Positions 1 to 64,000 of a DNA stretch of 64,000 nucleotides are shown in pieces. Each line of letters begins with the position of its first letter. The first letter of the stretch is position 1. A program made the translations under genes and the position numbers. Origin of the DNA: Trichocoleus desertorum NBK24. GTDB taxonomy: Bacteria > Cyanobacteriota > Cyanobacteriia > FACHB-46. Below the pieces are notes generated by a model. It was not told the origin of the DNA and did not search any database. It saw only the letters and a program-made list of their open reading frames with translations. The stretch is taken from contig NZ_CP116619.1 in the NCBI RefSeq assembly GCF_030409055.1, positions 1,025,628 through 1,089,627 of the forward strand, written 5' to 3'.

Positions 1-2046
1 GTTAGCGATCGCGCCTTGAGCTTCTCCAGAAAGGGCGCGACCATAACCAATTTGCGACGCTAGATTAATCGCTTGGCTCAAATTCCCTTGGCTTGCTAAG
101 GCATAAGCATCATTCAGAATCGGTCTGTCTTCGGCAATCTGAATTTGGGCCACCCAATCACTGATTGCACCCTGAGCTTCCTCACGCAAAGCTCGCCCCG
201 AACGAATTTTCCCTGCCACTTCAATGGCTTTATTCAGATTTCCTTGGGTCGCTAAGGTGCGGGCTTCATCCAAGATGGGTTGGTCTTCAACCACCTGAAT
301 TTGGCGTTGCCAACTGGCGATCGCGGTTTGAGCCTCAATCCGTAAGGCTCGACCTTGGGCAATTTGGCTAGCCGCTGCGATCGCTTGCCGCAAACTACTC
401 ACGGTTCCCGCTTTAGCCAACTCCTGCGCTTGAGCCAGATAAGGCCGATCTTCTACGCGCTGAATTTCTTTTTGCCAATGGGCGATCCAGGTTTGGGCCT
501 GCAATCGCTGAGGGCGACCGGGCGCTACTAACTTGGCTTGATCAATCGCCAGTTTCAACGCTGGCACTTGCCCCAAGTTGGCTAAGGTATGGGCAAATTG
601 CAAATTGATCAAGTCTTGTCGTTGCATTTCCCAACGCTGCCTCTGGGCTTGCGCGGTCTTGTAGAGGGGACGCTCTGGGTCAATCTGCCGTAACACTTCC
701 AGCGCCGTCACCAAGCTCCACAGTTGTTCGTGTAGCGGTTTGCCTGGGATTTTACCCAATGCCGCCGCTTGGTAAGCTCGACTGAGACGAATCACGTCTT
801 GAGCTTCTGCAATGGCTGGCCCACCTTTCGGCACTTTATCTGCAATAGCGATCGCAGCATCCCACTGCTGTTGTTGAAGCTGTGCCGTCGCTAACTTGAG
901 TAAGGCTCGGCTCCAATTGGTTTTCTCGGTTTCCGCTTCTGCCTGGGCGTAGGTTTTGGGCGTCACCTTCTGCAACAACGCGATCGCCTGTTCCAAATCT
1001 TCTGGAGTATTCGTCTGCGCCAAGTTCTGCGCTCGCTGCAACTGTTGCCGAGCCAATCTCTCGACCGCAATTTGTTGCCTCAGGCCCGTGGCTCGTTGCC
1101 GCCAATGGTCGTTCGCTAGACTGGATAGAGTCTGAGAGTGCTTCCAAGCGTCTTGCCATTTCTGAGCTTTAAGCGCCGCTTGAGCTTGGCGATAAATTCC
1201 TTCCCCTCGGTTCCAGTCTTGTTTCCAAGCTGAGATTTCTGCCTGAGCATCGGCATAGAGCGGGCTACTAGAGGGAATTTTTTGGGCAATCTGTACAGCT
1301 GCTTCCAACTGATTCTGAGCGATCTTCTGGTTGGCGATCGCGAGTAGACTACGGGACCAGTCCGCTAAGGAGCTTTGCGCGCTGCTATAAAGTGGATGCT
1401 CAGGAGACCATTGCTTCACCAAGTCGATGCTGGCAACCAACTGCTTTACTTCGCCAGATTGAGCTGCTTGTTGGGCACAGTACAACCGTTCCGCATCAGC
1501 AGCTAAGGGAGAAATTTGTTCGCAGTTGGGGGGAGGAGGCAGCATGGTCATCCATACCAGTGCCATTGCCCCCGTGCCACTACAAACCAAAACCACACTT
1601 AACCACAGCAGAGACCAGCCCCACCCCCGCTTCCGAGGAGGTTCTGGGGGAGCCTCCGGAGACGGAGCTTCGGACAATGGGGAACTAGTTGGGGAACTAG
1701 TTTCTGGGGGGGCTGCTTCTCCTTTAGCTTCAGAAGTCTCTACATCCCGTCTAGCAGCAAAGCCCACAGACGCGATGACCTCGGCGAGACGAGTCCTTTC
1801 AGGCCGAGGAGAGTCAGGGGGCAGAGGTGGTTCAACCTCATGACTGGCGCTCTTATGACTGGCGATCGCGGCATCCTCTGGAGGCTTAGATTCTGGTTTC
1901 ACCTTCTCACTCCTGACTCCTCTCTCCTCACCCAACATTTCTGCCAATTCAGTTTTTGGCGGCGAACTAGCTTGACGCCCCCGGTGCCAAGGTCGGAACT
2001 GAGGCCCAGCTTGAATACGGAATCGGTAGAATTGTCTTCTCGCCAT
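1..2046 (-). CDS. Partial large membrane-anchored repeat protein (C-terminus off the left edge)
   Basis: An unbroken minus-strand frame of 682 codons runs from an ATG at 2046 to base 1, so the gene continues beyond the window. The first ~140 residues are charged and Pro/Ser-rich, as expected for a cytoplasmic, disordered segment. One hydrophobic segment (about 143-167) precedes a long Gln/Ala-rich helical region. From about base 453 downward that region contains at least three similar units of roughly 52 residues, with the shared core GRALR-EAQ-AI-W and the joint (Q/R)P-L--A--LA. The architecture suggests a single-pass protein with a TPR-like or helical-repeat extracytoplasmic domain, as in large cyanobacterial hypothetical proteins. 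No catalytic motif is visible and I do not recognise a named family. The function is unknown. Confidence 0.8.
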   Translation of the reverse strand, partial: MARRQFYRFRIQAGPQFRPWHRGRQASSPPKTELAEMLGEERGVRSEKVKPESKPPEDAAIASHKSASHEVEPPLPPDSPRPERTRLAEVIASVGFAARRDVETSEAKGEAAPPETSSPTSSPLSEAPSPEAPPEPPRKRGWGWSLLWLSVVLVCSGTGAMALVWMTMLPPPPNCEQISPLAADAERLYCAQQAAQSGEVKQLVASIDLVKQWSPEHPLYSSAQSSLADWSRSLLAIANQKIAQNQLEAAVQIAQKIPSSSPLYADAQAEISAWKQDWNRGEGIYRQAQAALKAQKWQDAWKHSQTLSSLANDHWRQRATGLRQQIAVERLARQQLQRAQNLAQTNTPEDLEQAIALLQKVTPKTYAQAEAETEKTNWSRALLKLATAQLQQQQWDAAIAIADKVPKGGPAIAEAQDVIRLSRAYQAAALGKIPGKPLHEQLWSLVTALEVLRQIDPERPLYKTAQAQRQRWEMQRQDLINLQFAHTLANLGQVPALKLAIDQAKLVAPGRPQRLQAQTWIAHWQKEIQRVEDRPYLAQAQELAKAGTVSSLRQAIAAASQIAQGRALRIEAQTAIASWQRQIQVVEDQPILDEARTLATQGNLNKAIEVAGKIRSGRALREEAQGAISDWVAQIQIAEDRPILNDAYALASQGNLSQAINLASQIGYGRALSGEAQGAIAN

Positions 2047-2710
2047 GATTGCGGCTATTTTACGATTACCTAAAAAATCTCCTGTAACACCTACAACTTT
2101 TGCCAGAGGTGAAATCGGTACAGGAGAACGGTCAAGATGTGGTGAGGAGCGAAGAATAGCAGTCAAACTGGCCTGCGTACAGGCAATCTAATCCAATACC
2201 CTAGTTATAAAGCAGGTATCCGGATCATTGAAGTCAAAAGTCGTCAAAAGTGAGATAAGCCATAGAAATATTACGGTACATAAACTTTTGCCCCTGCCCG
2301 ACTAAAAGGTGAGCGAGCTGTAGGAGTGTCACCCGACAGGCTTCATTAACTCTAACTTTAAGCATTTTGACCTCCCTGCAACTAAAACCGAAGCATTAGT
2401 TCATCTATTGTGATCGCATCCTTGTTGCAATCCTTGAATTGTAGAAGCTGCTCCTCGCGATCGCGAAGCTTGACTCCTTCAATTAGCCCAATTTGGCACC
2501 CATACTATCAAGCTAGGAGCGAGCGATCGCCTCAGTGGAGTTCAATTAGCGAGAGCAAATCTGGTCATAAAAAGCACCGAGAGAGAATCCTTTTTTCTAG
2601 ATCCTTTCTCGGTAGTAAAAGTGATGATGAGACAGCCTTACTAGACTAGACGAGCAATTAGGAGCATCCCTAAATTAATCTGCAAAGCTCTATGGAAAAT
2701 CAAGCGAGAA
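2047..2710. other. Intergenic, 664 bp, no supported gene
   Basis: This lies upstream of the truncated repeat-protein gene and downstream of the fur-type gene. A plus-strand frame at 2410-2649 (79 codons) has Ser/Arg-rich composition and no family resemblance, so I treat it as chance. The short direct repeat GTCAAAAGT occurs twice near 2232-2250. No convincing promoter or RNA was seen. Confidence 0.5.
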
Positions 2711-3172
2711 TCAAGAGGCTTGAGGAGCAACCGCTTCAGCTCCACGATAACCAAAGAAATCAATCCGATAATCGGTGATTTTGACCCCAACTTGCGCTTC
2801 AATCTGCCGAATGATGTCTTCAGGTAGCTCGATATGAATGTCTAAAATCTGATTTGTATCCAAGCAATTCACATGACTGTGAGAATCGCTGATATTGCCA
2901 TAAAGACGGCCATCCGAGCGCTCAATACATTCAATAATGCCCTGAGCCGAAAGTGCCTCTAAGTTTTGATAAACCGATGTGTGCCCGATCGCCTTACCCT
3001 GACGATTGAGACGGTCATAGATTTCCCTAGCCGACAAGTGCTCCTGAGCCTGCCATAGCAACTCTAAAATGAAGCGACGTTGACGACTCAGACGCATTCC
3101 TAAAACCTGGCAACGGTTTAAGGCATCGTCTAGCGAGCGAATGGGTTTTGAGACTGCCACTTCATTTTGCAT
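2711..3172 (-). CDS. furC: Fur-family transcriptional regulator, FurC/PerR type
   Basis: A 153-residue Fur-family metalloregulator. The winged-helix DNA-binding half spans about residues 20-85 and contains LSAREIYDRL and the recognition segment GHTSVYQNLEAL. The C-terminal metal/dimer half starts with the His-rich motif HSHVNC (98-103). The CxxC structural zinc pair that usually follows the His cluster is not present; the sequence there is CLDTNQI. This combination resembles, from memory, the cyanobacterial FurC (PerR-like) branch, which controls peroxide responses, rather than FurA (iron) or FurB/Zur (zinc). The gene stands alone, with 273 bp upstream in which an autoregulatory operator could lie, although I did not identify a Fur or PerR box. 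Family assignment is firm; the FurC assignment is moderate. Confidence 0.85.
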   Translation of the reverse strand: MQNEVAVSKPIRSLDDALNRCQVLGMRLSRQRRFILELLWQAQEHLSAREIYDRLNRQGKAIGHTSVYQNLEALSAQGIIECIERSDGRLYGNISDSHSHVNCLDTNQILDIHIELPEDIIRQIEAQVGVKITDYRIDFFGYRGAEAVAPQAS

Positions 3173-3445
3173 ACTTCGTGCCCTTAGCCTATCTGATGCT
3201 CACTCAGGTACCCTCATTGATCTTACTCACGACCTCAAGCACTGAATGTGCAATCGCGGCAGAGAGGCGGAGTAATTCTATCCGAATCTAACACCCACCA
3301 GCCAAAATGGCGATCGCAATCCTGAGATCTTTGAACCCGGAGGCAAATGACCAACGGTGGATTCGGTGGATGAATAATTAGCACTGAGATTGGCTTGTAA
3401 TCTTCTGAATCTATTATAAGCCAAATTCAAGCTAACACAAACTCA

Positions 3446-4255
3446 CTACAACTTTACTTTAACCCTCGGTCGTCGGACTTGCGCTGTAGCATACTTCATA
3501 GCGGAGGCAGAGATAGTGGGGGCAGAGGCAGCAGGAAGTTGAGCTTGGGTCATGCGGTGAGCTTTGTCTAAGGCTTGTAAACTAACGAGCACAGCATTAC
3601 GCACGACAGGCTCTGACTCTCGGCTCAGCAACAACCGGAGATAATCAACCACGGCTCGCCGCTGGGTACGATCGGCCCCTGGAGTGGTTAGCATTTGGGC
3701 TAGCTGACGCACCGCAATCAAACGCTTTAGCGCATCTGAATCCGTCAAATCACTCACCAGTTGGTCAAACCGAGTGGTTGCTGGCTCCTTTTGATGATCT
3801 AGCAAGTGCCCAACCAACAACACCAAAACCGTTAATGTACCTAAGCCCTGGCAGATAGCTCCTGTGGCGCTCCAAAAGCTCTGCGCCTCACTCCAAATTG
3901 CTAGCGAGACATAAGTGCTCAGAGTAGCAATGCTTCCGCTCGCTACTGCCAAAGCAAAACGCTGCTTTGCCCCCCCCAACCTGCGACGCAGTTCTGCCCA
4001 AGGAATTTGCCAATTTCCCGCTTGCAGAGAGTAAGTAAGAATCATGATCAAGAGGCCGATCCCCAGAGCAAACAGTAATTTCCAATGCCAAATCAGCAGC
4101 ACGGTCATTACTGCCATACCCCACAGCCAACTTCTAGACCCTTGGTCGCCAGAGCCGAGCCAGAATAGCTGCTTCAACGCTGCAACTGGAAACTCTGGCA
4201 GAGACGCCTGCATTTCGTTGAAGAGTTGCTGCCATCGAGATGAAGCCTGTGCCAC
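3446..4255 (-). CDS. Armadillo-type-fold membrane protein, hypothetical
   Basis: A 269-residue protein starting at a GTG. It has four hydrophobic stretches in the first ~150 residues (near 44-58, 60-77, 102-120 and 135-150). The cytoplasmic C-terminal half contains HEAT/armadillo-like helices, visible in DALKRLIAVRQLAQML and EPVVRNAVLVSLQAL. The tail is basic (RRPRVKVKL). Similar proteins are annotated in cyanobacteria as armadillo-type fold-containing proteins of unknown function. It lies 165 bp downstream of the start-distal end of the caspase-STAND-WD40 gene's flank on the same strand, so co-transcription after that gene is possible, but no functional link is shown. Confidence 0.7.
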   Translation of the reverse strand: MAQASSRWQQLFNEMQASLPEFPVAALKQLFWLGSGDQGSRSWLWGMAVMTVLLIWHWKLLFALGIGLLIMILTYSLQAGNWQIPWAELRRRLGGAKQRFALAVASGSIATLSTYVSLAIWSEAQSFWSATGAICQGLGTLTVLVLLVGHLLDHQKEPATTRFDQLVSDLTDSDALKRLIAVRQLAQMLTTPGADRTQRRAVVDYLRLLLSRESEPVVRNAVLVSLQALDKAHRMTQAQLPAASAPTISASAMKYATAQVRRPRVKVKL

Positions 4256-4420
4256 GTTGCTTACCCTTTACCTGCCCTACGCAAATTGAAGCATGAAGTT
4301 TGATCCACGAATCATTGAAGCATTCAAACTTCAAATCCGATCAGTTTGACCCTTAATTTTTACTACCAGCATACTCAATTTGCCAAGGGAATACTGGGTT
4401 CTCCCGCGAAGATTCCTGAT

Positions 4421-7400
4421 TTAGTTAGGACTTTGAACGGCGATCGCCCCCTTCGGTGCTGCTCCTTTAACTTCTTGAACATCCGCTTCTGGAATTGAGA
4501 GGGCTGAGCAATCGGTAGAGCCAAGGCGTAAGTAGCGAATGCACTCTTCAGGGGTTAGTTGGCGCAAGGTGCGATCGCGAGCCAACTTGAGTAAAACGTC
4601 CCAAGTTGCAGCCCACAGCCTCACTTTGCCATCATCGCCTAAGGTCGCAACGTACTGACCATCAGGGCTAAAGAAGGCTCGACGCACCCGGATAGGTTCG
4701 TTGCTCGTGCCAGAGGGCCGCAGTTGAGCTTGTTCAGTGCCCGTTTGGGTCTCCCACAGGCGAGCCGTACCATCTGCACTGGCCGTCACGAGCGATCGCC
4801 CATCTGGACTAAACTCAGCGTCTAACACAGGCCCCCGATGCCCTGTGAGGATGACCCGCAGTACTCCCGTAGCAGCGTCAAACACCCTGGCTGTACCATC
4901 CCAGCTTGCAGTCGCGACCAGTTGATTGTCTGGGCTAAAAAAGGCACTGCTAACTACATCTTGGTGCGGCAGCAAGCGCACTAATTTCCCCGATGCCACA
5001 TCCCAAATGCGGGCGGTGCGATCCCAACTTGCGGTAATTACTTGTTGATTGTCGGAACTAAAGTGCGCCTGCTCAATGGTGGCATGATGTCCCTGCAAAT
5101 TCTGCAACTGTTGCCCTGAAACGACATCCCACAACCGCACCGTTAAATCGTCCCCCAGCCCCAAAAGTTTCTGGCTGTCTGGGCTAAAACTCATTTGTCG
5201 GATCGCCACAGGTCTACTAGCTGTTGCATTGGCATCCACCTGTGGTTTTAACGCTTCTAAACTTTGAAACCGTCTTAACAATCGCGGCTTCTGGTCACTT
5301 AGCATCTGCAAAATTTCAATCCAACCATCACTCTTAGCCACCGCCAGAGTTTGACCATCAGGGCTCAGAGCCAGAGCACTGAAAGTTGCCCCAGAGGCAA
5401 AGCGGCTCAACAAAGCCTGGGTCAATTGCATCTGAGATTGAGTTGCCTGGTTGGTGATTGACACCCCGAATCGCTCCGCAGTCGTTGTTTTCAAAGCATG
5501 TCCCGCGATGGGGTTGCCAGACAGATGCCAAGCTTGTAAGCTGCCTTCGGCACTAGCGGTCACCATCCGACTGAGCAAGTTAGGAACGATTGAGGTCGAG
5601 CTGGCAAGATTACGATTGAAACCAGACTGAACACCGGGAGAAAAAGCTGCATTTGTCAGGCGAGAGTTTAACCGCGAAGGCAAGGACCACAATAGTTCTA
5701 ATGTCCCGCGTGGCTCAGCTTGAGCGGTCAGTATCCCATTTTTCGTGTCGGATGTTGAGGGCTGTAGAAACGTGGCCCACTGAATTGGTGCTTCCGGCAT
5801 GGCTAGAGTCGGCAGTTCGCCACCGGGTTGGGTAGCCCACAGGCGCACGACACTATCTTCACTTGCTGTGGCAATATAAGCGCCATCCGGACTAAACTGT
5901 GCCGCACCGATTGCGCCTTGATGCCCTCGCAATACACTCACTTCTCGTCCGGTATAGACATCCCACAAATGTGCGGTATAAGCCGTAGTGCGATCGCCAA
6001 CCTGATTCCGGGTCGTCGTCAGAATATAGTCGCCATCCGGACTAAAGGTAATCGGCTCTGGCCCTGCATAGCGAATCATGGTGGGTTGGTCTTGAGCAGG
6101 CACTAACTTGGTTGCTGCCTGTCCAGAGCGGAGGTTCCAGAGTCGCACTTGCTGGCTAGGATCAGCCGTCGCCAGCAATTTCTCATCGGGGCTGAAAATC
6201 ACTTGAATGATGGGAGCCGCCTGCGTTTGATGCGGTACTGGATGAGGCGTTGCCTGCGACAGCTTAAGTTGGTGAGACCAAGGGCGATCGCTTTTACCTA
6301 CTTTACCTACTGGTTTAGCGGTTGATTTACCCGATTTATCGATTGATTTGTCTGTTGATCCGGGAACCGCGTTTGCGAGAGGCAATGCCGCCGCTGAGCT
6401 TCGCTCCAATCCGCTGACCGCATCCTCTGCATGAGAGAAAGTTCGTTGCAGTTGACCCGTTTTGGCACTCCACAGGCGGGCCTGACCATCATCGCAGGCA
6501 GTAGCAATCCACTGTCCACCCTGGCTAAAAGCAGCTTGGTTCACTGATCCCGGATGCTGTAACGCTTTCTGCACTCGCCCAGTCGCGACTTGCCAAATTT
6601 GCGCTTTACCATCCGCGCTGGCCGTCAGGAGCGATCGCCCATCGGAACTAAATTGAATACTGTTAATCGGGCTTTGATGTCTGATTTGGGTTTGCAATTT
6701 TCCAGTTTCGAGTTGCCACACTCGCACCATCTGATCGGCACTTGCAGCGGCAAACCATTGCCCTTGAGGACTAAAGGCAATTCGTCCTACTTCTCCAGTA
6801 AATCCTGTGAATTGCAACACAGGCGCTCCAGAGTCAACCGCCCAAATTCTGACTTGCCGCGTCCCTTTGGCGATCGCTGCCAACTGCTTACCGTCGGGGC
6901 TAAAAGCTAAGGCTGTAATCGCGGATGGAGCAGAGGTGGCTGAGGCTGCTGGATTTGCTTTGCTGGGACGGGCAGCAGGGCTAGGAGCATCCCATTGCAG
7001 AATGCGTTCGGTCGTTTGAGATTGCAGCGACCAAATGCGAATTGTGCCATCTGCTCCGGCGGTGGCAATTCGGTTTTGGCTGGGGCTAAAGGCGACCTGA
7101 TGCACCGCCCCTTGATGGCCTCGGAGTTCAACTTGTAGCTGCAATTTTTGCAAAGCGGCTCTCAAGCTGGCTTCTGCCTCATAGGTAGGTTTTCCGCCCT
7201 CTGCAGCTAAGCGACTAATCAGCAAGGCAGCGGTGGGATCTCCATCTGATTCTTGCAAAATGGTTTGGGCGATCGCCGCTCTTTGCCGCGATGTGGCTAC
7301 TTGAATTTGGTAGTCCTTCTCGGCTTGATTACTCACAGCCGTACGGTATTGATTAAACGAAACTGTCAGTGCCATCAATAGCGCACAAGGCACGGCAATT

Positions 7401-9850
7401 TGCAGAACCCTGGACTCCTTTTGAGCCTTATGGCTTTCCTCCTGGCTCACTGCCACATATTGTTGCGCTAAAGCAGACAGTTCATCTGGGTAGCTATGCA
7501 AGAAGTCTTCTGCATCAATGAGGCGGCCACCTCGGAGCAAATACTCCGCCTCTAGGGGTTGTTCAGCTCGTTGCCATTCACGGGTTGCTTGTTCGATGCG
7601 CCGCTGTCGCCGTAACATTTCGCGGTTTTCATCTAACCACATTCGCAACAAAGACCAGTTACGAATCAGCGCTTCATGGGCGACATCAACCGTTTCGTAA
7701 TACAGGGCTGAAGCTAAGCTGCCAGAGGGCGGCCAAGCAGAGTTAGCACTAGTCAAGTTTCGTTCTACTGGCAAATTCGCTCCGGTGATGCTTGAGTAGG
7801 CTGACCGGAGTGAGCCCATTGCAGCGTTGGAGTTCCGAGTCCAAGGTCTAGATGTGTCTTGGTTGGTTTGGGCAAACCGTAAAGCAGTTGAGAGAGGTGG
7901 ATTCGGGTGCAGAAGGGTCAATGGATCTCCCGTCTCATCCACCTGGGAGGTGCTAGCTGGGACTTGATTCGTCACGACCAACTTGGCAACTATCAGCTTT
8001 TCCAGGACTTGTTCTACCAGCTCGGCAGGAAAGCGAGGGCTGATCAGTTCTGCTTTCAGAATGCGACGACGGGTGTCTTCTGTGCCTTCGCCCAATTGAG
8101 TCAGCGCCAGAAAAATCCGCTGGGCCACTCGCTGTTCTTCTGGAGCAAGACTACAGAAAATTTCAGTGGCTCGTTTTTGCAAGGTGCCCCGAACCCCACC
8201 TAATTCGGTATAGGCATTGAGAGTCAGGCGAGATGGCTCCCCATGCTCACCTTCTTGTCGCCGCTCCCATAGCTCTAGCAGCGTGTACTGGAGCAGGGGC
8301 AACTCTCCTGGCGCACCTACCACATCTAACAACATGGTGTAAATCAAATTCGGCTCACAGACCAGCCCAACTTTTTGGGCAGGACGCACAATCGTCGCCT
8401 TGATTTGCTCATAGGTCAGCGGAGTGACGGTAACTAGATTTTGCTCAATTTTCTGCGCCAGCTGATTGTAGAGGGAGCATTTGCCAAAAAAGTCAGCCCG
8501 CAAGCCAATCACAATACTGAGATAGTGTCCTGCGTCTTGCAATGCCCCGACCAAGCAGTTGAAGAAACGGTAACGCTCCTGCTCGGACTGTGGCCCCTGC
8601 CCCAGGGTAAAGACTTCCTCGAACTGATCAATGATCAAAACTAAGCGAGATTTAGCAGAGCTGTGGGTTTCTGTATCCTTTTGGCTAGCGATCGCGCTGG
8701 CTTGAGCCAATTGGGCTAGACCAGAGCCACCCTCTTTGAGAAAAGCTTCAGCTCGGCGCAACTGCTCGGCCCGTTCCAGACCTGTAGCTTGCGGATCAAT
8801 GAACGCATGAGCCAAACTTCTCAGCGGATGTTCACCAGGGGTAATCAGCTTAATCTGCCAGCGATCGCTCCCCGAAAACTTATTACCCTTGCGTAACTCA
8901 TGGATTAAGCCTGCCCGCAGCAGCGACGATTTACCGCTACCCGATGCCCCCACCACGGCCACAAACTTGCCATGCCGTAGCTTGTCAATCAGTTGGTCGG
9001 TTAGATCTTCGCGACCAAAAAAATACTCGGCATGAGATTCATCAAAAAACTCTAGACCTCGGTAGGGGCAGATCGTTTGAGATTTAACGCTGAGTATAGT
9101 TTTGGGTGGATTGGTACAACGTGTGAGAATAATCTCGCTACCAGAGTTTTCAAATAGCGGTTGTTGCACTTCTGCTTTGAGTGCATTGCTCACCGCATGG
9201 GTCAGCGAATAATTAGTGACGACCCCAGCCTCATTCCTTTTAGGATCAAGTCCCTTTAAGACTGCTTGGGTAAAAACACTGTAGGCACTATCGAGTGACT
9301 CATAGGCTGTCTCGTATTCTCTCGAAGCTGCCATAAATAGGCGATCGGTACCCGCATAAGCACCGGGATCAGCCTCCAACATATTGAATAGTTCACCACT
9401 ATGGCAGCAATCGAGCCAAATGATGCGCTGTCGTACGGGACTTTCTTGCAGGAGTCGTCGCAGCCAAAACAGAGATAAACCGTAAAACCCTACCTCTGGA
9501 TTAGAGTCGCCCAGGGCTAAGTATCCTTCCTGAATCCCCGCATCTTTCTGTAAACCATGCCCCGAAAAGTAGAACAAGGCTGTGTGAGGAATGTTGTTAC
9601 CCTTGGGCTTAAAAAGTCGAATCAGAGCTGCCTCTAACTCTCGCAGAGTCACTTGAGTTTTGAGACCTACTTTCGTCTGCACCGTTCCAGAAACATTGTC
9701 AGTCGCCACAATTTCTGGTAAACGTGTAACTCGGAATTCACCATAAGTTTGCAATTGTTGAGCGATCGCCTCGGCATCTCGCGCTGGAGCATTAAGGCTA
9801 GGCAAGTATTGATAGGCATTGATTCCGACAACTAAAGCATCCCGCGACAT
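4421..9850 (-). CDS. Caspase (C14)-STAND NTPase-WD40 repeat protein
   Basis: A giant 1,809-residue signalling protein. Residues 1-245 form a caspase-like domain with an intact dyad: His98 in FSGHG and Cys149 in LDCCHSG. From CPYRGLEFF (261) an nSTAND1-type NTPase follows, with P-loop GASGSGKSS (301-309), Walker B LVLIIDQFEE and the winged-helix region. A hydrophobic segment near 815-835 suggests membrane attachment or a buried helix. From about 905 to the end there are roughly 14 WD40 repeats (H--A-----FSPDG------DG-ARLW), ending in a conserved tail with LRQLTPEECIRYL. Such proteins are viewed as conflict or programmed-death switches: WD40 repeats sense, the STAND domain oligomerises, and the protease acts. 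That role is inference here; the domain order is direct. Confidence 0.92.
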   Translation of the reverse strand: MSRDALVVGINAYQYLPSLNAPARDAEAIAQQLQTYGEFRVTRLPEIVATDNVSGTVQTKVGLKTQVTLRELEAALIRLFKPKGNNIPHTALFYFSGHGLQKDAGIQEGYLALGDSNPEVGFYGLSLFWLRRLLQESPVRQRIIWLDCCHSGELFNMLEADPGAYAGTDRLFMAASREYETAYESLDSAYSVFTQAVLKGLDPKRNEAGVVTNYSLTHAVSNALKAEVQQPLFENSGSEIILTRCTNPPKTILSVKSQTICPYRGLEFFDESHAEYFFGREDLTDQLIDKLRHGKFVAVVGASGSGKSSLLRAGLIHELRKGNKFSGSDRWQIKLITPGEHPLRSLAHAFIDPQATGLERAEQLRRAEAFLKEGGSGLAQLAQASAIASQKDTETHSSAKSRLVLIIDQFEEVFTLGQGPQSEQERYRFFNCLVGALQDAGHYLSIVIGLRADFFGKCSLYNQLAQKIEQNLVTVTPLTYEQIKATIVRPAQKVGLVCEPNLIYTMLLDVVGAPGELPLLQYTLLELWERRQEGEHGEPSRLTLNAYTELGGVRGTLQKRATEIFCSLAPEEQRVAQRIFLALTQLGEGTEDTRRRILKAELISPRFPAELVEQVLEKLIVAKLVVTNQVPASTSQVDETGDPLTLLHPNPPLSTALRFAQTNQDTSRPWTRNSNAAMGSLRSAYSSITGANLPVERNLTSANSAWPPSGSLASALYYETVDVAHEALIRNWSLLRMWLDENREMLRRQRRIEQATREWQRAEQPLEAEYLLRGGRLIDAEDFLHSYPDELSALAQQYVAVSQEESHKAQKESRVLQIAVPCALLMALTVSFNQYRTAVSNQAEKDYQIQVATSRQRAAIAQTILQESDGDPTAALLISRLAAEGGKPTYEAEASLRAALQKLQLQVELRGHQGAVHQVAFSPSQNRIATAGADGTIRIWSLQSQTTERILQWDAPSPAARPSKANPAASATSAPSAITALAFSPDGKQLAAIAKGTRQVRIWAVDSGAPVLQFTGFTGEVGRIAFSPQGQWFAAASADQMVRVWQLETGKLQTQIRHQSPINSIQFSSDGRSLLTASADGKAQIWQVATGRVQKALQHPGSVNQAAFSQGGQWIATACDDGQARLWSAKTGQLQRTFSHAEDAVSGLERSSAAALPLANAVPGSTDKSIDKSGKSTAKPVGKVGKSDRPWSHQLKLSQATPHPVPHQTQAAPIIQVIFSPDEKLLATADPSQQVRLWNLRSGQAATKLVPAQDQPTMIRYAGPEPITFSPDGDYILTTTRNQVGDRTTAYTAHLWDVYTGREVSVLRGHQGAIGAAQFSPDGAYIATASEDSVVRLWATQPGGELPTLAMPEAPIQWATFLQPSTSDTKNGILTAQAEPRGTLELLWSLPSRLNSRLTNAAFSPGVQSGFNRNLASSTSIVPNLLSRMVTASAEGSLQAWHLSGNPIAGHALKTTTAERFGVSITNQATQSQMQLTQALLSRFASGATFSALALSPDGQTLAVAKSDGWIEILQMLSDQKPRLLRRFQSLEALKPQVDANATASRPVAIRQMSFSPDSQKLLGLGDDLTVRLWDVVSGQQLQNLQGHHATIEQAHFSSDNQQVITASWDRTARIWDVASGKLVRLLPHQDVVSSAFFSPDNQLVATASWDGTARVFDAATGVLRVILTGHRGPVLDAEFSPDGRSLVTASADGTARLWETQTGTEQAQLRPSGTSNEPIRVRRAFFSPDGQYVATLGDDGKVRLWAATWDVLLKLARDRTLRQLTPEECIRYLRLGSTDCSALSIPEADVQEVKGAAPKGAIAVQSPN

Positions 9851-10745
9851 GATCCATTATTCCTGGCAACACCCTGACAGAGAGAGGTAAGAAACTGGCT
9901 TAACTCCCCCGCTCAATGGACAGTTTCAAACCGACCTAAAACATAAATCTATAAAAGATTCGTAACTTCAATCTCAAGCTCTCAATCACCAAAGCAATAG
10001 AAGAAAACACGACTTACTTGAAGTTTTTTCTCGACTTTTTAGCACTTTTCCCAACAGCTATGGAAGCAATTGTTATTTCTTTAATTAGGGTTTACAGCTA
10101 AAGAAAACAACAATATCAACTATCTAAAGTTGGATCTAAGGCTTAAGGCTATGCAAGTTAGATCTTTTAGGTTTTCAATCCATCTCATTTATCAAAGCCA
10201 GGTTGAGACACTTATCAACTTTCAATATTGTCAAAATATCGGAATGTAGAGTTCTTGTAAAAGGGGGTGATAACCCCTACTTCAGGTTGATTGAATTTAA
10301 CAAGAAGCCTACCTCACAAGTACGTGTAGGCAAGGATTATGGAGAGCTAAACTCCGAAATTAATCGTGTTCTATAACCTTAATCAGGTCTAAAAAAGATA
10401 TGCACTTTTTAGCTATCAAGTGAAATTACGGAGACTCAGTAATAACTCTGACCAAGAAAAACCTTTACCAAAAATACTGCCGTACAAATGCTGAAAAGCA
10501 GCAATTTTAGCGATCGCAACGATTTCAAGAATAATAATGGGTCGAAAGAACAGTTATCTCAAGTCAACGATCTAAATCACATTTAAAACCTATTCAGATC
10601 ACAAATAACTTAAAGACAAGAATTAAAGAAGTTTTCACTTAACTAGAAATATACAAACCGCTTTACAAAACTTAAAACAATACTGAGTTTTATCCTAGCG
10701 ATCGCCGTTAGCTAAGCTTCGTTTTGCACTTTTAGCGACTAAACT
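9851..10745. other. AT-rich intergenic region, 895 bp, with two hairpins
   Basis: This is the longest gene-free stretch. It is visibly AT-rich with no frame of note. Two hairpins sit close together: GGGGT-gata-ACCCC at 10264-10277, and a stem GCCTAC/GTAGGC at 10307-10331 with inner CAC/GTG pairing. A small RNA or long 5' leader of the divergently placed caspase gene is possible, but no promoter or terminator was identified. Confidence 0.35.
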
Positions 10746-11381
10746 TCAGCGGCTAAAACTGATGTCATCCACTGTAAGATGACCCCCAAAGGCATAAAAG
10801 ACAACTCGGTGAATATTGTTAGCGCTTACGAACAGCTCAGCATTGGGAGGAATCCTCGCGTGAGAATTAGCCAGGTTGGCTGTTGCTAGTTCAACTTCGG
10901 CAATTAATTGATTGTTGTAGTCGTAGGCTGACAAGACCGTGCGGCGAGAACTCGTAACGAACCCACCCACCGCAGACATAGGATGCAGAAATCTAGCTTC
11001 TATCACACCGGGCTTGGGGGCTCCCATTAAAACATTTCTGCCAGAGCGGGGTGGAAAGGCAGGATTCGAGGGATGTAGCGCGATCGCATTCTCAAAAACC
11101 ACCCCATATCTCTGAAATTGACGGTTGACTACTTCAAAGCAAGCTAAATCTTCTAAATCAAGCTGTACCTGGGATGGCTGAGCTACTGCCAAACTCGACT
11201 CAGACCAAGGCTGAATCGGCAGAGCGACTGTCACGGGCGATCGCTCTAATAGTTCTGGCACCAAGATTTCTGGTGCCGACCGCTCTGGCACCGAACCCGT
11301 TGCTGTTAGGTCAACCGGAGATGATTGATACTTTTTACAGGGGCTACTGTTATGAGTTTGGAAACCAAATGATTCTGCCAT
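10746..11381 (-). CDS. Hypothetical protein with a beta-rich, carbohydrate-binding-like C-terminal domain
   Basis: A 211-residue protein starting at an ATG preceded by AGAGG four bases upstream. There is no signal peptide or membrane segment. The N-terminal ~75 residues are low-complexity and Ser/Pro-rich. The remainder looks like a beta-sandwich: short hydrophobic strands, and a closing FYAFGGHLTVDDISF that resembles the end of PEP-CTERM/choice-of-anchor ectodomains, but without any anchor. I do not recognise a named family. It is isolated between two gene-poor stretches, and nothing in the context points to a function. Confidence 0.6.
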   Translation of the reverse strand: MAESFGFQTHNSSPCKKYQSSPVDLTATGSVPERSAPEILVPELLERSPVTVALPIQPWSESSLAVAQPSQVQLDLEDLACFEVVNRQFQRYGVVFENAIALHPSNPAFPPRSGRNVLMGAPKPGVIEARFLHPMSAVGGFVTSSRRTVLSAYDYNNQLIAEVELATANLANSHARIPPNAELFVSANNIHRVVFYAFGGHLTVDDISFSR

Positions 11382-11989
11382 AACACCTCTTGGCGTGCCT
11401 GATGTATCGTGGCTGGGTAATGCATGCTGTGCAAGGTCGAAGCAAGACCTGCTTCAAGCCGCCTCTCTATATAAGGGGGCGAGAATAAAGATCCTGGGAC
11501 GGTAGTAGACACCCTGCCCCAACTTCTCAAAAAATTTTTTATCTGACTTCACTCGAATGGGTAAACCTACAGGTTTCTAGCATTCTTTAAGTTTTAGTGA
11601 GGCCAAGGCTGCTTCGATCGCAACCGTTTCTCAGAGATGAGTCTTAGGTCAGTGATTTCAAGACCCCCTGCTTATGCCTCATTGGGGTCAATCAACTATA
11701 CCTAGGTCTTTTCACTCCGTAACACACCCTGATTCAAACCTGAAAGCACCCTTATTAAGAAAGGTAACGCAATATTCTCAGAAAGGCGAGAGATTCAACT
11801 GGATCAAGATTTTTACATCTTTTAATTTCCCTGGTTTTTCAATGGTTAGATGTTTCCTACAGTACAGTTCCACTGCGCCGATAGGTTATGGCTATTTAGG
11901 CTGAGATTTGCTCAAATATAAACAAACTTTGTCAACACTTGACAAAATCTTCATATCTACACCAGCTCTAGGACGAGGTTGACCGAGTT
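11382..11989. other. Intergenic, 608 bp, no supported gene
   Basis: This separates divergent genes, so both promoters should lie here. A 76-codon frame at 11674-11904 has no recognisable features and is treated as chance. No hairpin terminator or known RNA motif was recognised. Confidence 0.4.
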
Positions 11990-12895
11990 ATGTTTCTACC
12001 ACCTGGCTTTCGCCAACATTCCATCCTGACCAGGTTAGGCAGAATGGTTTACTACACTGCCACCGCCGAGCCTTGGGTTACTGGCAAGACAGAACCCTCT
12101 AGCGATCGCGAAACCTTAGTGTTTCTACATGGGTTCGGGGGTGGTTCTTCCGCCTATGAATGGTCCAAAGTCTACCCAGCCTTTGCTAGCGACTACCGGA
12201 TTCTGGCTCCCGACTTAATTGGCTGGGGTCGCTCTGAGCACCCTGAACGCAACTATCAAATTGACGACTACCTCACGACCATTACGGAGTTTTTGGAGCA
12301 AACCTGTTCTGGACCGACGACTGTGATTGCTTCGTCACTCACCGCAGCTTTCACAATTCGAGTGGCGATCGCTCGTCCAGAACTGTTCAAGTCTCTGATT
12401 TTGACGACCCCTGCGGGTCTCTCCGACTTTGGTGAAGACTACACCCGCAGCTTTTTTGCCCAACTGGTTAGCACTCCCATCGTCGATCGTCTCCTTTACA
12501 GTGCTGGAGTTGCTACAACTGGTGGCATTCGTAGCTTTCTGGAGCAACGCCAATTTGCCCGTCCGGAGCGTGTGTACTCAGAAATTGTTACTGCTTACCT
12601 AGAATCTGCGACCCAACCGAATGCTGAATATGCAGCACTGGCTTTTGTCCGGGGCGACTTGTGTTTTGATCTATCCCAGTACATCACTCAACTGACCGTT
12701 CCCACCGCAATTATTTGGGGTCGGCAGTCTCAGTTTACTGGGCCAGAAATTGGTCGCCGCTTAGCAGACCTGAATCCTCAAGCCATTCGAGTCTTCAAGC
12801 AGCTAGATGAGGTGGGCTTAACACCACAACTAGAGCTACCTGGCGTTACGGTTGGGTTGATTCGGCAGTTTCTCCAAGACCCCAGGCTTAAATAG
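11990..12895 (+). CDS. Alpha/beta-hydrolase fold protein, catalytic triad apparently lost
   Basis: A 301-residue alpha/beta-hydrolase-fold protein. The oxyanion region LVFLHGFGGG (43-52) and APDLIGWGRSEHP (73-85) are typical. The nucleophile elbow reads IASSLTA (113-119), so Ser116 is retained but both flanking glycines of GxSxG are changed. Where the acid normally follows IIWG, the sequence is RQSQF. In the C-terminal GHxPxxExP motif the His is Leu277 (EVGLTPQLELP). The fold is clear, but hydrolase activity is doubtful; it may be a binding protein or use other residues. Its stop codon directly abuts the stop of the convergent DUF4330 gene at 12896. Confidence 0.8.
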   Translation: MFLPPGFRQHSILTRLGRMVYYTATAEPWVTGKTEPSSDRETLVFLHGFGGGSSAYEWSKVYPAFASDYRILAPDLIGWGRSEHPERNYQIDDYLTTITEFLEQTCSGPTTVIASSLTAAFTIRVAIARPELFKSLILTTPAGLSDFGEDYTRSFFAQLVSTPIVDRLLYSAGVATTGGIRSFLEQRQFARPERVYSEIVTAYLESATQPNAEYAALAFVRGDLCFDLSQYITQLTVPTAIIWGRQSQFTGPEIGRRLADLNPQAIRVFKQLDEVGLTPQLELPGVTVGLIRQFLQDPRLK

Positions 12896-13426
12896 CTAGT
12901 TATTGTTCAGTCTGATGTCAACCACGCTGGCATTGAAGTCGTACAAAGTACCTTGTAGCTGGACAACACTGCCAATCTTGATCTTGCTGTTCCCTAAAAC
13001 AGGACCATCCTCGTTAATTTGGGCTCTACCACCCACCGTAATCAGCAAATCGGTGCTGTAAGACATCTCTGAGCGAGGATCGGGGATCACTTTAACCGAG
13101 CCGTCTGGTTGGGTAATGAGAACATTGCGAGGTAACACCTGAACCGACTTGAGATCCACTTCACCATAAGGCTGATTGCGGATTACAAGGCTGGTCTTCT
13201 TGGCACTTTGAAAGTCTTGAATAAATCTTTGGGGATTGCTGACACTCAAGCCTTTGGCAATAAGGTCAACCTCAATCGGCTTCGTTGCGTTATTGATCTG
13301 AGCCACGCTTCCGGTACCGGGAACCAAAAAGATGCCAATGACCACCAGCAAGATCACGAGAGCGGCACCCACATCGAGAATGCTAACTTTGCCGAATAAA
13401 CGACCTTGAGAGTCCAAAATAGCCAT
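12896..13426 (-). CDS. DUF4330 family membrane protein
   Basis: A 176-residue protein with a short cytoplasmic start, one membrane helix (about 17-36, VSILDVGAALVILLVVIGIFL) and a beta-rich extracytoplasmic domain. The opening MAILDSQGRLFGKVSILDV and the overall length match the cyanobacterial DUF4330 family, which has no established function. The domain may face the periplasm or lumen. It is convergent with the hydrolase-like gene, with zero bases between the two stops, so the transcripts must overlap. Confidence 0.8.
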   Translation of the reverse strand: MAILDSQGRLFGKVSILDVGAALVILLVVIGIFLVPGTGSVAQINNATKPIEVDLIAKGLSVSNPQRFIQDFQSAKKTSLVIRNQPYGEVDLKSVQVLPRNVLITQPDGSVKVIPDPRSEMSYSTDLLITVGGRAQINEDGPVLGNSKIKIGSVVQLQGTLYDFNASVVDIRLNNN

Positions 13427-13891
13427 GCTTACCTTGCTGATATCGGAGAAACAAATGAAAGAAATGACTGGGAATTGGCTCTAACAATTCCACGGGAAGC
13501 TGCCGCAACTCTGTGTCAGATTACCATAACTTGCAGGCCAAGAATTTATGCACCTGAAACGGTTGAGTTGGCTGAACAAGCCGTGATTTTGAGTTGGGAG
13601 CACAGCGGTTTAGCTAGATTCCCGGCTGTAGCTCAAGCAATGAAATTTGTTGTCTTGTCCACTGCAACTTTGAGCCTTAAATCTACGTCTAGAATCCCTG
13701 GGAAGGGGCGAACTCGCCTCAGTCTCTTATTGTTTAGCATTTGTGGATTGCGGCAACATCTCAGCGTCTTAACCGACAGAATGTTGAACTAAATCCCAGC
13801 CATTATAAGGCTCTCAGACTAGGTCTGATATTTCGAGTTCCCTTAAAATTCAGCTTTTTTCTATCCTCCTCACATATCTATTGATCTGACC
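13427..13891. other. Intergenic, 465 bp, divergent promoter region
   Basis: This lies between the starts of the DUF4330 gene and the M48 protease gene. A 128-codon frame (13406-13792) overlaps the DUF4330 start and has no family features, so it is treated as spurious. No operator or RNA was recognised. Confidence 0.4.
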
Positions 13892-14797
13892 ATGCTCAAC
13901 CGCTTTTCTCTTCCCGCTCGACGCTCTGTTCGCCGCTGGCTTTATCCTTTCATTTCCTTTGCGATCGCCCTAGGGCTAGTTGTGGGTTCTCCCAGTCCGA
14001 GTCCTGCTCTACCTTGGGCGGACTTAATTTTCCGAGGCGTGCAAATTATTCAGCTCTCCAAGATCTCTGATCGCGAAGAGGTGGCTATTGGTCGCCAAAT
14101 CAATCAGCAGTTAGTGAATAGCGAGTTTCGGCTCTATCGCAATCGAGCTATTAACGAATATGTCGATCAAATTGGTCAGCGATTAGTAGCTAAGAGCGAG
14201 CGTCCTCAGATCCGTTACATCTTTCAAGTGGTGGAGGATGACCGGGTCAATGCCTTTGCCACGGCAGGCGGATACGTTTATGTCACCACAGGTTTGATGA
14301 GAACCGCAGATAATGAAGCCCAGCTAGCCAGCGTCTTGGGTCATGAAGCGGGACATATCGAAGGTCGTCACCTCTTACAACAAATGCGGCAAACGGCGAT
14401 CGCTCGTGGTGTAGCGACAGCAGCGGGACTCGATCGTAGTACCTTAGCCGCGATCGGTGTCGAACTCGCTCTCAAGCGTCCCAACAGCCGCCAAGATGAG
14501 TTTGAGGCTGACGAAAGAGGTCTACGGATTTTAAGTAGAGCAGGCTACGCCCCATCTGCGATGGTCGCCTTTATGGAGAAACTCCTCCGAGGCGGATCGC
14601 TTCCTACCTTTTTGAGCACTCACCCCAACACGAAAGACCGGATTGAGGCACTCAAGCGCAGCATTAACACGACCAATACCACCACAAGCACTACCACCAG
14701 CAATACCAGTAACACTGGCAGCACTATCAGCTCTAGCAATGGCTTAGATAATGCGGCATACAAAGCCAAGATCCAGCCTCTGCTCAGTCGCTCTTGA
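13892..14797 (+). CDS. M48 family zinc metalloprotease, exported
   Basis: A 301-residue M48 peptidase. A signal peptide (basic start, hydrophobic core about 17-33, then SPSPAL) indicates export. The zinc site HEAGH is at 151-155, and the third ligand is probably Glu203 in the EFEAD motif. The preceding NAFATAGGYVYV (120-131) is the family strand. After the catalytic domain, from about 253, comes a Thr/Asn/Ser-rich linker (repeated NTTTS) and a short helical end. This resembles BepA/Oma1-like quality-control proteases in composition but lacks their TPR region. It probably degrades misfolded envelope proteins. Confidence 0.9.
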   Translation: MLNRFSLPARRSVRRWLYPFISFAIALGLVVGSPSPSPALPWADLIFRGVQIIQLSKISDREEVAIGRQINQQLVNSEFRLYRNRAINEYVDQIGQRLVAKSERPQIRYIFQVVEDDRVNAFATAGGYVYVTTGLMRTADNEAQLASVLGHEAGHIEGRHLLQQMRQTAIARGVATAAGLDRSTLAAIGVELALKRPNSRQDEFEADERGLRILSRAGYAPSAMVAFMEKLLRGGSLPTFLSTHPNTKDRIEALKRSINTTNTTTSTTTSNTSNTGSTISSSNGLDNAAYKAKIQPLLSRS

Positions 14798-14878
14798 ATC
14801 TGGCACCCCTTCCCTTCAAAAGAAGGTAGGGTGGTTTCAAAGTGGACAGAGAAAAATCTTGAATAGGATTTGGCTCCC

Positions 14879-14980
14879 TGCCCTGCCCCCTAAATCCCCC
14901 AATACTGGGGGACTTTGAACAGGTTCCCCCCCAAGTTTGGGGGGCTAGGGGGGCTGGTTCCTTTTGAAGGGGGGTTAAGT
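14879..14980. repeat. G/C-tract hairpin repeats between convergent genes
   Basis: Two stem-loops occur in succession: CCCCC-aatact-GGGGG at 14896-14911 and CCCCCCC-aagttt-GGGGGG at 14926-14944, followed by further G-runs. They contain the CCCCCTAAATCCCCC word common as a dispersed intergenic repeat in cyanobacterial genomes. Placed between two convergent genes, they may act as a bidirectional transcript end. Confidence 0.6.
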
Positions 14981-14997
14981 TTCTAGAATCTACATTT

Positions 14998-15756
14998 TTA
15001 AGAACGCAGCATTTGGTGGCGGGCAATAATTTGGGAAGGCTCCACTTGGGTAATGGCTTCATCCAAGGGCATTGTTCTCACTTCTGGTTGCCAGACATTG
15101 ACTTGATAAACCCGACGATTGGTAATATCGACCCCAGTAAGCCAGCCGCTCTTTTGGTGATAGGCTCCCGTGTCAATATCTAACCATCCTCTCCCTTGAG
15201 CTAGTGCTCCAGGAGACACCCCTGGCAATGTGAAGGTAATTGTGTGCCCCGTCACAATTAATTTATCTGAGAAATAAGGCTTATGAATGCTGTGAAATTC
15301 TTCTCGAATCCAGCAAAATTCATGAGAGGTTTGGTCTGCGAGGGGCAACTCCGGATGTACACCCGCATGCACCAACCAAATATCTCCTAAATCCATGTAC
15401 ATGGGCAGAGTCTTGATCCACTCCAAGTGCTCTGCTAGTAAATCCATGTTCTTGTAGCTAGCCACCGTCGCTTGGCCGCCGCTATAGAGCCAAGCCTGTA
15501 AGCCTGGACCAAACGCTCGTCCCTTCGGGAAAGCATCAATCATCAGTTGCTCATGATTTCCCAGCAGGCAGTAGTAGTCGCTTTTCTGCACAAAGTCAAC
15601 CACTTGGGCGCTGCGTGGACCTCGATCGATTAGGTCGCCCAAAAAATAAACTTGGTCATCTTCATCAGGAGCGATCGCCTCCAGCAAAGTCATCAAGCCA
15701 TCATAATGACCATGCACATCCCCGATGAAAATGCGGCGGCGGGTAGATTCGCTCAT
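14998..15756 (-). CDS. PPP-type metallophosphoesterase (serine/threonine phosphatase 1-like)
   Basis: A 252-residue calcineurin-like phosphoesterase. The three PPP signatures are present in order: GDVHGHYDGL (12-21), GDLIDRGPRS and GNHEQL, which supply the two-metal centre. Later metal-ligand His residues are in VHAGVHPE and TGHT. The size and motifs match bacterial/cyanobacterial PPP phosphatases of the PrpA/ApaH-like group. It probably dephosphorylates phosphoproteins or small phosphoesters in the cytoplasm; the sequence does not decide between them. The gene ends just after a G/C-tract repeat that separates it from the M48 gene. Confidence 0.88.
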   Translation of the reverse strand: MSESTRRRIFIGDVHGHYDGLMTLLEAIAPDEDDQVYFLGDLIDRGPRSAQVVDFVQKSDYYCLLGNHEQLMIDAFPKGRAFGPGLQAWLYSGGQATVASYKNMDLLAEHLEWIKTLPMYMDLGDIWLVHAGVHPELPLADQTSHEFCWIREEFHSIHKPYFSDKLIVTGHTITFTLPGVSPGALAQGRGWLDIDTGAYHQKSGWLTGVDITNRRVYQVNVWQPEVRTMPLDEAITQVEPSQIIARHQMLRS

Positions 15757-15929
15757 CCAGTCCTCTCAATGCAAACAATTCAGCAAGGCTTCAGAGCTAG
15801 CCTAGATAGCTTCTACTTGCCAGTAAAGAGGAGCTATGGGAAGCACTGAACTCTTCATATAGTATGCCCTGACTCCTCTTGGCGATCGCACCGTGATGGT
15901 GCTCAAAAGTACCCTTTCTCATGCCCATG

Positions 15930-16643
15930 CTACTGGGTTAAAGCCTTCAGAAATCGCTGAAGCTCAGTCATAAAGCTGGTTTTAGGAGCAGTTGCAGGAG
16001 ATTCAGAATTTCCAGCGGATTGTCCCAAAAGGCGATCGATTTCGTCGCCAGCGGGCTTAGTCGTAACTTCAGCTACTAGTTTGTAGTCATCTTCAAGTTC
16101 TTGCCAGACCTGCCAAGGGCCGGGGTAGCAGCGCAGCAAAGCGCCGTTTTCTAAAGGACGCAGATAATAACAAGTCTCGAACGTGCTGAGGAACCGCGTG
16201 CGTAACTGCCGCCCTGCGTAGCCTAAGCCCACTGTAGCGATATCTTCTAGAACCGGATTTAAGAGAATAAAGGGACGCTCTCCTGCTTCGTCGGCCATTT
16301 TTTGCACATCGCCGACTTCTACAGAAGTGGGGGCAACCACCAGAAAGGCGCGGTCTTCTGGCAGCATCTTGCCCTTAAGCTCACCAATGCCTCGAATCTC
16401 AAAGGGTTTTTCTCCCCAGTCTCGTCGAGCCAAAGCAGCAGCTCCAGCATCAGGAAAGAAGACTTTGAAATTGGCACCCAAATCTTCAAAAATACTCAAA
16501 AACTGCTCGGCGATCGGCATGGGTTTGAGTTCAGGAAAATTGAGTTCCACCTGGATGCGACAAACTCCAGCTTCTAGAGCTGCCTGAGTTGCGACTTTGG
16601 CTTGCTCGATCGCGTCTTCAAGGGTTTTGGGAAGTTCAGCCAT
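15930..16643 (-). CDS. DUF1995 family protein (LPA3-like)
   Basis: A 237-residue protein matching the DUF1995 family of cyanobacteria and chloroplasts. The N-terminal helix (LEDAIEQAKVATQAALEAG) leads to VELNFPEL and a P-loop-like sheet region including AFLVVAPTSVEVGDVQ and FILLNPVLED. The C-terminal strand block YYLRPLENGALLRCYPGPWQVW is characteristic. The plant relative LPA3 is associated with photosystem II assembly; a similar role here is inference. It lies 54 bp downstream of the cysteine desulfurase gene on the same strand, so the two may be co-transcribed. Confidence 0.82.
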   Translation of the reverse strand: MAELPKTLEDAIEQAKVATQAALEAGVCRIQVELNFPELKPMPIAEQFLSIFEDLGANFKVFFPDAGAAALARRDWGEKPFEIRGIGELKGKMLPEDRAFLVVAPTSVEVGDVQKMADEAGERPFILLNPVLEDIATVGLGYAGRQLRTRFLSTFETCYYLRPLENGALLRCYPGPWQVWQELEDDYKLVAEVTTKPAGDEIDRLLGQSAGNSESPATAPKTSFMTELQRFLKALTQ

Positions 16644-16697
16644 TGCTAATCAAATTTCTGAGGGCCTATGGGATGGGAGGCAAAGGTAACTAGCCAG

Positions 16698-17867
16698 TTA
16701 TGCGCGGCTCCCCACTAATTGTACGGGCATGAGTCGCTCTAAAACCTGCTGAAACACGGTTGCAGTCCAATCAATATCTGCTGCGGTGGTGTCTCGGCCT
16801 AAAGTGAAACGGATACCCCCTTTTGCCAAGCGATCGCTATACCCCATTGCCAGCAAAATCGGACTAGGAGCAGTTTTGCCGCTATGACAGGCAGAGCCAG
16901 CACTAATGGCAATACCCGCTAAATTCATTTGACGCACTAGGGTCTTGCCGTTCAAGGTTTCGCCATCGCTGCCTTGCAGACAAACGCTCACATGGTGCGG
17001 CAAACGATTCCAACGATCGCCCGTGACAGTCACGCCTGGAATGGCAAGTAGTTGATCAAATAAGCGATCGCGCAGTCGGATTAAGCGGGGCGTTTCGGTA
17101 GCGAGTTCCGTGATCGCCAGTTCTGCCGCAATGCCAAACCCCGCGATCGCTGGCACGGCTTGAGTCCCTGAACGTAGCTTAAATTCCTGGCCCCCGCCTC
17201 CCATCAGCGGCACTAGCTCCACCCCAGGACGAACATACAAAGCTCCAGCTCCTTGAGGGCCATAGAGTTTGTGGCTAGACAACGAAAGCAAATCTACCGG
17301 AAGCTGCTGCACATCTAACTGCAAGCGACCTGCAACCTGTACTGCATCGGTATGAAACAACGCGCCATGATTGCGAGCAATTTCGCCTAACAACTGAATC
17401 GGCTGTAAGGTACCGATCTCACTCTGCCCATAAATAATTGAAACCAGGATGGTATTACTTTTCAAGGCATTGCGTAAGTCCTGAGGATTCACGCGCCCTT
17501 GGGTATCTACAAGTAAGCGAGTGACTTCCCACCCCCACTGCTCTAGCAAGCGCACAGGTTCCGCGATCGCCGAATGTTCCACACTAGAAATAATCAGATG
17601 TTGAGGTTTGGTATATTGCCGCGCCACTCCCAGAATTGCCAAGTTATCCGATTCGGTGCCGCCCGACGTAAATACGATCGCCTCAGGCGGAGCATTCACC
17701 AAGCTAGCAACCTGAATCCGGGCGCGTTCTACCAAGGTCGCGGCTCGACTGCCCCACTCATGCAGGCTAGAAGGATTGCCCCACTGCGCTGTCAAAGCTT
17801 GCTGCATCACAGCGATCGCTTCGGTACGAGGGGGAGTTGTGGCACTGTAATCCAAGTAGATTTGCAT
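16698..17867 (-). CDS. Cysteine desulfurase, NifS/IscS type
   Basis: A 389-residue PLP-dependent enzyme that removes sulfur from cysteine for Fe-S clusters and other cofactors. The start YLDYSATTPPR is typical. His98 (SVEHSA), Asp174 (FHTDAVQ) and the PLP lysine Lys200 (SSHKLYGPQGAGALY) are present. The active-site cysteine is Cys327 in SAGSACHSG, in the short-loop setting of group I enzymes. The usual NNEIG segment reads YGQSEIG (146-152). It is followed on the same strand by the DUF1995 gene. Whether it serves general or specialised Fe-S assembly is not clear, because no iscU or suf genes are nearby. Confidence 0.92.
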   Translation of the reverse strand: MQIYLDYSATTPPRTEAIAVMQQALTAQWGNPSSLHEWGSRAATLVERARIQVASLVNAPPEAIVFTSGGTESDNLAILGVARQYTKPQHLIISSVEHSAIAEPVRLLEQWGWEVTRLLVDTQGRVNPQDLRNALKSNTILVSIIYGQSEIGTLQPIQLLGEIARNHGALFHTDAVQVAGRLQLDVQQLPVDLLSLSSHKLYGPQGAGALYVRPGVELVPLMGGGGQEFKLRSGTQAVPAIAGFGIAAELAITELATETPRLIRLRDRLFDQLLAIPGVTVTGDRWNRLPHHVSVCLQGSDGETLNGKTLVRQMNLAGIAISAGSACHSGKTAPSPILLAMGYSDRLAKGGIRFTLGRDTTAADIDWTATVFQQVLERLMPVQLVGSRA

Positions 17868-18148
17868 GAGTAGTCGCGTTCTAAGGCTCTAGGGAAAAGC
17901 GTTGCTTTCTTCCAGCATACCTTTCAATCCCAAGCGTACCGATTCAGTCGAGATATCCCGCCTTTGGTTTAGGAGTGAGAGTTTTTTGAAGCAATAGATT
18001 GTATCCCTAGCGACAGAAAGAATTAAAGCTAGCTGCACCTTGGGGTAGAACTAACCAGCCCAGCTTATTCACTTCTAGGCTGAGGAACTTCTAACTGTTG
18101 CTGCATAGGATGATCGCAAGTCTCAGAATGAAAACGGAGCTTATTAAA

Positions 18149-18394
18149 ATGGCACAAGAACAACAACAAGAACAAAACCTACCTCAAGAAGCTCAACAAC
18201 TTCCCGAATCAGCCCAGAAAATTTTCCAAGCGGCAATGCGAAGTGCTCAGTCTGATGGTCTGTCTCAAGAGGGAGCGATGAATGTCGCTTGGACCACAGT
18301 CAAGCATGATTACGTTCAAGGCGATGACGGTAAGTGGCAACGCAAGCCCGAAGACCAACACAGATATAAGTCAACGGTCGTCAGCGGCAACTAA
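18149..18394 (+). CDS. ChaB family small protein
   Basis: I place the start at the ATG at 18149, because GGAG lies nine bases upstream and the preceding in-frame codons look non-coding; this gives 81 residues. The sequence carries the ChaB signature: LPESAQKIFQAAMRSAQSDG followed by GAMNVAWTTVKHDYVQGDDGKWQRK. The first ~17 residues are Gln/Glu-rich. ChaB was named in Escherichia coli as a putative regulator of the ChaA cation antiporter. Cyanobacterial ChaB-like proteins are small, abundant and of unclear function. A hairpin terminator follows at 18469. Confidence 0.85.
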   Translation: MAQEQQQEQNLPQEAQQLPESAQKIFQAAMRSAQSDGLSQEGAMNVAWTTVKHDYVQGDDGKWQRKPEDQHRYKSTVVSGN

Positions 18395-18468
18395 AACTAA
18401 AAAGTGTGACTCTGGAGTGGCGACGAGAAGCACAACTAAGTTCATTCCAGAATCCCAGCTTACGCTTT

Positions 18469-18501
18469 AACCCCTCACAGAACGTGCTAGGGGTTATTTT
18501 T
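18469..18501 (+). terminator. Rho-independent terminator after the chaB-like gene
   Basis: The stem AACCCCT (18469-18475) pairs with AGGGGTT (18489-18495), and ATTTTT follows. It lies 75 bases after the stop. Confidence 0.75.
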
Positions 18502-18582
18502 GGTTCTTGTCTAATTGCTGTCTGAGACTAAGCCAAGTGATTTCGAGACATTGCCACTCAAGTTGCAGGTAGGGCCAAGCTA

Positions 18583-18792
18583 ATGGAAACCAATGCGATC
18601 CTAGAAATCCGTGTACAGAACTTGCTACTAAAACTAGAAGACATGGAGCGGAGACAAGACTCTACCGTCAAAGCAATTTTTCAGCTTTATGAAGCAGTGC
18701 GCTGGTTGAATGCAGGCAATCATGAACGAGTAGCCAGTGAGCTGGAAGACGCCATTATGACGTTACAGGAAGCCGCGAAGAAACCGCATTAG
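18583..18792 (+). CDS. Small hypothetical helical protein
   Basis: A 69-residue, strongly helical and charged protein (EIRVQNLLLKLEDMERRQDS and ERVASELEDAIMTLQEA) with no membrane segment. It looks like a coiled-coil or helical-hairpin protein. The reading frame uses ordinary codons for the region, and its ATG follows AGGGCCAAGCTA, which gives a plausible though weak binding site. No family is recognised. It stands between the chaB terminator and the phospholipase-like gene. Confidence 0.55.
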   Translation: METNAILEIRVQNLLLKLEDMERRQDSTVKAIFQLYEAVRWLNAGNHERVASELEDAIMTLQEAAKKPH

Positions 18793-18883
18793 GCAAGTTT
18801 GAGCTTGGACTGGATGGTGAGGATGTCATAGGCTAGGGGCAACCTCTAGACATGCCTTCTTTATTGCTGTCAGGAGCGCTATT

Positions 18884-20512
18884 TTGCTTTTCCGGGTTTC
18901 CTTGCGATCGCGTTTTTGCTTGAGTCTGCTGCTGATTTTGAGCCTGACTGCTTGCCAACAAGTCCAGTCTCAGTCCCAGCAATCTGCACCTGCCCCACTA
19001 CCCCAAGATCCGTTAGTTCAGGCTTACTTCAATCACGAACCTGCTGCTGAATACACCGAGCCTTACCGCCAACAAACTCGCCCTGGCGATAACCTAGAGC
19101 AGCAAATTATTGACGCGATCGTTTCGGCTCAATCCACAGTAGATGTTGCGGTGCAGGAACTGCGGTTGCCCAGAATTGCTCAGGCTTTGATCGAGCAGCA
19201 AAAAGCAGGGGTAAAGGTACGGGTGATTTTAGAAAACACCTATAGCCAACCCTGGAGCGCAATTACTGAAGCTGAACTGGCGAAGCTGCCCGAACGAGAG
19301 CGCGATCGCTATGAGGAATACCAAAAACTCGCAGATCAAGACCAGGATGGCAAACTCACACCTGAGGAAATCAACCAAGGCGACACCCTGGTGATGTTAA
19401 AGCAAGCCCAAGTGCCTTGGATTGACGATACCGCCAATGGCTCGGCTGGCAGCGACTTGATGCACCATAAATTCGTGGTGGTAGATGGACGGCGCTTAAT
19501 CATCACTTCGGCGAATTTCACGACTAGTGACATTCATGGGGATTTTTCCCGCCCTGCCAGCCAAGGTAACGCCAATAACATGCTGCGGATCGCTAGTGCG
19601 GAATTAGCCAGCTTGTTCACTCAAGAATTCAATACCATGTGGGGAGATGGCCCTGGCGGCAAACCCGACAGCAAGTTTGGTCTACAAAAGCCCTATCGTT
19701 CACCCCAAACCGTTGTACTGGGGAGTACTTCGGTGACGGTGCAGTTCTCGCCCACCAGCCCTTCTCGTCCTTGGAGCCAAAGCGGCAACGGTCTAATTGG
19801 CAAAACTCTAAGTACTGCTCAGCGATCGATCAACTTGGCCTTGTTTGTCTTTTCCGAACAGCGCTTAGCGAACGTTCTGGAAAAAAATCATGAACGAGGC
19901 GTACAAGTGCAAGCGGTGATCGATCCGGGTTTTGCCTATCGTTCTTACAGTGAAGCCTTGGACATGCTAGGGGTTGAACTTAAAGACAAGTGCCGCACTG
20001 AACCCAACAACCATCCTTGGCAAAACCCCATTAGTACAGTTGGAGCACCGCGATTACCACCTGGAGATTTATTGCACAACAAGTTCGGCGTTGTTGATCA
20101 AGCAACTGTGATTACGGGTTCCCACAACTGGACTGACGCTGCTAATACAGGGAATGACGAAACTCTGCTCGTAATCGAAAGCCCAACAGTTGCCGCTCAC
20201 TACGAGCGAGAATTTGAGCGGCTCTATACCAATGCCATTTTAGGCGTGCCCCCAGCGGTTCAACGCAAAATTGCCGCCCAGGCTAAACAGTGCCCATCGG
20301 TTCAGCTCCAGCCCCCAACTGACCCAGTGGTGAACCTAAACACGGCTAGCCTAAAAGAAATAGAAAGTTTGCCAGGTGTCGGCCCCACGCTAGCCCAGCG
20401 AATTATCCAAGCGCGTCAGCAAAAACCATTTACTTCTCTAGCTGATCTCGATCGCGTGTCCGGTGTAGGGCCAAAACTCCTCGATCGTTTAGAGCCTTAC
20501 ATCACTTGGTAA
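18884..20512 (+). CDS. Phospholipase D-like lipoprotein with EF-hand-like loop and C-terminal helix-hairpin-helix
   Basis: A TTG at 18884 with AGGAG about seven bases upstream gives a lipoprotein signal ending in LTAC (Cys24); no in-frame ATG fits better. Two PLD catalytic units follow: HHKFVVVDG...TSANFT in the first half and HNKFGVVDQ...GSHNWT in the second. The domain pair probably forms one phosphodiesterase site. Inserted between the start of the first unit and its HxK is DQDQDGKLTPEE, which matches a 12-residue EF-hand calcium loop. The C-terminal ~65 residues form a ComEA-like helix-hairpin-helix (LNTASLKEIESLPGVGP), which suggests DNA binding. The substrate could be phospholipid or nucleic acid; the HhH favours DNA. 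The gene end overlaps the convergent ORF by 11 bases. Confidence 0.88.
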   Translation: MLFRVSLRSRFCLSLLLILSLTACQQVQSQSQQSAPAPLPQDPLVQAYFNHEPAAEYTEPYRQQTRPGDNLEQQIIDAIVSAQSTVDVAVQELRLPRIAQALIEQQKAGVKVRVILENTYSQPWSAITEAELAKLPERERDRYEEYQKLADQDQDGKLTPEEINQGDTLVMLKQAQVPWIDDTANGSAGSDLMHHKFVVVDGRRLIITSANFTTSDIHGDFSRPASQGNANNMLRIASAELASLFTQEFNTMWGDGPGGKPDSKFGLQKPYRSPQTVVLGSTSVTVQFSPTSPSRPWSQSGNGLIGKTLSTAQRSINLALFVFSEQRLANVLEKNHERGVQVQAVIDPGFAYRSYSEALDMLGVELKDKCRTEPNNHPWQNPISTVGAPRLPPGDLLHNKFGVVDQATVITGSHNWTDAANTGNDETLLVIESPTVAAHYEREFERLYTNAILGVPPAVQRKIAAQAKQCPSVQLQPPTDPVVNLNTASLKEIESLPGVGPTLAQRIIQARQQKPFTSLADLDRVSGVGPKLLDRLEPYITW

Positions 20513-21143
20513 AGTTAACGACCCGTTTTTGGGGCGCATCCACTCGCAATTCCATCTCTGCATGGCTCACGGTTAGCCAAGGTTGCCCAAAATCAACCTG
20601 AGCTAACGGACTATTCGCAGGCACTTCCAAATGGCCTTTAACCAAGCCCAACCGTGAGTCTAGATGGGCTCCAAAAGAGAGCAAAGCTGAATCTAATAGA
20701 CTAAAGCTAGTAGCCGAGAAAGGTTGTCGCCAAAGTGAAAAGGGTGGTTCGTATCGCAACGAGCAAAGCAAGCGATCGCCCTGCCGTACCGTAACTTGCT
20801 GAGTTTCCCCTGACTCCCAGGTGAAGTCTGCCAATTCTTTAGGCAATCCCCAAATTTCTCGACCTCCCGCCACCGAGTCAGGATTATCGACATAGATGTG
20901 CGTCACCCAGCCGCCAATATTGCCACTCTGACGGATCAGCGCCGCTACAATTAGCTCGTTGTACTCCAACACTGATCCCGATTGGTAAGCACTGACATAC
21001 ACAGTAGTCAAGGCTTTTCCAGGCCACGGCTCCAGCACCTCTAAACCCGATGGCAGTAGCGATCGCACAGAGGCGCTATCGACTAGATGCAATGTCTGCA
21101 AGGCGTGTCCTCGCAGTGTCCAAGGCGCAGATGGATAAGGCAC
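20502..21143 (-). CDS. Acetoacetate decarboxylase family protein
   Basis: The frame is open from a TTG at 21179, but GTG at 21143 has AGGAG nine bases upstream and gives the start MPYPSAPWTL, so I use it (213 residues). The motif GREIWGLPKELADF contains the lysine expected to form the Schiff base in acetoacetate decarboxylases. The rest follows the ADC beta-barrel pattern (LEYNELIVAAL, THIYVDNPDSVAGGREIWG). Many homologues in cyanobacteria are of unknown substrate, so decarboxylase activity is not established. Its end overlaps the phospholipase-like gene by 11 bases. Confidence 0.82.
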   Translation of the reverse strand: MPYPSAPWTLRGHALQTLHLVDSASVRSLLPSGLEVLEPWPGKALTTVYVSAYQSGSVLEYNELIVAALIRQSGNIGGWVTHIYVDNPDSVAGGREIWGLPKELADFTWESGETQQVTVRQGDRLLCSLRYEPPFSLWRQPFSATSFSLLDSALLSFGAHLDSRLGLVKGHLEVPANSPLAQVDFGQPWLTVSHAEMELRVDAPQKRVVNFTK

Positions 21144-21296
21144 AGCGTTATTCTCCTGAGGTGAAGAGGGGAAAACCAATCACACTGTAGAAACTCCTAC
21201 ACGCAAATCACTCTCTCTCGCGTCAGACTTACTTGAGAGTCTGGGCTTGCTATCCTGTAAACAGTTGCTCTGCTAGAATCGCCTGCGCTCCCAGCT

Positions 21297-22496
21297 ATGA
21301 CTCAACAAACAACCCGTATTTGTATTCTCGGTGGCGGCTTTGGGGGACTTTACACCGCCCTCAAGCTCAGTCAGCTACCTTGGAATAAGCTGGAAAAGCC
21401 TGAAATTATTCTGGTAGACCAGCGCGATCGCTTTTTGTTCTCCCCCCTCCTTTACGAACTCGTCACGGGAGAGCTACAAACCTGGGAAATTGCCCCTCCC
21501 TATACCGAACTACTCGCCAACACAGACATTCGCTTCTGCCAAAACGAAGTCGCTGGGATCGACACGCAAGCCCAGCAAGTACAACTACAAGACGGCCCCA
21601 CCCTTAGCTACGACTACCTGGTGCTAGCGATGGGCGGTGAAACTCCCTTAGACTTGGTGCCTGGGGCGGCGGAATATGCCCTGCCATTCCGGACACTGGC
21701 AGATGCTTACGCCCTCGAAGAAAGATTACGCCTCCTAGAAGCCTCAGAAGCCGACAAGATCCGGATTGCGATCGTCGGGGCAGGCTATAGCGGTGTGGAA
21801 TTAGCTTGCAAACTGGCTGATCGCTTGGGCGATCGCGGTCGGTTACGCCTCGTAGAGCAAGCCGATCAAATCTTGAGAGCTTCGCCAGAGTTCAACCGAG
21901 AAGCAGCTCAGAAAGCCCTCGAAGAACGTGGCATCTGGTTAGATTTAGAGACCAAAGTCGAGTCCTTGGGGCCAGAAACAATTTCACTAGAGTACAAAGG
22001 GCAGGTTGACACCATTCCAGCCGAGTTGGTGTTGTGGACGGTGGGCACTCGCATCAACCCCATCGTCAGCTCTCTACCGCTAAAGCAAAATCAGCGGGGG
22101 CAACTCGTCACCACCCCGACATTGCAGGTGATGGATCACACCAAAATTTTTGCCCTTGGTGATCTAGCAGACTGTCGAGATGCCGAAGGCAAACAAATTC
22201 CTCCCACCGCCCAAGCCGCCTTCCAGCAAGCTGATTATACCAGTTGGAACCTATGGGCCTCGATCACAGGACGACCACTTCTACCCTTCCGCTATCAGAA
22301 TTTAGGCGAAGTCATGACCCTGGGTACTGACAACGCCACCTTCACCGGAATGGGCCTCAAACTGGAAGGAACGTTAGCTCATCTAGCCCGTCGCTTAGCT
22401 TACCTCTACCGTTTACCCACCCTGGAGCACCAATTAAAAGTGGGCCTAAACTGGATTGCCAGCCCTGTCTTGGAGTGGTTAACCCCATCTTTATAG
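21297..22496 (+). CDS. ndbB: Type II NADH dehydrogenase, NdbB-like
   Basis: A 399-residue FAD/NAD(P)-binding oxidoreductase. The FAD dinucleotide fold is at the start (CILGGGFGGLYTAL), and the second nucleotide fold is IVGAGYSGVELA (about residue 160). The FAD-contacting IFALGDLAD lies near 280. The C-terminus has amphipathic segments suited to membrane contact. Type II enzymes pass electrons from NAD(P)H to quinones without pumping protons. The sequence and length resemble cyanobacterial NdbB, reported to reduce demethylphylloquinone in vitamin K1 synthesis; that subgroup call is moderate, the family call is strong. Confidence 0.85.
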   Translation: MTQQTTRICILGGGFGGLYTALKLSQLPWNKLEKPEIILVDQRDRFLFSPLLYELVTGELQTWEIAPPYTELLANTDIRFCQNEVAGIDTQAQQVQLQDGPTLSYDYLVLAMGGETPLDLVPGAAEYALPFRTLADAYALEERLRLLEASEADKIRIAIVGAGYSGVELACKLADRLGDRGRLRLVEQADQILRASPEFNREAAQKALEERGIWLDLETKVESLGPETISLEYKGQVDTIPAELVLWTVGTRINPIVSSLPLKQNQRGQLVTTPTLQVMDHTKIFALGDLADCRDAEGKQIPPTAQAAFQQADYTSWNLWASITGRPLLPFRYQNLGEVMTLGTDNATFTGMGLKLEGTLAHLARRLAYLYRLPTLEHQLKVGLNWIASPVLEWLTPSL

Positions 22497-22620
22497 GTAG
22501 TTCACCCCAGAGTGCTTGCTATTGCGAGATCGCACGGATAGCAAATTGCCCTATAGGTTGGGAACATTAGGACTAGTATCAGGCGTGCTCCCTGGCCAAA
22601 ATCAGAATCAGGAATTGTTT

Positions 22621-22643
22621 CCCTGACCCACTCAGGGTCTTTT
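22621..22643 (+). terminator. Short hairpin terminator after ndbB
   Basis: The stem CCCTGA/TCAGGG, with a five-base loop, is followed by TCTTTT. It lies 125 bases after the ndbB stop and ahead of the pentapeptide gene. Confidence 0.5.
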
Positions 22644-22697
22644 GCTGAGACGCCCCAGCTGAATTTAATGGCTAACGGTATCGAGAGGTAGACGAAT

Positions 22698-23549
22698 ATG
22701 AATGCTGCTGAGCTTCTGAGGCGTTATGCGGCAGGAGAACGGGATTTTAGCAAAACCGACCTGTGGGGGATTAATTTAAGCAAGGCCAGCCTTAGCGGCA
22801 TTAACTTCAGCAAATCAGATTTGAGTGGGGCCAATCTGCAAGGACTTAACCTGAGCCAATCGGATCTGAGTGGAGCTAATTTAGACGAGGTGGACTTGAG
22901 CGGGGCCAACCTTCAAGGCATCAATTTGAGCCGAGCCAACCTCAGTAGTGCTAATCTGCGCTGGGCCTTACTCAACCGCGCCAACCTAAGCGGCACTAAC
23001 CTAAGTAAGGCGATTTTGAGTAAAGCCAACTTGAATGGAGTCAACTTGAATGGGGCGAACCTCAACAACGCTAATCTCTGGGGAGCCAATTTGTGTGAAG
23101 CACTCTTACAGGAAATTGACCTCAGCGGGGCCAACCTGCGAGGGGCTTACCTTTGTGGTGCCACCATCAGCGGTGATTTGAGTTGCGCGAATTTGAGCGG
23201 GGCTAACTTGAATGGAGCGGTGCTGTCAGGGGCTAACTTAGAGGATGCAATTTTAAGTGAAGCCATTTTGAGCAGTGCTAATCTGTGGGGAGCCAACCTT
23301 CGAGGGGCCAAGCTGCGGGGCGCAGATCTAGGCAGAGCCGATTTAGGTCATGCAGATTTAACTGAAGTCAATCTCAGCAAAGCGGACTTGGCAATGGCTA
23401 AGCTGATCAAGACTAATCTGACAGGTGCAATCCTTAGCGGCGCTAACCTACGCGGCACAAATCTCAGCGAAACAGACTTGAGTACTGCCAACTTGATGGG
23501 TACGGATTTGCGGGGCGCGATTATGCCCAACAACACCATTCATAGTTGA
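22698..23549 (+). CDS. Pentapeptide-repeat protein
   Basis: A 283-residue protein made almost entirely of A(N/D)LXX pentapeptides from about residue 22 to 275, so it should fold as a long right-handed quadrilateral beta-helix. The N-terminal ~20 residues (MNAAELLRRYAAGERDF) form the helical cap common in cyanobacterial members. AGAGG lies upstream of the ATG. There is no signal or membrane segment, so it is cytoplasmic. Such proteins are abundant in cyanobacteria, mostly of unknown role; some family members mimic DNA and inhibit gyrase. A short break (ISGDLSC) in the middle may be a bend in the helix. Confidence 0.92.
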   Translation: MNAAELLRRYAAGERDFSKTDLWGINLSKASLSGINFSKSDLSGANLQGLNLSQSDLSGANLDEVDLSGANLQGINLSRANLSSANLRWALLNRANLSGTNLSKAILSKANLNGVNLNGANLNNANLWGANLCEALLQEIDLSGANLRGAYLCGATISGDLSCANLSGANLNGAVLSGANLEDAILSEAILSSANLWGANLRGAKLRGADLGRADLGHADLTEVNLSKADLAMAKLIKTNLTGAILSGANLRGTNLSETDLSTANLMGTDLRGAIMPNNTIHS

Positions 23550-23617
23550 TCAATCTAAAACCAATGCGTTAGGGTTTTCAGCAGCGTATTGGTCACTAAC
23601 ACCCTAATTTGCCTGTG

Positions 23618-24379
23618 ATGGAGCAACCTAGAGTAATTTTTTTGGATGCCGTGGGGACTTTGTTTGGCATCCAGGGCAGCGTGGGGACTCTTTACAGCCA
23701 ACTCGCTCAGCAATTTGGTGTGGAAGTGTCTGAAGCTGAGTTGAATTTGGCTTTTGGTCAGAGTTTTCGACGCAGTAGCCCAGCCGCTTTTCCTGACGCT
23801 GAGCCGAGTGAAATTCCTGTTCTAGAGTTTGAGTGGTGGCAGGCGATCGCGCAAGAAACGTTTGCCCAAGCGGGAGTTCTGCAACAATTCTCAGATTTTG
23901 CTACCTTTTTTAAGCAGCTTTATGCTTACTTTGCAACGGCAACGCCTTGGTTTGTGTATCCAGAAGTACCAGCGGTTTTAGAGCAATGGCGATCGCAGGG
24001 GATTGAGTTGGGGATACTGTCTAATTTTGACTCGCGGCTGTATTCTGTACTAGATGCGCTCGATCTAGCAAAATTTTTTACCTCGATTACGATCTCTACG
24101 GAGGTGGGTGCTGCCAAACCTAACCCCAACATTTTTGCGGCGGGTTTAAAGAAGCATGACTGTGCGGCGATCGCTGCTTGGCACATTGGCGACAGCTATC
24201 AAGAAGACTATGAAGCTGCGCAAGCTGTAGGGCTAACTGGAATTTGGTTAAACCGTACTGAAAAGTCAGTGCCGATTCGTAGTTACTCCTCAACTTCATC
24301 CGCCATACTCATGCCTGATCACAAACCCCGATCCATTCGTGACCTGAGCGAAGTGAGCACTGGGTGGCTCAACCCCTAA
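23618..24379 (+). CDS. HAD-superfamily hydrolase
   Basis: I use the ATG at 23618 (253 residues); the frame extends three codons to a TTG. Motif I reads FLDAVGTL: the nucleophile Asp10 is kept, but the usual second Asp (general acid) is Val. A helical cap follows, then motif II (GILSNFDS), the motif III lysine (GAAKPNPNIF) and motif IV (HIGDSYQEDYEAA). The architecture is HAD subfamily IA and resembles HDHD3-like proteins. The missing general acid makes a simple phosphatase role uncertain. The gene follows the pentapeptide gene on the same strand with 68 bp between. Confidence 0.85.
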   Translation: MEQPRVIFLDAVGTLFGIQGSVGTLYSQLAQQFGVEVSEAELNLAFGQSFRRSSPAAFPDAEPSEIPVLEFEWWQAIAQETFAQAGVLQQFSDFATFFKQLYAYFATATPWFVYPEVPAVLEQWRSQGIELGILSNFDSRLYSVLDALDLAKFFTSITISTEVGAAKPNPNIFAAGLKKHDCAAIAAWHIGDSYQEDYEAAQAVGLTGIWLNRTEKSVPIRSYSSTSSAILMPDHKPRSIRDLSEVSTGWLNP

Positions 24380-24432
24380 TCCTTTTTGTGGACTGTCTCT
24401 AGATCCTACTGACTGACAATTGACTGACAATC

Positions 24433-25599
24433 ATGGCTCTCAAATCTGCTCAAGTACTAGCCCTACTCCAAGCCAAGCAAGCTGACTTCAAAACCTTTGA
24501 CCAGACTGCACTGAATGCACTCCAGAAGTATCGCGCTGCCTTAGCTGAAGCCTCTCAAAAGACGGCAGCAACCCTAGAGAAAATGTTAGCCACCGCTCGG
24601 CACTCAGGAGCCAGCCCGCTAGAGACTGTGGGCAATTCTCCTAATTGGGTGATCGCCTCAAATTTGGCTTGGCAGAACCGAGAGCAGAGCTTGAGTTGGG
24701 TGCGCGATCGCTTAATTGGCATTGCCACCTTTGCCGTGGATGGTTCCCAAATTTTCCCCACTAAAGATTTTTCGATTCCGGTGGCTCTGGTGCAGATTGG
24801 TTGGTTCGAGAACTTGCATCTCCCTAGCGGCACGTACGAAAAGGATGTAGCGGTGGATGTGATGACTCCGGCTGACTTAAAAGTGCGCCATAGTGGAGAA
24901 CCTGTCGATCGCCGTGTCAATATGCGACGGTTTGAGATGGAGACGCAGCGGTTAATCCAGTACATGCAGGAACACAAAAACTGCAATGACTGCTTAGTCT
25001 TTTTTGATGGTTCTTTAATTGCGACGTTCGCCGAAGCGTTCGATCCAGACACACGCGCCTTCTATGTCGATTGCCTCCTGGAACTGCTACAAACTAGCGA
25101 AGATTATCGAGTGCCGCTGGTAGCCTACATCGACACCTCCTACGCTCGCGACTTGACGGTGATGTTGCAGCAAGGCTTTCACTTACCAGAAGCCAACTCG
25201 ATTCATGATGCCCAGTTGCTCGGCAAGTTCATGAGTTGGGGCGATCGCACTCCCCTATTTCTCTGCCAGCGATCGGGGATTTTGGCCCAATATCAAGAGC
25301 AAGCCAACAAAATCGCCTTCACCTACCTCAAAACCACCCATGACGGCTATCCCGCCCGCTTAGAAATGCCTGTCTGGATGCACCAAGCAGGTATAGTCGA
25401 TCGCGTCTTAGATTGGGTGCGGGGTGAAGTCGTCATTGGTAATGGCTACCCTTATGTAATTGAAACGGCTGACCAAACCGCTGTCCTCCAAGCAGACGAT
25501 CGCCAGACGTTCTACCGCATTTTCCAAGACTGGGCAGAGCGAGAAGAATTGAATCTGCGCTTGTCCCGCAAGATGGTAAGCAAAGCCCGTCGTCGTTAA
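24433..25599 (+). CDS. NurA-domain nuclease
   Basis: A 388-residue protein with the NurA nuclease pattern: Asp103 in FAVDGSQI, Asp192 in VFFDGSLI, and the later IDTSYARDL and TYLKTTHD motifs. NurA nucleases use two divalent metals and, in archaea, work with HerA in DNA-end resection. The N-terminal ~90 residues are helical. No herA gene is nearby, so its partner is unknown. It starts 53 bp after the HAD gene on the same strand, so the two may share a transcript. The C-terminus is basic (KMVSKARRR). Confidence 0.85.
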   Translation: MALKSAQVLALLQAKQADFKTFDQTALNALQKYRAALAEASQKTAATLEKMLATARHSGASPLETVGNSPNWVIASNLAWQNREQSLSWVRDRLIGIATFAVDGSQIFPTKDFSIPVALVQIGWFENLHLPSGTYEKDVAVDVMTPADLKVRHSGEPVDRRVNMRRFEMETQRLIQYMQEHKNCNDCLVFFDGSLIATFAEAFDPDTRAFYVDCLLELLQTSEDYRVPLVAYIDTSYARDLTVMLQQGFHLPEANSIHDAQLLGKFMSWGDRTPLFLCQRSGILAQYQEQANKIAFTYLKTTHDGYPARLEMPVWMHQAGIVDRVLDWVRGEVVIGNGYPYVIETADQTAVLQADDRQTFYRIFQDWAEREELNLRLSRKMVSKARRR

Positions 25600-25736
25600 C
25601 CCAGACTGCAGCAGTAGGCGAACTCACCCCTCAGTTCTAAGAAATTACGTCCATCAGCCTGAATCCATGCCACTGCGTTCTATGATCAAGGGGAATTAAA
25701 AACGGTGTAGCGCCATCACTTCTGGGACACAGCTGA

Positions 25737-26945
25737 ATGGATACTAAAGCCTTCAAACGGTCACTCAACAGTTCTGAGAACTATCATCGCAAGGGGTTTG
25801 GGCATGAGGCCGAAGTTGCCACCCTCTTAGAGTCAGAATATCAGAGCGGTTTGATTCAGCAAATCCGAGACAACGACTATACGCTACAGCGGGGTGACGT
25901 AAAGATTCGGCTGGCAGAGGCATTTGGCTTTTGTTGGGGAGTGGAGCGAGCGGTGGCAATGGCTTACGAAACCCGCCAGCACTTCCCCACCGAGCGGATT
26001 TGGATTACGAATGAAATTATCCATAACCCTTCGGTCAACCAACGTCTGCGGGAAATGCAGGTGGAGTTTATTGAGGTCAACCAGGGGCAAAAAGACTTTT
26101 CTGGGGTAGCGCAAGGCGATGTGGTGATTCTGCCTGCGTTTGGGGCCAGTGTGCAGGAAATGCAATTGCTGAATGAGCGAAGCTGCACCATTGTAGACAC
26201 GACTTGTCCTTGGGTGTCAAAGGTGTGGAACACGGTGGAGAAGCACAAGAAAGGCACTTACACCTCGATTATTCATGGCAAATACAACCATGAGGAAACG
26301 ATCGCGACGAGTTCGTTTGCCGGAATTTACTTGGTCGTGCTGAATCTGGCTGAGGCTGAGTATGTTTGCAATTACATTTTGAACGGGGGCGATCGCGAGG
26401 AGTTTTTAGCCAAGTTCCGCAAAGCTTGTTCAGAAGGCTTTGATCCAGATAAGGATTTGGAGCGGATTGGGATTGCTAACCAAACCACGATGCTCAAGGG
26501 CGAAACTGAGCAGATTGGCAAAATGTTTGAGCGTACAATGCTGAAGAAGTATGGCCCTGCGGAATTGAATCAACATTTCCTCAGCTTCAATACCATCTGC
26601 GATGCCACGCAAGAGCGCCAAGATGCCATGTTTAAGCTGGTGGATGAGCAGGTAGACCTGATGATGGTCATCGGTGGTTATAACTCATCGAATACCACTC
26701 ACTTACAAGAAATTGCGGTAGAGCGGGGCATTCCCTCTTATCACATTGATTGTGTAGAGCGGATTCTGTCGCGCGATCGCATTGAGCACAAGCCGTTAAA
26801 TTGTGAGATTGAGGTGGCTGAGAACTGGTTACCGGATGGGCCTTTGGTGATTGGGGTGACTTCGGGGGCTTCTACGCCGGATAAGGTGGTGGAGGATGTA
26901 ATTGAGCGGATTTTTGATTTGAAGGCATCTGTTGCGGTTGGTTAA
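25737..26945 (+). CDS. ispH: 4-Hydroxy-3-methylbut-2-enyl diphosphate reductase
   Basis: A 402-residue IspH (LytB), the last enzyme of the MEP isoprenoid pathway, which reduces HMBPP to IPP and DMAPP. The three Fe-S cysteines are Cys66 ([10 protein letters not shown]), Cys157 ([10 protein letters not shown]) and Cys288 ([11 protein letters not shown]). The length and the extended N-terminus with the long central insert ([23 protein letters not shown]) are of the cyanobacterial/plant type, longer than the ~310-residue bacterial enzymes. In cyanobacteria the reductant is ferredoxin. A dispersed hairpin repeat follows 18 bases after the stop. Confidence 0.97.
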
Positions 26946-26962
26946 TTATTACAAAACCAAGA

Positions 26963-27026
26963 CTTGAGGGCACCTGCCCTCAAACTCCCGCTGAGGGACG
27001 GCTGCGTCCCCCAGACCCCCTCCAGA
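26963..27026 (+). repeat. Dispersed double-hairpin repeat, copy A (short form)
   Basis: This holds the 64-bp core shared with copies at 39731-39885 and 42152-42297. It contains two palindromes: TTGAGGGCA-cc-TGCCCTCAA and GGGACG-gctg-CGTCCC. The core is identical, base for base, to the reverse complement of the copy B core. The longer flanks of B and C are absent here. Confidence 0.9.
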
Positions 27027-27070
27027 GGTAACTTTGGGGTCTTTCATGAAAGATTTTTGCCTACTTTTGT

Positions 27071-27173
27071 TTTCTAATTTCTAACTCCTGACTTCTAACT
27101 CCTCCCTTTTCATCCCTCACCCTTCATCCCTGATCCTTTTTTCTTTACTCCTCACTCCTCACCCCTCTCTTCC
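27071..27173. repeat. Polypyrimidine tract of heptamer-like repeats
   Basis: About 100 bases read as runs of TAACTCCTG, ACTTCTA, CTCACTCCT and TTCATCCCT. It overlaps the end of the bgtA-like gene: the last codons (REG, stop) are read from it. It resembles the short tandemly repeated sequences described in cyanobacteria. Confidence 0.6.
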
Positions 27174-27917
27174 CATTCGACTCAAGAAGGCTCGCAGGCG
27201 ATCGCTCTGTGGCTGAGTGAGGACTTCGCGGGCAGGGCCAGTTTCTTCGATTTGGCCTTGGTGGAGGAAGAGAACACGGTGGGCGACTTCGCGGGCAAAT
27301 TGCATTTCGTGGGTGACGATGATCATGGTCATCCCGTCTTCAGCGAGTTGTTGCATGACTTGCAGGACTTCGCCGACGAGTTCGGGGTCGAGGGCACTGG
27401 TGGGTTCATCGAAGAGGATGATTCTGGGGTTCATGCAGAGGCTGCGGGCGATCGCGACTCGCTGTTTTTGGCCGCCGGAGAGTTGGTCGGGGTAGGCGGT
27501 GGCTTTGTGAGCTAAGCCGACTTTTGCTAAGTAGGTCTGGGCGAGTTCTATGCTTTCGGCGCGGGATTTGCCGAGGGCTTTTTGGGGGGCGAGGGTGAGG
27601 TTTTCGAGGACGCTGAGGTGGGGAAACAGGTTGAATTGTTGAAAGACCATGCCAACTTGCGATCGCAGGTGGCGTAATTGGTTCATTTTCAGTCGGGGTG
27701 CTGATAGATCCATGCCGTTGACAAGTAAGCGTCCGCTGTTGATGGTTTCGAGGCGGTTGAAGCAGCGGAGCATAGTGCTTTTGCCACATCCGGAGGGGCC
27801 AATGACAGCGACGACTTCTCCCGGATGGACGGCACCGCTGACTCCCTGTAGAACTCTCAAGTCACCAAAGCTTTTTTCTACCTGCTCAAACAAGATTGCG
27901 GGAGTGCTGCTATCCAT
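27159..27917 (-). CDS. bgtA: Polar amino-acid ABC transporter ATPase, BgtA-like
   Basis: A 252-residue ABC ATPase of the GlnQ/HisP class. Walker A GPSGCGKST (40-48), the signature LSGGQKQRVAIA, Walker B IILFDEP and the switch His in IIVTHEM are all present. It is divergent from the fused binding-protein/permease gene at 28078, 160 bp away. This matches the cyanobacterial Bgt system for basic amino acids and glutamine, in which BgtA is the ATPase. Substrate specificity is inferred from this pairing. The final residues are encoded in a polypyrimidine repeat tract, so the C-terminus may be locus-specific. Confidence 0.88.
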   Translation of the reverse strand: MDSSTPAILFEQVEKSFGDLRVLQGVSGAVHPGEVVAVIGPSGCGKSTMLRCFNRLETINSGRLLVNGMDLSAPRLKMNQLRHLRSQVGMVFQQFNLFPHLSVLENLTLAPQKALGKSRAESIELAQTYLAKVGLAHKATAYPDQLSGGQKQRVAIARSLCMNPRIILFDEPTSALDPELVGEVLQVMQQLAEDGMTMIIVTHEMQFAREVAHRVLFLHQGQIEETGPAREVLTQPQSDRLRAFLSRMGREG

Positions 27918-28077
27918 AGGGCCAGAAGAAGGAACGGATCATTTAATAATGCTGATTCTAGCGACACTCTGCGGTTCAGCTTGTAAGATTGACGCAATCT
28001 CTGGATTGGCTCAGCCTTAGCGATCGCCATCATCCTGTGTTTCACCTGCGGCGAAGGGTAGCGGAAGTTCTAAACAT
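27918..28077. promoter_or_regulatory. Divergent promoter region of the bgtA-bgtB pair
   Basis: The 160 bp between the two divergent starts must carry both promoters. I looked for an NtcA-type GTA-N8-TAC site and did not find a clean one. No -10/-35 pair is called. Confidence 0.4.
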
Positions 28078-29604
28078 ATGCCGAATTTTTTAAGGTCACG
28101 TTGGCTGCAACGCTTTGTGTTGGGTTGCAGTTGTTTGCTGCTGATTCTGCTGGGCCACTTGGTTTCCGTAGCTCAGGCTCAGCAAGTTCTCAAAGTTGGA
28201 ACTGAACCTGCTTTTCCGCCGTTTGAGTTTCAAGCACCGGGGGGTGGGCTGCAAGGGTTTGATATTGATTTGATGCAGGCGATCGCCCAAGCGGAAGGGT
28301 TGCAGGTGGAGTTCCAAAGTTTGCCGTTTGATGGCTTAATTCCGGCTTTGCAAGCCAGAACCGTTGATGCGGCAATTAGTTCGATGACGATTACGGCAGA
28401 GCGGCAGCAAACGGTGGATTTCTCGCGACCTTATTTCAAGGCTGGATTGGCGATCGCGGTTCGGGCCAACAATACCAGCACAACTGATTTAGCCAGTTTG
28501 CAGAATCAGACCATCGGGGTCCAGATTGGCACTACAGGCGCAGAAACCGCCCGCAAAATTCTTGGTGCCACTATTCGCACGTTTGATTCGGCTCCCTTAG
28601 CATTGCAAGCCCTACTCAACGGCAATGTCAGTGCGGTGATCAATGATGCACCTGTAACGTTGTATGCAATCAAAGCCAACAACCTCACCGGGATTAAGGT
28701 CACAAGCCAACTGCTGACGGAGGAGTTTTATGGCATTGCCACGCCCAAGAATTCACCAAACTTAGCCAAGATTAATGCTGGCTTGACCCGCATCCTCAGC
28801 AATGGCACCTATGACCAGATCTACCGTAAATGGTTTAACGCGCAGGCTCCTTCACTCGGTACGGCTACGGTTCCTGGTTCAACTTCTCAAGCTGAAACCG
28901 CTCCCTCAGCTACTTCCGGTGCGGTCATTACGCGAGCCTTACCCATCCTGCTACAAGGTGCTTTGATTACGCTGCAATTAACTGCGCTTTCCGTCTTGTT
29001 GGGATTAATCGGTGGCACGTTGATGGGGTTAGCTCGGCTCTCTGCTTCTCGGCCTTTGCGTTGGTTCGCCAGAATCTACATTGACTTTTTTCGAGGCACA
29101 CCGCTACTGGTGCAGATCTTGATGATCTACTTTGGCATCCCAGCCTTAGTGCAAGGGCTAGGTTTCACCTTTACATTCGATCGCCTGGGTGCAGCCGTGT
29201 TGGCTCTCAGTCTCAACAGCACAGCTTATCTGGCTGAAATTGTGCGAGCGGGGATTCAGTCAGTCGAGATGGGCCAAGTAGAAGCAGCGCAATCTCTGGG
29301 TTTAGGGCCAGGACAAGCGCTGCGCTATGTGGTTTTCCCGCAGGCGTTTCGGCGCATGTTGCCACCTTTGGGCAATGAGTTCATCACCCTGCTGAAAGAT
29401 ACGAGTTTGGTTTCTGTAATTGGGTTTGAGGAACTCCTCCGCCGAGGGCAGTTGATTGTGGCTGACAATTACCGCGCCTTTGAAATTTACGCTGCTGTAG
29501 CCCTAGTCTACTTAGTGCTAAATCTACTTTCTTCTCAAGCCTTTAGCTTCCTAGAAACTCGGATGAACCCCTCCCGACGATCGCGCCAACCTAACTCTGA
29601 TTAA
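28078..29604 (+). CDS. bgtB: Fused periplasmic binding protein-permease, BgtB-like
   Basis: A 508-residue fusion. A signal segment (hydrophobic, about 15-33) leads to a type 3 solute-binding domain (about 37-258; KVGTEPAFPPFEF, GFDIDLMQAIA, SSMTITAERQ). After a Pro/Ser/Thr linker comes a HisM/GlnP-type permease (about 280-495) with several membrane helices, the FFRGTPLLVQ motif and an EAA loop (EAAQSLGLGPGQALRYV). Fusing the receptor to the permease is characteristic of cyanobacterial BgtB, which carries glutamine and basic amino acids. It works with the divergent ATPase BgtA. Confidence 0.9.
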   Translation: MPNFLRSRWLQRFVLGCSCLLLILLGHLVSVAQAQQVLKVGTEPAFPPFEFQAPGGGLQGFDIDLMQAIAQAEGLQVEFQSLPFDGLIPALQARTVDAAISSMTITAERQQTVDFSRPYFKAGLAIAVRANNTSTTDLASLQNQTIGVQIGTTGAETARKILGATIRTFDSAPLALQALLNGNVSAVINDAPVTLYAIKANNLTGIKVTSQLLTEEFYGIATPKNSPNLAKINAGLTRILSNGTYDQIYRKWFNAQAPSLGTATVPGSTSQAETAPSATSGAVITRALPILLQGALITLQLTALSVLLGLIGGTLMGLARLSASRPLRWFARIYIDFFRGTPLLVQILMIYFGIPALVQGLGFTFTFDRLGAAVLALSLNSTAYLAEIVRAGIQSVEMGQVEAAQSLGLGPGQALRYVVFPQAFRRMLPPLGNEFITLLKDTSLVSVIGFEELLRRGQLIVADNYRAFEIYAAVALVYLVLNLLSSQAFSFLETRMNPSRRSRQPNSD

Positions 29605-29615
29605 CTCCTATCGGT

Positions 29616-30533
29616 TTAGCTACGTCTAGCATCAGTCCGTCTCCCATCGAGCACTGCCCCAGATGACCCATCGACTACTGCTTCCTTAAACTGCTGCTGA
29701 TCGTAAAAATAAACGGTACGAATCGGATAAGGAATGGAAACGCCAGCGCGATCGCAAGCTTCCTTTAAGGCAATCATCACATTGGTACGGGTGCGCCGAA
29801 CGACAGCCATAGTCGGAGCTGTCCAATAGCGCACCATGAGATCAATAGAGCTTTCACCAAAACCCACAATATCGACTTCTGCCGCTGGTTTAGTCAAAAC
29901 TCCATCAACCTGGTTCACCGTCTCCAGAAAAGATTGGATGACTTGGGGTAGAGGCGTGTTGTAATCAACACCAATGGCTAAATCAGTGCGGCGATGGGGC
30001 ATTGCCGTTAAGACTTGCACGGGACTCGTGAACACAATGGAGTTGGGAATGACCACTCGTTCGCCTTGATAGGTGCGAATTTGAGTGGAGCGAATCGTGA
30101 TCTCTTCCACCGTGCCTTCAAAGTCACTCACAATGATCTGGTCGTGGAGGCGAAACGGCTCATTTAATAGCAACAAAACACCCGCCAAGAAATTTTTGAA
30201 GATGTCTTGAAAGGCAAAACCGATCGCCACCGAGCCTAGCCCCAACAAGCCAATGATGTCACCCACACCTAAATCGGGAAATGCCATCACACTAGCGATC
30301 ACTACTCCAGTAACCCAAGTGGCGACATAACTCATCTGAATCAGCAGCGATCGCAGAGATTGGCTCCGCACCATGCGGCCTGCTGTGGCAGACGTAATAT
30401 TTTGCACCACATTGGCTACATAACGAGTCAATAGCAGCACAATCAGAGCCAGGACAAACCCTGGAAATGCCTCCACAGCCTGACCAATTAGATTCAACAA
30501 ACTAGAGCGAACTTCTTGAACCAGCGCAGTCAT
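29616..30533 (-). CDS. MscS family mechanosensitive channel
   Basis: The frame opens at a TTG at 30539, but I prefer the ATG two codons later (305 residues). Three membrane helices lie in the first ~125 residues. They end in the pore helix with the MscS signature: GLGSVAIGFAFQDIFKNFLAGVLLLLNEPF. The soluble beta domain follows (VEEITIRSTQIRTYQGERVVIPNS), then an alpha/beta domain. It should release solutes on hypo-osmotic shock. It is convergent with the bgtB-like gene, with 11 bases between the stops. Confidence 0.9.
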   Translation of the reverse strand: MTALVQEVRSSLLNLIGQAVEAFPGFVLALIVLLLTRYVANVVQNITSATAGRMVRSQSLRSLLIQMSYVATWVTGVVIASVMAFPDLGVGDIIGLLGLGSVAIGFAFQDIFKNFLAGVLLLLNEPFRLHDQIIVSDFEGTVEEITIRSTQIRTYQGERVVIPNSIVFTSPVQVLTAMPHRRTDLAIGVDYNTPLPQVIQSFLETVNQVDGVLTKPAAEVDIVGFGESSIDLMVRYWTAPTMAVVRRTRTNVMIALKEACDRAGVSIPYPIRTVYFYDQQQFKEAVVDGSSGAVLDGRRTDARRS

Positions 30534-30837
30534 AAGCAAGCTTACTCATGTTTCTTCGTTAGCACCATCCCACTCTCAGCCATTCCTGCACAACTATGCA
30601 AAGACAGAGCAGAGACAGAAAATTTTGGCTGCAATGATCAACTCTGAATGAGTGGGCCAGCCACTTAGCGCCATCAGAGCGATCGCACTCACAAGCATTA
30701 CGCATCAGCTTGGGTACGGCAACGGACAGACAACTCTTTAGCAAAGCCATCAATATAATTGGCAGGAGCAGCATGAGCCTCAAGGCTATGACGACTGAGT
30801 TGGAGTCATAACGTTTAATCAGAGTGCTGCAAACTTG

Positions 30838-31251
30838 ATGGTGCCTTTGATTTTATCTGTAGACGATTATGAAGACGATCGCCTGCTAAGCGCCTTTTTT
30901 CTAGAAAGCCTTGGTTACCAAAGCATTACGGCTCCTGATGGCGAAACGGCTTTAGCCCTAACCCAACGCTACCAACCGAACTTAATTTTACTAGACCTCT
31001 GTTTGCCAGGAATGAACGGTCTAGAGGTGGTTCGTTGTCTTAAACAAAATCCACAAACGGCAACGATTCCTGTCATTGCTGTCACAGCGATGATAGTGCA
31101 GGGCAGTACAATTTTTAACGCTTCAGCACTGTGCAGCCGTGAACAAGCCTTACTCGCAGGCTGCGATGATTACGTGACTAAGCCCTATACCCTTGAGGAA
31201 ATAGAGAGCATTCTTTGTCGTCATCTGAGCCAATCCCTAAGTTTCTCTTGA
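30838..31251 (+). CDS. Single-domain response regulator
   Basis: The frame opens at TTG (30835), immediately followed by ATG, which I use (137 residues). It is a receiver domain only, with no output domain: acidic pocket VDDYEDD (8-14), phospho-acceptor Asp53 (LLDLCLPGMNG), Thr83 (AVTAM) and Lys115 (DYVTKPYT). There is an insertion of about ten residues (STIFNASALCS) after beta-4 compared with CheY-like receivers. It probably passes phosphate or contacts a partner kinase or effector. No histidine kinase lies in the window, so its partner is elsewhere. The NACHT gene begins 130 bp downstream on the same strand. Confidence 0.9.
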   Translation: MVPLILSVDDYEDDRLLSAFFLESLGYQSITAPDGETALALTQRYQPNLILLDLCLPGMNGLEVVRCLKQNPQTATIPVIAVTAMIVQGSTIFNASALCSREQALLAGCDDYVTKPYTLEEIESILCRHLSQSLSFS

Positions 31252-31381
31252 GCACGCCTGAGATTTGAGAGTGCCTAAGAGTTGAGACCTGAAAGTTGAG
31301 ACCTGAAAGTTGAGAGTGGAAATCTGCCAGCATTTTCACTTAATCTGTTGACATCGTGCCAACTCTTTCTCTCATACTCCT

Positions 31382-33574
31382 ATGATTGGACTGGAAAAAA
31401 TCGCCCTCCAAGCCGCCAGCATGGGTTTGGCTAGCATTTTCAGCCGTGTAGTTTGGGAGGGGGGCGGCAAGCTGCTCGGCTGGATGGGCAAAAAAAGCTT
31501 AGACGAAAAAACAAAACAGGCGATCGCGGCAGCTTCAACCCAGTACGTCCAAAACTATGGGGAGCGCCACGGCATTCTGAAAGTCCTGGGGATGCGTGAG
31601 CCTGCACCTTTAGAGTCGATTTACACAACCGTTCAATTGCTCGACAAGTGGGATCTGCGGCGGTTTGAGTCGATTGAAACCTTAGAAAAAGCCTATCGCC
31701 AGACTCGAACTCGCAGCTTTCAACCCAAAGAGTCGAGCCGTCAGGATGGTCTGAGAGTCGCTAATGAAAAGCAATATTTGATGGTGCTGGGTGGCCCTGG
31801 AGCAGGGAAATCGACCTTTCTCCGCAAGCTGGGTTTAGAAGTACTCAAAGGAACCCAAGGCGGCTATGAACATGAATGTATCCCGGTTCTGATTGAGCTA
31901 AAGAGCTTTACTAGCAGCAAAATTAATTTGGAGAAAGCGATCGCCCAAGAGTTCAAAATTTGTGGTTTTCCTCATCCGGAAGAAGCAACGACTCAACTAT
32001 TAGAACAAGGCAAGCTGCTTATTTTACTGGATGGCCTAGATGAAGTTCCTGGCAAAAATCTAAATGAAGCGATTTGTCAAATTCAAAACTTTGTCGATCA
32101 GTACGACCAAAACCGTTTTATTGCCTCTTGTCGCCTCGCCGCCTATCGCCATAACTTCAGACGATTTACCGATGTGGCAATGGCTGACTTCGACCCTGCC
32201 CAAATCAAGCAGTTCATTCACAACTGGTTTCGCTCCAACGAGGATCAGCAAGCTGGCACCGGGCAGAAGTGTTGGGAGTTACTCTTAAAGCCAGAAAATG
32301 CAGCGGCCAAAGAATTAGCCCACTCGCCTTTATTACTAACACTCCTTTGTTTAGTCTACGATCGCTCCCAAAATTTCCCTAACAATCGTAGCGTCCTTTA
32401 TCGCAAAGCCCTCCGAGTTTTGCTAGAAGAATGGGCTTCGGAGAAACGCATTTTACGGGATGAAATCTACCAAGGTCTAAGCACCGAATTAGAAGAAATT
32501 TTATTATCTGAAATTGCCTATAGTGCGTTCAAGTCAGATCGGCTTTTCTTCTCTCAAGCTGAGATTGTTAGCCAAATTAAAACATTTTTAACTGACAACT
32601 TAAATGCGCCCAAACACTTGAATGGAGAAGCGGTATTAAATGCGATCGCCATTCAGCAAGGCATTTTAGTCGAACGGGCCGAAGATGTGTTTTCGTTCTC
32701 CCATTTGACGCTGCAAGAATATCTCACCGCCCAGTACATTGCCGACAATCATCAAGTGGTTCGCTTAGTCGCCGATCACCTCACAGACCCGCGTTGGCAA
32801 GAAGTATTTCTACTCGTGGCGGGGCTAATGCGGCATGGTGCTGATGAACTACTGATCCGCATGGCCCGCAAAACTCGTCGTTACATCACCACTCCTAAGC
32901 TGCAAGCTTTGTTGCAGTGGGCGCACCAAATTACTGAAGGCCCAGGAACCACTGTGAAGCCTGTAGTGAAAAGAGCCTCGGCGTTGTTTCTCGCTTTAGC
33001 TCGCGATCGCGCCTTAGAACTAGTCCGGGTGCTTCATCCCAATACCGCGCGCGTTTTGGATCTCGTACGGACGCTAGACCTAGTTTGTGCCCCCGCTCCG
33101 GTGCAAGCGATCGATTTAGCTCGCGCAATGGAACTGGCCCGCAGCCTCGATTTTGACTGTGCTCCCGCTCGCGCCCGTGCCCGAACTCGCAGCCTCAACC
33201 GGATTCCTGCTCGGACTCTAGCTCGCGCCGTCACTAACTCTCTGGCCCAAGAGTTCAGCAAGAGCCAACTATTTAACAGCGTCAACTTCCACCCCTTGAT
33301 TGCCCGTCTAGATGCTCTAAAAACCAAAGCCCCTGATACCAGCCAACCCTACGAAGTGCAGCAAGCCTTTCGCGATCGCGTTTCTCAAGTCTGGCTCCAC
33401 GCCCTCAAACTGGATGCCGCTCTGGTAGATTTATCCGCCGCAGAGCTACAAGCGCTGGAAAATTACCTTTACGCCAATTGTCTGCTAGTCCGTTGTAAGC
33501 AATCAGCCGTTAGAGTTTCAGCCAAAACCTGGGAAGAAATTGAAACGCAAATGCTTTTTGTAGCAGGCTGCTAA
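31382..33574 (+). CDS. NACHT-domain STAND NTPase
   Basis: A 730-residue protein. A helical N-terminal domain (1-125) contains a conserved-looking hydrophobic start and the motif TQYVQNYGERHG. The NACHT NTPase follows, with P-loop GGPGAGKS (137-144), Walker B LLILLDGLDE (212-221), the arginine sensor (IASCRLAAY) and the winged-helix/superhelical region ending FSHLTLQEYLTAQY. From about 540 to 620 there is an unusual Ala/Leu/Arg/Asp-rich series of short helices (DRALELVR, LDLVRTLDLV, LARAMELARSLD, ARARARTRS), then a conserved helical end. Bacterial NACHT proteins include NLR-like antiphage sensors. No nuclease or other effector domain is visible, so a defence role is inference. Confidence 0.9.
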   Translation: MIGLEKIALQAASMGLASIFSRVVWEGGGKLLGWMGKKSLDEKTKQAIAAASTQYVQNYGERHGILKVLGMREPAPLESIYTTVQLLDKWDLRRFESIETLEKAYRQTRTRSFQPKESSRQDGLRVANEKQYLMVLGGPGAGKSTFLRKLGLEVLKGTQGGYEHECIPVLIELKSFTSSKINLEKAIAQEFKICGFPHPEEATTQLLEQGKLLILLDGLDEVPGKNLNEAICQIQNFVDQYDQNRFIASCRLAAYRHNFRRFTDVAMADFDPAQIKQFIHNWFRSNEDQQAGTGQKCWELLLKPENAAAKELAHSPLLLTLLCLVYDRSQNFPNNRSVLYRKALRVLLEEWASEKRILRDEIYQGLSTELEEILLSEIAYSAFKSDRLFFSQAEIVSQIKTFLTDNLNAPKHLNGEAVLNAIAIQQGILVERAEDVFSFSHLTLQEYLTAQYIADNHQVVRLVADHLTDPRWQEVFLLVAGLMRHGADELLIRMARKTRRYITTPKLQALLQWAHQITEGPGTTVKPVVKRASALFLALARDRALELVRVLHPNTARVLDLVRTLDLVCAPAPVQAIDLARAMELARSLDFDCAPARARARTRSLNRIPARTLARAVTNSLAQEFSKSQLFNSVNFHPLIARLDALKTKAPDTSQPYEVQQAFRDRVSQVWLHALKLDAALVDLSAAELQALENYLYANCLLVRCKQSAVRVSAKTWEEIETQMLFVAGC

Positions 33575-33889
33575 AACAGTTTCAGTATTGCCACAACTGG
33601 ATGTGAAAACTTCAGCAAAAATATGAAAGGTTTTCCTATTAAAAAGCTGAGCCTGAATTGAAGAGGTTGCTGAGGGTAGAAATCTGGTAGTTTTTGCTAC
33701 AAATTTGCTGATTTCATCAGAGTTTTATCAAAATTTGCTGATTTTTATTTGCCACTTCACGGAACAATTCGCTAGCATTTGTATCGTTATGTATGGGAAT
33801 GTTAAGAGCGTCTGCTACCCGCGATCGCCCAGAGCATTGCTGAGAGCATCGCCGTCATTCCTAACTCTCTCTTACGTGGAACGCATGTT
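33575..33889. other. Intergenic, 315 bp, with a 14-bp direct repeat
   Basis: AAATTTGCTGATTT occurs at 33701-33714 and again at 33731-33744, exactly 30 bp apart (about three helical turns), upstream of the Mo-nitrogenase C-terminal-like gene. This spacing would suit an operator pair. A 162-codon frame at 33705-34193 overlaps the downstream gene and is rejected. Confidence 0.45.
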
Positions 33890-34231
33890 ATGGCGTCAAC
33901 AAATCAAGTTGGTTTTGCCCTGTTCGATGAAACAGTGGCTCCCCCTAAAGGCCAAGCTCCGCTTAAGGTGCAATTTGCTTTCCTCAAGCCTTTACGGAAG
34001 TGGCTGGACGGAATTGAAGTCCAAACCCCTCAGTTGGCTCATTTTCTCGCCAAAACCATTCCAGCTCAGTGCCCTTTTGAAAGAGACATTACTCTCTTTG
34101 GCCGCAAAATCGCTCACATTCCACCCCTGTGCAAACTCAATCCTGTGTACGAGGAATTGGTGGGCCTCCGGTTTCGCGCCCTTTGCTATTTAGTAGATCA
34201 GTGTGGTGAGGACATTCAAGCTTATTACTAG
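33890..34231 (+). CDS. Mo-dependent nitrogenase C-terminal-like domain protein
   Basis: A 113-residue soluble protein matching the cyanobacterial family annotated as Mo-dependent nitrogenase C-terminal domain. The conserved core is present: LRKWLDGIEVQTPQLAHFL, IPAQCPFERDITLFGR, IPPLCKLNPVYEELVGLRFRAL and a final CGEDI. Two Cys residues in CPFERD and PLCKLNP are conserved in the family. Despite the name, such proteins occur in cyanobacteria without a nitrogenase, and no nif genes are nearby. The function is unknown. A plus-strand frame starting further upstream is out of frame and not used. Confidence 0.85.
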   Translation: MASTNQVGFALFDETVAPPKGQAPLKVQFAFLKPLRKWLDGIEVQTPQLAHFLAKTIPAQCPFERDITLFGRKIAHIPPLCKLNPVYEELVGLRFRALCYLVDQCGEDIQAYY

Positions 34232-34267
34232 CATCTATTCCTAAATAGGGCTTTGATCAGCTTTCTT

Positions 34268-35449
34268 CTAGGGAGTTTTAACTGATTTCAACGCATCTGC
34301 TTGTTTTTGCTCTGTGATCACAGCTTGCGGCGGCACCTGAGTCCCATCCCGCAGCGTCACTCCCACTACAATGGCCCCTGTGCCAATCGTGACGTTGTTA
34401 CCTACCTGAGAGCGAAACAAAACTGCATCGTCCGCGATCGCCAGGTTGTCGCCGACTTCTAAGGGGCCGTGAAAGACAACGTTGTCGTCTGTATTTAAGT
34501 TTCTGCCAATTCGGATGCTGGTGCCTTTGAGGGCATGAAAGGTAACTCGATCCGCGATCGCAGCATTTTCGCCAATGATGATGGGTGAACCTTCATCCGC
34601 TCGAATTGAGGTACGCTGACCCACCACACTATTGCTGCCCAGGCGCACGTCACCCACAATCCGCACAAACTGGTCAACTTGGACGTTCTGGCCTAAGGTA
34701 GGCCGTACGGGTTTTGGATTCCAGGAGGTTCGTGGGGCAGGGCTAATGCCAGTGACGGCATCGAATCCCTGCGATCGATAGAGTTCACCGTAGTGCTCTG
34801 CAAACTCTTCGTTCACTTCTAAGACTTCTCTTTGAAACTCGGCATTGTCCGTTGTCTTTAAAGGCAAGGCATCTGCCTGGGCTTGCGTGGTAATGACTGC
34901 GCCAATGGGAACGAGACGATTTTTGCCAATTCGTACGTTAGCCAGTTTGGCTCCATGAAGCACAAAGGCTCCATCTTCTAGGATGGTGTTCTGCAATTGC
35001 GCGCGAAAGCCAATGAAGGTGAAGTTGCCAATTTTGGAATTCTCAATACTGGCTTGGTGAGCAATGCTGACTTGGTTTCCGGTGCTGCTCGATCTGCGAC
35101 CACAGGCGCTAGTGGGGGCAGGAGTAAGGCGGCGGGCAATCAAAAGAATATTGTCTTGAAGATTTGTTTCATTGCCAATGCAGATGTGAGTGTCAGGATC
35201 AGCACGTAAAACCGTGTTGCTAGCCACAAACACCCGCTTACCTACCGCTACATTGCCAAATAGCTCCACTAAAGGGCTAATAAAGCTGGAGTTGACTACG
35301 GCTGGGATGGGTCGAAATAAGCTGGTTAAGGAGCTTGGAGTCGCAGCCAAGGTGACAGTCGCGCCCAGCAAAATGCCCAAAATGATGCCAACCCTCAGAA
35401 ACCGCTGTGGTAGGTTTTTGAGGCGTTGATACACAGAAACAAGTCTCAC
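34268..35449 (-). CDS. Exported tandem gamma-carbonic-anhydrase-like (hexapeptide) protein
   Basis: A 393-residue protein starting at GTG with a signal or anchor helix (about 18-36). Two left-handed beta-helix domains of the gamma-carbonic-anhydrase type lie in tandem (about 58-190 and 250-385), joined by a helical linker. Domain 1 keeps LRADPD and one ligand His (His131 in IAHQ), but its other two ligand positions are Ile and Glu136. Domain 2 keeps IRADEG, His305 (VTFHAL) and His327 (VFHG), while the remaining position is Asp322. Neither domain alone has three His ligands. It may be a periplasmic carbonic anhydrase with shared sites, or a non-catalytic CcmM-like scaffold. Confidence 0.8.
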   Translation of the reverse strand: MRLVSVYQRLKNLPQRFLRVGIILGILLGATVTLAATPSSLTSLFRPIPAVVNSSFISPLVELFGNVAVGKRVFVASNTVLRADPDTHICIGNETNLQDNILLIARRLTPAPTSACGRRSSSTGNQVSIAHQASIENSKIGNFTFIGFRAQLQNTILEDGAFVLHGAKLANVRIGKNRLVPIGAVITTQAQADALPLKTTDNAEFQREVLEVNEEFAEHYGELYRSQGFDAVTGISPAPRTSWNPKPVRPTLGQNVQVDQFVRIVGDVRLGSNSVVGQRTSIRADEGSPIIIGENAAIADRVTFHALKGTSIRIGRNLNTDDNVVFHGPLEVGDNLAIADDAVLFRSQVGNNVTIGTGAIVVGVTLRDGTQVPPQAVITEQKQADALKSVKTP

Positions 35450-35523
35450 AATGCAACCAACAAAAACTACATAACAACTATTTCTAGCGAATCGCTCAGC
35501 TCTCAGGTAGATTTTCTGCTGAA

Positions 35524-36594
35524 TCAGCTAGCCATAGCCACCAGTTGGGATTCAATTTTGGCTGCGTCAATATCTCGCCCAATAAACACTAAGCGAGTTT
35601 CCTGAAGTTCGTTCAGTTGCCACGGGCGATCGTAAAAACGCTCGAAGCGTTTTCCCACACCTTGCAATACCAATCGCATTGATTTGTTGGGCACTGCCAC
35701 AAACCCCTTAATCCGATAGATTTCTTGCTCTTGCACCAGAGTTTCTAACTGGCGTTGTAGCTGGTCTGGGTCAAAGCTTTGGTTCAGGACAACATGAGTC
35801 GAGGTGATATCGTCATCGTGATCATGCTCCTCCTCAGTGTCATGATGGCTGGGGCGCTGCTCCAGGTTGTCTTCCACGGCTGCCTGGAAACCCAAGAGTA
35901 GATCTGGGCTGAGTTGACCGCGATCGCTCGCTACAATCTTGACTGCTCTTGGCAGTTCTCGCTGAATCAGTTCCAAGGCTTGGGTTTGAGCGTCGGCATC
36001 CACTAAATCAGTTTTATTCAGCACCACCAAATCGGCACAGGCAAGTTGATCTTCAAACAACTCTTGCAAAGGCGTTTCGTGGTCTAGATTTGGGTCGGCT
36101 TGCCGTTGGGCTTCTACCGCTTGCAGGTCACTCGCTAGCGTTCCTTGAGTCACTGCCTCACAATCCACCACCGTCACCACCCCATCCACTGTGGCGGCAT
36201 TGCGGATTTCGGGCCAGCGAAAGGCTTTAATCAGCGGCTTGGGCAAAGCCAAACCAGATGTTTCAATCAAAATACAGTCGATCTCGTCTCGACGTTTGAT
36301 CAGCTCTAGCATCGTCGGCAAAAACTCTTCCTGTACCGTGCAGCAGAGACAGCCGTTAGTCAGCTCCACAATGTTGGAAGCGTTGGCCGCACTCACTACT
36401 TGCTCCTCACCGGACTCATCTGGACACACTTGGCAAGAGCGCAGCAAGTCACCATCAATCCCTAACTCGCCAAACTCATTCACTAAGACCGCAATCCGCC
36501 GACCTTGATTGTTTTGCAACACATGTCGAATTAGGGTCGTTTTACCACTGCCGAGGAAGCCAGTAATGACGGTAACAGGAATTTTTGCAGCCAT
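35524..36594 (-). CDS. CobW/COG0523 GTPase (putative metal chaperone)
   Basis: A 356-residue G3E GTPase. P-loop GFLGSGKTT (12-20), the metal-binding CLCC motif (81-84), the switch region and NKTD are present. The CobW C-terminal domain (QEIYRIKGFVAV to FIGRD) completes it. An additional Cys pair (CQVC, 53-56) and a His/Asp/Glu-rich loop (HHDTEEEHDHDDD) between the G and C-terminal domains suggest zinc or other divalent metal handling. COG0523 proteins deliver metals such as zinc, cobalt or iron to target enzymes; the metal is not determined here. The gene follows, on the same strand, 233 bases after the heme oxygenase gene. Confidence 0.9.
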   Translation of the reverse strand: MAAKIPVTVITGFLGSGKTTLIRHVLQNNQGRRIAVLVNEFGELGIDGDLLRSCQVCPDESGEEQVVSAANASNIVELTNGCLCCTVQEEFLPTMLELIKRRDEIDCILIETSGLALPKPLIKAFRWPEIRNAATVDGVVTVVDCEAVTQGTLASDLQAVEAQRQADPNLDHETPLQELFEDQLACADLVVLNKTDLVDADAQTQALELIQRELPRAVKIVASDRGQLSPDLLLGFQAAVEDNLEQRPSHHDTEEEHDHDDDITSTHVVLNQSFDPDQLQRQLETLVQEQEIYRIKGFVAVPNKSMRLVLQGVGKRFERFYDRPWQLNELQETRLVFIGRDIDAAKIESQLVAMAS

Positions 36595-36827
36595 GCCTAA
36601 ACTCAGAAAGGATTTGAAAGGGTTTTAAAGAGGGTGTAGAAGGGGCGATCGCTTGCCCAAATATTGCTTGCCCAGGTTATCACTCTCAGCAGGATGCCTT
36701 CAAGCTAATAATCCTGAAAGCTCAGTGACTGCTTTACAACCACCAAGCCTCCAGGATTACAAGTCTTGCTCGCAACGGAGACTAAATTTTAGATAGAGGA
36801 TAGTTTCTCTCAATGAACCTAGCTAGC

Positions 36828-37571
36828 TTATTCAGCAGTCGCCATTTCGGTGCTGCCACGACCGCGACGACGAGTCAGCGTGTTGAACAGCATCACCCCG
36901 ATCGCCTTGATCAGGTTACCTTCTAGTTCATTGAACAGCTTCATGTTCATGCCGAAAGCCGCGTTCGCTTCCTCAACAATCCGATCCGCAGTCGCCTCAT
37001 CTACAGGCAACTCATTCATTGCTTGACGGTAAGTATTTTTGAATGCCTTCTCGTCAGCAATATCCTCAAATTCGTAGAACGCGGTACCTTCGCTTTCTAG
37101 ATTCATTGCCCGCTGAGCAATTCCCTTCAGGATTTGACCACCAGACAGGTCACCCAAATAACGAGTGTAAGAGTGCGCCGCCAATAACTCAGGCTCTGAA
37201 GCTGCAATCTCATGAATCCGCTGCACATAAGCTTGAGCAGCAGGTGAAGGAGCTACTTCTTCACGCCAATTGGGGCCGTAGTAGTAGTAGAGATCCTTCT
37301 CTAAGCTTTCCTGCCGATTTAGCTGGGGAAAGTAGAACTTCGAAACAATCGGATGGTTCTGGAGCCGAGCCATTTCCTCTTCGATCGCCGAGTAAACGAA
37401 GTAGAGATTGGCGACCAGCTTCCGGTAAGAGTTTTTCTCAACAACTCCCTTCAAAAAGCACTTTACGAAGCCGACGTTCTCAGCCATAGTGTGGGCTTTT
37501 TTAGTGCCCTCACGAAGTTTGGTTGCTAAATTACCGTTGCCCTCTAAATTGGTAGCGACAGTACTGGTCAT
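36828..37571 (-). CDS. ho1: Heme oxygenase (ferredoxin-dependent)
   Basis: A 247-residue heme oxygenase, close to the usual 240 residues of cyanobacterial HO1. The proximal heme ligand is His27 in GTKKAHTMAENVGF, and the distal helix carries GDLSGGQILKGIAQRAM. The rest (YVYSAIEEEM, SYTRYLGDL) is typical. It opens heme to biliverdin IX-alpha with electrons from ferredoxin, the first step toward phycobilin chromophores. The C-terminus has an Arg-rich extension (TRRRGRGST). The gene appears monocistronic, with 380 bp upstream of its start that includes a tandem repeat beside purE. Confidence 0.96.
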   Translation of the reverse strand: MTSTVATNLEGNGNLATKLREGTKKAHTMAENVGFVKCFLKGVVEKNSYRKLVANLYFVYSAIEEEMARLQNHPIVSKFYFPQLNRQESLEKDLYYYYGPNWREEVAPSPAAQAYVQRIHEIAASEPELLAAHSYTRYLGDLSGGQILKGIAQRAMNLESEGTAFYEFEDIADEKAFKNTYRQAMNELPVDEATADRIVEEANAAFGMNMKLFNELEGNLIKAIGVMLFNTLTRRRGRGSTEMATAE

Positions 37572-37845
37572 ACTAAATATCCTGCTAAATTTCCCAACAC
37601 TAAAGTTGTTTGCTGGAATGGCGATCCTTACGGAAACCTAAAAACCACCTAAATCGTTACAGTAGACCGATTTGATGAGAGTTTGTGTTAAATATTCTGA
37701 AGCTCTGTTACGTCAGAACTATCAAAAGCCTCAGTGAGCCAAAATCTATCCGCATTCAATCCATTACATCACAAGCCTCGCTGCTAGTTATTAAAAAATG
37801 TAAGCAAACTGATCTATTCGGATACATTTTTTCACAAGAAAAAAG
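37572..37845. other. Upstream region of the heme oxygenase gene
   Basis: This AT-rich stretch separates ho1 from the purE-linked tandem repeat. The ho1 promoter should be here. No clear motif was identified. Confidence 0.4.
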
Positions 37846-37941
37846 ATGAGAGATGAGAGGGAAAGAGGAATGAGGGATGAGAGGGAAAGAGGAATGAGGG
37901 ATGAGAGGGAAAGAGGAATGAGGGATGAGAGGGAAAGAGGA
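37846..37941. repeat. Four tandem copies of a 24-bp repeat
   Basis: The unit starts ATGAGGGATGAGAGGGAAAG (24 bp in all). Copies lie at 37846, 37870, 37894 and 37918; the last three are identical and the first has one mismatch. The array ends 12 bases before the purE stop codon and is purine-rich on the plus strand. Confidence 0.95.
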
Positions 37942-37953
37942 AGAAGATGAAGA

Positions 37954-38472
37954 TTACATTTCTTTGAGATATTGTTGATAGCCGACTTGGTCTAACTTGG
38001 TTTGTTTCTCCATCACCATATCCTTGAGGGATTGGCGATATTGCTGAACTTGCTCTTGCAAAGTGGGGTTGGAGGTAGCGAGGATTTGTACTGCTAACAG
38101 TCCAGCATTTTTGGCATTGCCGATCGCAACGGTCGCCACAGGAATTCCGGCGGGCATTTGCACAATAGAGTAGAGCGAGTCTACGCCTTGGAGATTTCGG
38201 GTAGCGACAGGTACGCCAACTACAGGAAGTGGAGTCAGGGAGGCGACCATTCCTGGTAGGTGAGCGGCTCCCCCTGCTCCAGCGATGATGACTTTGATGC
38301 CGCGTGTGTGGGCTTGCTGGGCATATTCCACCATGCGTTCTGGGGTGCGGTGGGCGGAGACAATGCCAACTTCGCAGGGCACACCGAATTCTTTGCAAAC
38401 GGCGATCGCGGCTTGCATGGTGGGCAAATCGGAATCACTGCCCATGATGATGCCAACTAAAGGTTGAGTCAT
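37954..38472 (-). CDS. purE: 5-(Carboxyamino)imidazole ribonucleotide mutase
   Basis: A 172-residue class I PurE of purine synthesis, converting N5-CAIR to [13 protein letters not shown] (11-19), SAHRTPERM with the catalytic His, and [10 protein letters not shown] are all present. The sequence is the usual length. The gene lies 80 bp upstream of, and divergent from, the nagA gene. Immediately after its stop lies a four-copy 24-bp tandem repeat. An overlapping minus-strand frame (37832-38398) repeats SHPSFLFP only because it reads that array. Confidence 0.97.
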
Positions 38473-38552
38473 TGGAGTTTGAGAGGTGAGAGGTAAGATT
38501 TTGGATTAAGTTAGAACTTGCGGTTTAAGCGTTGCAGCTCTCAATCCAGCAC

Positions 38553-39728
38553 ATGGATATTATCAAGGCGCGAGTGCCTGGTTACTCAGGAATTCAGCAT
38601 ATTCACATCGAAGGCAGCATCATTCAGCGGGTCGAGCCAATGGGCCAATCCGTCGCTGGCGTCATCCCCATTCACGAACCCCTGCTAGATGTAAACGAAG
38701 ACTGGATTTCTCTCGGTGGGATCGATTTACAAATTAATGGGGCTTTGGGGTTAGCCTTTCCAGACCTCGCTCCAGAGCATTTAGGAAAACTGGCTGAAAT
38801 CTGTCAATTTCTGTGGCAGCAAGGCGTAGATGGTTTTCTCCCCACCCTTGTCACCACCTCCGTCGAAAATATTCAGCGATCGCTCGCCACCATCGCCCAA
38901 TTCATCGAGCAAATCCAGCCTACCCAAACCAAAGCAGCCCAAATTCTCGGCGTGCATCTAGAAGGCCCATTCCTCAACCCCGAAAAACGCGGTGCCCACC
39001 CAGCCGAGTACCTCTTGCCCCTCAGCGTCGAGCAAGTCAAGCGAGTACTTGGCAATTACGCCCATCTCGTCAAAGTCATCACCCTTGCCCCTGAACTCGA
39101 CCCCACCGAAGCCGCGATCGCCTACTTGCAATCCCTCGGCATCACCATCAGCCTAGGCCATTCCCAAGCCACCGCCGCCCAAGCCCAGCAAGCCTTCGTC
39201 CAGGGAGCCACAATGGTTACTCATGCCTTCAACGCCATGCCCAGCCTGCACCACCGCGAACCAGGACTGCTGGGAGCCGCGATCGTTGCCCCGAATGTAC
39301 AATGTGGCTTCATCGCCGACGGTCAACACGTCTCCCCAATCATGCTCGATCTCTTGCTGAGAGCCAGCCACTACGACCAAGGCTTATTCCTCGTCAGCGA
39401 CGCCCTCGCCCCCCTCGGCCTCCCCGACGGCATTTACCCCTGGGACACCCGCCAAATCGAGGTAAAGCAAAATACAGCAAGACTTCCTGACGGCACCTTA
39501 TCTGGAACAACCTTGCCGTTGTTGGTGGGGGTGCAGAATTTGGTGAAATGGGGAATTTGTGACGTAGAACAAGCGATCGCCCTAGCCACCACTGCACCCA
39601 GACACGCGATCGGTTTGTGGCATGAACCAACCGGAGATCATTGTCCCTACAAAGGCCAACCTGTTAGTAACTTACTGCGCTGGGCGATCGATCCTGAAAC
39701 TCAGACTCTGTCATGGCAGAGACTATAG
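38553..39728 (+). CDS. nagA: N-acetylglucosamine-6-phosphate deacetylase
   Basis: I use the ATG at 38553 (391 residues); the frame extends seven codons to a TTG. NagA removes acetate from GlcNAc-6-phosphate in amino-sugar and cell-wall recycling. Metal and catalytic motifs are present: HLEGPFLNPEKRGAHP, LGHSQATA, THAFNAM and the catalytic Asp in VSDALAPLG. The N-terminal beta-sandwich strand (HIEGSII) is partly shortened compared with well-known members. No nagB or nagK is in the window. A dispersed hairpin repeat follows directly. Confidence 0.92.
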   Translation: MDIIKARVPGYSGIQHIHIEGSIIQRVEPMGQSVAGVIPIHEPLLDVNEDWISLGGIDLQINGALGLAFPDLAPEHLGKLAEICQFLWQQGVDGFLPTLVTTSVENIQRSLATIAQFIEQIQPTQTKAAQILGVHLEGPFLNPEKRGAHPAEYLLPLSVEQVKRVLGNYAHLVKVITLAPELDPTEAAIAYLQSLGITISLGHSQATAAQAQQAFVQGATMVTHAFNAMPSLHHREPGLLGAAIVAPNVQCGFIADGQHVSPIMLDLLLRASHYDQGLFLVSDALAPLGLPDGIYPWDTRQIEVKQNTARLPDGTLSGTTLPLLVGVQNLVKWGICDVEQAIALATTAPRHAIGLWHEPTGDHCPYKGQPVSNLLRWAIDPETQTLSWQRL

Positions 39729-39730
39729 AT

Positions 39731-39885
39731 GACCTAACCCCCGACCCTTCCCTGCGAGGGAAGGGGAGAAAAAGAGAAAAAACTAATCTCGAAACTCCCA
39801 CAATTCAACTCGTCTGGAGGGGGTCTGGGGGACGCAGCCGTCCCTCAGCGGGAGTTTGAGGGCAGGTGCCCTCAAGGCTCGGATT
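39731..39885 (-). repeat. Dispersed double-hairpin repeat, copy B (long form, inverted)
   Basis: On the minus strand this copy matches copy C over about 150 bp and copy A over the 64-bp core (39813-39876). At its distal end lies the perfect stem CCCTTCCCT-gcg-AGGGAAGGG (39745-39765). It sits 2-157 bases after the nagA stop. Confidence 0.88.
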
Positions 39886-40009
39886 GTCAAAGATCCTCAA
39901 ACCCAACACTAGAGATGCGATCGCCTCACCAAAACTATCGCGCTAAGAACAAATCATCATAGGATTGAGAACTGTAGTCTGTTGAAACCCAGCAAATAGA
40001 ACCAAATTT

Positions 40010-40696
40010 ATGAACGTGGTGGATGATAAAACTGTAGTCCGGGAGTACTTCAACGCAACCGGATTTGACCGTTGGCGACGCATTTACGGCGATGGAGAAG
40101 TTAACAAAGTCCAACTCGACATTCGCATTGGGCATCAACAGACCATTGATCACGTCTTGGGCTGGCTCAAAGCCGACGACAACCTTTCCCAAATCACCGT
40201 ATGCGATGCAGGCTGTGGCGTCGGTAGCCTCAGCATCCCTCTTGCCGAAGCAGGCGCAAAAGTCTTCAGCAGCGACATCTCCGAAAAAATGGTTGAAGAA
40301 GCCAAAGACAGAGCTGCCTCCGAGCTAGGCCAAACCACCAACCCCACCTTCAGCGTTCAAGACCTAGAAAGTCTGAGCGGTCAGTATCACACTGTCATCT
40401 GCCTGGACGTGCTGATCCACTACCCCCAAGACAAAGCCGCTGATATGATTGCCCATCTCAGCTCTCTGGCAGACTCTCGCTTGATTCTCAGCTTTGCTCC
40501 CAAGACCCTCGCCTACAGCTTGCTGAAGAAGATCGGCGACTTCTTCCCTGGCCCTAGCAAAGCCACCCGCGCCTATTTACACCGAGAAGCAGACGTAGTG
40601 AAAATCCTAGAAGCCAACGGCTGGAAAATTGAGCGCAACGCCATGACCAAAACCCGCTTCTACTTCTCCCGCCTTCTAGAAGCCGTCAAAAAATAA
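40010..40696 (+). CDS. chlM: Mg-protoporphyrin IX methyltransferase
   Basis: A 228-residue SAM-dependent methyltransferase of the ChlM/BchM family, which methylates the propionate of Mg-protoporphyrin IX in chlorophyll synthesis. The opening VVREYFNATGFDRWRRIYGDGEVNKVQ is diagnostic. The SAM loop is DAGCGVGSL (66-74), and the C-terminal RFYFSRLLEAV is also typical. The length matches cyanobacterial ChlM. It is probably membrane-associated through the N-terminal amphipathic part. It follows a repeat-containing spacer of 281 bp, so it probably has its own promoter. Confidence 0.96.
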   Translation: MNVVDDKTVVREYFNATGFDRWRRIYGDGEVNKVQLDIRIGHQQTIDHVLGWLKADDNLSQITVCDAGCGVGSLSIPLAEAGAKVFSSDISEKMVEEAKDRAASELGQTTNPTFSVQDLESLSGQYHTVICLDVLIHYPQDKAADMIAHLSSLADSRLILSFAPKTLAYSLLKKIGDFFPGPSKATRAYLHREADVVKILEANGWKIERNAMTKTRFYFSRLLEAVKK

Positions 40697-40779
40697 GCTT
40701 CAAAATTCGATAAAGTCACAGGCAAGGGCGATCGCGACAGGCTAGAATCTCGGCTAGCGCGATCGCCTATGGCACAGTT

Positions 40780-41178
40780 ATGAAGCTCGTTAAGATTATT
40801 TCTGCCTGGATTCTTCTGCCCTTTGGTCTTGCCCTCACCATTGGCATGGCAGCAGAACTTTCTAATCCCCAAGCCAAAGATAAAGAAGGTGCAGTCGCAG
40901 CCCTCTTACTCTTCGGTCTACCTAGCGTCGCTTTGGGTGGTTGGTTTGCCTGGGATGTGGTGCAAAAGGGGCGTGAAGAAAAACGCGATCGCTTACAAGA
41001 CACTTTTTATCAGCTTATAGAAGCCAACAGTGGCAAAATCACAGTTTTACGGTTTGCCAAAGAAGCAGATTTATCCGGTGCCGAAGCCAAGCAATATCTA
41101 GAAGAAAAGGCCAAAGAATTTAACGCGAATTATGAAGTAAGTGAGCAAGGGGATATTTCCTATCGCTTTACGCTGTAA
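40780..41178 (+). CDS. Small two-helix membrane protein, paralogue 1
   Basis: A 132-residue protein with two membrane helices (about 8-26 and 40-59), then a charged helix with the EKRDRLQDTFYQLIE motif and a small winged-helix-like soluble domain (ITVLRFAKEADLSGAEAKQYLEEKA). The neighbouring gene at 41248 encodes the same arrangement (motif EERDRLQAIFYHLL, then LSGADAKQYLDAKA). Thus the pair arose by tandem duplication. No family name is recognised. The soluble part resembles domains that recognise or modulate membrane-linked regulators, but nothing definite can be said. Confidence 0.75.
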   Translation: MKLVKIISAWILLPFGLALTIGMAAELSNPQAKDKEGAVAALLLFGLPSVALGGWFAWDVVQKGREEKRDRLQDTFYQLIEANSGKITVLRFAKEADLSGAEAKQYLEEKAKEFNANYEVSEQGDISYRFTL

Positions 41179-41247
41179 GCCGAAGTGACCAACGCTTGCG
41201 ATACAATCTCGGCATTGCAGACTCTCCTATCGTCATGAAATATCGTC

Positions 41248-41715
41248 ATGAAACTGCTTCGAAAATTAGCAGCTGGATTCTTGCTCACCTGGGGATTGTT
41301 ATTTCTGATCGTTCCTGTGGTCGTACTACCTGACAAAGACGCTTCTCAGGAGGATAGAGATTCGGCAATCGGTTGTCTGGTAGGCGGCATCCCTATTACT
41401 GCCTGGGGAGCTTGGTTAGCTTGGGGACTTTACCGCCAACACCAGAAGGAAGAACGCGATCGCCTGCAAGCAATCTTTTATCACTTACTCAAGCAAGGCC
41501 AGGGCTCTGTCACTGTTTTGGAGTTGGCAATGGAAGCCAAACTTTCGGGAGCGGATGCGAAACAGTATTTAGATGCCAAGGCGAGGGAATTTGGCGCTAC
41601 GTTTGATGTCACCGATCGCGGCAGTATTGCCTATGAGTTTGACTTGAAAGCTGTGAATTTGTTGGAGTCTGCTTCGGCTTCACTCAACTCAGACCACTGG
41701 CGATCGCTTCCGTGA
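41248..41715 (+). CDS. Small two-helix membrane protein, paralogue 2
   Basis: A 155-residue paralogue of the preceding protein: two membrane helices (about 7-27 and 44-64), the EERDRLQ linker and the LSGADAKQYLDAKAREFGA domain. It has a C-terminal extension of about 20 residues that the first lacks. Only 69 bp separate the two genes, so they are probably co-transcribed. The loop between the helices is more acidic (LPDKDASQEDRDS) than in paralogue 1. The function is unknown. Confidence 0.75.
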   Translation: MKLLRKLAAGFLLTWGLLFLIVPVVVLPDKDASQEDRDSAIGCLVGGIPITAWGAWLAWGLYRQHQKEERDRLQAIFYHLLKQGQGSVTVLELAMEAKLSGADAKQYLDAKAREFGATFDVTDRGSIAYEFDLKAVNLLESASASLNSDHWRSLP

Positions 41716-41761
41716 GCTAGGCTCGCTAGCATGAAGCGTAGATGTCTTTGAGAGGATGGGC

Positions 41762-42142
41762 ATGGTTCGGATCTTTTTGGCGATTGCGGCAATTTTGGCA
41801 GGTTTAGCAGTGGCGGCGGGGGCATTTGCGTCTCACGCTTTGCGAGATAAATTGAGCGATCGCGCTTTAGAGATTTTTGAGACGGCTTCGCGCTACCAGA
41901 TGTATCATGCGTTGGCTTTGTTGCTGGTGGCGGTGTTGCTAGCTCAGGTGGCAATACCCTCTACTTTGTTAAATACAGCGGGATATGCGTTTTTGGCAGG
42001 GATTGTGCTGTTTTCTGGCAGTTTGTATGCGTTGAGTTTGTCGGGGGTGAAGTGGCTGGGGGCGATTACTCCCCTTGGTGGGGTGGCGTTTTTGATTGGC
42101 TGGGGATGTGTGGCAGCGGCAGCTTGGAGTTCTAAGTTTTAA
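41762..42142 (+). CDS. DUF423 family membrane protein
   Basis: A small protein with four membrane helices, matching the DUF423 (YgdD) family: FASHALRDKL, a long helix with YHALALLLVA, and the C-terminal ITPLGGVAFLIGWG. Two nearby ATGs fit, at 41756 and 41762. I choose 41762, because GAGGA lies five bases upstream of it and overlaps the earlier ATG (126 residues). The family has no defined function. A dispersed repeat begins ten bases after the stop, between this gene and the convergent yebC. Confidence 0.85.
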   Translation: MVRIFLAIAAILAGLAVAAGAFASHALRDKLSDRALEIFETASRYQMYHALALLLVAVLLAQVAIPSTLLNTAGYAFLAGIVLFSGSLYALSLSGVKWLGAITPLGGVAFLIGWGCVAAAAWSSKF

Positions 42143-42151
42143 ATTTATGGG

Positions 42152-42297
42152 AATCCGAGCCTTGAGGGCAGGTGCCCTCAAACTCCCGCTGAGGGACGGC
42201 TGCGTCCCCAGACCCCCTCCAGACGAATTGAGCTGTGGGTGTTTCGAGATTGTCTTATCTCCCCTCGCTTCGTAGGAGAGGGGCCGGGGGAGAGGTC
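42152..42297 (+). repeat. Dispersed double-hairpin repeat, copy C (long form)
   Basis: The core is at 42161-42223. Compared with copies A and B, the central CC of the first palindrome is GG and one C is missing from the later C-run. The downstream flank, including the hairpin CCCCTC/GAGGGG (42261-42283) and CCGGGGG, matches copy B. It fills the whole spacer between convergent genes. Confidence 0.88.
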
Positions 42298-42298
42298 T

Positions 42299-43114
42299 CT
42301 ACGCCATCGTCAGAGACATTAGCTCCTCTGCCATCTCAAAGTTGGCGGTGACGTTTTGGACATCGTCGGAGTCTTCTAAAGCATCCATTAGTTTGAGGAG
42401 CGATCGCGCTTGGTCGGGGTCGGTGACTTCCATCGTGTTGTTGGGAATCCAGCGCAGTTCGGCTTGGTGGACGTGGTAGCCCTTGTCTTTGAGGGCTTGG
42501 CTGAGGTTTTCTAGGTTAGCGACTTCGGTAAATACTTCTGCGCCTTCGGCTTCATCAATTTGGGTCAGCTCGTAGAATTCGGCTCCACCTTCTAAAGAGG
42601 CTTCTAACAGGGCATCTTCGTCAATTTGGCTGCTGGTAGCGTTGCGATTGCGTTTCCGTCCTTCCTCAGATGGGGCAGCAGTGATAGTGACCACACCTTT
42701 TTGGTCAAACATCCAACTGACGCATCCGGTTTCACCCAGGTTGCCGCCGTTTTTGCTGAAGGCTTCGCGCATGTCGGCAGCGGTGCGGTTGCGGTTATCG
42801 GTCAGGGCTTCGATCAGCACTGCCACACCTCCAGGGCCATAGCCTTCATAACGGATGGCTTCTAGGGCAGCGTTGTCGGGGCCGAGTTTGCCTGCTCCTT
42901 TGGCGATCGCCCGGTCAATGTTGTCGTTGGGGATTCCGGCAGCTTTGGCCTTCTCGATCGCGGTACGAAGTTGGAAGTTGCCGTTGGGGTCAGGCACGCC
43001 GCTCCGGGCTGCCACAATAATTTCTCGCGAGATTTTAGTGAAGACTTTGCCTTTCACTGCATCGACTCTGGCTTTTTGGCGCTTGATATTGGCCCACTTA
43101 CTATGTCCTGCCAT
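42299..43114 (-). CDS. yebC: YebC/PmpR family protein
   Basis: A 271-residue YebC-family protein. The invariant start [19 protein letters not shown], the [11 protein letters not shown] motif and [14 protein letters not shown] are present. The family was first called a transcriptional regulator (PmpR); related proteins act in translation of difficult peptide stretches. The sequence is slightly longer than the ~245-residue norm, owing to an insertion of about 20 residues after [10 protein letters not shown] ([14 protein letters not shown]). It is convergent with the DUF423 gene. Confidence 0.93.
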
Positions 43115-43231
43115 AAAGGTGAGGTCAGACTGAAACCGTTAAAACTGCAATTGAATTGACTAGCATCGATGTTAGCAGAGGCTTTGCATCCACTACATTA
43201 GTTAGGTTGAGCGATCGCAACATCAAAAGCT

Positions 43232-44587
43232 ATGAGTAGAGCGTGGAGGCAGTGCTTAAGGGGAAGCTGGCAATCAACAGGGGTGAGAAATCTCATCGTG
43301 ATTGCGCTCTTTCTAATGAGTCTATTGGGGTGGTTTGACTGGAAACCTACAGCCGCGATCGCCGCTCCTTCATCTGCTCAAGTGACACATCTGACGCTGT
43401 GGCAAGGAGTGAATCCACCGCCGAATCGTGATGTATTGCAAAAACTGGTCGATTGCTTTAACCAAACGCATACAGATATTCAGGTTGACTCAATTTATGT
43501 CGGGCAACCGGATGAGCAGATGCCCAAGATTCTCGCGGCTGTGGTGGGGAATTCTGCTCCTGATATGCTTTGGTTTGCCCCGATGATTACTGGGCAGTTG
43601 GTGGAGTTGGGGGCGATTCGACCTCTGGAGCAATGGTTGGATCAGTCCCTGCTACGTGAGCAAATTGCGCCTACTTTGTTTGAAACAATGGAATTGGAAG
43701 ACCATATCTGGTCAATTCCCTTTGGCACCAACAATGTCGGTATTTTCTATCGACCGAGCTTGTTTCAAGCCGCAGGTATTACCCAACTACCTCAAACCTG
43801 GGAGGAGTTGCGGCAAGTCGCACAAACTTTAACTCGTGATACCGATGGCGATCGCCGCATTGACCAACATGGCATTCTCCTACCCTTGGGGAAAGGTGAG
43901 TGGACGGTGTTTAACTGGTTGCCGTTTATGTGGAGTGGCGGCGGAGAACTCACAACGACAGGTCAAGCTGATCCATCTACGGTCAACTTAGCAAACTCAG
44001 GCGCGATCGCGGCTTTGCAATTGTGGAGAGGCTTACTAGACGATGGTTCTGCGGTTTTATCTCTCCCAGAACGCGGCTATGAATTAGATGGTTTTCTCGC
44101 GGGCAAAGTCGCGATGCAACTCTCTGGCCCCTGGACGCTGGGCCAACTGCAAGCAACTGGAGTTGATTTTGGCGTCATTCCCATTCCTGCTGGCGCTAGG
44201 CGGGCAACGGCGAGTGGGGGAGAAAACCTATTTATCTTTAAGACCACACCAGAGCGAGAACGTGCGGCTTTTACGTTTGCAGAATATGTGTTGAGCGAGC
44301 AATTCCAAACGCAATGGGCTTTAGAAACAGGCTATCTACCCACTAATCTTAAGGCCCGTCAAAATCCCACCTATCAACAATTTGTCGCCCAACAACCTGC
44401 GGTCAGCGTATTCTTAGAGCAAGCTCCCTACGGGCGATCGCGACCAATTTCCTTTGGATACAATCGCGTCTCTGAGCATTTGGGACGGGCGATCGAAGCT
44501 GTGTTATTGGGCAAAAGCACACCAACCACAGCCTTAAACGAAGCTCAGCGTCGTCTCAGCTTGATATTTCAACCAAACCAACGCTAG
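43232..44587 (+). CDS. Extracellular sugar-binding protein (ABC type, family 1)
   Basis: A 451-residue MalE/UgpB-like solute-binding protein with an N-terminal export segment (about 19-48, ending AAIAAPS). The fold motifs are ITLWQGV-like LTLWQGV, the pocket segment NSAPDMLWFAPM, FGTNNVGIFYRP and the C-terminal ENLFIFKTTPERE. The substrate is probably a sugar or oligosaccharide. No permease or ATPase gene is adjacent, so it would share a transporter encoded elsewhere. It lies 13 bases upstream of the channel-like gene on the same strand; the two may be one transcript, although a functional link is not evident. Confidence 0.87.
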   Translation: MSRAWRQCLRGSWQSTGVRNLIVIALFLMSLLGWFDWKPTAAIAAPSSAQVTHLTLWQGVNPPPNRDVLQKLVDCFNQTHTDIQVDSIYVGQPDEQMPKILAAVVGNSAPDMLWFAPMITGQLVELGAIRPLEQWLDQSLLREQIAPTLFETMELEDHIWSIPFGTNNVGIFYRPSLFQAAGITQLPQTWEELRQVAQTLTRDTDGDRRIDQHGILLPLGKGEWTVFNWLPFMWSGGGELTTTGQADPSTVNLANSGAIAALQLWRGLLDDGSAVLSLPERGYELDGFLAGKVAMQLSGPWTLGQLQATGVDFGVIPIPAGARRATASGGENLFIFKTTPERERAAFTFAEYVLSEQFQTQWALETGYLPTNLKARQNPTYQQFVAQQPAVSVFLEQAPYGRSRPISFGYNRVSEHLGRAIEAVLLGKSTPTTALNEAQRRLSLIFQPNQR

Positions 44588-44600
44588 CAAAACCGCCAAC

Positions 44601-46019
44601 ATGCCGTCCCGGAGTTTTAAGTCGCGTCTCGATCGCTTTATCCACACTCCCCAAACGGAAATCGGCTTGGCGTTGCTGATCTTGCTCTCCGTAATGTTGG
44701 TAGTAGCTGAGATTGTCGTAGAGAAACCAGGATCTAAATACCACCTAGTACGTTATTTAGAAGAGTTATTAACGCTGGTTTTTATTGTTGAGCTGATGAT
44801 TCGCTACTACATCGCTCGCAATAAACAGCGCTTCTGGCGTAACTACTGGCCCGACATCATTGCGGTAATTCCTTTTCCGCCTGCCCTGCAGATTTTACGC
44901 CTCCTACGGCTGCTACGTTTATTGCGAGTTGGCATTCTTGTAAACCGCAACTTGCACCGTCTTTCAGCCAGATCAAATGTGAGCTTAGGAGCACAGCTAG
45001 GCCTGCTGAGTATCGTGGGGCTAATTGTGCTAGTCGGGGCATTAGCAATTTATCTACTAGAGGGCAGCCAAAATCCAGACTTTAGCTCTTTGGAAGATGC
45101 ACTCTGGTGGAGTTTCTTCACCTTAGTTTCGGGAGAACCGATTGGCGGAGAACCAACCACCAATGCTGGACGTTTGGTGACGCTGATCGTCATGATTGGC
45201 GGCTTGACTTTGTTTGCGGTGCTCACTGGGGTCATCTCAGCGGTCATGGTGCAACGCTTAAGGAATGTGATGGAGGCAAAATACTTGGAACTCGACGAAC
45301 TGCGGCACCATATTGTAATTTGTGGCTGGAATCGTAGCGGCCCCTTGCTGGTTGAAGAGTTGCAGGCTGACCCAGCCATGCGACAGCGGCCCATTGTCGT
45401 CGTAGCAGAGTTTGGGGAAACGCCAGAGCGAGAACTCAAACGCATCGATCGCTCCCTCATTCATTTCTATGTGGGTGACTACACTACGATTGATGTCCTA
45501 GAAAATGTGGGGATTTATCATGCCTCGCGGGCGATTTTACTAGCCGATGCCACACACCCTCGTAGTGATCAAGACCGAGATGCCCGGACGGTACTGGCGG
45601 CGTTGACGATTGAGAAATTGCAGCCAGGGATCTACACCTGTGCTCAACTGCTCGATCGCAAAAACAATGTGCAATTGCGAGTCGCAGGTGTGGAAGATGT
45701 GATTGTAGCCGATGAGTTGGCGAGTCACCTGATCGCTACGTCGGCACGAAACAAGGGATCAGTCGATATGATGGCTGAGTTGTTGACCGTACAGATTGGC
45801 AACCAGATTTATAAAATTCCAGCGCCAGAATCTTGGCGAGGGTTTACCTTTGGGGCAGCATCAGAACGATTGAAAGATGACTTTGATGCGATTTTGGTCG
45901 CAGTGGAGCAGAACGTAGAGGGACGGCGCAAGACTTTAGTCAATCCTCCCAAAACTGAACCACTCAAATTCGACGACAACTTAATTGTGATCGCGCGATC
46001 GCAACCCAGACTCGACTAA
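44601..46019 (+). CDS. Ion channel with RCK/TrkA-N domains, atypical selectivity filter
   Basis: A 472-residue channel-like protein. The first ~125 residues hold voltage-sensor-like helices, ending in an Arg/Leu repeat (ILRLLRLLRLLRVG, 98-111). The pore region follows: helix at 133-153, pore loop at 168-182 and inner helix at 192-217. The filter position reads TLVSGEPIG (174-182) instead of TVGYG. The cytoplasmic part is an RCK/TrkA-N domain with CGWNRSG (241-247) and a TrkA-C-like end. It is thus a gated channel, but potassium selectivity cannot be assumed. A related layout is seen in CASTOR/POLLUX-like channels, which I mention only as an alternative. Confidence 0.85.
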   Translation: MPSRSFKSRLDRFIHTPQTEIGLALLILLSVMLVVAEIVVEKPGSKYHLVRYLEELLTLVFIVELMIRYYIARNKQRFWRNYWPDIIAVIPFPPALQILRLLRLLRLLRVGILVNRNLHRLSARSNVSLGAQLGLLSIVGLIVLVGALAIYLLEGSQNPDFSSLEDALWWSFFTLVSGEPIGGEPTTNAGRLVTLIVMIGGLTLFAVLTGVISAVMVQRLRNVMEAKYLELDELRHHIVICGWNRSGPLLVEELQADPAMRQRPIVVVAEFGETPERELKRIDRSLIHFYVGDYTTIDVLENVGIYHASRAILLADATHPRSDQDRDARTVLAALTIEKLQPGIYTCAQLLDRKNNVQLRVAGVEDVIVADELASHLIATSARNKGSVDMMAELLTVQIGNQIYKIPAPESWRGFTFGAASERLKDDFDAILVAVEQNVEGRRKTLVNPPKTEPLKFDDNLIVIARSQPRLD

Positions 46020-46194
46020 TCCAAAACATAAATACTGATCATTTGAGCTAACCAGTCATTATGTTTTATGAGACGAGCATTGTCCAAAAAGCGTAATGGC
46101 GCTCAGTAGTTGTGTATTAAATCCTACAAGCCCTCTCTGGTTATTGAGACTACAAGAAAAGAGGTTGCGATCGCCACTCTAACAAAATGAATTA

Positions 46195-46542
46195 ATGCAG
46201 GTCCCAAAAGTGAATGAAGACCAAAATCAAACCACAACTCAGCTTCGACGAAATAAAGCCATTTTGCGGATGGCCTCATATTTCCAAACCGCAGTTTTTA
46301 TTGCAGTCTTTGTCTTCGCATTTATCAGAATCATCCTGATTACTAAGGGAGGCGCTTACGGTATTGGAGCACTAGTCTTTTTTGTTGTCTCTCTACCTTC
46401 CCTACTGCTCCTAATTCCTGATATTCTCCTAATCATACACACTCGAAAGCTCTCAAAACTCGGTCTACTCTTTGGTTACTTCTTTAATTCTGCTGCTTTA
46501 TCTTGGAGCTTCTTTCTCTTCAAAACTGCTCTTGAAAATTAG
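46195..46542 (+). CDS. Small hypothetical membrane protein
   Basis: A 115-residue protein with a charged N-terminus and three hydrophobic stretches (about 32-52, 59-82 and 94-112). There is no family match I recognise. Base composition is more AT-rich than the neighbouring channel gene, and the region up to the DnaJ-GUN4 gene is similarly AT-rich, which may indicate acquired sequence. The ATG at 46195 has no clear Shine-Dalgarno. It could be a genuine small gene; confidence is moderate. Confidence 0.5.
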   Translation: MQVPKVNEDQNQTTTQLRRNKAILRMASYFQTAVFIAVFVFAFIRIILITKGGAYGIGALVFFVVSLPSLLLLIPDILLIIHTRKLSKLGLLFGYFFNSAALSWSFFLFKTALEN

Positions 46543-46728
46543 ATTAATATTTACGATTGAGCTGAGCGATCGCAAGCAGGATAGCAGCAAAGTACCCATC
46601 AAGTTATTGTAATTTTCTCTACAAGACGCCGTTTTGGAGCAGTCAGCGAAAAATTACAGGTTAAGTTAGTGCTGGGACTGCGCTTGGGTATCTTAAGCAG
46701 GAGCAAAGCCTCAAATCTCTACTCAAAT

Positions 46729-47514
46729 ATGAATCCAAGCGTTGTATATTATCAAGCCCTCGAAATTGAGCCAGGGGCATCCCAAGCTGAAATCAAACAA
46801 GCTTATAGAGATTTAGCCGTAGTTTGGCATCCCGATCGCTTTACGGATAACCCTAGACTCCGTGAGAAGGCAGAAGAAAAGCTCAAACAAATTAATGCTG
46901 CCTACGAAATTCTCAAATCCGCACCACCCCAAGCTTCCCAAGAAAAAGTACAAACTAAAGCAGAACAAAACGTAAAAGTTAAACAGGAAAAGAAAGCAGA
47001 AGTTAAGCAGGAGCCATTGATTGAAATTCCTCAAAGTTGCAAGAAGCTGCGAGAGTTTCTTCAAGCAAGGAAATTGAAAGAGGCTGACCTAGAAACTAAA
47101 AGACTTTTGTTGGAGTTAACAGGCAGAACCAAAGAAGGTTGGATGCGCCCCGAAGACATTAGGGGTATATCTGGGCAGTCTCTCGCTGCCATTGATAAGC
47201 TTTGGGCTGAAGCTAGTAATGGTCGCTTTGGGCTGAGTATTCAAAGTAGAGTTTGGGAGAAGCTAGGCTGTATTTCTTCTTCAGATGTATCTACACAGAC
47301 CTTGAGTGAAAACAAGTTTGGTCAATGTGTGCACTGGCGGATCAATGGCACTTGGCTATCTCCCTGGGATTCCTTCAATTACAGTTTTCAGGCTCCTCTG
47401 GGTAGCTTGCCTAAAGAATATATTTTTGCGCTGAGTGGTTGGTGGAGTTACTCCAAAGGCTGGACTGGCTACTTGCTATGGAGATTCGATGCTTTCTTTC
47501 CAAAGCCTAAATAG
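46729..47514 (+). CDS. J-domain-GUN4-domain fusion protein
   Basis: I start at the ATG at 46729, which begins the J-domain in the usual way (261 residues); the frame also extends 20 codons to a GTG. The J-domain spans about 5-65, with HPD at 34-36 in VVWHPDRF and NAAYEIL. A Lys/Glu/Gln/Val-rich linker (68-96) joins a GUN4-like domain (about 103-250): KLKEADLETKRLLL, DIRGISGQSLAAIDKLW, SNGRFGLSIQ and a C-terminal WLSPWDSFNYSFQAPLGSLP. GUN4 binds porphyrins and activates Mg-chelatase; J-domains recruit DnaK. The fusion suggests a tetrapyrrole-responsive chaperone adaptor. The Mg branch gene chlM lies 6 kb away. Function is inferred. Confidence 0.85.
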   Translation: MNPSVVYYQALEIEPGASQAEIKQAYRDLAVVWHPDRFTDNPRLREKAEEKLKQINAAYEILKSAPPQASQEKVQTKAEQNVKVKQEKKAEVKQEPLIEIPQSCKKLREFLQARKLKEADLETKRLLLELTGRTKEGWMRPEDIRGISGQSLAAIDKLWAEASNGRFGLSIQSRVWEKLGCISSSDVSTQTLSENKFGQCVHWRINGTWLSPWDSFNYSFQAPLGSLPKEYIFALSGWWSYSKGWTGYLLWRFDAFFPKPK

Positions 47515-47618
47515 TGGAAGGGATGGCGCTGTACCTAATGGTCATACCGCGATCGCACTGCTACTTTATTTTGGAGCTTTTTCCCTGGTCAAGATGCTCT
47601 CTACCCCAGCCTAAAGGT

Positions 47619-48143
47619 CTATTCTTGCAAACTCTGTCTTTTGTAAATTGTTGGAATTGCGATCGCTATCAACATCACTAAGTTAGCAGCCCAAAACAGA
47701 ACCACACCGCTAAAGCCAATCCATGCCAAACGAGATAAGGATAGCTGGGTAACCCCATCCATTAATTGCCATAACCGAAAAGCTGTGTAGAAAAAGCCAA
47801 TGGGCACCACAACACTAGGAACTAGCCATTGACTGAACACACGCTCGGAGATTAGCTGCACCGCAACAACCAGTAGATAACTTCCCCAGAATGCCAAGGA
47901 CTCAGGCTGTCCCCAGGACTGAACGCATAAGGCGATCGGCAATAAAACCCCAATCACTAAGGCTATCTTGACCCACGCCTTCAGAAATGACCATTGCTGC
48001 TCACCAAAGCCAATCTCTGCTGAAAAGGGAAGACGTTGAGCTTTAACTCCAAAATCATAGGCGATCGCTAGGATAGTTATAACCAGAATAAAAAGCGTTA
48101 CAACTAGCCCGTTATTAGCTGCCAAAACTCCTTCAGCACTCAT
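47619..48143 (-). CDS. Hypothetical multi-pass membrane protein
   Basis: Two ATGs fit; AAGGAGG lies ten bases before the one at 48143 and only one base before the one at 48152, so I use 48143 (174 residues). The protein has about five hydrophobic helices (near 15-33, 57-78, 84-98, 110-128 and 139-164). I recognise no domain or charged catalytic motif. It follows the Uma2 gene on the same strand with about 24 bases between, which suggests co-transcription. The function is unknown. Confidence 0.65.
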   Translation of the reverse strand: MSAEGVLAANNGLVVTLFILVITILAIAYDFGVKAQRLPFSAEIGFGEQQWSFLKAWVKIALVIGVLLPIALCVQSWGQPESLAFWGSYLLVVAVQLISERVFSQWLVPSVVVPIGFFYTAFRLWQLMDGVTQLSLSRLAWIGFSGVVLFWAANLVMLIAIAIPTIYKRQSLQE

Positions 48144-48166
48144 CTTCAGCATGCCTCCTTACAGTT

Positions 48167-48817
48167 TTATCGACCGCCTCTCAACACCTGATCAGCCATC
48201 AGTTTTAAGTCTGGAAAAGTTGGAGAGACAATAGCCTGATCACCACGAAACTGCTGAATTTCATACTCTCCATCTACTAGCGTACAGATAGAAAGCGTGG
48301 GCTGTTTGGGTTTACCAATGTGCCGAGTACCACCTAATCCTGCGTAGTCTGCAATCCAATATTCGGGAATGCCTAAAACTGCGTAATCTTCGACCTTGCG
48401 GGCGTAATCATTTTGCCAGTTGCTACTAACCACTTCGGCAATAAATTTAATTGAAGTACCTAGCGTCAAGGTAGATTGGTCAGCCCAAAGTGGTTCTTGG
48501 ATAAGTTCATCTCGGTCAACAACTGCAACGTCAGGTCGAAATGCTGTGATACCTGTGTTGGCAGGGCGCAGTAATCCTCGCTGAAGCACAAAGCAAGGTA
48601 AGCTTGTACCATCGATTTGAACACAGAGCTTTGCCGTAATAAAGGCGGCAACCTCTTCATGCAAACCTGTTGGCTCCAAGTCGAACACCTCTCCATCGAT
48701 CAACTCATAGCGATTATCGCCACCATAGGAGGCAAGAAACTCGTCAAAGCTGAGTGGCCTCTGTTGGATTGGTGGGTCGTTCGCTTGCGTGCCCCTAGGG
48801 TTTACCGCAATGGTCAT
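48167..48817 (-). CDS. Uma2 family (DUF820) endonuclease
   Basis: A 216-residue member of the Uma2 family, with the PD-(D/E)xK nuclease fold. The opening SFDEFLASYGGDNRYELIDGEV is typical. The catalytic-type residues are Asp96 (RPDVAVV), Glu128 (FIAEVV) and Lys141 in the NDYARKVEDYAVLGIPEYWI helix. These are very common in cyanobacteria, often in many copies, and have been linked to mobile elements. Enzymatic activity is inferred from the fold. It is immediately left of the accessory island. Confidence 0.92.
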   Translation of the reverse strand: MTIAVNPRGTQANDPPIQQRPLSFDEFLASYGGDNRYELIDGEVFDLEPTGLHEEVAAFITAKLCVQIDGTSLPCFVLQRGLLRPANTGITAFRPDVAVVDRDELIQEPLWADQSTLTLGTSIKFIAEVVSSNWQNDYARKVEDYAVLGIPEYWIADYAGLGGTRHIGKPKQPTLSICTLVDGEYEIQQFRGDQAIVSPTFPDLKLMADQVLRGGR

Positions 48818-48911
48818 AGGTCAAACTTCCCCAGTTAATGCCTTCAGTCTACCAAAGTGGACATGTAATGAAGGTGTAATAGTCCAGACTTCTATGGGTA
48901 AGAAATATCTG

Positions 48912-48998
48912 ACATAACGATTGAGGCTTCAACGAACGGCGATGCACTTTGAAGCACACTAGCGAACTGCACTGTTCTGTTGCAAACCGCTGTTAGGC
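48912..48998 (-). other. attC-like recombination site (integron cassette end)
   Basis: On the minus strand the site begins GCCTAAC (matches RYYYAAC) and ends GTTATGT (close to GTTRRRY). Between them are imperfectly paired arms with matching blocks TAAC/GTTA, CAAC/GTTG, GAAC/GTTC and TGCA/TGCA, and unpaired bases, as in 59-base elements. It starts seven bases after the SLATT stop, the position expected for a cassette-associated site. No integrase gene is in the window. Confidence 0.45.
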
Positions 48999-49005
48999 AG
49001 AAAAC

Positions 49006-49619
49006 TCACTTTGCGGATTGAAGAATGACCTGCTCGAAAGATATAACTCCAGAAGTAAATATCCACCACGCTAAAGCAATCGACAAAAATAGAATCGTGA
49101 TCAAGAAACTAAGAGGAATTTTGTCTCTAAATAATTTGAAATGCTTTTGCTCATCTACCCAATCAATTTGATACTGCCAAAAGAATTTATAGTGTGTATA
49201 CCAGTCACTAAATAAAATTTGTTTGCTAATGCTTAGGTGGTAATATTTATTCTCGATTTGCGTGAGTTTTTCTATGCTCTCAGGTAAAGCGTCATCGCCT
49301 GCTTCTTTGGCATGAAAATATAGCTTCTTAAGTTCGTTAAAAAGCTGAATGAGTGATACGCCTATTCGTATTTGTCCTTTTGTGAATCGTAGAACGATAT
49401 ATACAAGCTAATGATGCCAAGAATTATGAGTGATGCAGACAAAAATCGGCTTGAAAGACCATCAAAAGCAAGAGAATAGATACCAACAGTTATGGAAAAG
49501 AGTCTTATCAACCCCGGAACTTTGATAACGATATCAAATGTCGCCAAATGTTTCTTGGCTCCAAATCCAACATTGTAGGCTGTCTCTGCGATCAACTTTA
49601 ACAAGTCATCCCTATTCAT
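49006..49619 (-). pseudogene. SLATT-domain membrane effector of the CBASS operon, frameshifted
   Basis: The gene starts at the ATG at 49619, four bases after the CD-NTase stop. Frame 1 reads NRDDLLKLIAETAYNVGFGAKKH, then two membrane helices, and stops at 49362 (TAG) after SQKDKYE. One base earlier, a second frame opens at 49362 as GVSLIQLFNELKKLY and runs to TGA at 49006, with SISKQILFSDWYTHYKFFWQ, IDWVDEQKHFKLF and a last helix. Joined, the two pieces give about 204 residues, the expected size of a SLATT_6 protein. A missing single base (e.g. GAA ATA GGC becoming GAATAGGC) would explain the break. SLATT proteins are predicted pore-forming effectors triggered by cyclic nucleotides. Sequencing error remains possible. 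Confidence 0.8.
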
Positions 49620-49623
49620 AAAA

Positions 49624-50202
49624 TCACTCAATTGGGACGTCGATTCTATCCTTGGCAACCACAACTCCATTCTTGACGGCATAACACTCAACTATGTGCT
49701 CGCCTCTAAAATCTGTACTTTCGAGTTTTTTTCTAGAGCCTGAGTCAGGCAAGATCTGTCCTCGAATCATATCCCTTTTCCTTGCCACCTCACCACAATT
49801 AAGAACTTTCCAATAAATAGAGTAACTTCCTTCTATATCATGTTCTTTTATATAGAATTTGAGATCTTTCTTCGGTGCAAGGCGGAACTGTTTACGAAGG
49901 AATTCAGATAAAGAATTCTCTCTAAAACCATTTTGAGAGACATCACAATCAATTGTCATATTGTATCGAATATCAATCGCAAACTTATCCTCTATAAATT
50001 GCTCCGTATTTCTCCAAGCTGATTGAGAAGAAGCCGCAATATCATTATTGGTAGCTGGTCTATTCGGAAAGGGCCTGCCGTAAACCTTTTTCCACTTGTC
50101 ATAAGCGATATCTTGCTCACCAGCTTCTATTGCTTCTACACATAGTTTGTGAGCTTTTTTCGCTTTTCGCTGAAACTTTTTCTTGACTCTAACCCTTTGG
50201 TT
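49624..50202 (-). pseudogene. CD-NTase 3' part: AGS-C sensor domain, separated by the IS
   Basis: This is the C-terminal part of the CD-NTase. From the insertion point it reads NQRVRVKKKF-QRKAKKAHKLC, then the AGS-C domain: AWRNTEQFIEDKFAIDIRYN, FYIKEHDIEGSYSIYWKV, NCGEVARKRDMIRGQI, GEHIVECYAVKNG and the closing RIDVPIE. The frame extends to a TTG inside the IS end (50217) but has no authentic start. AGS-C is a predicted sensor fused to SMODS/CD-NTase enzymes. It ends at TGA (49624), four bases before the SLATT start. The 189 codons retained join in frame with the 240 of the N-terminal part once the IS is removed. Confidence 0.85.
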
Positions 50203-50219
50203 CTGCTTGACTGACAAAA
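50203..50219 (+). repeat. Left inverted repeat of the IS4-type element
   Basis: The 17 bases are the exact reverse complement of 51475-51491. Just outside lies one copy of the 10-bp target duplication (50193-50202). Confidence 0.93.
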
Positions 50220-51392
50220 CTAAAAAGCTGGAAAGCGTTTCAGAACAATAAACTCACGATTCAAGGACTGATCCTGTTGTCGTTGAGAAGCGATCGCAGG
50301 GTGCGGGTCCGGTGCACTCGATAGAAACTGAAACAGAGAGAGTTTCCGCTGTTGAGTAATCGCTAAACGAATCCAGTTCCAGCCCAACTTGAGATAACTC
50401 ATGCCCCGATTCCAGTGAGTATCGACCAAACGGCGCTGGCATGATGTCACCACCTGAACCCCTTGCAACACTAGAAACAGCATGGTCAGCGCCATCACCC
50501 CACACAGTTGAGTTAGCGCAAACTTGTCCCGTAAGCGTGATGCTTCCAAGTTGAAGCCATTCGACTTGAGATCCAAAAAGGATTCTTCCACTTGGAACCG
50601 CAATCGGTATTGGGCAAAGGTTTGTAAAGTGGTGGGTTCATCGCTGACGACCACCCAATCTTCATCCGCATCTCGGTCATGAGCAAAGGCCAGGTAAACA
50701 TTGCCATAGGGTTTCTTTTTACCCAGGAACACGGCTGGGGTGAAGTAGGCTTGGCCTGGTTGCAGTCGCACCGATGAAACCCGGTGCCAACGACCGGCGA
50801 GTTGAAACTGGAACGAGCTTTTGATGCGGATACGGAAATGCCAACCCAAGGTCTGGGTGAGATACTTCATCAACTTGCCATCTGCAAAACCTCGGTCTGC
50901 GAGCAAGACGACTGCGACTCCTTCTGGCAGCAACCGTGCCGATTGGCGCAGCACCCGTTGAATCGTCCACAATCGCACACTGCTGCTGGATTGGGCAACG
51001 ACTCTCCAAGCGATGGGAAGGGTTCGTCCTCGATACACAACCCCGACCCACACCAGGCAGAAGCAATTCCACAGCACTGTGGTGTCCAAGCTCAAATAGA
51101 TCCGCTCGTGACTCCATTGAGATAAGGCTTGAGCCATCAGCACCTGATGCATGCTTGCCACGTCAATGCGACGATTCGACAACCACCGCCGAAATCGTCG
51201 TTGATGGGACTGAGCATAGGTGGCGCGGCTCAGAACATAAACTCCAAAACCATTGAGATGAATCTGCTGACTTTGGATGATGCCAACCATCATCCAGCAC
51301 AACGTTTGCAGATGTCGAACAGCGCGCCAGAGGTCTTGGCATTGACTCAGATAATCGTGCAACGCATCATAGAGACGGGAAGTAGGAGCCAT
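50220..51392 (-). CDS. IS4-family DDE transposase
   Basis: A 390-residue transposase that appears intact. The catalytic triad is Asp103 (LSLDTTVLWN), Asp166 (LLADRGFADG) and Glu269. The YREK signature of the IS4 family is present as Tyr262, Arg265, Glu269 and Lys276 (YRLRFQVEESFLDLK). The N-terminal helical region binds the ends. It starts about 99 bases inside one end of the element and ends beside the other inverted repeat. The codon frame is clean, which agrees with a recent insertion. Confidence 0.93.
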   Translation of the reverse strand: MAPTSRLYDALHDYLSQCQDLWRAVRHLQTLCWMMVGIIQSQQIHLNGFGVYVLSRATYAQSHQRRFRRWLSNRRIDVASMHQVLMAQALSQWSHERIYLSLDTTVLWNCFCLVWVGVVYRGRTLPIAWRVVAQSSSSVRLWTIQRVLRQSARLLPEGVAVVLLADRGFADGKLMKYLTQTLGWHFRIRIKSSFQFQLAGRWHRVSSVRLQPGQAYFTPAVFLGKKKPYGNVYLAFAHDRDADEDWVVVSDEPTTLQTFAQYRLRFQVEESFLDLKSNGFNLEASRLRDKFALTQLCGVMALTMLFLVLQGVQVVTSCQRRLVDTHWNRGMSYLKLGWNWIRLAITQQRKLSLFQFLSSAPDPHPAIASQRQQDQSLNREFIVLKRFPAF

Positions 51393-51474
51393 TGGTTTTG
51401 CTAATGGGTGTGGTAACTGATCAGCTTAAACCAAGCTCCTCTTCCCTCCTAGCCTTCTTTTCAATCACTCAGAC

Positions 51475-51491
51475 TTTTGTCAGTCAAGCAG
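51475..51491 (-). repeat. Right inverted repeat of the IS4-type element
   Basis: Exact complement of 50203-50219. The second copy of the target duplication, CCCTTTGGTT, is at 51492-51501. Confidence 0.93.
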
Positions 51492-52212
51492 CCCTTTGGT
51501 TACTTCCAAGAGCAGCATAATAGTTTTGATCTGGCTGAGCTATGAGGTATGCAAAGAAGTCTCGACTCATCAAGTCATAGCAGCCATAGCTCTTATCATC
51601 ATAATCAGTTATCGATTTTAGAAAATTGTAAGCCAGTGTGTCGATCAGCAGCCCTCCCATACCTACGCCATGCTTGTTCTTCCATGCCCTAGCCATTTTG
51701 CAGAGCCGTCGAAGATTGCTATTTTTCTGAATGTTAAATTCTGATATTGCCTCAATCTCTTCTCGTGGCTTAGTTATTTTCCAGCTACCGTCACCATAAG
51801 TATCGGGATACTCAAAGCTGCCATCATCCTGTTCAAAAACTGGCTGTACTTCAATATGGAAGTTCGTGTATTGAACGCACACCACAAGGCGATCCACGAA
51901 CACTTTGGTATTAGGGTATCTAGCCTTAATCGCATCTTTTGTATCAGATAGAAGCTGATACTGCTTTCCGTCCTTATAGTCAAACCACATCACTTTGGGC
52001 ATGATGTAGAGCATGTCTAAATCTGAGATGCCTTTGATGGCTGTTTTACGTCCAATCGAGCCGACCTGAAATGAATTTGCTGCTTTGGACTCCGTATCTC
52101 TGAAATTTTTGTTTAAAGAAGCTGTAACTTCTCCATACCGATTGCTTATTTCTTCAGCGTTACCTATTGCTAAGTTATTCAGGAAATCGCTGAACATTGT
52201 CGATATAGTCAA
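51492..52212 (-). pseudogene. CD-NTase 5' part: nucleotidyltransferase domain cut by the IS
   Basis: The TTG at 52212 has AGAGGA seven bases upstream; an ATG lies five codons later. The 240 retained residues form the CD-NTase catalytic domain: FSDFLNNLAIGNAEEISNRYGEV, then the GS motif (51-52) and Asp64/Asp66 in GSIGRKTAIKGISDLDML, with the third carboxylate Glu121 (FHIEVQPVF). The helical part (NLRRLCKMARAWKNKHG, LLIDTLAYNFL) follows. The frame enters the IS after GSNQR and stops at TGA in the inverted repeat. All three catalytic acids are retained; the enzyme lost its AGS-C end. In CBASS such enzymes make cyclic oligonucleotides on phage infection. Confidence 0.88.
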
Positions 52213-52549
52213 TCTAGCATCCTCTGCATTTAAGTCTATTGACGTGTTATCACAGTCTATTTGTAGTTTATGCGTACTAATCCAGGTTTAAGATTATATA
52301 GCTAATGCATATTTTTCGGCTACTTGCATTTGTGGGCGTGAGTGATGAAGTGCTACATCAAGCTGAGCGAAGTGGCGCACCACTAGTTTCTGGTTGCCGT
52401 TACTTACCTGAGCTTCCGCCACAGGCTTGGAACGGTAATACCCCCATATGAAGACGTAAACACCGATCCTGAGAAATATGCTGAGTTTCTTACAATAACT
52501 GTAACTAACTGAGCGTATATGTTTACTGTTTAGAGGGGGAGCGTGAAGT
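52213..52549. other. Intergenic, 337 bp, between divergent CD-NTase and clpB
   Basis: Promoters for both genes must lie here. A TATAAT match on the minus strand at 52293-52298 lies about 80 bases before the CD-NTase start and may be its -10 box. A 48-codon plus-strand frame (52305-52451) and a 91-codon minus-strand frame (52294-52569) have no supporting features. Confidence 0.45.
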
Positions 52550-55177
52550 ATGCAACCAACCAATCCCAATCAATTTACCGAAAAAGCGTGGGAAGCGATC
52601 GCTCAGACCCCTGAGGTGGTCAAGCAAGCCCAGCAGCAGCAGATTGAGACGGAGCACTTGTTCAAGTCCTTGGTAGAGCAAGAAGGACTTGCCAGCAGCG
52701 TCTTCAGTAAGCTGGGCATTAGTGTGCAGAAGTTGCGCGATCGCACCGAAGAATTTATTAAGCGCCAACCCAAAGTTTCCAATAGTGGCTCGGTGTACTG
52801 GGGCCGTAGTGCCGATACCTTGCTCGATCGCGCTGAAGGCTATCGCAAAGAATTTGAAGACGACTTCATTTCGATCGAACACTTGCTATTGGCCTACACC
52901 CAAGACGATCGCTTTGGTAAAGCGCTATTTCAGGAATTTAAACTAGACACAGCCAAGCTACGTAGCACGATTGAGCAAATTCGAGGAAGTCAGAAAGTGA
53001 CCGACCAAAACCCAGAAGGGAAATACGACTCGTTAACTAAATATGGCCGTGACCTGACAGAATTTGCTCGTCAAGGCAAGCTTGACCCTGTGATCGGTCG
53101 GGACGACGAAATTCGCCGGACGATTCAGATTTTGTCTCGCCGCACCAAGAACAACCCCGTCCTGATTGGGGAACCCGGTGTCGGTAAAACCGCGATCGCT
53201 GAAGGTCTTGCCCAGCGGATTGTGAAAGGGGATGTGCCCGAATCATTGCGCGATCGCAAGCTGATTGCTCTGGATATGGGTGCTCTGATTGCGGGTGCCA
53301 AGTACCGGGGTGAATTTGAAGAACGCCTCAAAGCCGTTTTGAAGGAAGTCACTGACTCCAACGGCACCATCATCCTGTTTATTGACGAAATCCACACCGT
53401 TGTAGGCGCAGGGGCAACCCAAGGCGCGATGGATGCAGGGAACTTGCTGAAGCCGATGTTGGCTCGTGGGGAGCTGCGTTGTATTGGTGCCACCACCCTG
53501 GATGAGTACCGCAAGTACATCGAAAAAGATGCGGCGCTAGAGCGGCGTTTCCAACAGGTTTACATTGACCAGCCCACCGTCGAAGATACCATCTCGATTT
53601 TGCGCGGCTTGAAAGACCGCTACGAAACCCACCACAACGTCAAAATCTCGGATAGCTCTCTTGTGGCTGCGGCAACACTCTCGACTCGCTACATCAGCGA
53701 TCGCTTCTTACCCGACAAGGCGATCGACCTGGTAGACGAAGCTGCCGCCAAGCTGAAGATGGAAAGCACCTCCAAGCCTGAAGAACTCGACGAAATCGAT
53801 CGCAAGATTCTGCAATTGGAGATGGAACGGTTATCTCTGCAAAAAGAGAGTGATGTCGCTTCTCGCGATCGCCTAGACCGACTAGAGAGAGAACTGGGTG
53901 ATCTTAAGGAAAACCAAAGCCGCCTCAATGCTCAATGGCAAGGAGAAAAGGAGATCCTCGATCGCCGTAAAGCGCTAAAAGAGGAGATCGAACAGGTGAA
54001 TGTGGAGGTTCAGCAAGCCGAGCGTGAGTACGACCTCAACCGAGCTGCGGAGCTGAAGTACGGCAAACTAACTGAGTTGCAACGACAACTGGATGAGATC
54101 GAGGCGAAACTGGCGGATACTCAAACCAGCGGGCGATCGCTGTTGCGCGAAGAAGTGACTGAAGCGGATATCGCGGAGATCATTTCTAAATGGACGGGTA
54201 TCCCTCTGAATAAGCTGGTTGAGTCCGAGATGCAGAAGCTTCTCCAGTTAGAAGAAGAACTGCACAAGCGAGTTGTAGGTCAGCAGGAAGCGGTAACTGC
54301 CGTAGCCGATGCGATTCAGCGTTCTCGCGCAGGCTTGGCAGACCCCAACCGCCCCACCGCTAGCTTTATCTTCCTCGGCCCCACAGGTGTCGGTAAGACT
54401 GAACTCGGCAAAGCACTAGCTTCTTACCTGTTTGACACCGAAGACGCAATGGTGCGGATCGATATGTCGGAGTATATGGAGAAGCACTCTGTATCTCGCC
54501 TGATCGGTGCGCCTCCGGGATATGTGGGCTACGAAGAAGGTGGTCAACTAACAGAAGCCATTCGCCGTCGGCCTTACTCGGTGATTTTGTTTGATGAGAT
54601 CGAGAAAGCGCATCCGGATGTGTTCAACGTGATGTTGCAAATCCTAGATGATGGCCGTGTCACCGACTCTCAAGGCCGCAAGGTAGACTTCAAGAACACC
54701 ATCATTATTATGACCAGCAACATTGGCTCCCAGTTCATCCTAGATGTGGCAGGAGATAACTCTCAATACGAAGAGATGCGGAGCCGTGTGCTGGATGCGA
54801 TGCGAAGCAACTTCCGTCCAGAGTTCCTCAACCGGATTGATGAGATCATCATCTTCCATCCCCTAGACCGCAGCGAACTCCGAGAGATCGTCAAGCTCCA
54901 AGTTCAGCGCTTAGAGCAACGGTTGAGCGATCGCAAGATGGCTCTCAAGCTATCCGATGCGGCTCTCGACTTCTTGGCAGAAGTGGGTTACGACCCAGTC
55001 TACGGTGCTCGTCCACTCAAGCGGGCGATCCAACGCGAACTGGAAACCCAAATTGCCAAGGCAATTCTCCGCAGCGAGTTCACAACTGGCGACACGATCT
55101 TTGTCGATGTCGAAAACGAGCGCCTAGCCTTCAAGCGCTTACCCGCCGAGTTACTAGCTGCTCAGTCTTCTAGCTAA
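52550..55177 (+). CDS. clpB: ClpB disaggregase (Hsp100)
   Basis: An 875-residue ClpB. The substrate N-domain (1-145) is followed by NBD1 (P-loop [10 protein letters not shown], Walker B ILFIDEIH), the coiled-coil middle domain (about 400-525; [19 protein letters not shown]) and NBD2 ([35 protein letters not shown]). Substrate pore loops KYRGEFEER and [13 protein letters not shown] are present. It works with DnaK/DnaJ to rescue aggregated proteins after heat stress. The length is the typical one. A strong terminator follows at 55228. It is a chromosomal gene between two accessory pieces. Confidence 0.97.
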
Positions 55178-55227
55178 TGTTCTAGAGCAAGCGATAGGTA
55201 AGGCGATCGCTATTTAACTCTTACAGT

Positions 55228-55270
55228 CCTCTCCCTCGGTCTTTCTCAAAGCTAGGGAGAGGGCTTTTTT
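55228..55270 (+). terminator. Rho-independent terminator of clpB
   Basis: The stem CCTCTCCCT (55228-55236) pairs with AGGGAGAGG (55254-55262), followed by GC and six T. It lies 51 bases after the clpB stop. Confidence 0.85.
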
Positions 55271-55369
55271 ATCAGGAATTGAGTAAGCGATCGCTATTTA
55301 TATCTTGCGACCCTCTTGTATGCTATTTTTAATTATCTCCAGTTCAATTACTAATGATAGGAATTGATA

Positions 55370-56158
55370 GTGAAAGAATTTCTTGATGCCTTTAAAAAAC
55401 AACTAGAAGAGAACTGGCTTGTTGATTTCAAGAAATCATCCAAGGTTGAGGATTTAATATGTGAAGATCCAAACTTTCAGGACTTCCATCAGCAAATGGG
55501 AGAAATCAATACCCCTGAGGATTACTGGAACTTTTATCTCAGGATAAAAAGAGATAAAACTCTCGCGGGATCGAACAGTTTAACAGTATTTCAACGAGCG
55601 AAAGCAACTCAATTTTTTATTTTCTACTGTGGAGATCCTGTCATACATTGGTTCTTCGTACAAGCCATTGATGCCCTGGAACATAACTTGTATATTCCTG
55701 CATGTTCAGCCATTTTAAATGGGATTGAAGCTTCTCTCAGGATAACAATACATCAAGTTGAAAAGTCTAATGATATCTCTAAGCTTTCGCCTTATCAAGT
55801 TCTGAGCAATCCACTAATATTAAAGGCAAAAGATCTTGGACTTCCTGTCCATGCACTTGCCCTGCCAAACGAGACTGACTTTAAGAGCAAGCTTGCTACA
55901 AATAAACCCAACCGTATTGATGTAGAAATTGTTAGAATAAGAAATAATATATGTCATGGAAATCTTGTAGAGTATATAGATACAAGCTCTGGCAAAGAAT
56001 ATACAGTTTTAACACCCGAATGTCTTCAGGATTTAGCTTTTGATCTTGTCGATGTATCTAGATTGTGGGCATATTCCTTAGGAATGTTCCGCATAGAAAA
56101 AATATTACACAATCAGCTTCGATTTCTAGTTAAACAAAATATTCAAAAGGCTCAATGA
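55370..56158 (+). CDS. HEPN-like domain protein, possible toxin RNase
   Basis: I start at the GTG at 55370, which has AGGA seven bases upstream; the TTG at 55364 is too close to it (262 residues). The protein is helical and AT-rich in codon use (many ATA/AGA/TTA), unlike clpB beside it. Near the end of the second helical bundle is RIRNNICHGN, which fits the RNxxxH (RX4-6H) catalytic motif of HEPN RNases (Arg191, His196). The preceding LYIPACSAILNGIEASLR fits the packing helix of HEPN folds. No MNT antitoxin is adjacent. The AT-rich composition and flanking ISKra4 remnant suggest horizontal transfer. The HEPN call is by motif only. Confidence 0.55.
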   Translation: MKEFLDAFKKQLEENWLVDFKKSSKVEDLICEDPNFQDFHQQMGEINTPEDYWNFYLRIKRDKTLAGSNSLTVFQRAKATQFFIFYCGDPVIHWFFVQAIDALEHNLYIPACSAILNGIEASLRITIHQVEKSNDISKLSPYQVLSNPLILKAKDLGLPVHALALPNETDFKSKLATNKPNRIDVEIVRIRNNICHGNLVEYIDTSSGKEYTVLTPECLQDLAFDLVDVSRLWAYSLGMFRIEKILHNQLRFLVKQNIQKAQ

Positions 56159-56198
56159 AATTATCAAAAAACTTCTCTAAGTGGGTAAAAACTAGCAT

Positions 56199-57354
56199 GG
56201 GAGCATCCCACTTTTGCAGAAATAGTCAGATGGTAAGCTGACCATTGAGGTAGGCACATCGCAAACTCAACATGGGATTGACAGAGGCAATTTTCCAACG
56301 GGCACCCGAGATTTGCAGTCGTCGTCCAATCTGTTTGACAGCGGACTCAACGCCTCCTGAACCAATTGAACACACTTGTTCAGCTTGATGACCAGCATAA
56401 TCAACAATGCGAGTGCGATGTTTGATGAGATAAGCCTCAAAATTACGGGCCTGTTTGCGTCGACAATCGGCAAATAATGCCTTTGCTGCGTCCACTTGTC
56501 CGTGCCACAGAAGCGACTCGGCTTGGGCTAAACGCTTGAGTGACCCGCCGACTTTGTAGAGATTCTCCTTGAGGTGATACCAGTCAAGAATTTCATAGCG
56601 GGACTGGGAGGTTGCAACTTGGCTAAAGAGATTCCATACCCCATCATGACCATCACCCAAACAGACCAAGGGGGAGAGTAAGCGTTGGGTGTGAACGTAA
56701 TCCACAAGGCTGTCATTATCTTGATAGAAGGCAGCATAGTAAAGCCCTTGCAAGCGCACTGCTTTGTAGTCCCGCCAAGGACTGTCGCTGTCCTTGAGAT
56801 CGCGCAGACGCACTTTCCCACCATCAATACTAATCTCACTAACCCCTTGTTTTGCTGCTGGCAACTCAAACGACTGGCGTCCCACTAAGCGTTGTTGTGT
56901 TGAATGCCCCACCACAATTCCAGTCAGTGCAGCCATGTCTGCCGCAGCAGCTTGAAAAGACTCGTTAGCACTCAGTCGTAAGCATGCCTAACCCCCACTC
57001 ATGCGAGTGTAACGCTTGACCCCTAATTGCTCAGCCTGATGCTGGAGTACTCGCAACTTGCCTACCAAGCTGTTCAGTTGCCGCACTCGTCCGCGCTGAG
57101 GACGGGCTTCACGGTTGATAAAAAAAGGGCAACTTCGGGACTGACGTTCTCTAGCATGTGCTGCCGGACAGTTTGCTCAATGCCCTCTAGAGTTTTGAGT
57201 GCTGCTTTGTCACTATTGCGATGTAAAATCCCTGCAATTTCTTGAGTGCAAGCTTGTAAGCGTTCCTGTTCTTCGGGAGTCATTGCACCAACCTCATGCT
57301 CTACTCCTCAATCTTGCTCCCTCTCTCATGTTTTTGCAAAAGTGGGATGCTCCC
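56199..57354 (-). mobile_element. ISKra4-type insertion sequence, 1,156 bp, decayed transposase
   Basis: The ends are 20-bp perfect inverted repeats: GGGAGCATCCCACTTTTGCA at 56199-56218 and its complement at 57335-57354. AACTAGCAT flanks both sides (56190-56198 and 57355-57363), a 9-bp target duplication. The element is structurally complete, but its transposase is interrupted. Confidence 0.92.
56226..57283 (-). pseudogene. ISKra4-family transposase, frameshifted and with an internal stop
   Basis: The N-terminal part (from 57283; MTPEEQERLQACTQEIAGIL) runs to SPEVALF. A run of seven T then shifts to a second frame, which continues INREARPQRGRVRQLNSLVG to an in-frame TAG at 56988-56990. The third part resumes with CLRLSANESFQAAAADM, then ISIDGGKVRLRDL, LGDGHDGVWNLF and ILDWYHLKENLYK, and ends at 56226. 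The DGG and LGDG acidic motifs and DWYHLKENL match ISKra4-type transposases. The T7 site could be a programmed slip, but the TAG means the protein is incomplete in any case. Confidence 0.82.
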
Positions 57355-57500
57355 AACTAGCATATTCATACAGCTTTAGGCTCAAGCAAAAGTCAGTTTG
57401 AATTTAATTGGTAAGACCAAACGTAAATCTCAATAATCTACTACTATAAAGTAAAACTATAATTCAACTTCACCTATTACTTATTCTCTACAATCGCAAT

Positions 57501-57572
57501 CCAACCCCACTCAACACATACTCTTGGCGATCGCTACCTAACCCCTGTCAACAATACTCTGAGCGATCGCTC
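57501..57572 (+). repeat. Degenerate ~37-bp repeat, first cluster (two units)
   Basis: Two units resemble CCAACCCCACTCAACACATA followed by CTC-GGCGATCGCT. A related cluster lies at 58343-58440, on the other side of the membrane-protein gene. The units end in HIP1 octamers. Confidence 0.5.
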
Positions 57573-57577
57573 TACAT

Positions 57578-58165
57578 TTATGCTCTTAAATACTTCTGAA
57601 TAAACCAACCCTTTATTGCAGTTCCAGCAGCAACCAGAATCAGCAAGATAGGCAAGAGACGAGTGCCGGAAAAGGTAAATAAGATGCCAGTAAAGCCAAC
57701 TATCCATGATAGGAAACTGATGACAAACCATCTGAGGTTCAAGTGCTTGGAGTTGAGACTGGCTCTATAGTGATTTCGGATTAAAAAGAATTGAGCTAAC
57801 CCCAATAGTAGCCCACCTAGAAATGCCAACAATGGCAGGCTAAATATTAGGATAAGTGCTCCCTGGCTGCGCGTGTCAACACCAAGCAGGAGCAGGAATA
57901 GATCGTGCAATAGCATTATGGAGCAGCCAACTACACCAGTTATAAAGAACCATCTATACGCAAATCTTCGCTCTTGGAACTTCCAGAATAAGATTGCCCC
58001 TTGTAGAGCTCCCAGTAAAAGCCAATAAGCCAGATAAACTGCAAACGATCGCCAAATATCAAAATAGGCTGGATGCCAGTCCAATTGATAAAACCGAAGT
58101 ACACTTGCTACTAGACCCAAACACGCAGGGCTGGCTAAGCCCCAAAAAACCAAGAATCTATTCAT
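57578..58165 (-). CDS. Hypothetical multi-pass membrane protein
   Basis: A 195-residue protein with six hydrophobic helices (about 4-24, 42-62, 70-92, 104-127, 147-166 and 170-186). A loop has HWHP-like aromatic residues (YQLDWHPAYFDIW). There is no recognisable catalytic motif or family, and no signal peptide beyond the first helix. It is isolated: an IS remnant and degenerate repeats lie on one side, gluconokinase on the other. The function is unknown. Confidence 0.6.
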   Translation of the reverse strand: MNRFLVFWGLASPACLGLVASVLRFYQLDWHPAYFDIWRSFAVYLAYWLLLGALQGAILFWKFQERRFAYRWFFITGVVGCSIMLLHDLFLLLLGVDTRSQGALILIFSLPLLAFLGGLLLGLAQFFLIRNHYRASLNSKHLNLRWFVISFLSWIVGFTGILFTFSGTRLLPILLILVAAGTAIKGWFIQKYLRA

Positions 58166-58342
58166 TATTAATTTATATTCTGAATTTCAGGCTGGGAATT
58201 TGCACTTAGCATGGTCGCATAATAATCGGCATCCAATAGATAGGCAGAGTCTTCCTATATAAATTCGGGCTAAATACATCAATCAAAAAACGATTCACGC
58301 TCGCAATTTCTAGGTCACAAGTATTCGTAATGCAATCGCTCT

Positions 58343-58440
58343 CCAACCTCACTCAGCATATACTCTGGACGACCGCTCTCCAACCTCATCTGTCACCTAT
58401 CTTTGGTGATCACCATCTACCTTTATCCATCACCTATCCT
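58343..58440 (+). repeat. Degenerate ~37-bp repeat, second cluster (about 2.5 units)
   Basis: Units begin CCAACCTCACTCAGCATATA at 58343 and CCAACCTCATCTGTCACCTA at 58380, and a weaker one at 58417. They are diverged from the first cluster at 57501. Confidence 0.45.
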
Positions 58441-58463
58441 TGGCATGGAGAGATTAAAAAACA

Positions 58464-59015
58464 TCACTTCGCATATCTCTGCCACCAAGGTTGTTTCAGA
58501 TTTGGAAATCGTTGTATCCCCTGACTGAGCAATGAGTTAACCACCTCAATGGGAGGCAAAAGTCCATCTACTGTGATGACATTTTCTTCAGGGCTGATGG
58601 GTTCAAAGGCAGCGACTTGGCTGTGCAGCATCGCCGACTGCATGTAGTGATTTGATCTTTGGGTAAGGCGACGTTCCAGTTCTAATGGCGGCACCTTCAG
58701 GTAAACCAATTGGACTCGCCCTAAAGCGGCTAGTCGTTTGCGATAGGAGAGTTTGAGGGCAGAGCAAGTGATGACTGTTTCTCGGTGGCGATCGCTAGCT
58801 CTGCGGATATCATCCTCAATTTCTAACAACCACTGGCGACGGTCTGCGTCTTCTAAAGGTTGATGAGACAACATTTTGAGGATATTGGCCTGGGGATGTC
58901 GGCGATCGCCTTCTAAAAAATCACTTTCTAAGCGCTCGGATAACAGCCGACCCACCAGTGTCTTGCCTGATCCTGCCACTCCCATCATGATCCAGATTAA
59001 TGGGCAGTCGTTCAT
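58464..59015 (-). CDS. gntK: Gluconokinase
   Basis: A 183-residue gluconokinase of the GntK family, which phosphorylates gluconate to 6-phosphogluconate. P-loop GVAGSGKT (12-19), LEGDRRHPQANILKM and PLEDADRRQWL are the typical start. ITCSALKLSYRKRL and HYMQSAMLHSQVAAFEP are the family motifs in the C-terminal half. The length is usual. It lies 20 bases downstream of the glycosyltransferase-FkbM gene on the same strand, so both may be on one transcript; a functional link is not evident. Confidence 0.92.
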   Translation of the reverse strand: MNDCPLIWIMMGVAGSGKTLVGRLLSERLESDFLEGDRRHPQANILKMLSHQPLEDADRRQWLLEIEDDIRRASDRHRETVITCSALKLSYRKRLAALGRVQLVYLKVPPLELERRLTQRSNHYMQSAMLHSQVAAFEPISPEENVITVDGLLPPIEVVNSLLSQGIQRFPNLKQPWWQRYAK

Positions 59016-59035
59016 TGCTTTCTCGCAACCTCAAG

Positions 59036-60685
59036 TCAAGTACAACGAAATAATAGGTTAAATACCTTAGTCGTTTCACAATACTGCTGAGGTTCTAGCT
59101 TAATTAAATTAGGTGCACTGGCTTGCATTAAATAAGCGTCATAATCGAGCGATCGCATCCATTCGCGTAATTCAGTTTCGTTTGTACCCATTTGTTGTAA
59201 ACCGAATCGATTCACTTCACAAATAATGTAAGGAACTCGATGAATTTTCAGGGTATTCATACTGCCTTGCAAAACCTGTAATTCTGCCCCTTCTGTATCG
59301 ATTTTAATCATCTTAGGAGGATGAAGATTTTGGTAATGCAAAACCTCATCTAAAGTAGTCACTCGCACTTTTTCAGTTGTTTGACTGGTACGGCTTTTTT
59401 GATTAAATTGATGCGCTCCCACATTCCACAGAGCATGTCCGCCGTCATTATCTAAATTGACAAAAAATTGGGCCTCTTTAGTTTCAGCCCCTAACGCTAC
59501 ATTGAGAACCTTGAGATTTGAAAGATGGTTTAGTTCGATATTTTCTAGAACTTTTTTGTAATTAGCTGACTCCATTTCAAAAGCCAACACACTGCCAGAG
59601 GCACCGACTAAGGTGGCAGCGAGGAGTGAAAAATAACCAACATGCGCTCCAATATCAACAAAGCGATCGCCGGGACGCAGTGTTTGAATTAAAAAATCAG
59701 AAACTTCTGGTTCATACAACTTGCCAGCACTAAAACGCGACAGCATCAATTGTTGGGTATATTTCTCTGCATCCAAGTACAGTTTCAACTGTTTGGTTTC
59801 TTGGTTACTGGTAATCGCTAGGTTCACCACTTGGGTTTTAGTGGGTGAAACAGTGGGCTGTGGAGTAGAAGCGATCGCGCCATTGGCATCATTAAAAATT
59901 GTGGGCCGACCGATGGGTGGCAAGCCAGGTTGCAGAGTCACAGGCCCATGCATGATTGCGGCAATTCTGCGAGCATCGGCCTCGCGGTAAGGAGCGGTGC
60001 GGCCAAACAAATCCATGTCTCGGCGTACCGCGGGCTTAAGATTGCCCTGAGAGTCTACCTGCTTGAATTCGTACGTGGAATCAATTTCAGCTTTGCCGTA
60101 CCCCCAATGCAAATGCTCGGTCAAAACATCGGGAATGTAGTGTAAGCGCCCAACTCGCTTGGCAATGTCCATAATCCAGAGATCGTCATATAAGCACTCG
60201 AAAATGCCTGTGATGAAATAGCCCAAGGTCAAACACCACTTGCGGCTAACGATGGGGAAGGTGCAAAGTTTTTCGCCCCAGTGGCCTTCGTTGAACCACA
60301 TGCAGAAAATCTCATCGGGAAATTTGGCGGTTTCCTGGTCGAGCCGCGTATCCCACCCTGCATCGTTGTAGGTTTGGTCATCCGCCGCCATCACCAAAAG
60401 ATCTCCTTGGGAAGCAGTCGCCAAAGCATTCCACGCCTTAGAAACGCCAATCGGTTCACTGACCATTAAGGAGCACTGCTTGAGGCGGTTCAGTTCGGCT
60501 TTGTGGGCTTCTAGTTGGCTCACGTAGTCTTGCTTGGCGGGGTCGTCGGTATCCACATAAAATAAAACTTCGACCCTTTTCGGATGGTGCGCGGTTTTTA
60601 GCACACTTAAAACTAGGCGCAGTGCTTTATCGGGTCTTCCTCGCGTGGGGCAAAGCAAGGAGATCGTTTTAAGTGGCTTTGACAT
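59036..60685 (-). CDS. Glycosyltransferase-like domain fused to FkbM methyltransferase
   Basis: I start at the ATG at 60685, with GAGG about nine bases upstream (549 residues); the frame also extends two codons to a TTG. Residues 1-250 form a GT-A-like domain (LLCPTRGRPDKALR, FYVDTDDP, MAADDQTYND) with a DxD-type acidic cluster. After a Thr/Pro linker, residues ~325-545 form an FkbM methyltransferase (FVDIGAHVGYFSLLAA, TLDEV, IKIDTEGAELQVLQG). The protein could transfer a sugar and methylate the product, as in surface or sheath polysaccharide decoration. It is divergent from the TPR-OGT gene 264 bp away, which supports a glycosylation locus. Confidence 0.85.
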   Translation of the reverse strand: MSKPLKTISLLCPTRGRPDKALRLVLSVLKTAHHPKRVEVLFYVDTDDPAKQDYVSQLEAHKAELNRLKQCSLMVSEPIGVSKAWNALATASQGDLLVMAADDQTYNDAGWDTRLDQETAKFPDEIFCMWFNEGHWGEKLCTFPIVSRKWCLTLGYFITGIFECLYDDLWIMDIAKRVGRLHYIPDVLTEHLHWGYGKAEIDSTYEFKQVDSQGNLKPAVRRDMDLFGRTAPYREADARRIAAIMHGPVTLQPGLPPIGRPTIFNDANGAIASTPQPTVSPTKTQVVNLAITSNQETKQLKLYLDAEKYTQQLMLSRFSAGKLYEPEVSDFLIQTLRPGDRFVDIGAHVGYFSLLAATLVGASGSVLAFEMESANYKKVLENIELNHLSNLKVLNVALGAETKEAQFFVNLDNDGGHALWNVGAHQFNQKSRTSQTTEKVRVTTLDEVLHYQNLHPPKMIKIDTEGAELQVLQGSMNTLKIHRVPYIICEVNRFGLQQMGTNETELREWMRSLDYDAYLMQASAPNLIKLEPQQYCETTKVFNLLFRCT

Positions 60686-60955
60686 GTTCAATATCCTCGG
60701 TCGGACAAAATTTTATGGGTTTAAGAAGTGGGGGCAATTCACTTCAGCAAGCGAAAAGGCTCAATCAATTGGTTGGGGTCAATATCAGGCCAGATTCAGA
60801 TCCCACCAGAATCAGATCCCAGTTGATCATTCCCACCTTAATCCTTATCTGAAAACCCAACCAAAGTTTTCTAGAGTCGGTGTAGCGTTAAAGTTGCAGA
60901 CTTGAGCATAGACAGTTTTGCAGGCAAGATGCAGTAGAGCAAGGCATAGGGCGGT

Positions 60956-62812
60956 ATGGTGAATATTTCTGAAGCTCTGGCGATCGCACTTCAGCACACT
61001 CAAGCTCAGCGGTGGTCGGAAGCGGAGCAAGTCTATCAACAAATTTTGCAGCAACAACCCGATCAGGTTGAGGTATTGTACCAGTTAGGCCTGATTGCTA
61101 AACAGCAGGGGCAGATACAGGTTGCGACTAGGTACTTTCAACAAGCCGCAACCCAATATTGTCAATTGGCGCTGGCTTGCTCTAACTGCCGCCAACTGAG
61201 CGAAGCTGTGGCCTACTACCAAAAGGCGCTAGCACTGCGACCGACTGCCCCGGACATCTACACCAATTTGGGTAATGTCTATCAGGATTTGGGTCAGGCA
61301 GAGGCCGCGATCGCTTCTTATCAACAGGCTTTAGCCCTCAAGCCCGATTCTGCTGAAGCGCACAACAATCTCGGCAATATGTACAAGCGCCAAGGCCAAT
61401 TGGCAGAGGCCAGCAGCCATTATCAACAAGCGGTGACTCTGCGACCTGATTTGGCAGAAACCTACAACAACTTGGGCAATGTGCTCAAAGATCAAGGGCG
61501 AATGACTGAGGCGATCGCGGCTTATCGACAGGCGATCGCGATGAAGCCTACTTTGATGGAAGCCAAAAGTAATCTGCTGTTTTCGCTGCATTACGACCGC
61601 ACCCACAACCCAGAGACGATTTTTGCTGAGCATAAACGCTGGGCCGAGCAATATGCTGAGCCACTTACTCAAGCCGCAGCCTCACACTTAAATGACCGCA
61701 ATCGCGATCGCCGCCTGCGGATTGGTTATGTCTCCCCAGACTTCAATGCCCATCCCGTAGGATTTTTCATTGGTTCTATTCTCGCTGCTCACGACCATGC
61801 CAACCATGAGGTGTTTTGCTATGCCAATTTGACTGCGGCTGATGGCTTAACTGAGCAACTCCGCCGCTTTGCCGATAGGTGGCGCGACATTATTAGCCTC
61901 AGTGATGCGCAAGTCGCCGAGTTGGTACGCCAAGACAAAATTGATATTTTGGTGGATCTGGCTGGACACACCGCAGGCAACCGGATTTTGGTGTTGGCCC
62001 GTAAGCCTGCACCGATCCAGGTGACTTACTTGGGCTATCCCAATACAACAGGCATGTCAGCGATCGATTACCGATTCACCGATACCTGGGCCGATCCGGT
62101 CGGAGTCGCCGATACCCGCCACACCGAAACATTAGTCCGTCTACCCCGTGGCTTTGTCTGTTACCAAGCGGCCCAAAACGCTCCAGCAGTCAGCCCCCTA
62201 CCTGCTCTGACGAAGGGATACGTTACCTTTGGCTCCTTTAATAACTTGGCAAAGGTGACACCAGAAGTGATTGCTACTTGGGCCAAGATTCTCAAGGCAG
62301 TCCCTCAATCTCAGATGATTTTGAAATACAAAGCGTTGACTGATGCTGCGACTCGTCAGCACTTCCATGATTTGTTCGCCCAACATGGCGTGACTAGCGA
62401 TCGCGTCCAGCTACTAGGGCACGTCTCCTCTTTTGCCGAGCACTTAGCTCTTTATCACCAAATCGACATTGGTCTCGACAGCTTCCCCTACAACGGCACC
62501 ACCACCACCTGCGAAGCTTTGTGGATGGGAATTCCGGTGGTTACGGTTGCAGGTCAGAGTCATGCAGCCAGGGTGGGGATGAGTTTACTCGCCAATCTCG
62601 GTCTCACAGATTTGATTGCTGTTTCTTTGGCAGAGTACGTAAATCTAGCCCAACACTTAGCTCAAGACCGCGATCGCCTGCGCTATCTCCGGAGCAATTT
62701 GCGCTATTTAATGTCGCGATCGCCCTTGACGAATGGACGCGGCTTTACCCAGACCTTGGAAAGTGTGTATCGCCAAATGTGGTATCGCTGGTGTGACGCT
62801 CAGAGCCAATAG
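60956..62812 (+). CDS. TPR-O-GlcNAc transferase-like protein (GT41)
   Basis: A 618-residue protein. About six TPRs (residues 5-215; repeat core A-YQQALALKPD-AEAHNNLGN) lead to a GT41 catalytic domain (about 245-610). The catalytic region has RIGYVSPDFNAHPVGFF with the conserved His, HDHANHEVFCYANL, the central DLAGHTAGNRILVLARKPAPIQV, and the UDP-binding SFPYNGTTTTCEALWMGIPVVT. Bacterial OGT-like enzymes glycosylate protein Ser/Thr. Together with the divergent GT-FkbM gene, it suggests a protein- or surface-glycosylation pair. Targets are unknown. Confidence 0.92.
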   Translation: MVNISEALAIALQHTQAQRWSEAEQVYQQILQQQPDQVEVLYQLGLIAKQQGQIQVATRYFQQAATQYCQLALACSNCRQLSEAVAYYQKALALRPTAPDIYTNLGNVYQDLGQAEAAIASYQQALALKPDSAEAHNNLGNMYKRQGQLAEASSHYQQAVTLRPDLAETYNNLGNVLKDQGRMTEAIAAYRQAIAMKPTLMEAKSNLLFSLHYDRTHNPETIFAEHKRWAEQYAEPLTQAAASHLNDRNRDRRLRIGYVSPDFNAHPVGFFIGSILAAHDHANHEVFCYANLTAADGLTEQLRRFADRWRDIISLSDAQVAELVRQDKIDILVDLAGHTAGNRILVLARKPAPIQVTYLGYPNTTGMSAIDYRFTDTWADPVGVADTRHTETLVRLPRGFVCYQAAQNAPAVSPLPALTKGYVTFGSFNNLAKVTPEVIATWAKILKAVPQSQMILKYKALTDAATRQHFHDLFAQHGVTSDRVQLLGHVSSFAEHLALYHQIDIGLDSFPYNGTTTTCEALWMGIPVVTVAGQSHAARVGMSLLANLGLTDLIAVSLAEYVNLAQHLAQDRDRLRYLRSNLRYLMSRSPLTNGRGFTQTLESVYRQMWYRWCDAQSQ

Positions 62813-62966
62813 CAGTTCCTTGGTAAAGCCACATTTATCTACAACTCATGGGCGGTTGAAGCTTCATGGAAGATTTTATTTGCTCGGTAGAAATACGGTT
62901 GTAGCTCAGGGCAATTCTTCCGATAAATGAGTGAAGTTGACTGTACAGCTATACACCTGCCTTTCT

Positions 62967-63311
62967 ATGACTGCAAATTCTGGATCACCCTCAGAACCCC
63001 CTAAAGGACAAGGATTCAAAGTAACCTTAGCTCAGGGCATTATCGGTGCTGTCTCGCTGGCTGGTACAACTGCCATTCCCCTACTAGTCAATCGGTATCT
63101 AGCGCCTCCAACTCCCGCAGAAAGCCCCGCTCCAGCAGCTCAAGTATCTCCTGCACCTGCTACAACTCAAGCATCCCCCCTAGCTGCTCCTGCTGTGGCT
63201 CCAGGTCAAGTGGTACCTGGGCAGACAGTACAGATGCAGACGGGGAGCGTCACTCAACTACAAGTAGAGCCTGTAGAAGGTAAAAGAGGCAAAAAGAAAA
63301 AGCAAGATTAG
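62967..63311 (+). CDS. Hypothetical single-helix protein with Pro/Ala-rich linker
   Basis: I use the ATG at 62967 rather than the upstream GTG (62931) because the extra codons look non-coding; this gives 114 residues. A hydrophilic start, one hydrophobic segment (about 23-43, LAQGIIGAVSLAGTTAIPLLV), a Pro/Ala/Gln-rich low-complexity region and a basic end (KRGKKKKQD) are seen. It looks like a small membrane-anchored protein. I recognise no family. It is the last complete gene before the LivG gene, which faces it. Confidence 0.6.
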   Translation: MTANSGSPSEPPKGQGFKVTLAQGIIGAVSLAGTTAIPLLVNRYLAPPTPAESPAPAAQVSPAPATTQASPLAAPAVAPGQVVPGQTVQMQTGSVTQLQVEPVEGKRGKKKKQD

Positions 63312-63475
63312 GCTCAGGCAACTAGGGTTAGAGATTGCTACAAGGCTTCTATCAAAGGGTGCATCAAGATTCGTTTGCAGAGAATTTGAGCGTTGGAGGT
63401 GGGTGTCAAAACTCACCTCTTTGTGTTTTTGAGCCAAGTGTTTTAAGCCAACTCTAGGACAATTACCTGTTAACC

Positions 63476-64000
63476 TCACTGCCCCAAATAAGCTTCTAAA
63501 ACTTCGGCGTTCGTTTGGATTTCGCTAGGATTGCCCACTGCCAAATTGCGGCCCTCTGCCAAAACCCAAACGCGATCGCACAGCGACATAATCACGTCCA
63601 TGTTGTGCTCAATAATTAGGAACGTCATCCCTTCCCGATTCCAGGTGGTAATGTGTTCGCAGATTTGGTTAATCAGGGTGGGGTTTACGCCAGCCGCAGG
63701 TTCATCTAGCAAAATTAGCTTGGGCTGCACCATCAGGGCACGCGCCATCTCTAGCAACTTACGTTGACCGCCAGACAAAGCACCCGCATATTCGTGAGTC
63801 ATGTGAGTTAGGCCGACCGACTCTAAAATGGCGTAGGCCCGCTCTTTCAACTGCTTCTCTTCTTTCGCCACTTGACGAAACTGTAGGCAGGCGCTCCAGA
63901 AATTTTCCCCAGTTTGATGTTGAGCCGCGAGCAGCATGTTTTCCAGCACCGACAACCGCGACAGCACCCGCGCCACCTGGAAGGTACGAACCATGCCCTG
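63476..64000 (-). CDS. LivG-type branched-chain/neutral amino-acid ABC ATPase, partial
   Basis: The minus-strand frame enters from beyond the right edge (QGMVRTFQVARVL) and ends at 63476; 174 codons are visible, and the N-terminal P-loop lies outside. The visible parts are the Q-loop region with RTFQVARVLSRLSVLENMLLA, the signature ALSGGQRKLLEMARALM, Walker B LILLDEPAAGVNP, switch His in IIEHNMDV, and the C-terminal GNPSEIQTNAEVLEAYLG. This pattern matches LivG/NatA-type ATPases, which pair with LivF. It could also be a urea or other HAAT-family transporter ATPase. The gene is convergent with the preceding small gene. Confidence 0.88.
   Translation of the reverse strand, partial: QGMVRTFQVARVLSRLSVLENMLLAAQHQTGENFWSACLQFRQVAKEEKQLKERAYAILESVGLTHMTHEYAGALSGGQRKLLEMARALMVQPKLILLDEPAAGVNPTLINQICEHITTWNREGMTFLIIEHNMDVIMSLCDRVWVLAEGRNLAVGNPSEIQTNAEVLEAYLGQ

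Follow-up and report, generated by a model that had tools for sequence, protein, structure and literature searches.

The window analyzed here is a 64,000-nt stretch of the Trichocoleus desertorum NBK24 chromosome, and it holds three copies, A, B, and C, of a short intergenic repeat. Copy A is flanked by a convergent pair, ispH and an ABC ATPase gene, copy B by a nagA-like gene and chlM, and copy C by another convergent pair, a DUF423 gene and a yebC-type gene. Reading the letters directly, we found that A and the reverse complement of B are the same at 64/64 bases and that C is nearly identical to them, so the repeat that had been predicted from these three copies is real. C has GG in place of CC at the center of the first palindrome and lacks one C from the 3′ arm of hairpin 2. 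In every copy the core consists of two hairpins in tandem, again as predicted. A repeat search matched A with B over 73 nt at 96% and B with C over 67 nt at 91%, and it found a further tail common to B and C (46 nt at 91%). The third hairpin that the original prediction had included in the stretch shared by B and C is instead a separate TM-like mirror/inverted repeat. Such repeats adjoin both B and C (Table 1), and the part of the query that covers this repeat (positions ~134 to 181) matched a separate place in the congener G002 and 8 genomes outside the genus. All copies had also been expected just after a gene stop. This holds for A, which follows the ispH stop at 26945, and for C, which follows the DUF423 stop at 42142. 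Copy B is ~85 bp past the nagA-like stop (39728), from which its tail and the TM-like hairpin separate it, and it points against the nagA-like gene. When folded as DNA, the two strands of copy A gave z-scores of -3.2 and -3.4, and 0/200 shuffles were equally good; copy C gave a modest gain over shuffles (-1.8 and -2.2). The window also contains a 24-bp tandem repeat, ATGAGGGATGAGAGGGAAAGAGGA, of ~4 to 5 units at 37822-37941.

Table 1. Coordinates of the repeat copies and adjoining features in the window.
Feature	Position	Strand	Remarks
Copy A, 64-bp core, short form	26963..27026	+	tail continues GGTAAC
Copy A hairpin 1, TTGAGGGC-ACCT-GCCCTCAA	26964..26983	+	
Copy A third strand 1, CTCCC	26985..26989	+	mirror of CCCTC arm
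Copy A hairpin 2, CTGAGGGACG-GCTG-CGTCCCCCAG	26991..27014	+	
Copy A third strand 2, CCCCCT	27016..27021	+	mirror of TCCCCC
Copy A CAG, partner of hairpin 2 loop CTG	27023..27025	+	basis is covariation
Copy B core	39813..39876	-	same letters as A, inverted
Copy B hairpin 1	39856..39875	-	third strand 39850-39854
Copy B hairpin 2	39825..39848	-	third strand 39818-39823, CAG 39814-39816
Copy B long-form tail, CGAG...TTTCGAGATT	39785..39812	-	
TM-like element adjoining B	39738..39768	.	separate repeat, the predicted third hairpin
Copy C core, 63 bp	42161..42223	+	hairpin 1 loop inverted (AGGT), hairpin 2 short by one C
Copy C hairpin 1	42162..42181	+	third strand 42183-42187
Copy C hairpin 2	42189..42211	+	third strand 42213-42218, CAG 42220-42222
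Copy C long-form tail, CGAA...TTTCGAGATT	42224..42251	+	
TM-like element adjoining C, CTCCCC..GAGAGGGG-CCG-GGGGAGAG	42259..42295	+	separate repeat
ispH, upstream of copy A	25737..26945	+	
DUF423 gene, upstream of copy C	41756..42142	+	

We searched the whole 5.46-Mb chromosome for the 25-nt core at ≤3 mismatches and obtained 60 matches (29 forward, 31 reverse). Two congeners gave 69 and 72 matches, one genome of another family gave 2, and the fourth genome searched gave 0; the reversed control gave 0 in each. A chance origin of the family is excluded. The original prediction had named two things that would speak against it, a lack of further copies and a recent segmental duplication of these loci. 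The genome count disposes of the former, and the latter is excluded because the copies are spread round the genome with unrelated flanks. A broader pattern for hairpin 1 matched 42 places in the window's genome (control 0), a few of which are copies whose hairpin 2 is inverted, altered, or missing. The same pattern occurred in 25 of the 386 genomes drawn from the phylum, some with two units in tandem. Genomes G324, G319, G214, and G327 and the f29 genomes share the two-unit design but have different loops, with tails that match them; the loop/tail pairs in other lineages are TTG/CAA, TTGC/GCAA, and GCGC/GCGC. The exact tail of hairpin 2, CCCCCAGACCCCCTCCARA, was present in 1/386 phylum genomes, the window's own, with the congeners lying outside that draw. 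At one locus (L206 in G123), an inverted copy of hairpin 1 takes the place of hairpin 2 and the tail is unchanged. G275 was the only genome with many matches to the backward control pattern (7 in the forward and 7 in the reverse orientation), and it perhaps carries a triplex repeat of opposite polarity.

An alignment of 60 copies gave the consensus, which we describe on the C-rich strand. The 5′ flank is AAATCCGARCC or GAACCRARCC. Hairpin 1, TTGRGGGC-4 nt-GCCCYCAA, is followed by A, the third strand CYCCC, and G, and hairpin 2, CTGAGGGACG-GYTG-CGTCCCCCAG, is followed by A, the third strand CCCCCT, C, and CAR. After CAR comes a long tail (CGAA..TTTCGA) or a short one (AGGGTTT, GGTAAC). In each unit, the 3′ pyrimidine (Y) arm of the hairpin is followed by a 3-nt linker and then by the arm's own mirror image, giving the mirror repeats CCCYC-AAA-CYCCC and TCCCCC-AGA-CCCCCT. 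To tell a mirror from a direct repeat, we used the arms that are not all C. For hairpin 1 the relation was a mirror in 28/31, direct in 0, and neither in 3. For hairpin 2 it was a mirror in 18/22, 12 of which also read as direct, so that 6 were mirror only, 1 was direct only, 12 were ambiguous, and 3 were neither. We reject a direct repeat on these counts (28 versus 0 and 6 versus 1). Among the parsed copies, 3/31 such arms in hairpin 1 and 4/22 in hairpin 2 lack the mirror. Six variable or deleted copies break it, L001, L023, L124, L038, and L096 by length and L188 after a flip. We also considered antiparallel Watson-Crick pairing of the third strand; by our reasoning this needs variant-specific registers and fails for hairpin 1.

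We then asked which sites vary together. Parsing succeeded for 104 of 120 core matches (97 from the genus and 7 from other genomes) and failed for 16. Leaving out L053, L092, and L104, where hairpin 1 is lost or altered at its start, reduced the 97 to a correlation set of 94 copies from three congeners (55 from the window's genome). Mirror partners were almost perfectly correlated, with r2 values of 1.000 (split 12/82), 1.000 (split 6/87), and 0.951. The variable base in the loop of hairpin 2 and that in the tail gave an r2 of 0.918 (split 43/49), with 2 exceptions. Watson-Crick partners gave 0.816 and 0.713, the purine (R) arm and the third strand gave 0.862 and 0.713, and loop 1 and the states of hairpin 1 gave 0.45 to 0.48. 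The remaining site pairs did not exceed ~0.15, and adjacent nonpartners gave 0.01 to 0.05. In the 55 copies of the window's genome alone, r2 was 1.000, 1.000, and 0.880 for mirror partners, 0.02 for adjacent nonpartners, and 1.000 for loop and tail, whose two states occur in 25 and 30 copies without exception. GTTG occurs with CAG in 3/97 copies and pairs as T.G on the C-rich strand only. Among the three copies that were left out, L104 is a T.G exception and the other two have the loop-tail match; by eye, 8 of ten unparsed copies of the genus also have it, and the other 2 (L166 and L188) have an inverted hairpin 2. The mirror-repeat third strand and the loop-tail pairing bear out the prediction of a structured repeat, mostly 3′ of genes, whose conservation goes beyond mere pairing.

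The same sites change together in place. We compared 76 copies in 32 orthologous groups; we chose to leave out L273, which has diverged, L276 and L288, in which hairpin 2 is inverted, and L286, which lacks the element; L275 was unparsed, and one group was reduced to a single copy. Both sides of the loop-tail pair had changed in 7 groups and one side in 1. Both sides of a mirror pair had changed in 6 group-and-site cases (3+1+2), and one side alone had changed in 0. The R arm had changed alone in 4. L004/L079, L005/L142, and L006/L080 are examples for the loop-tail pair, and L029/L134 is an example for the mirror only.

To determine which strand would carry the fold, we examined where the two arms of a hairpin disagree. 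The third strand equaled Y in 7/8 such cases. At site 2 of hairpin 2 it equaled Y in 86/86; most copies have A in R and C in Y at this site, so that it is mostly A.C on the C-rich strand and G.T on the G-rich strand. Stem mismatches lean weakly to the G-rich strand (13 versus 5, which is not decisive), and the three GTTG/CAG copies lean to the C-rich strand. That the third strand follows Y, and not Y's Watson-Crick partner R, points to a purine motif on the G-rich strand. A pyrimidine triplex on the C-rich strand would tie the third strand to R and is thus disfavored. Purine-motif triplexes suit DNA better than RNA. The data fit an intrastrand DNA triplex of the purine-motif type (class I) formed by the G-rich strand and fit poorly with a G-quadruplex, an i-motif, or block gene conversion; the class I polarity is assigned by the definition given in the accessible text of Holder et al. 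(2015, PMC4666352). On the G-rich strand, another purine run lies 5′ of the purine arm of each hairpin, with TTT or TCT as the linker. In the fold that we propose, this run would turn back into the major groove, where it would form G.G-C and A.A-T triplets with the purine arm. Past the triplex of the second unit, YTG on the continuing strand would pair with CAR in the hairpin loop. This would make an H-type pseudoknot in which the third strand of the triplex is the strand that crosses. The putative triplexes are short, 5 to 6 triplets, and the loop-tail pairing is 3 bp in the genus. Such a fold would presumably form in the cell as DNA.

We placed 61 copies by simple ORF calls: 21 were tandem sense, 20 convergent, 14 tandem antisense, 4 divergent, and 2 undetermined. 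Convergent sites thus outnumber divergent ones (20 versus 4; P = 0.0015), and the copies between tandem genes have no significant bias in orientation (21 versus 14; P = 0.31). The stop of a same-strand upstream gene is mostly within ~60 nt of the element. Folded DNA in these places could be a barrier at gene ends, one that slows or stops polymerases and separates neighboring transcription units. Perhaps the element is retained as such a roadblock. According to the accessible text of PMC4666352, PIT elements block DNA polymerase in vitro and have no promoter, terminator, or in vivo effects.

Three other explanations bear on the fold. One is that it is an RNA fold: the C-rich strand would be the 3′ end of the upstream gene's mRNA, two stable hairpins and a loop-tail pseudoknot would protect the transcript or bring about its termination, with the mirror run lying in the groove as a pyrimidine strand. 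The left neighbor is on the sense strand in 42/61 copies, its stop is usually near the element, and the loop-tail exceptions are T.G wobbles on the C-rich strand. However, the R arm is what an RNA fold would contact, and the third strand follows the Y arm. The A.C at hairpin 2 site 2 on the C-rich strand of most copies (G.T on the other strand), the lack of a U-tract in the conserved element, and the tandem-gene orientations given above also argue against an RNA, and a covariance-model search of window positions 26800 to 42500 against Rfam (E ≤ 1) gave 0 matches. We consider an RNA fold unlikely. It is much less likely still that relatedness or gene conversion among the copies, and not selection on the fold, yields the correlations. 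The copies do share ancestry, and loop variants differ at orthologous sites as if they had been exchanged. However, sites 4 to 10 nt apart are uncorrelated, and structural partners up to ~25 nt apart are correlated. The loop-tail states C/G and T/A alternate across intervening sites: five different backgrounds, defined by the sites that precede the pair or lie between its members, each have both states. Thus, a single block transfer cannot produce the pair; templated copying, we reason, also cannot make mirror repeats. Finally, the four G/C runs might form a G-quadruplex on the G-rich strand or an i-motif on the C-rich strand, and all four tracts do have a run of three in 82/94 copies. The other 12/94 lose both runs of hairpin 2, in matched fashion, so the four G-runs are not conserved as a set. 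A four-stranded core needs its hairpins to match, but the state of hairpin 1 hardly correlates with that of hairpin 2 (r2 of 0.01 to 0.04). This explanation seems to us highly improbable.

The original prediction had described the GG/CC swap in copy C as if the palindrome's center had flipped. The swap is real and general: the congener orthologue of C (L061) has CC, and loop inversions recur throughout the family. The loop of hairpin 1 comes in eight 4-nt types, which make up four reverse-complement pairs, and 20,000 random loop sets, a crude null, never gave more than four reverse-complement-paired members. Orthologous loop inversions of hairpin 1 are seen in L015/L126, in copy C (L001/L061), and in L059/L287. 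Hairpin 2 is inverted less often (L166, L188, L276, L288, and two copies in other genomes, L117 and L121), and the copies concerned have lost the loop-tail match. In the small hairpin-loop inversions of chloroplasts, the loop of a stable palindrome inverts and the stem stays. By analogy, recurrent inversion of this kind explains the flip in copy C. Here the loop likewise inverts with its stem kept; unlike the chloroplast case, this happens in a dispersed bacterial repeat, frequently in the free loop and more rarely in the putative pseudoknot loop.

The original prediction had proposed a mobile unit of the REP or MITE type, and in the genus we saw nothing to indicate that it still moves. We searched with the flanks of 12 copies (L101 gave one flank only, and the L025 flanks had no match in G001) and fetched 20 orthologous sites of 11 copies. 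The element is present in 19/20; the unoccupied site (L286) has a different TM-like repeat instead. The L040 site in G002, outside these 20, was matched as well. The copies in the window's genome have no detectable target duplications, since their flanks share words no more than swapped flanks do, and no terminal inverted repeats (TIRs) were detected in the genus. The MITE connection is supported in part, through another family, f30. In three of its genomes (G324, G319, and G214) the module lies within 171- to 207-bp elements that have 18-bp TIRs, and most of the loci read also show perfect 10-bp target duplications. In G214, two of the three MITE copies read (L200 and L201) have a palindromic insert of 37 alignment columns in the 5′ arm of hairpin 2. 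The repeat probably spread long ago by MITE-type transposition, as is still visible in f30.

Two alternatives rest on movement. An active REP unit would be moved by the genome's REP-associated tyrosine transposase (RAYT), and by family model there is one RAYT gene (L091; NF047646, E = 4e-54). However, its 3.4-kb locus has no copy of the family. The gene (L091:1280-2130) is flanked there by GTAG-GGTGCGTTGCAACGCACC-type palindromes of a different repeat family. The consensus of the 60-copy alignment has no unpaired GTAG/CGTC tag at a hairpin end, and the fetched orthologous sites have no insertion polymorphism attributable to transposition. We therefore reject REP/RAYT membership, and of all the explanations this one has the slimmest chance. 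The likeness to REP, REPIN, and BIME sequences, as described in the accessible text of PMC3733652, is that of short, palindromic, multicopy intergenic repeats, and REP sequences are known in cyanobacteria; the GTAG- and CGTC-tagged palindromes described there differ from the present family, which has head-to-tail hairpin pairs in each unit, third strands, no unpaired tag, and no association with RAYT. The window's genome also has three IS200-type transposase genes, each of 150 codons and with equal scores (L087 to L089). The alternative that the element is selfish, its fold kept solely for the need of an unknown transposase with no gain to the host, we also judge improbable, to the same degree as an RNA fold. 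The f30 MITEs favor it, as does the occurrence of the module in different sequence vehicles. Against it, the copies of the genus are fixed (19/20 fetched sites) and yet co-change in place, without target duplications. In addition, no transposase was found beside the module or the TIRs examined, and the single TIRs in f30 genomes had no partner within their loci, where the ORFs listed included no evident transposase.

The closest known kind is that of the PIT/TM intrastrand triplex repeats in the wider sense, and not TM(ECO) itself. Those described by Holder et al. (2015, PMC4666352), where earlier PIT work is cited, are likewise dispersed intergenic G/C-rich hairpins with a mirror third strand and a purine motif on the G-rich strand. 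According to the accessible text, such repeats are abundant in some cyanobacteria and TM elements form triplexes in vitro. Our family has the relation that defines a triplex motif, with purine arm, pyrimidine arm, and mirror third strand on one strand. It does not match the published TM(ECO) sequence pattern: it is class I (third strand 5′ of the purine arm), in contrast to the class II TM(ECO), and it has 5 to 6 triplets compared to 9. Because of this opposite polarity and the shorter stems, we do not file it as TM(ECO). It also differs from the PIT/TM repeats of that text in its two tandem units, its putative loop-tail pseudoknot, and the evidence from covariation. The pattern limits given there (stems of 6 to 15 nt, no mismatch at 6) would pass over many of the units reported here.

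From the sequences, we read the family as a dispersed, noncoding intergenic repeat that may consist of two tandem intrastrand-triplex hairpins, the second locked as a pseudoknot, with an old MITE-type spread and a role as a gene-end barrier; we find the case for this reading as a whole about evenly poised. We advance more tentatively the idea that selection acts at dozens of gene ends on a DNA triplex pseudoknot in the chromosome, which would amount to comparative-genomic proof of functional intrastrand DNA triplexes in bacteria. Earlier work on intrastrand triplex repeats, as far as the accessible text of PMC4666352 tells, found them by pattern and saw little effect in vivo. In that text and in the mostly nonsubscription literature that our search covered, we found no report of third-strand or loop-tail covariation in such repeats. 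The covariation of third strand and of loop and tail, in about 100 copies and at orthologous sites, turns the question of triplexes in vivo into one for precise single- and double-mutant tests. If true, our reading would provide rare evolutionary evidence that living cells keep three-stranded structures.

Follow-up and report, generated by a model that had tools for sequence, protein, structure and literature searches.

The window, a stretch of 64,000 nucleotides from the genome of Trichocoleus desertorum NBK24, contains an insertion sequence within a CD-NTase gene, and it raises the question whether this element switches a CBASS defence operon off reversibly or is one step in the decay of the operon. 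Taken together, the evidence makes it highly likely that an acquired type I-like CBASS has had its cyclase broken by a resident IS4-family element and its effector by a separate deletion. The features are listed in Table 1.

Table 1. Features of the interrupted CBASS locus (positions in the window).
Feature	Positions	Strand	Evidence and remarks
Cargo slot between Uma2-like gene and clpB	48878..52417		contains the CBASS operon; different genes in two congeners
SLATT_6 effector, 3' part, another frame	49006..49363	-	matches second half of single-ORF SLATT_6 relatives
SLATT_6 2TM effector, 5' part	49362..49619	-	PF18169 profile positions 1-85 of 176; premature stop at 49362
CD-NTase 3' part, codons 241-429 and stop, AGS_C sensor domain	49624..50192	-	PF18134 E=7.2e-48; alignment with 76 relatives
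Left target duplication CCCTTTGGTT	50193..50202		abuts element end
IS4-family insertion sequence, 1,289 bp	50203..51491	-	perfect 17-bp inverted repeats, 10-bp target duplication, 3 genomic copies
Transposase, 390 aa, DDE_Tnp_1	50220..51392	-	PF01609 E=1.1e-11; intact single ORF
Right target duplication CCCTTTGGTT	51492..51501		abuts element end
CD-NTase 5' part, codons 1-240	51492..52212	-	SMODS PF18144 E=1.2e-45; PADLOC cyclase PDLC00796

The element boundaries, inverted repeats and target duplication described in the first-pass annotation are correct to the base. The terminal repeats CTGCTTGACTGACAAAA at 50203-50219 and 51475-51491 are complementary in 17 of 17 positions, and the computed chance of a perfect 10-mer abutting both ends of the element is about 1e-6. 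The transposase has the YREK motif with the spacing Y-(2)-R-(3)-E-(6)-K (Y262, R265, E269, K276; YRLRFQVEESFLDLK from residue 262). Candidates for the first two aspartates of its DDE triad are found in LDTTV (from residue 102) and LADRGF (from residue 164). Its best NCBIfam match is the IS4 model NF033591 (E=3.6e-40), with 138.1 bits against a curated cut-off of 152. IS4-family elements are characterized by YREK, the absence of a transposase frameshift and target duplications that measure close to 10 bp (De Palmenaer et al. 2008, PMC2266710). The element shares with them a single-ORF DDE transposase with YREK, a size of 1.3 kb, perfect terminal repeats and target duplications of about 10 bp; the transposase is one ORF of 390 amino acids, with no frameshift, in all three copies in the genome. 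The earlier assignment to an IS4 type is thus borne out by the motif, the best-matching model and the duplications. The subgroup is less clear. The element has CT ends, like IS10, IS50 and ISPepr1, yet the duplications are 10 bp long, whereas Table 1 of the same study gives 9 for IS10, 8-9 for IS50 and 7-8 for ISPepr1, and no subgroup of that table fits both features (PMC2266710). Membership in the IS10 subgroup was rejected: the CT ends are present, but the duplications are 10 bp, not 9, in three of three copies. Judged by its sequence, the element fits the IS4 family without falling cleanly into one subgroup.

A sequence search of the genome (a single contig of 5,458,034 bp) found three copies of the element. 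The two others differ from the window copy by one and three bases, being at least 99.7% identical to it, and are flanked by their own perfect 10-bp duplications, GTTGTTCTAG and GAGCTTCCTC. They occupy positions 1501-2789 in each of the loci L002 and L003, where the open frames that they interrupt are MscS-like and TPR-like, respectively (named by reading the sequence). Related copies, 85% and 72% identical, are carried by congeners, and the 72%-identical copy, in congener G002, has the 10-bp duplication GGAATTCAAG. A plasmid search gave no match to the element, and viral contigs contained no empty-site pattern. Three near-identical copies (0-3 differences) in different genes and with different 10-bp duplications indicate that the element is mobile, that it moved recently and that it is not site-specific. 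The recent insertion claimed in the first-pass annotation therefore holds, given the identity of the copies and their perfect ends and duplications. The "precise site" of that annotation, on the other hand, suggests site specificity, and this is ruled out by three copies at three unrelated targets.

When the flanks of the window copy were joined by a script over one copy of the duplication, they formed a frame of 429 codons and a stop, with a TTG start at 52212 and no internal stops. The unchanged frame claimed in the first-pass annotation is thus confirmed, and the joined protein is one SMODS and AGS_C CD-NTase. In the genome as it stands, the cyclase frame is not intact: the element lies between codons 240 and 241, and the 5' ORF continues into it as far as 51484. 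The two CD-NTase parts match consecutive stretches of PDLC00796 (positions 1-242 and 237-430; PADLOC). No second SMODS cyclase was found by a search of the genome.

Relatives were collected by a scan of GTDB genomes, which gave 80 loci, 76 of them full-length and used for alignment; the scan retains the best-covered loci, and broken ones are probably under-sampled. The first-pass annotation had proposed aligning the joined protein to AGS_C CD-NTases as a check, and the protein is indeed collinear with the 76 intact relatives, with no gap at the junction and 57-80% identity. It keeps 130 of 132 near-invariant columns (those at least 95% conserved), departing from them at F48 and C373. The closest relatives in the scan are those of the filamentous cyanobacterium CCP5 (80%), Nodosilinea sp. 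LEGE 07088 (76%) and Leptolyngbya sp. BC1307 (69%). The nucleotidyltransferase core, GS...DxD and a third acidic residue, is present as VGSIGR...SDLDML and HIEVQP and is conserved with the relatives. The target site itself encodes GSxQxV, where G236, S237, Q239 and V241 are invariant in the 76 relatives.

The effector gene starts four bases downstream of the CD-NTase stop. An effector gene next to the cyclase, as is expected of CBASS, is therefore present, but it is frame-broken: nucleotide alignment with three cyanobacterial relatives places a short frame-breaking deletion near 49362. SLATT_6 adjoins the cyclase in 50 of the 80 relatives, and in 48 of these 50 a single ORF covers both halves; the gene is split also in the remaining two, L052 and L069. 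The other 30 relatives mostly have a downstream ORF of similar length, and two of these that were tested are SLATT_4. Programmed frameshifting was considered and rejected, as inspection revealed no slippery site and the relatives have a continuous frame. Since the deletion is separate from the element and the gene is uninterrupted in relatives, the operon has two independent breaks. Cyclases alone are broken in some relatives, by in-frame stops in L075 and L102 (Aphanothece and Acinetobacter pittii) and by a frame break in G202 (L011/L023); both cyclase and effector are broken together in none of the relatives scanned (80 GTDB loci). The first-pass annotation mentions neither the frame break in the effector gene of the window nor the open host genes of the other two element copies.

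One possibility is that the effector break is an assembly or sequencing error, the element alone inactivating the operon. The break is a small indel, but it does not lie in a long homopolymer, the neighbouring genes are open, and the genome is a complete single contig with completeness 99.99, which together make an error unlikely.

The operon corresponds to type I-like CBASS (PADLOC cyclase PDLC00796, effector PDLC00695) in having the same two genes in the same order, the same domains and the conserved catalytic residues. It differs from the intact systems compared (those of Nodosilinea, Leptolyngbya, Proteobacteria and others) in that here the cyclase is interrupted by the element and the effector by a frameshift.

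The slot that holds the operon is flanked by the Uma2-like gene at 48167-48817 and by clpB at 52550-55177. Comparison within the genus, family and order comprised two congeners, G001 and G002, and the CBASS operon, including the cyclase, is absent from both; the strains with an uninterrupted gene that the first-pass annotation predicts were thus not found among them. The slot of G001 contains an HNH-TPR gene and that of G002 a DUF4265 gene; in G002 the Uma2-like gene is absent too. The congener slots lie at 7745-10034 of L112 and 2966-3868 of L113. The operon and slot without the element have a G+C content of 39.4%, lower than that of the window (49.2%) and that of the element (51.2%). Relatives of the cyclase are spread over several phyla in the GTDB scan and occur also on plasmids. 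No repeats of at least 10 bases that could mark a mobile element of the operon's own were found at the slot edges. The variable slot, the congeners lacking the cyclase, the low G+C content and the occurrence of relatives across phyla and on plasmids support horizontal acquisition of the operon; probably it was so acquired, and the resident element probably inserted afterwards. On the other side of clpB and next to it, a 264-aa protein at 55364-56158 weakly matches a HEPN family (MAE_28990-like); an ORF at 56226-56936 matches UPF0236 weakly (E=0.01) and is possibly a fragment of another transposase.

It is very improbable that the element is a reversible off-switch of the cyclase, or that selection favoured both lesions because of the cost, in this host, of a CBASS whose 2TM effector is active. 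Still less credible is the specific form of the former in which the element excises precisely and so turns the CD-NTase, and hence CBASS, back on in a part of the population. The clean duplication, the intact transposase and the closure of the frame would permit excision in principle. The first-pass annotation had stressed that excision restores the CD-NTase frame; the frame does close, but this follows automatically wherever a gene has received a clean insertion flanked by a duplication. Indeed, the host frames of the other two copies close on joining in the same way, and since all three copies are equally clean and sit in unrelated genes, there is nothing special about the CD-NTase site. Precise excision is rare in the IS4 family (Tn10/IS10). 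Moreover, because the SLATT_6 effector is also frame-broken, loss of the element would bring back the cyclase only and would not restore the two-gene CBASS.

The position of the break within the enzyme was considered on the structure that AlphaFold2 predicts for the intact Nodosilinea relative (mean pLDDT 84). Residues 240/241 fall in a short hairpin, which is followed by two further helices of the catalytic unit, 248-264 and 268-278, and then by AGS_C. For the catalytic unit, the best PDB match, over about 300 residues, and nearest solved relative is CdnD of Pseudomonas aeruginosa ATCC 27853 (PDB 6p82, 6p8u; sequence E about 6e-4; TM-score 0.75-0.78 on the target). The identity is about 19%, and the solved chain, of about 300 residues, lacks an AGS_C part. 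CdnD is bound to HORMA2 in 6p8u, whereas no HORMA2 partner was seen at this locus. Since the site precedes two more helices and the CdnD match spans about 300 residues, the element cuts the catalytic unit and not an interdomain linker. That the fragments are still expressed and work together or singly, with the element driving the AGS_C part, is hardly plausible: both fragments keep their conserved residues and the ORF of the AGS_C part has a TTG start within the inverted repeat of the element, but the break lies within the catalytic unit ahead of two of its helices, SMODS relatives without AGS_C here have about 290-320 residues and none is near 240, promoter-like matches are not above chance expectation, and the effector is broken.

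The insertion is thus of an ordinary kind, and it hit a decaying type I-like CBASS that was probably acquired horizontally. The history of the locus may be reconstructed as follows. Firstly, a two-gene operon, encoding a SMODS/AGS_C CD-NTase and then a SLATT_6 2TM effector, would have entered the variable slot beside clpB. Secondly, the resident IS4-family element would have transposed between codons 240 and 241, making the 10-bp target duplication and severing the enzyme within its catalytic unit. The effector would separately have undergone its short frame-breaking deletion, and selection may have been relaxed after the first of the two lesions. Polarised counts of synonymous and nonsynonymous substitutions gave no clear nonsynonymous excess in the CD-NTase or the SLATT halves, and hence no independent sign of relaxed selection. 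One comparison, for the 5' half of SLATT, differs, but with the relative changing faster. The lack of clear relaxation in these counts suggests that the damage is recent. Both proteins would have lost their function, and the CBASS system is very probably non-functional here.

A partly analogous case is the insertion of IS1096 into lsr2, which raises resistance under phage selection (PMC11139207). In both cases a gene with a bearing on phage defence is inactivated by an insertion sequence; here, unlike in the case of lsr2, a defence gene is broken and no selection is shown. Literature searches gave no paper on exactly an insertion sequence inside a CBASS cyclase. The element, the defence system and the inactivation of accessory genes by insertion sequences are all of known kinds, and little is added beyond an example of decay. 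As such, the locus is a clear example of an acquired defence system decaying, in which the sensor enzyme was disrupted by a resident insertion sequence and the effector by a separate lesion. A search by domains alone finds both a CBASS cyclase and a SLATT effector at this site, and loci of this type therefore inflate counts of defence systems.
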